Positions 1 through 21,508 of a DNA stretch of 21,508 nucleotides are shown here, one piece after another. Each line of letters opens with the position of its first letter. Positions within the stretch are counted from its first letter, which is position 1. The notes under the pieces were generated by a model. That model saw only the letters and a list, made by a program, of their open reading frames with translations, had not been told where the DNA came from and did not search any database. The translations under genes were made by a program, and so were the position numbers. The stretch is from a virus. The stretch spans positions 1 to 21,508 of IMG/VR virus record IMGVR_UViG_3300042691_009095; one strand, 5' to 3'.

Positions 1-956
1 CAGGTAAGAACGGACGGCGCGACACCAATCACGACTTCGGCACTAACCCTTGCAGTGAAATCATCCTACGTCCCTATCAGTTCTGTAATCTAACTGAGGT
101 GGTGTGTAGGGCTGGCGACACCTTCGAGAGCCTGAAGCGCAAGGTGGAGCTGGCTACGATTCTAGGTACGATTCAGGCAACGTTTACAGAGTTCCGCTAT
201 CTGCGTAGCATCTGGAAGCGCAACACAGAGGAAGAGGCTTTGTTGGGCGTTAGCTTTACTGGCCTCATGGACAGCCCATTAAAGGATATGTATTATGAAA
301 GTTCAGACCAACTCGAAGCCCTCAAGCAACACGCAGTCGAAGTCAACAAGCTCTGGGCAGATATACTTGGAATCAATCAGTCTACGGCAATCACTTGCGT
401 CAAGCCGTCGGGAACAGTTTCACAACTCGTTGACTCTGCTAGCGGCTTGCATCCTCGCTTTAGTGATTTCTACATACGTCGTGTAAGGAACAGCATCAAC
501 GACCCGCTGACGCAGTTCTTGGCAAGCCAAGGCGTTCCGTGGGAGATGGATAAGGTGAGCCCGAACACGGCTGTGTTTAGCTTCCCTCAGAAGTCACCAG
601 ATGGTGCTGTGTGTAAGGATGGCCTGACGGCTATTCAGCAGATGGAGTATTGGAAGCACATTCAGGATAACTGGTGTGAGCACAAGCCTTCCATCACCGT
701 CTACTACGGCGCTGACGAGTATATGGAGCTTGGTGCGTGGGTGTGGGAGCATTTCGATGAGGTGAGTGGCGTGGCGTTCCTGCCCCGTCTTGAGCACACA
801 TACGAACAAGCTCCCTATGAGGAAATCACAAAGGAGCAGTATGAAGAACTTGTGTCAAGAATGCCAGTCATTGATTGGAGCCAGTTCGCAGAAGCAGAAG
901 ACAACACAGAAGGAAGCCAAACCCTTGCGTGTTTCGGAAGCTCATGCGAAATATGA
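1..956 (+). CDS. nrdJ: Adenosylcobalamin-dependent (class II) ribonucleotide reductase, C-terminal part, 5' partial
   Basis: The gene runs in from the left edge; its first complete codon is at base 3, and 317 residues are visible. Class II reductases make deoxyribonucleotides from ribonucleotides with a B12-derived radical. The visible part starts just before the active-site motif TNPCSE. The thiyl-radical Cys is encoded at 51-53, flanked by Asn (45-47) and Glu (57-59). A second Cys lies eleven residues later (84-86), the same spacing as C408/C419 in the Lactobacillus leichmannii enzyme. The conserved KPSGTVSQL stretch follows, and the protein ends with a C-x4-C pair (FGSS between the cysteines), the usual redox-active tail that re-reduces the active site. 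The Met codon at 99 lies inside the conserved fold and is not the start. About 390 N-terminal residues should lie outside the window. The next gene follows after 12 bases, so the two are probably cotranscribed. Family assignment is firm; di- versus triphosphate specificity cannot be told. Confidence 0.95.
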   Translation, partial: GKNGRRDTNHDFGTNPCSEIILRPYQFCNLTEVVCRAGDTFESLKRKVELATILGTIQATFTEFRYLRSIWKRNTEEEALLGVSFTGLMDSPLKDMYYESSDQLEALKQHAVEVNKLWADILGINQSTAITCVKPSGTVSQLVDSASGLHPRFSDFYIRRVRNSINDPLTQFLASQGVPWEMDKVSPNTAVFSFPQKSPDGAVCKDGLTAIQQMEYWKHIQDNWCEHKPSITVYYGADEYMELGAWVWEHFDEVSGVAFLPRLEHTYEQAPYEEITKEQYEELVSRMPVIDWSQFAEAEDNTEGSQTLACFGSSCEI

Positions 957-968
957 GGAGATACTTAA

Positions 969-1172
969 ATGGCTATCTACTCATACGACTGCCAAGAGCA
1001 CGGGCGATTTGAAATAACTCGCCCGATGGCAGAGAGTGACGAGCAGGGAGAATGCCCTGCCTGTCACAAGCTCTGGGATAGAGTGAAGTTTATAGACGCT
1101 ACCATAACCCACGACTACAGAGGATTATGGATGAAGAACCACGGCGGATATAGTGTTGTAGATAAGAAATAA
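969..1172 (+). CDS. Small FmdB-like zinc-ribbon protein
   Basis: A 67-residue protein beginning MAIYSYDC, the usual opening of FmdB/CxxC zinc-ribbon proteins. The first metal-binding knuckle is C8-x2-H11 rather than the common C-x2-C. The second is C29-P-A-C32, so the site would be Cys3His. A good Shine-Dalgarno (GAGGAG) sits about 7 bases before the ATG and overlaps the end of the reductase gene. The reductase stop is 12 bases upstream and a terminator follows at once, so this is the last gene of the plus-strand unit. FmdB-type proteins are small putative regulators with poorly known function. Whether this one binds DNA, RNA or a protein cannot be read from the sequence. Structural zinc binding is likely; a functional link to the reductase is only suggested by adjacency. 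Confidence 0.8.
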   Translation: MAIYSYDCQEHGRFEITRPMAESDEQGECPACHKLWDRVKFIDATITHDYRGLWMKNHGGYSVVDKK

Positions 1173-1175
1173 AAT

Positions 1176-1195
1176 AGCCCCTCAAAAGAGGGGCT
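1176..1195. terminator. Bidirectional intrinsic terminator between converging operons
   Basis: An 8-bp perfect stem (AGCCCCTC / GAGGGGCT) with an AAAA loop lies between the stop codons of the zinc-ribbon gene (ends 1172) and the minus-strand transglycosylase gene (ends 1202). On the plus strand it is followed by TTTCTTTT. On the minus strand it is followed by ATTTTATTT. It can therefore end transcription from both sides. The same 8-base stem words recur in the hairpin at 12742-12769. Confidence 0.9.
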
Positions 1196-1201
1196 TTTCT
1201 T

Positions 1202-1801
1202 TTACATGCTATCCATTTTATTCAGCACAGCTGGAACGTATTCCCTAGTCTCTTTAGGCGCACTTGCTAGCGCTTTATCTACGTTACCACCAGCCCTTTT
1301 CAGGGCCCGTTCCCAATTTCCCGGCCCCCAATTGTAAGCCGCCAGTCCACCTTTGAGCCCATATTTTCCATACATGGCATCAATATAGTCCTGACCAACT
1401 CTTCTTAGCTCAGCTACTGAGTTGTCCTTAGCTGGGGCTACGCCATATCCGGGGTCTCTGAGTGTACCCGGCATTGTCTGCATTGGGCCGATAGCGCCTT
1501 TGGGAGACACAGCATTGACCTTTCCGCGCGACTCCACCCACTCTACTGCCGAATGAAGCCTAACACCCGGTCTTCTATAATCAATTGTAGAAGTTGAGCT
1601 AGGCTTGTTCATCATATCATATAGCCTATCTATCCGTCTTTTTGGAGTTGTTGTTTGCGAAGACTCCGACCGCTGCTGCTCAGCACCTGCAGCAAGATAG
1701 GAAAACGTATCAATCATTCTACGCCTTTTTCCTACTGAGGCCGGAGCTTCTGCTTTAAGACTCTCGTCAGTAAACAATGATTCAAGCCAGTTATCCATCA
1801 T
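1202..1801 (-). CDS. Lytic transglycosylase (SLT fold), virion-associated
   Basis: A 199-residue protein with a Lys/Arg- and Ser/Thr-rich N-terminal 75 residues, followed by a soluble-lytic-transglycosylase domain at about 80-170. The catalytic Glu is E90 in the ESRG motif. The GxxGPMQ-type motif is at 102-113 and the AYNWGPGN motif at 155-162, which are the three signatures of the family. The enzyme would cleave peptidoglycan glycan strands to 1,6-anhydro-muramyl ends. There is no signal peptide. Its position as last gene of the internal-virion-protein cluster suggests it is carried in the particle and acts at DNA entry rather than as an endolysin. In T7 this activity is the N-terminal domain of gp16; here it is a separate protein. 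The start codon overlaps the upstream stop (TAATG), and an adjacent second ATG could also serve. The gene ends six bases before the terminator. Confidence 0.9.
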   Translation of the reverse strand: MMDNWLESLFTDESLKAEAPASVGKRRRMIDTFSYLAAGAEQQRSESSQTTTPKRRIDRLYDMMNKPSSTSTIDYRRPGVRLHSAVEWVESRGKVNAVSPKGAIGPMQTMPGTLRDPGYGVAPAKDNSVAELRRVGQDYIDAMYGKYGLKGGLAAYNWGPGNWERALKRAGGNVDKALASAPKETREYVPAVLNKMDSM

Positions 1802-3579
1802 TATTCTGCCCCAGCTTTGCCAGTCTTAGAATTAAGCAATGCCTCCAAGGATTTCTGGTCATTATAGAACTTGCCCCATTCTGCGGCGATGTTATTATCC
1901 ACCAGTATCTTGTTATATGCTTTCTTAAATCCTTCTGGGTCATTACCTGTGTATAAGCCTCCGGGGGTGTTTACTGTTTTTCCTCCCTCTTTAGCAGTCT
2001 GCATTCCATAGGTTACAGTATCAGGAAGAACATAGTCTTTAGCATACTCTGGCGGAAGTGAAGCAGCAATAATTGTATGGGACTTATCCCAAGCAGCGGC
2101 TCTAGCAACAAAGAGTTTATCAATGTTATCTGGATTTCCGAAGCTACCGCTAAGCTGTGCGCTGGTGTTGTAGAATGACCTATTCAAATTAGAAAATACT
2201 AATTTGGTTTCTCTTGGGCTGGCAGCAACAACATTTCCCGTAGTTTTATTTATTACAGGGATGCTATATCCAGCAATCACCATAGCCGTCAAGTCTACAG
2301 AACCGTTAAGCTGAGACTGTGTAGGAGCTTTCTCAGTACTCCACAATGAAGTGAGTCTATTATAGTTATTCCAGTCCCCTTGCCCGTAGGTCTTGTCTTC
2401 ATACACCACTCCATCTGGATTAGCATACGCATCTTGCAGCTTGCTCTGCCCAATAGTGGCTTGGGCAATGAGCCCAGAATCTTCTTGCTTGGCATAGGGC
2501 ATTGCTCTCGAAAACGCCTCTTTAGCAGAAGCATTGCCAGCATACGAAGTTACCCATAAACCAGCATCAATAGCCCCTTTCATTTTAACAGGGTCGCCGC
2601 CAGTATCAATTATATTAGAAATATACGTCCTAATTAACTTAAGTTGACTTGCCTCTGCTTTTGCTTCTGTAGCCTGAGTGCCCGGAACCGCTTCAAGCTG
2701 AGCAATTGTGTTATCAATTGCTTCCAGTTCGCTAACAGCTGTTTGGAAGGCTTGCTTTCTAACTTCAGCATTGGGGCTGGTGATTTTACTAACAAAGTCG
2801 CTATCTGCGCCAAAGCCCTTGTAGAATTCGGTGCGTTTTGTTTTAGCGTCCTGAATCAAAGTCCCTGAAACAGAGCTGCCGCCGAAAGCACTTTTAACAA
2901 CAGTATCTGCAATGGCGGATGCCCCATCGTAGTCGCCCTTCTCAATAAGCGCAAGGGCATCCATGCTCTGTTTAATGACGTATCCGGGGTCAGAAGACTT
3001 ATCAGCTGCTTCCAGCATCTTACTAACTCTGGTACGCACTCCGTCTTTTCTTTCCTTCTCTTGTTCCATACCAGAAAACTTCATGGAATAGATGAGGTCA
3101 GATACGTTAAGCACTTCTGAGCCAAGCGTCTTAGAGGCAAGCAGTCTAATCTCGTCGCCCAAATCGGGTCGTCTCATTATAGCATCGGTAATCATGCTTT
3201 GAGCACGGGCAAGATGATTATATTTACTCATCATACCCTGCGTCTTTGCATCATTAAGGTCGTTAAAGCGGGTGGAAAGACGTGCAAGTTCCTTGCTGCC
3301 CTCCTCAGTAAGACTTCCCTTATTTGCCTCCAAGTCTGCATACAGCAGGGCCTCTGCCCTAACAGGGTCATTTGCTATCTGCTGGTTGATGTTACGGAAG
3401 TACTCTCCGCCCTGTTGCAAAAACTGAGCATCTGTCGCCTCGTTAGCAGCTTTTCTTTGTTCAATAAGAGTCTCGCCAATGCTACCAACAGCATTAATGA
3501 TAGTCTTATCAACCGGAGTTACTGGAGTTGCAGTATCCATTCCGGGCATGTCAGGCGTACTGTAGTTACTCGCCACCAT
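1801..3579 (-). CDS. Internal virion / DNA-ejection protein (592 aa), possible T7 gp15 counterpart
   Basis: The protein is 592 residues and predicted largely helical, with charged heptad-like stretches around 40-190, and no signal peptide, clear membrane segment or enzyme motif. It is assigned by place: it lies between the giant 1704-residue protein and the transglycosylase, in the block that follows the tail tubular genes, where T7-like phages encode their internal core. T7 gp15 is 747 residues, so the size is comparable. The Shine-Dalgarno AGGAG sits about 7 bases before the ATG and lies inside the end of the upstream gene, whose stop overlaps this start (TAATG). Role in the ejection tube is inference; a structural role in the virion is likely. 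Confidence 0.65.
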   Translation of the reverse strand: MVASNYSTPDMPGMDTATPVTPVDKTIINAVGSIGETLIEQRKAANEATDAQFLQQGGEYFRNINQQIANDPVRAEALLYADLEANKGSLTEEGSKELARLSTRFNDLNDAKTQGMMSKYNHLARAQSMITDAIMRRPDLGDEIRLLASKTLGSEVLNVSDLIYSMKFSGMEQEKERKDGVRTRVSKMLEAADKSSDPGYVIKQSMDALALIEKGDYDGASAIADTVVKSAFGGSSVSGTLIQDAKTKRTEFYKGFGADSDFVSKITSPNAEVRKQAFQTAVSELEAIDNTIAQLEAVPGTQATEAKAEASQLKLIRTYISNIIDTGGDPVKMKGAIDAGLWVTSYAGNASAKEAFSRAMPYAKQEDSGLIAQATIGQSKLQDAYANPDGVVYEDKTYGQGDWNNYNRLTSLWSTEKAPTQSQLNGSVDLTAMVIAGYSIPVINKTTGNVVAASPRETKLVFSNLNRSFYNTSAQLSGSFGNPDNIDKLFVARAAAWDKSHTIIAASLPPEYAKDYVLPDTVTYGMQTAKEGGKTVNTPGGLYTGNDPEGFKKAYNKILVDNNIAAEWGKFYNDQKSLEALLNSKTGKAGAE

Positions 3580-6500
3580 TATTTCTCTCCTCTAACGTAT
3601 GTTTGTTCTTTATAGGCTTTTATCAAAGAATCGAGAAGCTCAGAGCTTTCCATTCCAAGACCACTCTTTCTAATCTCTTCTAGTCTTTCATAAGCCTCTT
3701 TATTCAGGGATGGATTACTGATTTCTCCAACCCAAGCCTTTACTTTTTTGCCCTCTTTGGTGTCTCTGATGATATCATCGCGCAGTTGTCTTTCTAGGTC
3801 ATCTTGAACATCCAGCACGAACTGCTTATCCTCCATTGCAGCAAAGAAAATTGTAAGGCCAGCACGATACTTTTCAACAGCCTGATGCTGAATTTCTCCC
3901 GGCAATCCTTCAATTAGTACGTCGCTATAGATGTACTTCCTGAGATTAGATGCAGTATCCTGTACTTGCTTCCTATAGTTTTCCTCGCTAGACTTCATGG
4001 TCTTCCACGAGTTAACATAGCGATACCAGTCAGCCTCACTTTCCGTAGGAGCATTAGCTCCCACAATATAGAAGAAGTCGGCCAAACTGCCTTTACCAGA
4101 CTCGCCAGAAGGAACGCCACCAGTCATTAACTGACCAGTGTCTCTGAGAATCATATAACGCTCAGCATCGCCAAAAACCGGAACCATCTTCTTAACCACG
4201 TCCCAGCCAGCGATTGCAATAAGCTTAGCATACTCCTCAGGGGTCAGGTTTTCAGTACCCATTCCGCCATAGAGAGAGAAGTACCTCTCGGCAACAGTAA
4301 CAACAGAATTGTCCAGTCCAAGCAGGGTAGAAAGAAGTTTCTTACCGCCATCTATCTTATTAGAAAAGCCTTCCTTGCTAAACAAGCTGCCGTCTGAGAA
4401 GTCTGAAAACGCCTCGACATATCCTCTAGCATTTTCAAGAACCGTGTACCAGATACCAGTACTGGCACCAGTGCCCATCTTGCTAGCCAAGTCCCACTCA
4501 ATCGCATTAACATCCATGAATGAAACGTCCTTGTCAAACAAGAACGCTACGTTTCTAACTAGGGCATCAATAGCGGAGTTTATAATTCCTTTTTCTGCTA
4601 TCGGTCTAATCGGGCTTCTTTCCCACTGCTCTCGTCTTTCAAGATGGTCTGGGTCATTTATATAGCTATCGAGCCATGTTTTGTATAACAGTGCGGAGGT
4701 TTCAAAGGCCCTAACACCAAGAATAGGAACAGCGCCGACACCGAGCCGCAAGGCATCGATTTTGCTCAGTGTGGTTGGTTGCAGGAACGGAGTGAGCGTA
4801 AACTGCATCTTCATACCAAACGCTTGGAACTGCGTCGAAGCAGACAGAAAGCCACGCTGGATACCCAGCTGACCTTCAGGAGTCATGTTTCCGAGGAAGT
4901 CTTGTGTTCTTCCAAGCAGCGCCGCCTTATTTGTAGGAGACTTCAGGTAGGACTTATTTTTACCGCGAGTTGCAAAGTATTGCGCCAGATATGTGAACTG
5001 AGTAGCATAGTGTTCACCTGCCGGAGCTCCTATAGCATCAAACGAATCACCTATAGAGTTGGCAACTTGTGAGAGCCTACTGACCCCTGAGTTGCGCGGC
5101 CTACCAAGCTGCTCTGCATCACTCAACGTTGCAAACTTCATGGTAGAGTTGTGCTTAACCTGTTCCCACAAACCACTAGTCACATAAGAATCAGCTAAGT
5201 CGTACAGTTCGTCAGAAGACAGTCCGGTCACTGATTTGAATTTATCCAACTCCCTGATTCTTTTCATCATCTCTTGCTTGCTGATTTGACCACCAGCATA
5301 GTCAAGGCGAGCGTATAGGGCTGTCTGGAACGTACCATGACTTACAATAGCCTTACCTGAGCTAACAGGCCACCCAAGATTCATTACAGCTTGCATCGAG
5401 TTCAGCATGTAATGCGGAGCCGGGCGCATGCGAATGATTGTATTATACCTAAACTTCTTCCAGAAGTTCATGGGACTAAAGCCTGTACGAGAGGCTCTTT
5501 GCATGATTTCCTGTACACCAGACCAATTGGTAGCTTTCGATGCCGCCCAAGCCGATACCTTAGAGGTTGCAGCCACAGTATCATCAGGCAATAGTTTGTA
5601 AGCTTCGATTGTATTTAACGTACTAGTAAGCTCTTCCCATTGCTTTTGTAGATACTGCGGAGGAGAGCTAACTACATCATCTATAGATACATAGCCCCTT
5701 AGCATCACGTCTTGTGAATTATTCAGGAGTTCTGGATACTTTCTAAGGCTAGCCATCAGGGTATTCTCAAGATACTGCACATGAGCCCCTTTGGTGTAGT
5801 TGTCTGCAAGCAGTCTGAAGGTGGTGTACACAGCCTCCATCGGGTCAGTGTAGTTGCTACCTACAGGGCCGTCCAAGCTTACAATAGCTTCGCCCTTCTT
5901 TCCGTAAACCAAGCCGTTGAGATTCTCATATAAGCCCTGCCTGATTTGCAGGGATTGATTCCATACGCTACCAAATGGCTCGGCTACAAGCTCGGTGTAC
6001 TTCTCAGCAAACTCGCTTCCCTGTTTAAACGTCTGGTTCGGAAACTCTTTAGCAACAAAGTCTTTGACTGCTTGCTCAGAACGGGCAGTAGCAACAATGT
6101 ACTTTCTGCCGCTTTTAGAACGACCAAATACAACGTAGTTATCGTTCAGGTTTTCTGGGAAATATCCGGGAACTGCGTTAAGAACGTCATCGCCTTCCTT
6201 TACCGGAATAACTTTCATCTTCGGGTCAGCTGCTTTCACTGCCACGTAGGGCACTTCCATTCCGCCAGACCATTCTATTTCCTGAGACTTATAGAGCGTA
6301 TATCCTCTTTCCTTGAGACCAGCCATTTCAGCTGGGCCCATAGTCCTAATAATGGTTTCGCCACCATCATCAACATACTTAACCGCCTCGCCCTGTTTCA
6401 GTTCAGGGATGGTGTCTACCTCTTTAGCGTATCCCAAAAACCTACCCTTGGGACTTGTAATTCTAACATATCCCTGAGCCGCCAAGCTTCTACTAAGACC

Positions 6501-8693
6501 AGTTCGAGCAAACGCATATGACACCTCTAAACCACGCTGCATGGCGTAGTAGCCAGCGATAGCCCCGTCGGATTCTACCCCGAGACTTCTAAGTGCTTGC
6601 TTTGTTAGAGTTCCCTTATTGGCTTGAGTTGCTCTCATAGCCTTATTCACAGCGGGCCATTCAGCATCTGGTATTCTTTTAACGGCGTTGTTGTACAGGG
6701 TTTTGAACAAAGCTTCTGCGTCACGCTCTGAGCCAGCAGCAAGGCGCATCCCATTCACCACTTTTGGGGAGAGCGCACTGTAAATGTTTCTAAACATATT
6801 GCCCGGAGAAAACGAACTAAACGCCTTTATAAACATACTATTAGAAGATGTAGGACTACTAGCAAACAAAGCTCGTCTCAGCAAAGGAACTCCCATTCCT
6901 TCGATAAGATTTTCTCCAATTCCATCAGAGTAAATTAACCTATTAACTGGAATATTATAAGAGGTATCGACAAACCATTCAAAGTGCTTGGCACCACGCT
7001 TGCTTACGGACAGGCTCTGGGCTGCTTTGAAGATGTCTCCATCAGCCTCTGTATAGATTACGCCAGAGTTCTTGTCTCGCAGAGAATACTTAACCTCTCC
7101 AGCATATTCCGAAAGCCCCATACGGGCAATAGCTGCCTGTGCATCCTCTTTAGTTTTATATCCAACATTGTCTCCACCGCCAAATCGACCAGTCACCGAG
7201 ATGTTAGTTTGGTCTTCAGAAATCTCTATGACAGAGTTGGCAGGACTGCCATGCAAGCCACGAGAACGAACAAATTCGCGCACAGCAACAGGAGCCCCGT
7301 CAGCAACAAGAGCTATCGGACGCTTGATAATGCTCATCAACTGTTCTTCTACGCGACCAGACAGGGCATCAATTTCTTCAAATGCTTTGTTAAGGTCGGC
7401 ACTGATGTTGCTTCTATCAAACGCAACACGACTTTTGGGAAGACCAGTTGCAATGGCACCCGGCAAATCTTCTTCTACACCCTTGCCCCCAGCACGAACG
7501 GCCGTTGCTACCTCACGGGCAACAACATTCCTTGATATTGGGGCTCTATGCACTGCGGCTTTTAGCATTCTGTTGGTGTTTCTAGCGCCGCGGGTCAGCA
7601 ATACCATTGGGCCACCAAAGTCAACCAATGTAGCAAAGCTATCTAATCCCTGCGCGGCATCCATTACAGTTTCTTGCCCAACAAAATTAACAGCAGCTCC
7701 TATCCATTTATCAAGAAAGCCCTGTTCACTATTAGGGTCTCTTGTAAGAACATCTTGGAGCAAAGCTCCATATGCGTCCTGAAGGGCTAGAGTTCTTCCT
7801 CCACTGGCATTTGTGCCAATAGGGGCTTTGCGATAAGCCTCGAGATGGGCAGCAAACTTTCTTTTATCTTCAGGAGAAAGGCCAGCTACTAAGCCAGCGG
7901 CCTTTGCCTTAAGCTCGCCGCTTCCTTCCTCAGCAAACTTCTTCATGTCAATGCCACGATACTTGTTGCCAAAGTCCTGCAAACTCTTAATACCACTTGT
8001 TTGTAGCAGGTCAAGAACAATGACGTTAACACCTAGATTGAAGCTACCGGGCACAAGTTCAAGACCAGTATTAAGCAGGTCTGTAGCGCCACCCTTACCT
8101 ATCATTCTGGGCCTAAAGAAGTATTGGTTATCTGCGTTTCTATACGCTGTATTTAGAAGCTTGTTGGCTTCTTCATCATCGTCTGTAGACATAGCTGCAG
8201 ACACAAGGATGGCTTCTTTCTTTGTCTTTACATTAGTGGAAGCAATAGCAGCCTGTCTACGAGAGCCAGTTCTTTCTTCAATACGCGCACCATCTTCCTC
8301 CAGAGTGCCCTCACGCAGAGCAAGAGACTGGTCATGCGACCTTTCAAGCAGCATTTCTGCTTGCTCATACTGGTTTGCATCTTTATTCTCAATAGCCTGT
8401 AGATTTGTAAACATCTTCAGGTATTCTGCTCTCTGTTCGGCAGGGATGTCATAACTAAAGGCGAGCTGCTCTACAGCAGCCCGTCTAACTTCATAGTTAT
8501 CGTCTTTGGCGCGTCTAACCGTATCCAGAATGTCGTCTTGAGTCGGGCCTTCTGGTGGAGTTTCTTTACCAACGCCTTCATTTGCCAGCCTGAAGTAAGA
8601 CAGTCTATCCGCCTGTTGGTATGGAGTTTGCTCGACAAACGGCTCGTCAGGCATCTCGTATTTTACAAGGGGCATTTCTACTTTTTGACTCAC
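3579..8693 (-). CDS. Giant internal virion / DNA-ejection protein (1704 aa)
   Basis: This is the largest gene of the window. The start is GTG, chosen because AAGGA (8701-8705) sits 7 bases upstream; no ATG gives a better fit. Residues 1-200 are highly charged and helical. A hydrophobic stretch at about 211-230 is followed by long mixed helical regions with many Ala/Gly-rich amphipathic segments. I see no transglycosylase, protease or polymerase motifs. By position (after the gp13- and gp14-like genes) it matches the T7 gp16 slot (1318 residues). Such proteins form the core stack and are ejected into the cell envelope to make a DNA channel. The transglycosylase domain that T7 gp16 carries at its N-terminus is absent here and is encoded by the gene at 1202-1801. 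A virion location is likely; the detailed role is inferred from context. Confidence 0.7.
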   Translation of the reverse strand: MSQKVEMPLVKYEMPDEPFVEQTPYQQADRLSYFRLANEGVGKETPPEGPTQDDILDTVRRAKDDNYEVRRAAVEQLAFSYDIPAEQRAEYLKMFTNLQAIENKDANQYEQAEMLLERSHDQSLALREGTLEEDGARIEERTGSRRQAAIASTNVKTKKEAILVSAAMSTDDDEEANKLLNTAYRNADNQYFFRPRMIGKGGATDLLNTGLELVPGSFNLGVNVIVLDLLQTSGIKSLQDFGNKYRGIDMKKFAEEGSGELKAKAAGLVAGLSPEDKRKFAAHLEAYRKAPIGTNASGGRTLALQDAYGALLQDVLTRDPNSEQGFLDKWIGAAVNFVGQETVMDAAQGLDSFATLVDFGGPMVLLTRGARNTNRMLKAAVHRAPISRNVVAREVATAVRAGGKGVEEDLPGAIATGLPKSRVAFDRSNISADLNKAFEEIDALSGRVEEQLMSIIKRPIALVADGAPVAVREFVRSRGLHGSPANSVIEISEDQTNISVTGRFGGGDNVGYKTKEDAQAAIARMGLSEYAGEVKYSLRDKNSGVIYTEADGDIFKAAQSLSVSKRGAKHFEWFVDTSYNIPVNRLIYSDGIGENLIEGMGVPLLRRALFASSPTSSNSMFIKAFSSFSPGNMFRNIYSALSPKVVNGMRLAAGSERDAEALFKTLYNNAVKRIPDAEWPAVNKAMRATQANKGTLTKQALRSLGVESDGAIAGYYAMQRGLEVSYAFARTGLSRSLAAQGYVRITSPKGRFLGYAKEVDTIPELKQGEAVKYVDDGGETIIRTMGPAEMAGLKERGYTLYKSQEIEWSGGMEVPYVAVKAADPKMKVIPVKEGDDVLNAVPGYFPENLNDNYVVFGRSKSGRKYIVATARSEQAVKDFVAKEFPNQTFKQGSEFAEKYTELVAEPFGSVWNQSLQIRQGLYENLNGLVYGKKGEAIVSLDGPVGSNYTDPMEAVYTTFRLLADNYTKGAHVQYLENTLMASLRKYPELLNNSQDVMLRGYVSIDDVVSSPPQYLQKQWEELTSTLNTIEAYKLLPDDTVAATSKVSAWAASKATNWSGVQEIMQRASRTGFSPMNFWKKFRYNTIIRMRPAPHYMLNSMQAVMNLGWPVSSGKAIVSHGTFQTALYARLDYAGGQISKQEMMKRIRELDKFKSVTGLSSDELYDLADSYVTSGLWEQVKHNSTMKFATLSDAEQLGRPRNSGVSRLSQVANSIGDSFDAIGAPAGEHYATQFTYLAQYFATRGKNKSYLKSPTNKAALLGRTQDFLGNMTPEGQLGIQRGFLSASTQFQAFGMKMQFTLTPFLQPTTLSKIDALRLGVGAVPILGVRAFETSALLYKTWLDSYINDPDHLERREQWERSPIRPIAEKGIINSAIDALVRNVAFLFDKDVSFMDVNAIEWDLASKMGTGASTGIWYTVLENARGYVEAFSDFSDGSLFSKEGFSNKIDGGKKLLSTLLGLDNSVVTVAERYFSLYGGMGTENLTPEEYAKLIAIAGWDVVKKMVPVFGDAERYMILRDTGQLMTGGVPSGESGKGSLADFFYIVGANAPTESEADWYRYVNSWKTMKSSEENYRKQVQDTASNLRKYIYSDVLIEGLPGEIQHQAVEKYRAGLTIFFAAMEDKQFVLDVQDDLERQLRDDIIRDTKEGKKVKAWVGEISNPSLNKEAYERLEEIRKSGLGMESSELLDSLIKAYKEQTYVRGEK

Positions 8694-8711
8694 AATGTAA
8701 TCCTTATTAAA

Positions 8712-9200
8712 TTAAGCGGATGGTGGTGTTGGGAACATCTCGTTTTTCTGCTTACCCGGCATAGCCATTCCAATTTCACCAACCTTCTGCAATACACCAA
8801 AGCCTGTCTGCATATTATTAATACTAGACAATTTTTGTGCAGCAGATTGCTGCTGAAAGCTTTGACCAATATTTGACGCAGCCTGTGAAGCAATTGAGCC
8901 TCTTTGTGCGGCTTGGCTTGAGCTTCCGCCTGTGCCACTAACAACTCCAATAAACTCGTTAGCCCTTTGTTTTTGCCTCATTGCTGCCAGCTGCTTAACT
9001 CGTTCTCTAGAGTTCTGCACTCTAGCAATTCTTTCTTGGGCGATGCTTGCTTTTCTTGCCATAACACCCTGACCAGCCGCACCAACGCCACTCACCACAG
9101 CCGCACCAGTTGCGGCAACAGCTGCTGCACTAGTACCAGCAGCTGCAACCGCGGCACTTCCTCCCAAAACGGCAGTACCAATTGCTGTAAAAATAGCCAT
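8712..9200 (-). CDS. Small Ala/Gly-rich internal virion protein, gp14-like
   Basis: A 162-residue protein. Residues 1-47 are almost entirely Ala, Gly, Val, Ser and Thr, an apolar low-complexity segment able to enter a membrane. A basic helical region (about 48-82) and a Gln/Ser-rich tail follow. T7 gp14 (196 residues), the small ejection protein that forms the outer-membrane pore, has a similar size and a hydrophobic segment. The gene lies in the same slot, after the GNAT-like gp13-position gene and before the large internal proteins. Its start overlaps the upstream stop (TAATG). The next gene begins 18 bases downstream. The match to gp14 rests on position and composition, not on a conserved motif. 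Confidence 0.65.
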   Translation of the reverse strand: MAIFTAIGTAVLGGSAAVAAAGTSAAAVAATGAAVVSGVGAAGQGVMARKASIAQERIARVQNSRERVKQLAAMRQKQRANEFIGVVSGTGGSSSQAAQRGSIASQAASNIGQSFQQQSAAQKLSSINNMQTGFGVLQKVGEIGMAMPGKQKNEMFPTPPSA

Positions 9201-9628
9201 TATATCTCCTTAATCCATGCTGTTTCTGTAACTATGTATCCATCTTTGTTTAATTTATCGCTTATCCCAGAAGAGGATAAAGTAGCGAGACCTACATAAC
9301 TTATCTTCTTTTCTGACGCCGCGTTTTCATATGCGTCTTTTAGCATCCAGCCTACGCCCCTATGATTCTTGCTCACCCACCACATCAGCTCCATAGCATT
9401 CACTATGGAACTGTTAAACCATGCTGGAGCTATCATGCCAAGAATCACACCAACGCACTTTCCCTCGTGCACATAGACAAAGCTGAGCCCTAGATTCGAA
9501 ACAAAGTCCAAGGTGTTAAACAGCGTCTCTTTATCCACACTTAGGTTGCTATAAGGACTGTTAGCACAAAACTCAATAGCCAGCTCATATACATCATCAA
9601 AGTGCTCTTTGCGTAGCAACTCTATCAT
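9200..9628 (-). CDS. GNAT-fold acetyltransferase-like protein in the T7 gene 13 position
   Basis: A 142-residue protein with the layout of a GNAT N-acetyltransferase: an N-terminal strand-helix (IELLRKEHFDDVYEL), a central beta strand pair (FVYVHEGKCVGVILGM, about 50-65), the strand ELMWWV (80-85), and then the acetyl-CoA pyrophosphate loop NHRGVGWML (88-96) with R90 and G93. The usual R/Q-x-x-G-x-G/A motif is degenerate, because its last position is Met. It overlaps the tail tubular B stop by ATGA. T7 gene 13 lies in exactly this place and encodes a virion-assembly protein of about the same length (138 residues). This may be a structural protein on a GNAT scaffold rather than an active enzyme. 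The fold is fairly sure; substrate and activity are unknown. Confidence 0.72.
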   Translation of the reverse strand: MIELLRKEHFDDVYELAIEFCANSPYSNLSVDKETLFNTLDFVSNLGLSFVYVHEGKCVGVILGMIAPAWFNSSIVNAMELMWWVSKNHRGVGWMLKDAYENAASEKKISYVGLATLSSSGISDKLNKDGYIVTETAWIKEI

Positions 9629-11754
9629 ACAACAGTGTTTCCTGTGAACTTAATAGCCCATCCAAGGATGTGCAAATTCTTACCATTAGACGTGCTGAAT
9701 CGCAGAGACAATGCCTTGCCTCTACCAGTCAACCTGTTCTTTGTAGTTATGATGCTATGTCCATAATCCAAAGGTTGTCCAGCAACAGGAAGTATAATCG
9801 CCCTATTTAGACGGTACACTTCTGTAGAGGGGCCCCATTTACCACTAGTGGCACTGTCCGAGAAGTCCCATCTACTCTGCACTATGCAAGAGCTTGGGTC
9901 GTCATACTCCACAGCCCCACCAGCACCTAGGGCCTCTACAGAGTTTTCAGTGCGCTGGCAGTGAACAATCAGGTATGGGGCTTGCTTATTTGTCATGGTG
10001 GTATCAACAAGCTCATAACCAGTTAGCAAATAGCCTTCGTAATATCTGCCAGTTCCATTAAAGCTTTTCCAGTCCACAAAGGAATCGTCCCTATAGTGGG
10101 CAAACGATATCTTGGGAATAGAACTTCCAGCCTCATAATACAAAACTAAATACTTAGTAATGCTAGAGCCCAAGTCTTGTGCGCTAATCAAGTCTGGAGT
10201 GGTCAGGTATCCAGCAACATACGGGGATACTCCGTCCAGAGGGGTAATTGTATTCTTTGTAAATGCAGAAAGCACCACATCAAGAGCTAATTCAGTGTCG
10301 TATTCGTACTTGTAATTAATCCCGTCATAGTCCAAGCTAGTGCTGTATAGCCAAGTAACCCTTCTATTTACGGCATCATAGCTTCCGACTGCCTGTTCTT
10401 TATTGGCTTTTGGCAACGCATTCAAAATACTTTGGATGGTGTTTTCCGATATGTTTCTAATTCCAGAACCACCATCTACAGGGCCGATGTAATAGATACC
10501 AGCCTTACTCCAGTACATAATAGAGGACTCTGTTCGTACGACACTCTTGCCACTGATAACGCCGAAGTCACTTACCTTTTCGACTTGCTGTTCTATAGCA
10601 CTAAATCCAGTATCACCGCCACGAATAGCCCAAATGCCATTCTGGGCAAATACATATATCACGTCATTCAGAGCAACAAGTTTGTAAATCTTTCCGCTAT
10701 CTGGAATATTTACATAGCCGCCATCACTAGGAGCCAACTCATTATCAATTTCAGATGTAATGTCTGCATCTGAGTAGCAGCTTCCAAAGTCTTGGGGAGT
10801 TCTAATAATTCGACTATAAAACACAAATCCTTGCATTGAAGGGGCTGTATCCGTCAAGCTTATTTGTTTCCCATCAACTCCAGAATACCAGACTCTCTGC
10901 TGGAAAAACTCAATACAGGATGGCTTAGACGGCTCGGTATCAGAAGGAAGGCTTGAAATTCCAGACTGTCCAATTCTATCTGCGCTTCTATCAAAGGCGC
11001 TAATAATATAGCGGCCTTTAGGTGCAGCTGAAGTACCAAAGTCTATTTTATCAAGCTTAGCCGCCGCAAAGTCGTCAGTAGAGTTCTTAGCCACATACCA
11101 AATCTCTGCATTAGACGGGTAGCTACCTCTGTTTGTGTAGGTAGCCGTATTTTTACTGGCATCCCAGCCCTGATTGTACAGATTATATTTATGTGTGTCA
11201 GATAAACTTGCTGGCTTTGCGCTCACAGCAAGCCCGTCATTTACCCCGAAAAAGTCTCGTATACTAAGATTAATGTATCTAATTGATATAGTGTTATTTA
11301 CATACTCCAATACCGCAGGGAGACCTGAGCCCGAGGTAAAGAAAAAGAATCCCATGCCACAAGCGCTTTGGATTTCTTTAGTTTCATCAATGATTGCGGT
11401 TGATGCGTCAATTGTAGCAATAAGGCTAGAGCTGATTGTGGTAGCAGCTGCGTTGTATACAAGCAGTTTATCACCAACTTGAACAACAGCAAACTGATTT
11501 GCCACTGTATTCCCAGCATTAACCCACTCATGGCAAGAAACACCAATAGCCGCACTCGTCATAGACGAGACGGCTGTACTTGTGTAGTTTGCTTCGAAAT
11601 CCATCCCAAGACGCAGCTGTCTACTGCCATTTCTATTAAGAACAAAGTTAGCTTCGTCAATGGAGGCATTTTCAGGAAAGTTAATACCATTTGCTTCGGT
11701 AATAATTCCCTTAGTGAAACTGTTATACTCTTTGTTTGCGCTTTGAATTGCCAC
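9625..11754 (-). CDS. Tail tubular protein B (nozzle), T7 gp12-like
   Basis: The N-terminal motif NKEYNSFTKG followed by NFPENAS, the Asn/Arg-rich NFVLNRNGSR, and RLGMDFE is the recognised opening of podovirus tail tubular protein B, which forms the distal nozzle of the short tail. The rest is beta-rich and about 700 residues long, in the family range. The start is GTG at 11754, five codons inside the longer TTG-started frame (11769): GGAG (11761-11764) sits exactly 6 bases upstream of the GTG, while the TTG has no comparable site. This gives 709 residues, beginning MAIQSANKEYNSF. The gene overlaps the upstream 83-residue gene by 32 bases and the downstream GNAT gene by ATGA. It follows tail tubular protein A, as in T7, with one small gene inserted. 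Confidence 0.88.
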   Translation of the reverse strand: MAIQSANKEYNSFTKGIITEANGINFPENASIDEANFVLNRNGSRQLRLGMDFEANYTSTAVSSMTSAAIGVSCHEWVNAGNTVANQFAVVQVGDKLLVYNAAATTISSSLIATIDASTAIIDETKEIQSACGMGFFFFTSGSGLPAVLEYVNNTISIRYINLSIRDFFGVNDGLAVSAKPASLSDTHKYNLYNQGWDASKNTATYTNRGSYPSNAEIWYVAKNSTDDFAAAKLDKIDFGTSAAPKGRYIISAFDRSADRIGQSGISSLPSDTEPSKPSCIEFFQQRVWYSGVDGKQISLTDTAPSMQGFVFYSRIIRTPQDFGSCYSDADITSEIDNELAPSDGGYVNIPDSGKIYKLVALNDVIYVFAQNGIWAIRGGDTGFSAIEQQVEKVSDFGVISGKSVVRTESSIMYWSKAGIYYIGPVDGGSGIRNISENTIQSILNALPKANKEQAVGSYDAVNRRVTWLYSTSLDYDGINYKYEYDTELALDVVLSAFTKNTITPLDGVSPYVAGYLTTPDLISAQDLGSSITKYLVLYYEAGSSIPKISFAHYRDDSFVDWKSFNGTGRYYEGYLLTGYELVDTTMTNKQAPYLIVHCQRTENSVEALGAGGAVEYDDPSSCIVQSRWDFSDSATSGKWGPSTEVYRLNRAIILPVAGQPLDYGHSIITTKNRLTGRGKALSLRFSTSNGKNLHILGWAIKFTGNTVV

Positions 11755-11974
11755 TTTCTTCTCCGACAAAGGCTGGTTCTTCCACAGTAACTTTCTGACT
11801 GGAGTTTGGTTTATTCTCTGCCAAGTATTTATTAATAGCTAATTTAGCTAAAGCATGGCTTGTAAACTCTCCCTGCAGAGGCCAAGGAATTTCTCCATTT
11901 GTACCTTCGTAGGCAATTACTTTATTGGAAGATGTAGTAGAACATTTAATTATGAAGTTTCTTTCAGATGCCAT
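11723..11974 (-). CDS. Small unknown protein between tail tubular A and B (83 aa)
   Basis: An 83-residue protein, unrecognised. Residues 1-50 look folded: the strand-rich start RNFIIKC, a WPLQGEF turn and the helix HALAKLAINKYLAE. The last 30 residues are polar and charged and end with a basic tail (KRKQRV). The start overlaps the stop of tail tubular A (TAATG), and the 3' end overlaps the tail tubular B start by 32 bases, so it is firmly embedded in the operon and likely translated with its neighbours. The location suggests a small tail or connector assembly factor, but nothing in the sequence proves it. T7 has no gene between 11 and 12. Confidence 0.7.
   Translation of the reverse strand: MASERNFIIKCSTTSSNKVIAYEGTNGEIPWPLQGEFTSHALAKLAINKYLAENKPNSSQKVTVEEPAFVGEESGNSKRKQRV
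11761..11764 (-). promoter_or_regulatory. Ribosome binding site deciding the GTG start of tail tubular protein B
   Basis: On the minus strand GGAG is followed by AAGAAA and then GTG at 11754-11752. The spacing of 6 is ideal. It lies inside the alternative TTG-started frame, which therefore looks like a spurious extension. Confidence 0.7.
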
Positions 11975-12720
11975 TATTTTCTTCCGTAGTTGTGATATTT
12001 AATTCGTTTGCCACCAGCCCTGAATTTTTCTCCAGATAGCCACGCGCGTTGGCGCTGGGCGTGTTGCTCCACCTTCTGATGGGGAGCTTCCTTGATAGTC
12101 ATGAAGGACATGCTCTTTGCTTCGCTAATAAAGTAGGGAAACATCTTGGCAGGAATATTGGGGACAAAATCATCCGTTGCAGTCCACACGGGCTCTTTCT
12201 CGCCATAAGCATAGCATTTAGAACTCTGAATGGTGGACTCAATGTCGGAGTTATAACTGTCGAAGATAATAGTCTTGTCATCAAACGATGTCCAGTACAC
12301 AGGAGCAGCATCGTTTACGATGAATAGCGGTATTGTATCAAGCACTGTAGTGACATTAGAAGCACTAGGGCTACGGCCCATGCACATATCTGCAAACTCT
12401 TCCGGAACAAGATATTGCAATTGTCGCGGGTCTACAGGGTCTGTCTCTTCTTTTCTACAGTCGTACTTAATGCTTTCTACTCTAATAACGTCGTCTTCAA
12501 TACGAACATGAGTAGGCTTGGCCGGATTGACCAAGGCTGTGAGATTAAAGAACGATGCCGTATGTGGCAGTATGCGTTCGTTAATCATATTGAAATAGGT
12601 GCGCTTAGCAATCTGTACCACTTGTTGCGCTTCGATGGTATCGTTGATACTGTTTACGTTGTCCGAGTTCATATCGGACAGAATTTCTTGTACAACTTCA
12701 AGCAGAGTCATTTTAGCCAT
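11974..12720 (-). CDS. Tail tubular protein A (gatekeeper/adaptor), T7 gp11-like
   Basis: A 248-residue protein. The N-terminal half has the long-helix pattern of the family (EVVQEILSDMNSDNVNSINDTIEAQQV, then YFNMINERILPH). The C-terminus is the diagnostic end: helix with ISEAKS, then RQRAWLSGEKFRAGGKR and HNYGRK. This protein sits between portal and nozzle and closes the head. The annotated ATG lies 12 bases after an AGGA, which is rather far. ATG codon 4 (12711) is an alternative. A four-codon minicistron (ATG at 12727, stop at 12713) overlaps the start. The gene begins after the 59-base gap that holds a strong hairpin (12742-12769). It is followed without a gap by the 83-residue gene (TAATG). 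Confidence 0.88.
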   Translation of the reverse strand: MAKMTLLEVVQEILSDMNSDNVNSINDTIEAQQVVQIAKRTYFNMINERILPHTASFFNLTALVNPAKPTHVRIEDDVIRVESIKYDCRKEETDPVDPRQLQYLVPEEFADMCMGRSPSASNVTTVLDTIPLFIVNDAAPVYWTSFDDKTIIFDSYNSDIESTIQSSKCYAYGEKEPVWTATDDFVPNIPAKMFPYFISEAKSMSFMTIKEAPHQKVEQHAQRQRAWLSGEKFRAGGKRIKYHNYGRK

Positions 12721-12741
12721 TTGGCATTGATTCCTGTAAGA

Positions 12742-12769
12742 GAGGGGCTAGGCCAATTCCCAGCCCCTC
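12742..12769 (-). terminator. Strong RNA hairpin after the head genes (terminator, attenuator or processing site)
   Basis: On the minus strand an 11-bp stem (8 perfect pairs GAGGGGCT/AGCCCCTC, a G-U pair and two G-C pairs) closes a six-base AATTGG loop. It lies in the only sizeable intergenic gap of the operon, between the decoration-protein stop and tail tubular A. It is followed by TCTTACAGG, not a T run, so complete termination is unlikely. T7 has its main terminator in the matching place, after gene 10, which lowers tail gene expression relative to capsid. A similar partial attenuation, or protection of the capsid mRNA 3' end, is an inference. Confidence 0.65.
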
Positions 12770-12779
12770 GATTTACTAC

Positions 12780-13238
12780 TTAGATGACGCGATACTGGAA
12801 CACAACCTTGGCCTTACCAGCAGCGGTAATGGTCGGGTTTGTGCCATCCAAAGCCACCACGATGTTGGCAGCAGCCGCCAGCGGGGTGTCAACAGCCAGT
12901 GTGCCAGCCGGAGCAGCCGAGGCGTATGTGCCCACAGCTTCTGCGTTGGCTTCGCTGATTTCGGCAAGGTAGTTAGTACCGTGCGAAGCAGAGACACCGA
13001 TGTTGATGGTCGGGGTTGTACCACCGAGCACGAAGGCCTCAGCGATTTCAACCAGCGGCTTGCCTACAATTGCAGCGCCAGCCGGAAGGCTAAACGCAAC
13101 GCTCTGATAGTTTTCACCAGTAAAGACAACAACGCCTTCTTTCACGCAGCCGTCTGTTTCCAGAACGCCTTGCACGGCCTCATGACGGCCTTTAGCGCCG
13201 TAATAGTTTTTAACGCCATTGATAACTTGAATAGTCAT
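12780..13238 (-). CDS. Head decoration / capsid-stabilising protein
   Basis: A 152-residue protein rich in Ala, Gly, Val and Thr with alternating short strands and no long helices, suggesting a beta-barrel. It lies directly after the major capsid gene, the usual place for cement or head-fibre proteins. The ribosome binding site is a perfect AAGGAG seven bases from the ATG, the strongest in the window, which fits a protein made in hundreds of copies. Base composition is GC-rich like that of the capsid gene. No specific family motif was recognised. The gene lies in the same reading frame as the capsid gene but is separated by two in-frame TAA codons. It is followed by the hairpin at 12742-12769. 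Confidence 0.7.
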   Translation of the reverse strand: MTIQVINGVKNYYGAKGRHEAVQGVLETDGCVKEGVVVFTGENYQSVAFSLPAGAAIVGKPLVEIAEAFVLGGTTPTINIGVSASHGTNYLAEISEANAEAVGTYASAAPAGTLAVDTPLAAAANIVVALDGTNPTITAAGKAKVVFQYRVI

Positions 13239-13253
13239 ATTAAATCTCCTTTA

Positions 13254-14231
13254 TTAGTAGTTGCTGGCAGAAGTCAGAACCACACCCAGAGATTCCGGAC
13301 GCTGACGACCAAAGCCATAGCGAGAACGAGTCACGAACTCATCACGGGCCAAGTCTTTGTTACGGTCGCCTTCAACGCGCGGCATTTGTCTCCAAGCACC
13401 CATAATCGGCTTGATGGAATCATCCAGCACGTTCATGAAGACGTTAGCAACCGAGCCAATCGGAGCAGTTTCGGATGTACCGTTGTGCGAGATTGTTTCG
13501 GCGGCTGTGATGTTCGCAAGACGCGAGGAGGTGTAGATGTCCCAGCCAAACAGGTTGAACAGGAACTTGTGGTCACGCACGAAGCCTTGCTCCAGAACGC
13601 CTTGGAACTGCGGGTTTCTGTCCATCGAGACAGTGGCACCAGCCAGCTTGTTCAGGGTGGCTTCCACAACCGGGTCAACCAGAGCGATACGACCAGCTTG
13701 CGGAACATTGGCTTTGTCAAAAGCCAGCTTCATGTCGATGAAGTCAGTCAGACCAATCTTGTAGCTGTTGTCAGCGCCAGAGTCAGCAACCCAGCGATGG
13801 TCGAAGCCGTTGATGGCATTCTTGTCACCAGCGGTTTGGGCAGTGATACCAGCAACTTTCAGGAACTTCGTTTCGAAGTCTTCCTGAATGGCACGAGTGG
13901 ATTCAACACCACGCATAGCCATCAGCTGTTCGATTTGAGCACCGTCTTGACGCAGCACGTCCGACACATACCAAGCATCGCCAATGTAGTCGGTGATAGC
14001 CAGTGTGACGGTCGAGGTGTCAATCGGGTTGTAGGTGACTGCCTTGTCTTCTTCAACGTCTTGGACGGTGGCAGCGCCAACGACCTTGATGTTCAGCTGA
14101 GTACCGGCCGGAAAGTCAGAGACGTTACGGTAGAAAGTACCCGGCAACAGGCCGTCGTGCAGGTTCGCAAGAATGAACTGCGAATACTGCTGGGCTTCAA
14201 TAAAAGCCGAGGTATTAGTTGTAAGTTGCAT
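13254..14231 (-). CDS. Major capsid protein
   Basis: A 325-residue protein in the standard place after the scaffold gene. The N-terminal region (YSQFILANLHDGLLPGTFYRNVSDFPAG), the central strand SFT-like segment and the late KDLARDEFVTRSRYGFGRQRPESLGV are typical of HK97-fold capsid proteins of T7-architecture marine podoviruses. There is no sign of a cleavable prohead domain; a separate scaffold is present. The ribosome binding site is AAGGAT, six bases before the ATG, immediately after the scaffold stop. The gene ends with tandem TAA TAA. Its codons are visibly more GC-rich than those of neighbouring tail genes, as expected for the most strongly expressed late gene. Confidence 0.9.
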   Translation of the reverse strand: MQLTTNTSAFIEAQQYSQFILANLHDGLLPGTFYRNVSDFPAGTQLNIKVVGAATVQDVEEDKAVTYNPIDTSTVTLAITDYIGDAWYVSDVLRQDGAQIEQLMAMRGVESTRAIQEDFETKFLKVAGITAQTAGDKNAINGFDHRWVADSGADNSYKIGLTDFIDMKLAFDKANVPQAGRIALVDPVVEATLNKLAGATVSMDRNPQFQGVLEQGFVRDHKFLFNLFGWDIYTSSRLANITAAETISHNGTSETAPIGSVANVFMNVLDDSIKPIMGAWRQMPRVEGDRNKDLARDEFVTRSRYGFGRQRPESLGVVLTSASNY

Positions 14232-14240
14232 TATTTATCC

Positions 14241-14942
14241 TTATGTATTGTTAGTTGGATTTACAGCTCTCCAAGCAGCCAGTAGGTCGCTAGTAGAAGC
14301 ACCAGCCATTACAGGTTTAACTTGGGCGGGCTGTTTGCCTTGAGCAAGCGCTTGAGAATTGATACTACCAGCTGAGACTGCTGTTGTTGGCGCGGATTCC
14401 TTCTTTGCCAACCCAAACAATTCCAGCGCAGCAGCGGGAGATTTTGCAGCCAAGTCAGTTAAGAAAGCATCGTTCACACCAAGTTCCTTTGCTTTGGTAG
14501 TAAAGACTTCCTGTGCCTTTTCGCCAAACTTCTCTGTTAGGCTATTTCTTACTTTACTAAGATTTATACTCCTCACTTCCTCTTGTCGCTTTTGTTCGAG
14601 CTTACGCTCAAGCACAGAGTCCAGAACATTTTCGTCTAATACAGGCTGCAGGATGGTCTGTCCGGCTTCCGGTTGACGGGACACAAGTGCCTCGTACACT
14701 TCATCAATAGCCTTAGCTTGAGCTGCCTTCTCACGCAAAGCCTTATTCTCTTCTTCAATTCGAGCAATGTGGGCTTGTGCATGGGGAAGGGCTTTTAGCG
14801 CGTCTTCGATTGTAGAGTACTTTTTGCCAGCTCCCACAAGGCTAACTACTTCGCTCGGTAAAGTCAAAGCAGCAGGAGGGGCGGCGGGTTCCTGAGTTTG
14901 CGTGGTCGTGCTTTCTTCAGGGAATAAAGTTGATTCAGTCAT
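14241..14942 (-). CDS. Scaffolding protein
   Basis: A 233-residue, acidic and helical protein. It has a Pro/Thr/Gln-rich N-terminal tail, a long charged coiled-coil segment (about 65-150, with EEENKALREKAAQ and RKLEQKRQEEVRS), and a C-terminal disordered stretch ending in a short helix, TSDLLAAWRAVN. This is the organisation of podovirus scaffolds, which shape the prohead and then leave it. The start was placed at 14942 rather than 14969, because GAGG (14949-14952) sits 6 bases upstream and the shorter form overlaps the previous stop by only 8 bases. The longer frame would add nine residues. The capsid gene follows after nine bases. Confidence 0.88.
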   Translation of the reverse strand: MTESTLFPEESTTTQTQEPAAPPAALTLPSEVVSLVGAGKKYSTIEDALKALPHAQAHIARIEEENKALREKAAQAKAIDEVYEALVSRQPEAGQTILQPVLDENVLDSVLERKLEQKRQEEVRSINLSKVRNSLTEKFGEKAQEVFTTKAKELGVNDAFLTDLAAKSPAAALELFGLAKKESAPTTAVSAGSINSQALAQGKQPAQVKPVMAGASTSDLLAAWRAVNPTNNT

Positions 14943-15195
14943 TGGATTCCTCAATTGGTAATAGGTCAATTACCTTTCGGTAAGTTCGTTTAGCGCCGTT
15001 AATGTCGGCCTGTAGATACGCCCAATTGGACGCATTGTACACATCATTCTTTAACTCATTATCCTCCAATGTTTGCAGTTCAGATTCAAGAATTTGTTTT
15101 AGAAGCTTCAGGGCAGGTTTCCCTGCCTGAATTAGAGCTTTACGTTCTTTTTTAGCATCGAGAGTCTTTGCCCCCTTTAGCCAAGCAGTTTTCAT
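14935..15195 (-). CDS. Small unknown protein upstream of scaffold (86 aa)
   Basis: An 86-residue protein, unrecognised. The basic N-terminus (KTAWLKGAKTLDAKKERKAL) is followed by helices LLKQILESELQTLEDNELK and NWAYLQADINGAKRTYRKVIDLLP, so it is probably a small helical protein. The start at ATG 15195 was chosen because it forms an ATGA overlap with the stop of the preceding basic-protein gene, matching other junctions here. A GTG at 15225 would add ten residues. Its place between the portal region and the scaffold suggests a minor head or assembly protein, but function is unknown. Confidence 0.65.
   Translation of the reverse strand: MKTAWLKGAKTLDAKKERKALIQAGKPALKLLKQILESELQTLEDNELKNDVYNASNWAYLQADINGAKRTYRKVIDLLPIEESND
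14949..14952 (-). promoter_or_regulatory. Ribosome binding site deciding the scaffold start
   Basis: GAGG on the minus strand, followed by six bases and ATG at 14942-14940. It makes the inner Met the likely start over the ATG at 14969, which lies further inside the preceding gene. Confidence 0.7.
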
Positions 15196-16622
15196 CCCTT
15201 GCCCGGTTTGCGGCGAAGATGCCACTTGCCATCAGAGCGACCCATCAAACCACCAATCTGCATGTCTTTCTTGGGAGCCTTTCCTCCCGAAGACTGGAAC
15301 TTATCAAGCTCGGCCTGAAGGGTTGTTCCACTTGATGCAGGTTTAGAGATTTCAACTGTAGCGCCACCAGAGGCAACTTTCTTATCCATGCTCCAAGCAG
15401 GGCGTCCTCCGCCAGTTTCCAGTTCTTTGCGGAAGGCCGTGTGCATATCGTAACTAGCACTGCCAACGCTATCAACGCCTTTGCTGGATGTACTTGGTTT
15501 AGCCGAAGCTGCACTAGCAGGATTAACTGCCTTTTTAGCAGGAGCCGCGGCCTTCGGAGCCGCTGGCTTTGAAGCTGACGCCACGGGAGTGCTAAACTTA
15601 CCACGGGCTCCGCCACGAGAGGTCGGGCCCTTACTTCCACCTGTGGCTGGCTTAACGCCTCCAAATGTTCCGCCTTGCTTCGGAGTGGTTGGCAAAGCTA
15701 AGGGAGCTTTACCACTACGCTTTCCTTCTGCTTGCGCACCACGAACCAAACCAACTGCTGCGCCAGCTACAGCTCCATATTGTCTACCAACTGCATATCC
15801 AGTGGTAGCATCATCTACGACTGTAGCAAGAATATTTCTACCCGCAGATTTTCCATCACCACGAATCTTGCCAGCTACATAGCCACCACCCAATTCAGAA
15901 ACAAGGGCTTTCGGAGAAATGATATTTCCAAGTACTTTGCCACCAACTCCCCCCTTCGGGGCAGAAGCGGCAGCTGCAGGTTTGCCACTAGCGGCAGCTT
16001 TGCCACTAGTAACTGTAGGCTTGCCAACCGGAACCATACCAGTACCCGGCTTAGGCTTCGGAGCCGGAACCATAGCTGTACCTTTTGGAACCGGAACCAT
16101 TCCCTTGCCCTTAGCTACTGTTGCCATTCCTGTCCCTGTTTTCGGGGCACTAACCGCAGGTTTTGGTTTAGCTGCTTTTGCTGGCTTAGAAGATGCTGGC
16201 TTTGCATCCGGGGCTTTTGTAGTAGCAGGTTTGCTTTCTGCTTTTGGTTTGGCAGCAGAAGCCTTGGTCGGCTTATTAGCCGCGGCTGTGGCTTTCTTCA
16301 TGCCTTTGGCTTGAGCAGCTTCGGGAACAGGCTTGCCGTCGGCAACTGTAATACGAAGGCTTGCCTTAGCTCTGGCTTTCTCAGCCTTAGCTCTGCCAGC
16401 GGCAGTGTTTGTATTAATCTTCTTTGGTTCTGCTTTGCCTTTTCCCATGGCTTTCGGAGCAGCAGCTTCCAATTTTTTAGCAATATAAGCCTTGCGTTCC
16501 GCAGCTGGCATAGCGCGAATTCTTTCCAATTCTGCTCTATTTGCAATACGTACATCGGCGTCTTCAGAGAAGCCCTTTGCTTCTCCAGCGAGGTCTTCCA
16601 TTTTTACTAGTCTTTTAGCCAT
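15192..16622 (-). CDS. Highly basic Lys/Ala/Pro/Gly-rich low-complexity protein, histone H1/AlgP-like in composition
   Basis: A 476-residue protein placed between portal and scaffold. By hand count it has about 66 Lys and 21 Arg against 31 acidic residues. Residues 1-60 look folded (a helical KMEDLAGEAKGFSEDADV region, then ANRAELERIRAMPAAERKAYIAKKLE). Residues 60-225 are disordered, built from AKPK, KPA and a degenerate GMVPVPK-type repeat (163-203). Residues 245-295 are a Gly/Ala-rich stretch resembling a glycine zipper (GYAVGRQYGAVAGAAVGLVRG). Residues 300-380 are again Lys/Pro/Ala. The last 90 are more mixed and end with a basic tail (HLRRKPGKG). There is no signal peptide or enzyme motif. 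The start overlaps the portal stop (TAATG) and the end overlaps the next gene by ATGA. A role in binding packaged DNA or in the head core is inference from charge and place; it could instead be a minor head protein. Confidence 0.8.
   Translation of the reverse strand: MAKRLVKMEDLAGEAKGFSEDADVRIANRAELERIRAMPAAERKAYIAKKLEAAAPKAMGKGKAEPKKINTNTAAGRAKAEKARAKASLRITVADGKPVPEAAQAKGMKKATAAANKPTKASAAKPKAESKPATTKAPDAKPASSKPAKAAKPKPAVSAPKTGTGMATVAKGKGMVPVPKGTAMVPAPKPKPGTGMVPVGKPTVTSGKAAASGKPAAAASAPKGGVGGKVLGNIISPKALVSELGGGYVAGKIRGDGKSAGRNILATVVDDATTGYAVGRQYGAVAGAAVGLVRGAQAEGKRSGKAPLALPTTPKQGGTFGGVKPATGGSKGPTSRGGARGKFSTPVASASKPAAPKAAAPAKKAVNPASAASAKPSTSSKGVDSVGSASYDMHTAFRKELETGGGRPAWSMDKKVASGGATVEISKPASSGTTLQAELDKFQSSGGKAPKKDMQIGGLMGRSDGKWHLRRKPGKG
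16014..16136 (-). repeat. Degenerate GMVPVPK-type peptide repeat region
   Basis: Within the basic protein (residues 163-203), four imperfect units centred on GMATVAK, GMVPVPK, AMVPAPK and GMVPVGK follow each other at 9-12-residue spacing. The units alternate with Lys/Gly/Pro linkers. They are visible at protein level and only loosely at DNA level, so they are old or selected at the amino-acid level. Confidence 0.7.
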
Positions 16623-18418
16623 TACATTTGTCCTTGTGCTAATACGGCGGCCTCTTCGTCAGCCGTCAGGTTGGGGTCTACCATATACTCTTCTTGCAGT
16701 TGCTTTTGTGATTGTTGGGCCAAAGACATTGTTTCAGCATCCTCGAACACTCTCACATTATCTTGGAACAAAGCAAACTTATCAAGTCCCAAGTATTCTT
16801 CCAGCAACTTAGCAACAGCTTTGCCAGAGATATGTGTTCTAACAGACGGGTCTTGTCCAATCGCAGACTGATAAAAAGCTGTTAGATTTTGAATAGTTGT
16901 AGCTTGAGCAGCAAAATGTCGAGCTCCCATCGGTCGAATCTTGCCAGAGGCGGTGATGTCATCTTTGGTAATTTCCATAAACTTCAGAACACCAAGGTCA
17001 TCATCAAGTACTCGTACCAAGTCGGCACCATCCATATTACGCTTGCTTACCTCGAACATCTTATTCAGAATGTCTTCGATACATTCAACTTCAAAGTGCG
17101 TAATCTTGTTCTGGAAGATGCGAGAGGCGGCTTGTTCCAAGCTCTGCACTTCATATGCAGTTTTCTCGCCCGGAGTGCGGATGCCCATAGCTTGCTTGGG
17201 AGCACCAGCCATTTCTTCCATCTTGAGTTCCAGCATGGCAATCTCGTTATTAGCTGCAATAACGCCATTAAGACTCTTGCCCAGCTCCTGAATGTTTCCG
17301 CCCTCGCCAATATAAATCTCGGCATTCGGGCCCCATTCAAACTCTTCGACATTGCCTGTAATCGCCAGAGGCGGATGTACGGCCAAATCCATTGCGTCAG
17401 CTTTGAGGTTTTCCAGATGGTCAATGCGATACTGCATACCCACCAGATTGTCCAGAGGCCCCATGCCATAAAGGTTATCGGGGCGCATTCTCCAGCCCAC
17501 ATGACCTTTGGTGGTCTTGCCCATCCAAGACGGCATAGGAACAATTCGGATTACCTTGGCTCTATCTACTACCGTGATTAGCACGTTCTGATGGAACTTT
17601 CCAGTATCCTTATCGTGTAGAGAGCCCTCAAACTCTAGAATCTCGACATATCCGCTTTGCAGATAGTCCGAGTAATTGCCAAAACCATCAACCTGAAGGG
17701 CAAGGGCTTTGGAGAGGTCTTCAGTGGAGTATCCAGCCAGATTGCGGCGATAATTCTCCATATCTCCCACCACATCCTTATTATACCCCATTTCTGGCAT
17801 ATTGTCAAGCTCCCATTTCAATTCTCCGAAAGTTTTTACACTTCGGACAATATTGTAGGAGTCCTTAAAGCTGGAAGCCAGCGGATTAAAGACAACATCA
17901 TACGGGCTGATACGCTTCAGTTTAGGGCCACGATAGCCCTGAATTATGTTTCCATCAGCATCTTTATGGCTTTCGTTGACAAATACGACATCCCAAAACA
18001 CATTGCCGTAATCAATGAAGTCGTACAGAAGCTTGTACACCTCAGTGCGGAAGCCAGACATTCTAATCTTGTTGCCCACGTAGGCTTCGATTGTCTTACG
18101 CTTTTCCAGTGTAACCGCGTCTCTGCTGTATCCTTCCCACTTAAACCAGTTATCGTTAGGGAATAGGGCAGAGGCGTAGTTAGCGTGAAGATTATCTCTA
18201 ATCTGACACAACTTCGGAATGGTAGTTTTGTTCTTCCACGGGAGCTTACTATTGCTAGTCTTTGTCGTGTCCGTGGCAAAGATGTAGTTGCGCAGCTCTT
18301 CCTTCTCTTTAATCCATGTATTTCTATTTGTGTTTAGATTATCCCACATATAGGCCACTTCGCTAGCAAGTCCTGCTGGCTGCAAAATACCTTTAATTTC
18401 TGCTACTTTAACACTCAT
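16622..18418 (-). CDS. Portal (head-to-tail connector) protein, T7 gp8-like
   Basis: A 598-residue protein encoded right after the large terminase, the standard portal position. The N-terminal part has the hallmark arrangement of podovirus portals: a helix with NRNTWIKEKEELRNYIFATDT, the segment KTTIPKLCQIRDNLHANYASALFPND, and a long helical KLLYDFIDYGN. Later PDNLYGMGPLDNLVGMQYRIDHLENLKADAMD and a helical region with PGEKTAYEVQSLEQAASRIFQNKI match the stem and crown helices. The C-terminus is acidic and Gln-rich. Family length is roughly 500-730 residues (T7: 536). It forms the dodecameric channel through which DNA is packaged and ejected. It overlaps the large terminase by ATGA and the basic-protein gene by TAATG. 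Confidence 0.92.
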   Translation of the reverse strand: MSVKVAEIKGILQPAGLASEVAYMWDNLNTNRNTWIKEKEELRNYIFATDTTKTSNSKLPWKNKTTIPKLCQIRDNLHANYASALFPNDNWFKWEGYSRDAVTLEKRKTIEAYVGNKIRMSGFRTEVYKLLYDFIDYGNVFWDVVFVNESHKDADGNIIQGYRGPKLKRISPYDVVFNPLASSFKDSYNIVRSVKTFGELKWELDNMPEMGYNKDVVGDMENYRRNLAGYSTEDLSKALALQVDGFGNYSDYLQSGYVEILEFEGSLHDKDTGKFHQNVLITVVDRAKVIRIVPMPSWMGKTTKGHVGWRMRPDNLYGMGPLDNLVGMQYRIDHLENLKADAMDLAVHPPLAITGNVEEFEWGPNAEIYIGEGGNIQELGKSLNGVIAANNEIAMLELKMEEMAGAPKQAMGIRTPGEKTAYEVQSLEQAASRIFQNKITHFEVECIEDILNKMFEVSKRNMDGADLVRVLDDDLGVLKFMEITKDDITASGKIRPMGARHFAAQATTIQNLTAFYQSAIGQDPSVRTHISGKAVAKLLEEYLGLDKFALFQDNVRVFEDAETMSLAQQSQKQLQEEYMVDPNLTADEEAAVLAQGQM

Positions 18419-19947
18419 GCTGTTACGCCTCCAAAGCGGCTATTAAACTGCAATACATTGCTTCTTTTCATTTTGTTACCTCGTACCATAGGCGGCGTAG
18501 CAATATCAATTGCCGCTGTTAGCGCGTCCTTAATATCGTCGTGCGGTGGCTTCTCAAGCATCAACTCTTCTTCTAGTGCTGATGTGTTGGCCGACTTATA
18601 ATGCCAAATCTTCCGATTGTCGTACTTAGGTTCCAAAGTAGCAGCAATTCGCTCTTCCTTGTTACCCTCGTGTCTGCTCGGGCGATACTCGTCAATGACC
18701 AGATTCATGCCTTGTTTGGCTATGTAGTTTTCCTTCAGGTCTCTGACAATCACTTGTTGCGCCACAGTTACTTCGCATCGAAGCTTCTTGAATCCCCACT
18801 TCCTGTGCATCCTTTGGATGGCGTGAAAGTAGTCGCTAATCCTGTCACTCTTAAACCTATCAATATCAAGTACATAGATGTTAGAGTCGCTGTCAATGCC
18901 TACAACTACAATTGCCGTGCTGTCTGCCTTAGCCTTTATGGAGAACGCAAAGTCAATAGCAGCTACCACGTTCAGGCGCTTGTCTGCAAAGTACCAGCCA
19001 TCTGGTTCCATGCGCAAGAATCTTGGCTCAAAGTATTGAAACTTATCTGGAGAAATCCTGTGGCTTGACGGGTCATTCGGGTTCTGATAGTACTGAGCGT
19101 AAAACTGAGTTCTATCTTCGTACTCTGCCTTAATTTTGCTCAGGATGTTTCTATCAAAGCCAAATCGCTTCCCATCAGTACGAGCCTGTCTGGGCCATAA
19201 AAACTCACCATCAGTCTCTACTACACGCACGTAGCTGTCCCATACATACTCCTCGCTAACTACCTCATCATTATTATCATAGATGTGATAGGATTGTTTC
19301 ATAAAGGTTGTGTACTGGTCTTTGCCATGGTAGCGTGTACCAACACAATCCATCTTAGCGTCAGGCACTTTAATGGAAGCAATCTGGCTAATAATAGCCG
19401 CCACAGACTGCCTACCATCTTCCGTGTATGCGTTTTTGGGAACCACAACGTCGTCTAGCTTAACCTTTGTAGCGTGGAATCCAGTAACGTTTGTTGTTAA
19501 GCCAGCCGTCTTGATAGACGGGTCTCGTATACCTTCCGACTTACGAAGAGGGTGGTCTACTGAAATTTCACTTAGACTCCACTTCTCTCGCTTTCCTTCT
19601 TGGGCATGAATCATCTCAGGCCAATACTTAGTATATGTCTTATTGGTCATGATGTTTTTCATCAAGGCCAATTGCTGCTCCGCCAAGTCCGATGTAGCAG
19701 ACACATACAAAATTGTTTCAGTCGGGTCTTTAGTCAACTCCCACACTGTCTTATACGCAATCAACATAGACTTCATGTGACCACGCGGCAAGAGCACCAT
19801 TACGTTGTCTTTCCTAGACGAGCTTGTCCACCAGCGAATTAAGTCTCGGTGGCACTCGCCAAGCAACAGATGAGGGGCAACTAGCCCAATAAACACCTCT
19901 AAATCTGCTTCTGCTGCCTGTCTAATCTCGTCTTGTGTCAAACTCAT
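18415..19947 (-). CDS. terL: Terminase large subunit (packaging ATPase/nuclease)
   Basis: A 510-residue protein with both motor domains. The deviant Walker A is LPRGHMKS (53-60). The Walker B-like strand VKLDDVVV is at 162-169 with D165/D166, and the GTRYHGKD coupling motif at 203-210. The RNase H-like nuclease domain starts with AAIDFAF (Asp332), and its last metal ligands lie in HDDIKDA (469-475). Length fits the family (T7 gp19: 586). It pumps DNA into the prohead through the portal and cuts the concatemer. The ATG overlaps the upstream stop by ATGA. Walker A has Met where most have Gly, a change seen in the RGHxKS type of podovirus terminases. Confidence 0.95.
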   Translation of the reverse strand: MSLTQDEIRQAAEADLEVFIGLVAPHLLLGECHRDLIRWWTSSSRKDNVMVLLPRGHMKSMLIAYKTVWELTKDPTETILYVSATSDLAEQQLALMKNIMTNKTYTKYWPEMIHAQEGKREKWSLSEISVDHPLRKSEGIRDPSIKTAGLTTNVTGFHATKVKLDDVVVPKNAYTEDGRQSVAAIISQIASIKVPDAKMDCVGTRYHGKDQYTTFMKQSYHIYDNNDEVVSEEYVWDSYVRVVETDGEFLWPRQARTDGKRFGFDRNILSKIKAEYEDRTQFYAQYYQNPNDPSSHRISPDKFQYFEPRFLRMEPDGWYFADKRLNVVAAIDFAFSIKAKADSTAIVVVGIDSDSNIYVLDIDRFKSDRISDYFHAIQRMHRKWGFKKLRCEVTVAQQVIVRDLKENYIAKQGMNLVIDEYRPSRHEGNKEERIAATLEPKYDNRKIWHYKSANTSALEEELMLEKPPHDDIKDALTAAIDIATPPMVRGNKMKRSNVLQFNSRFGGVTA

Positions 19948-20471
19948 TGTTGCTCCGCTGGCGGTAGTTCAGGTTCAAACGGTGGGCCTTCGCCGCCTTC
20001 TGTATATACATATGTAAATGAGAACGGCAAAAAGAAATCGACTACTGCAGGAGTTCCTGCGGAGTCTGTAACCGTTACTTTAATCTCGCCAGTCTTAGAG
20101 TCATTGCGTCCAACGGAAGTAGATGCAGTTATGGTCTTAGTCTGGTCATCCACTACTATAGTTAGTGGTGGGCCATCAGCAACAACAGCAGTTACAGTGT
20201 AGGGCGATGTTCCGCCACTTACATTATATACAACTGAGTCAGACTGTGTGTCGGCAATGGGACAAGAGCCAGTGGGATTATCGCAACTCAATGTGTCTGT
20301 AAAGTTGTCTGTAGTGTTGCCAAGAGCCAAAGGAATAGCAGCAAATAAGTCCACCCAAGCACTGCCATTCCATCGCTTTGCAATTGTTAGGTCAGCCCAT
20401 GTAGTGCCATTCCAGCGCTTTTTGGTGGTGATGTTAGCCCACGAGGAGCCATTCCAGCGTGTACCTGCCAT
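19944..20471 (-). CDS. RWNG-repeat plus Ig-like domain protein, probable virion surface or fibre component
   Basis: A 175-residue protein. Residues 5-42 are three tandem 14-residue units built on RWNGxxWxxL, as found in phage fibre and surface proteins. Residues 53-76 have a Cys pair (C63, C70) in a Thr/Asp/Asn-rich linker. Residues 78-150 form one beta-rich Ig/PKD-like domain (SGGTSPYTVT, then TITAST and GEIKVTVTDSAG). The tail is Pro/Glu-rich and disordered. There is no signal peptide. It lies between the tail-fibre-type gene (3-base gap) and the large terminase (ATGA overlap). Attachment to glycans or to the particle surface is inference. It may be a distal part of the fibre encoded separately, or a head-surface decoration. 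Fold assignment is moderate; function is unproven. Confidence 0.72.
   Translation of the reverse strand: MAGTRWNGSSWANITTKKRWNGTTWADLTIAKRWNGSAWVDLFAAIPLALGNTTDNFTDTLSCDNPTGSCPIADTQSDSVVYNVSGGTSPYTVTAVVADGPPLTIVVDDQTKTITASTSVGRNDSKTGEIKVTVTDSAGTPAVVDFFLPFSFTYVYTEGGEGPPFEPELPPAEQQ
20346..20459 (-). repeat. Triplicated 42-bp RWNG-unit tandem repeat
   Basis: Three copies of a 42-bp unit (the third partial) encode residues 5-18, 19-32 and 33-42 of the Ig-like protein. The similarity is also visible in the DNA (GCCATTCCA repeated on the plus strand at regular spacing), so the duplication is fairly recent or is kept by exchange. Confidence 0.8.
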
Positions 20472-20474
20472 AAG

Positions 20475-20948
20475 TCACCAGAACCAAAGGCTTTGCATTG
20501 TAGGATGATTTAACGCTGTAGGAGCACCTGATTGAACATAGATAGTAGGCTCTGCTTCGATGGTGTCCAGTCTAGTATCAAGAGATGTCAGGTCGCTCAC
20601 CAAGCCAGTTACGTCGCTCTTGACGTGCGTGTGCGTAGCCGGAGTAAAGGTTGTGGGCTTGCCAGTAATGCTTGCCCATGTGTGCACATGATTCTCAGGT
20701 GTGTACAGGTTAAGCGTTCCAAGAGCAAGCAGTTGGCCCAATGTAACGGGCTCATTGTTTGTAGCTGCTGTAGGCAAATTAAGAATGCGGTTGCTGTTCA
20801 TGTCCAAAGAAGCAGACATCGTATTAGGAGCCGTGCCGTCTCTGCTTACGGTATTCTCCAGTGCAGTCTCAATCAATGCAAAGTTAGCATTGAGCAAGTC
20901 TACAGTAAAGCTGCCGCTTGCCAAATCGTATAGTGTTAGTTTAGCCAT
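20475..20948 (-). CDS. Short tail-fibre-type protein (fibre N-terminal / adaptor-like)
   Basis: A 157-residue protein. Residues 1-75 have the pattern of phage fibre attachment regions (MAKLTLYDLASG, then ENTVSRDGTAPNTMSASLDMN and LNLPTAATNNEPVTLGQL). Two HxH motifs, HVH (87-89) and HTH (106-108), sit in Thr/Pro-rich linkers, as in trimeric fibres that bind metal along the axis. A short coiled-coil-like stretch (LVSDLTSLDTRLDTIE) precedes the end, LWFW. No receptor-binding domain follows, so it is too short for a complete fibre; it may be an adaptor for a fibre encoded outside the window, or a head/collar fibre. AAAGGA lies eight bases upstream of the ATG. The start overlaps the small terminase stop by 8 bases. 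Confidence 0.82.
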   Translation of the reverse strand: MAKLTLYDLASGSFTVDLLNANFALIETALENTVSRDGTAPNTMSASLDMNSNRILNLPTAATNNEPVTLGQLLALGTLNLYTPENHVHTWASITGKPTTFTPATHTHVKSDVTGLVSDLTSLDTRLDTIEAEPTIYVQSGAPTALNHPTMQSLWFW

Positions 20949-21456
20949 TAGACTTTCCTTTAATTAGTTCTAAAATACGTGCGCCTTCTGCCTTGGTAGA
21001 ATCTTCTGTAAGAGTGGCTCGTTTCAAAGCTGCCTCTTTATCTGCCTTTGTAGGGCGTCCTTTCCCAGAAGAATACTCTTTATTAGCAATATACTTGGCA
21101 GCGTTGTAGTTTCCCTCTTCTGCCATTTCTTTAATTTTACTCATGGCACGAGCAGTAAGTTTTAGTTCTAGCTCATAGCGCCAATCTTCAATATGTTCTC
21201 GAATTGCAGAGTTACCACAAATCTTCTTCCAGTGATTCCAGCCAGCCAGATGTGCGTCGGCAAAGGCATACTCTGTTACGTCTTCCATTTCTAGATACAG
21301 GCGCTTCAGGCTTGTGTATGTCTTGCCCTTATACACTTTGTCTACGTCATCAAATGTAAAAAAGGCTTCTGAGTCGTAGGCTGTCTCTAGGAACAGGCTC
21401 TGGGTTTTATATCTACCCATGCTGTCCAGAAAGTCACTGCGTTGCTTCGTAGTCAT
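20941..21456 (-). CDS. terS: Terminase small subunit
   Basis: A 171-residue protein with the sequence pattern of small terminases of T7-architecture podoviruses: TYTSLKRLYLEMEDVTEYAFADAHLAGWNHW in the middle, EDWRYELELKLTARAMSKI, then GNYNAAKYIANKEYSS followed by GRPTKADKEA and a charged tail. The family binds phage DNA and starts packaging with the large subunit. AAGGAT lies about ten bases before the ATG. The start overlaps the preceding gene by ATGA. Two fibre/Ig-type genes separate it from the large subunit, which is unusual, although in T7 too a small gene lies between the subunits. Confidence 0.85.
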   Translation of the reverse strand: MTTKQRSDFLDSMGRYKTQSLFLETAYDSEAFFTFDDVDKVYKGKTYTSLKRLYLEMEDVTEYAFADAHLAGWNHWKKICGNSAIREHIEDWRYELELKLTARAMSKIKEMAEEGNYNAAKYIANKEYSSGKGRPTKADKEAALKRATLTEDSTKAEGARILELIKGKSNG

Positions 21457-21508
21457 TGTGGGTCATCCTTTTTGGGCTTCGGAATCGGGGAGCCGACATC
21501 CACAGTCG
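21453..21508 (-). CDS. 3' end of an unidentified gene cut by the right edge
   Basis: One minus-strand frame is open from the window edge to a TGA at 21455-21453 that overlaps the small terminase ATG in the ATGA arrangement seen at other junctions. The visible end reads GSPIPKPKKDDPQ, a polar Pro/Lys/Asp tail. The other two frames end without such a fit. The product cannot be identified from 17 residues. Confidence 0.5.
   Translation of the reverse strand, partial: TVDVGSPIPKPKKDDPQ

Follow-up and report, generated by a model that had tools for sequence, protein, structure and literature searches.

Between the portal gene and the head-assembly genes of a Zobellviridae-like podovirus, known from a 21.5-kb virus record (21,508 nucleotides, hereafter the window), lies a gene for a strongly basic protein that is real, constrained, optional, hypervariable, modular and translationally coupled to the head genes that flank it. 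Its location, which we call the slot, is a hypervariable cassette site in the clade of the window, and the slot proteins are modular mosaics whose central and C-terminal modules have been exchanged and are joined by disordered K/P/A linkers. We tentatively read the gene as encoding an accessory, probably head-internal and DNA-associated cargo protein comparable to the internal proteins (IPs) of phage T4.

A constrained basic gene within the head operon

An earlier sequence-only reading had described a protein with 66 lysines and 21 arginines against 31 acidic residues, and both its extent and these counts are exact (Table 1). With 17 E and 14 D, the net charge is +56 and the pI 10.5; K, P, A, G, S, and T make up 68% of the protein and cysteine is absent. 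The charge per residue (0.118) lies about 4 standard deviations above that of the 17 other operon genes (mean -0.010, sd 0.031, maximum 0.062). In relatives, the homologous stretches have an open coding frame under constraint (pN/pS 0.23-0.36), against pN/pS values of 1.0-1.7 in the other two forward frames. When only pairs with unsaturated dS are considered, the dN/dS of homologous modules is 0.10-0.22 in every pair, which argues that the slot proteins are functional though optional. The tight coupling to both neighbours that had been proposed also stands: AAGGA, located 8 nt before the start of the gene, is followed by an overlap of the portal TAA and the slot ATG (TAATG), and the slot-gene stop overlaps the likely ATG of the next gene (GGATGAAAAC). 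Both couplings are intact in the alleles inspected, and AAGGACAAATG also directly precedes the small gene in L013, a relative with an empty slot. Scanning the slot for promoter and terminator patterns yielded nothing useful. The same allele is carried by a second IMG/VR record, near-identical across the slot region and divergent at 10.5–12.7 kb, and is therefore not an assembly artefact of a single record; likewise, the allele of L008 was found in records of three metagenomes.

Table 1. Coordinates of the slot gene, its parts and its neighbours in the window.
Feature	Position	Strand	Basis or remarks
Portal, left neighbour, conserved	16622..18418	-	phrog_332 E=1.7e-96; Pfam PF12236
Upstream coupling	16620..16635	-	AAGGA (16635-16631) in portal gene end; TAATG overlap
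Basic slot protein gene, 476 aa, net +56	15192..16622	-	ORF, composition, coding constraint
Predicted N-terminal helical hairpin, residues ~21-55	16458..16562	-	AlphaFold
Disordered K/P/A-rich linker with GMVPVPK-type units, residues 56-224	15951..16457	-	composition; pLDDT mostly <50
Central Gly/Ala module, residues 225-343	15594..15950	-	common to L008; dN/dS 0.16
Second low-complexity linker, residues 344-379	15486..15593	-	composition
C-terminal module, residues 380-476	15195..15485	-	common to L012, L016 (65-66% aa)
Conserved small gene, right neighbour, 86 aa from ATG 15195	14935..15195	-	phrog_8956 E=1.4e-17
Scaffold, separate gene	14241..14969	-	phrog_7931; matches genes annotated scaffold in L001, L003

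AlphaFold predicts a confident structure only for the N-terminal helical hairpin (pLDDT >90 in residues 31-50; mean 47.7 over the whole protein, with an alignment of eight sequences only), and the protein outside residues ~21-55 scores as disordered in this model, for which Foldseek retrieved no significant match among viral models. The AKPK/KPA blocks noted earlier are present, as are GMVPVPK-type units, of which there are three, imperfect, at about residues 172-200; no DNA tandem array was found over them, and the only tandem repeat in the gene is one 18-nt unit in 2.1 copies. The glycine-zipper-like centre can be recognised by eye, whereas by profile it is weak: the Pfam glycine zipper gives E = 2.3 and 6.8 with bits far under the cut-off, so that, at the profile level, a glycine-zipper membrane domain would not be assigned, the match falling below the gathering score. 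One Gly/Ala-rich hydrophobic segment occurs in each of 10 of 14 slot proteins and is missing in four alleles, and its peak hydrophobicity of only 0.8-1.4 (KD, 19 residues) does not reach the range usual for transmembrane segments. The C-terminal module is constrained (pN/pS 0.28-0.31 in pairs with the window; dN/dS 0.13 for L012/L016), and the constrained modules contain the tryptic peptides NILATVVDDATTGYAVGR and QYGAVAGAAVGLVR.

On the minus strand the genes follow the order terminase, portal (up to 58% identity to named Zobellviridae), basic gene, small gene, scaffold, capsid (phrog_267), and further head and tail genes. The proposed insertion between portal and scaffold thus holds but not the adjacency to the scaffold, since the small gene intervenes. 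Similarly, T7, with its portal-then-scaffold order, had been taken as the comparison, and the Zobellviridae are a better match: ICP2, CW02, O4/PA11, CVT22, VpV262, and RIO-1 have homologous flanks and the same order terminase-portal-small gene-scaffold-capsid. Further downstream, the window encodes a basic 162-aa protein whose composition and place in the gene order look gp14-like, a 1704-aa protein weakly matching an internal virion protein family (phrog_12003, E=6e-4), a 592-aa protein, and an SLT lysozyme; candidates for T7 gp14/gp15/gp16 lie at 8712-9200, 1801-3579, and 3579-8693. 

The small gene (phrog_8956, ~80 aa) is itself conserved: nearly all of the Zobellviridae examined have this undescribed head gene between scaffold and portal, and its product shows near-invariant Q62, A63, and L78 and the consensus Y..P.W...QAD..G..R. 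At the other end of the window, an ORF resembling by eye the C-terminus of a ribonucleotide reductase (3-956, plus strand) converges with the structural module and is followed by a small protein (969-1172, plus strand) that looks zinc-ribbon-like, also by eye only. Comparison of the window with L007 (IMGVR_UViG_3300031857_003370) showed almost identical sequence from ~13,000 to 21,508 and differences at about a quarter of positions in the tail-tube genes (10500-12700), with a sharp recombination boundary near 12,700.

Losses, length variation and module exchange

To read the slot across relatives, we located portal, small gene, and scaffold in IMG/VR records by iterated profiles and inspected the intervening content. 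The window belongs to an uncultured clade of 12 portal rows (SH-aLRT 100), in which 10 of the 12 lineages carry a basic slot protein of 125–574 aa and +23 to +73 net charge: 476 aa (+56), 574 (+73, two rows), 356 (+43), 145 (+25), 481 (+60), 200 (+27), 125 (+23), 145 (+24), and 164 (+27). The slot is empty in L013 and L018, which are nested in the portal tree beside the carriers L014 and L016, a distribution most simply explained by losses. L016 and L018 are 97.2% identical in portal DNA, and where the former has a 200-aa slot protein the latter retains an 18-codon remnant (MAIKLVQPKVKTINAGKG followed by a stop) made of the first 12 codons and the last few, with both couplings. No second copy of the gene was found in the contigs of L013 (a 27.6-kb fragment) and L018 (a 4.7-kb fragment with the remnant only). 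Most related phages of the clade keep such a protein at this locus, whereas among the named relatives the slot is empty in 19 of 19 informative records, where the portal is directly followed by the ~80-aa small gene, the scaffold, and the capsid. These records, unlike the window in this respect and with genomes of similar size, are T5S1, O4, CW02, CVT22, MEP402, JSF27, ICP2, ICBM1, CRP-5, 1.253.O, VpV262, RIO-1, 1.070.O, ctOsX528, KpnP_VR7901, and four other oyster-associated phages; SIO1 was left out as uninformative because its record opens near the portal.

Slot proteins differ 3- to 5-fold in length and charge between close relatives, and the coefficient of variation of their length is 0.77, compared with 0.000–0.059 for portal, small gene, scaffold, and capsid (terminase was not included, being fragmentary at several loci). 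Net charge rises with protein length (r = 0.98) at ~0.11 per residue in all alleles. Exchange is evident at the module level. The L008 and L015 genes share 71% DNA identity in their N-terminal part and 91% in their C-terminal part, and the centre of L008 is instead the central Gly/Ala module of the window (78% DNA, 73% aa), the left changeover falling in a K/P/A tract. The last ~33 residues of the window C-terminal module also occur in L014, L017, and L067; this module is not universal, L008 and L015 having another type and L020 neither. Whereas the small genes and scaffolds of L016 and L017 are 99.3% and 97.0% identical, respectively, their slot proteins share the final 52 nt only.

Searches with the slot protein against PHROGs, Pfam, NCBIfam, PADLOC, the PDB, and 50,697 phage records returned no significant match, and the individual modules had no homologue in the same five collections or in named phages; the best module match, to phrog_37425 in the centre of the protein (E=0.009), was judged untrustworthy. 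In IMG/VR, the modules were retrieved only from this slot and this clade; the gene was absent from every named phage of the collection searched, and bacterial genomes scanned with the portal gave no match. The outcome was equally negative for known IPs (PHROGs, Pfam, PDB, and phage tblastn), internal virion protein families, known counter-defence proteins, and, in Pfam, the winged-helix domain of linker histone H1.

A putative head cargo and its alternatives

Scaffold identity was rejected, as the scaffold is a separate gene and the slot protein has no homology to it. The proposal of an internal core (ejection) protein likewise appears unlikely, given that the gp14-like protein, the giant internal-virion-protein-like protein, and the SLT lysozyme are encoded separately. 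Since scaffold, portal, capsid, and T7-like internal proteins all have their own genes and close relatives lack the basic one, the slot protein is unlikely to be a core part of assembly or ejection. An internal or DNA-associated role nevertheless remains plausible, as first suggested, for a basic, largely disordered protein without known homologue encoded in a head-morphogenesis operon, and an accessory head cargo fits the charge kept at all lengths, the coupling to head genes, the hypervariability, and the module exchange.

Under the cargo reading, an exchangeable cassette between the portal and the head-assembly genes would encode a largely disordered, DNA-associating protein that would be co-assembled into the prohead, carried in the head with the genome, and probably delivered into the cell at infection, like T4 IPI-III. 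The conserved C-terminal modules may bind a partner or mediate incorporation, and the variable payload would reside in the N-terminal and central modules; the K/P/A tracts could be flexible cationic spacers, keeping the protein attached to DNA and allowing modules to be swapped. We consider it probable that the protein is packaged in the virion and, to a similar degree, that it binds DNA; that it is injected and acts on the host, for instance in counter-defence, is possible, if doubtful. A broader and more speculative idea, somewhat unlikely in our opinion, is that the site corresponds, in podoviruses, to the internal-protein hotspot of T4: a dedicated locus after the portal at which phages would exchange modular cationic injected effectors, whose K/P/A linkers would provide both the hold on DNA and recombination-tolerant joints.

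T4-type IPs carry an N-terminal capsid-targeting leader that is cleaved by the head protease; no common N-terminal leader was seen when slot alleles were compared with each other, and prohead protease processing is not known for this phage group. Both kinds of protein are basic and optional, have a link to head assembly and little conservation even between close relatives, and are encoded at a genomic hotspot, with unrelated bodies attached to a shared end module. In the slot proteins, by contrast, this module is C-terminal and not universal, most of the sequence is predicted to be disordered, the size (125-574 aa) exceeds that of T4 IPs, a single slot lies beside the portal, and homology to the T4 proteins was not found. 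We accordingly do not file the slot protein as a member of the T4 IP family, which we take as its nearest putative functional parallel. The T4 IPs number ~300 copies in each head, bind DNA in low-salt conditions, and are non-essential and poorly conserved among relatives (PMC9026906); their non-homologous bodies, joined to a common leader, act as inhibitors of different GmrSD enzymes (PMC12373910). Dispensability of the slot protein would be a further parallel, suggested by its natural absence. If the slot protein is indeed a head-internal cargo, the interval defined by portal, slot, and small gene offers a bounded locus to mine uncultured podoviruses for injected host-directed proteins, in parallel with the T4 ip loci that led to inhibitors of GmrSD restriction enzymes. 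The natural deletions beside near-identical carriers make the role of the slot directly testable, and the locus exemplifies how domains in a virion operon are shuffled via disordered basic linkers.

Other explanations account for part of these data. A condensation factor similar to histones or protamines, without payload and packaged for no other purpose than charge neutralisation and ordering of the genome, would suit the strong positive charge, the disordered K/P/A-rich composition, and the constancy of charge per residue at every allele length. The idea of a general histone coating the packaged DNA does not, however, agree with the absence of the gene from the 19 named relatives of similar genome size, its loss in two clade members beside near-identical carriers, or its variable length and charge; the modules are constrained and are kept and exchanged rather than being simply cationic. 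Natural loss and constraint thus weaken a pure histone-like role, which we regard as unlikely. The resemblance to H1 tails and AlgP-like proteins was set aside: it concerns K/A/P-rich composition only, with no Pfam match, linker-histone domain included, no tandem KPAA-type array as in AlgP, and constrained non-repeat modules in the slot protein. The view that two essential genes simply tolerate quickly decaying ORFans of no function between them is scarcely credible in view of the low dN/dS in every unsaturated module pair, the intact couplings, and the identical alleles in independent records, despite the low complexity, indels, and recent losses that such decay would produce.

The Gly/Ala segment, present in most slot proteins and swapped as a unit between L008 and L015, might instead insert in or bridge the envelope at DNA entry while basic tails guide the DNA. 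Such a membrane or ejection accessory role is possible for alleles with the segment; as an account of the slot protein we hold it distinctly unlikely, considering the low hydrophobicity, the four alleles without the segment, the non-significant glycine-zipper match, and the ejection set already encoded by the window. T7 gp14/gp15/gp16 share with the slot protein its putative head-internal location, and many slot alleles have a Gly/Ala-rich segment, but there is no homology. Finally, a non-virion chaperone or scaffold partner that helps in prohead formation and then leaves would be in keeping with the position between portal and scaffold, the translational coupling, and a charge opposite to the net negative charges of portal (-18), scaffold (-4), and capsid (-11). 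This appears quite improbable because the gene is dispensable in the L016/L018 pair, where scaffold and portal are nearly identical, and because the C-terminal type does not track the scaffold type, L016 and L017 on the one hand and L008 and L015 on the other having a scaffold type in common, yet with different C-termini.

Slot contents in other clades

Outside the clade of the window, the slot is empty in most IMG/VR relatives and otherwise contains short HNH_3-like proteins with KRARNNARRK, an acidic ~260-aa protein, or basic ORFs of other kinds. Relatives of the acidic protein (257-271 aa, phrog_8198; L042, L044, L045, L047, and L056) occur in cyanophages, where their annotations are tail fibre, virion structural, or hypothetical protein. 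Two overlapping ORFs (1037-1282 and 1279-2763) make up the portal in L010 (1037-2763), compatible with a frameshift, a sequencing error, or a true split. Strongly basic proteins of 77-101 aa, HNH_3 endonuclease-like (phrog_4590) and with the motif KKQRARNNAARRK, fill the slot in L029-L031, L033, L034, L052, L075, L078, and L124; the HNH_3 match of the L052 protein (E=2e-5) is just under the cut-off. Beside its small basic slot protein, L031 has a second, fuller HNH-like ORF (7739-8296, 185 aa) with zinc-finger-like CxxC pairs and a DHIVPL motif.
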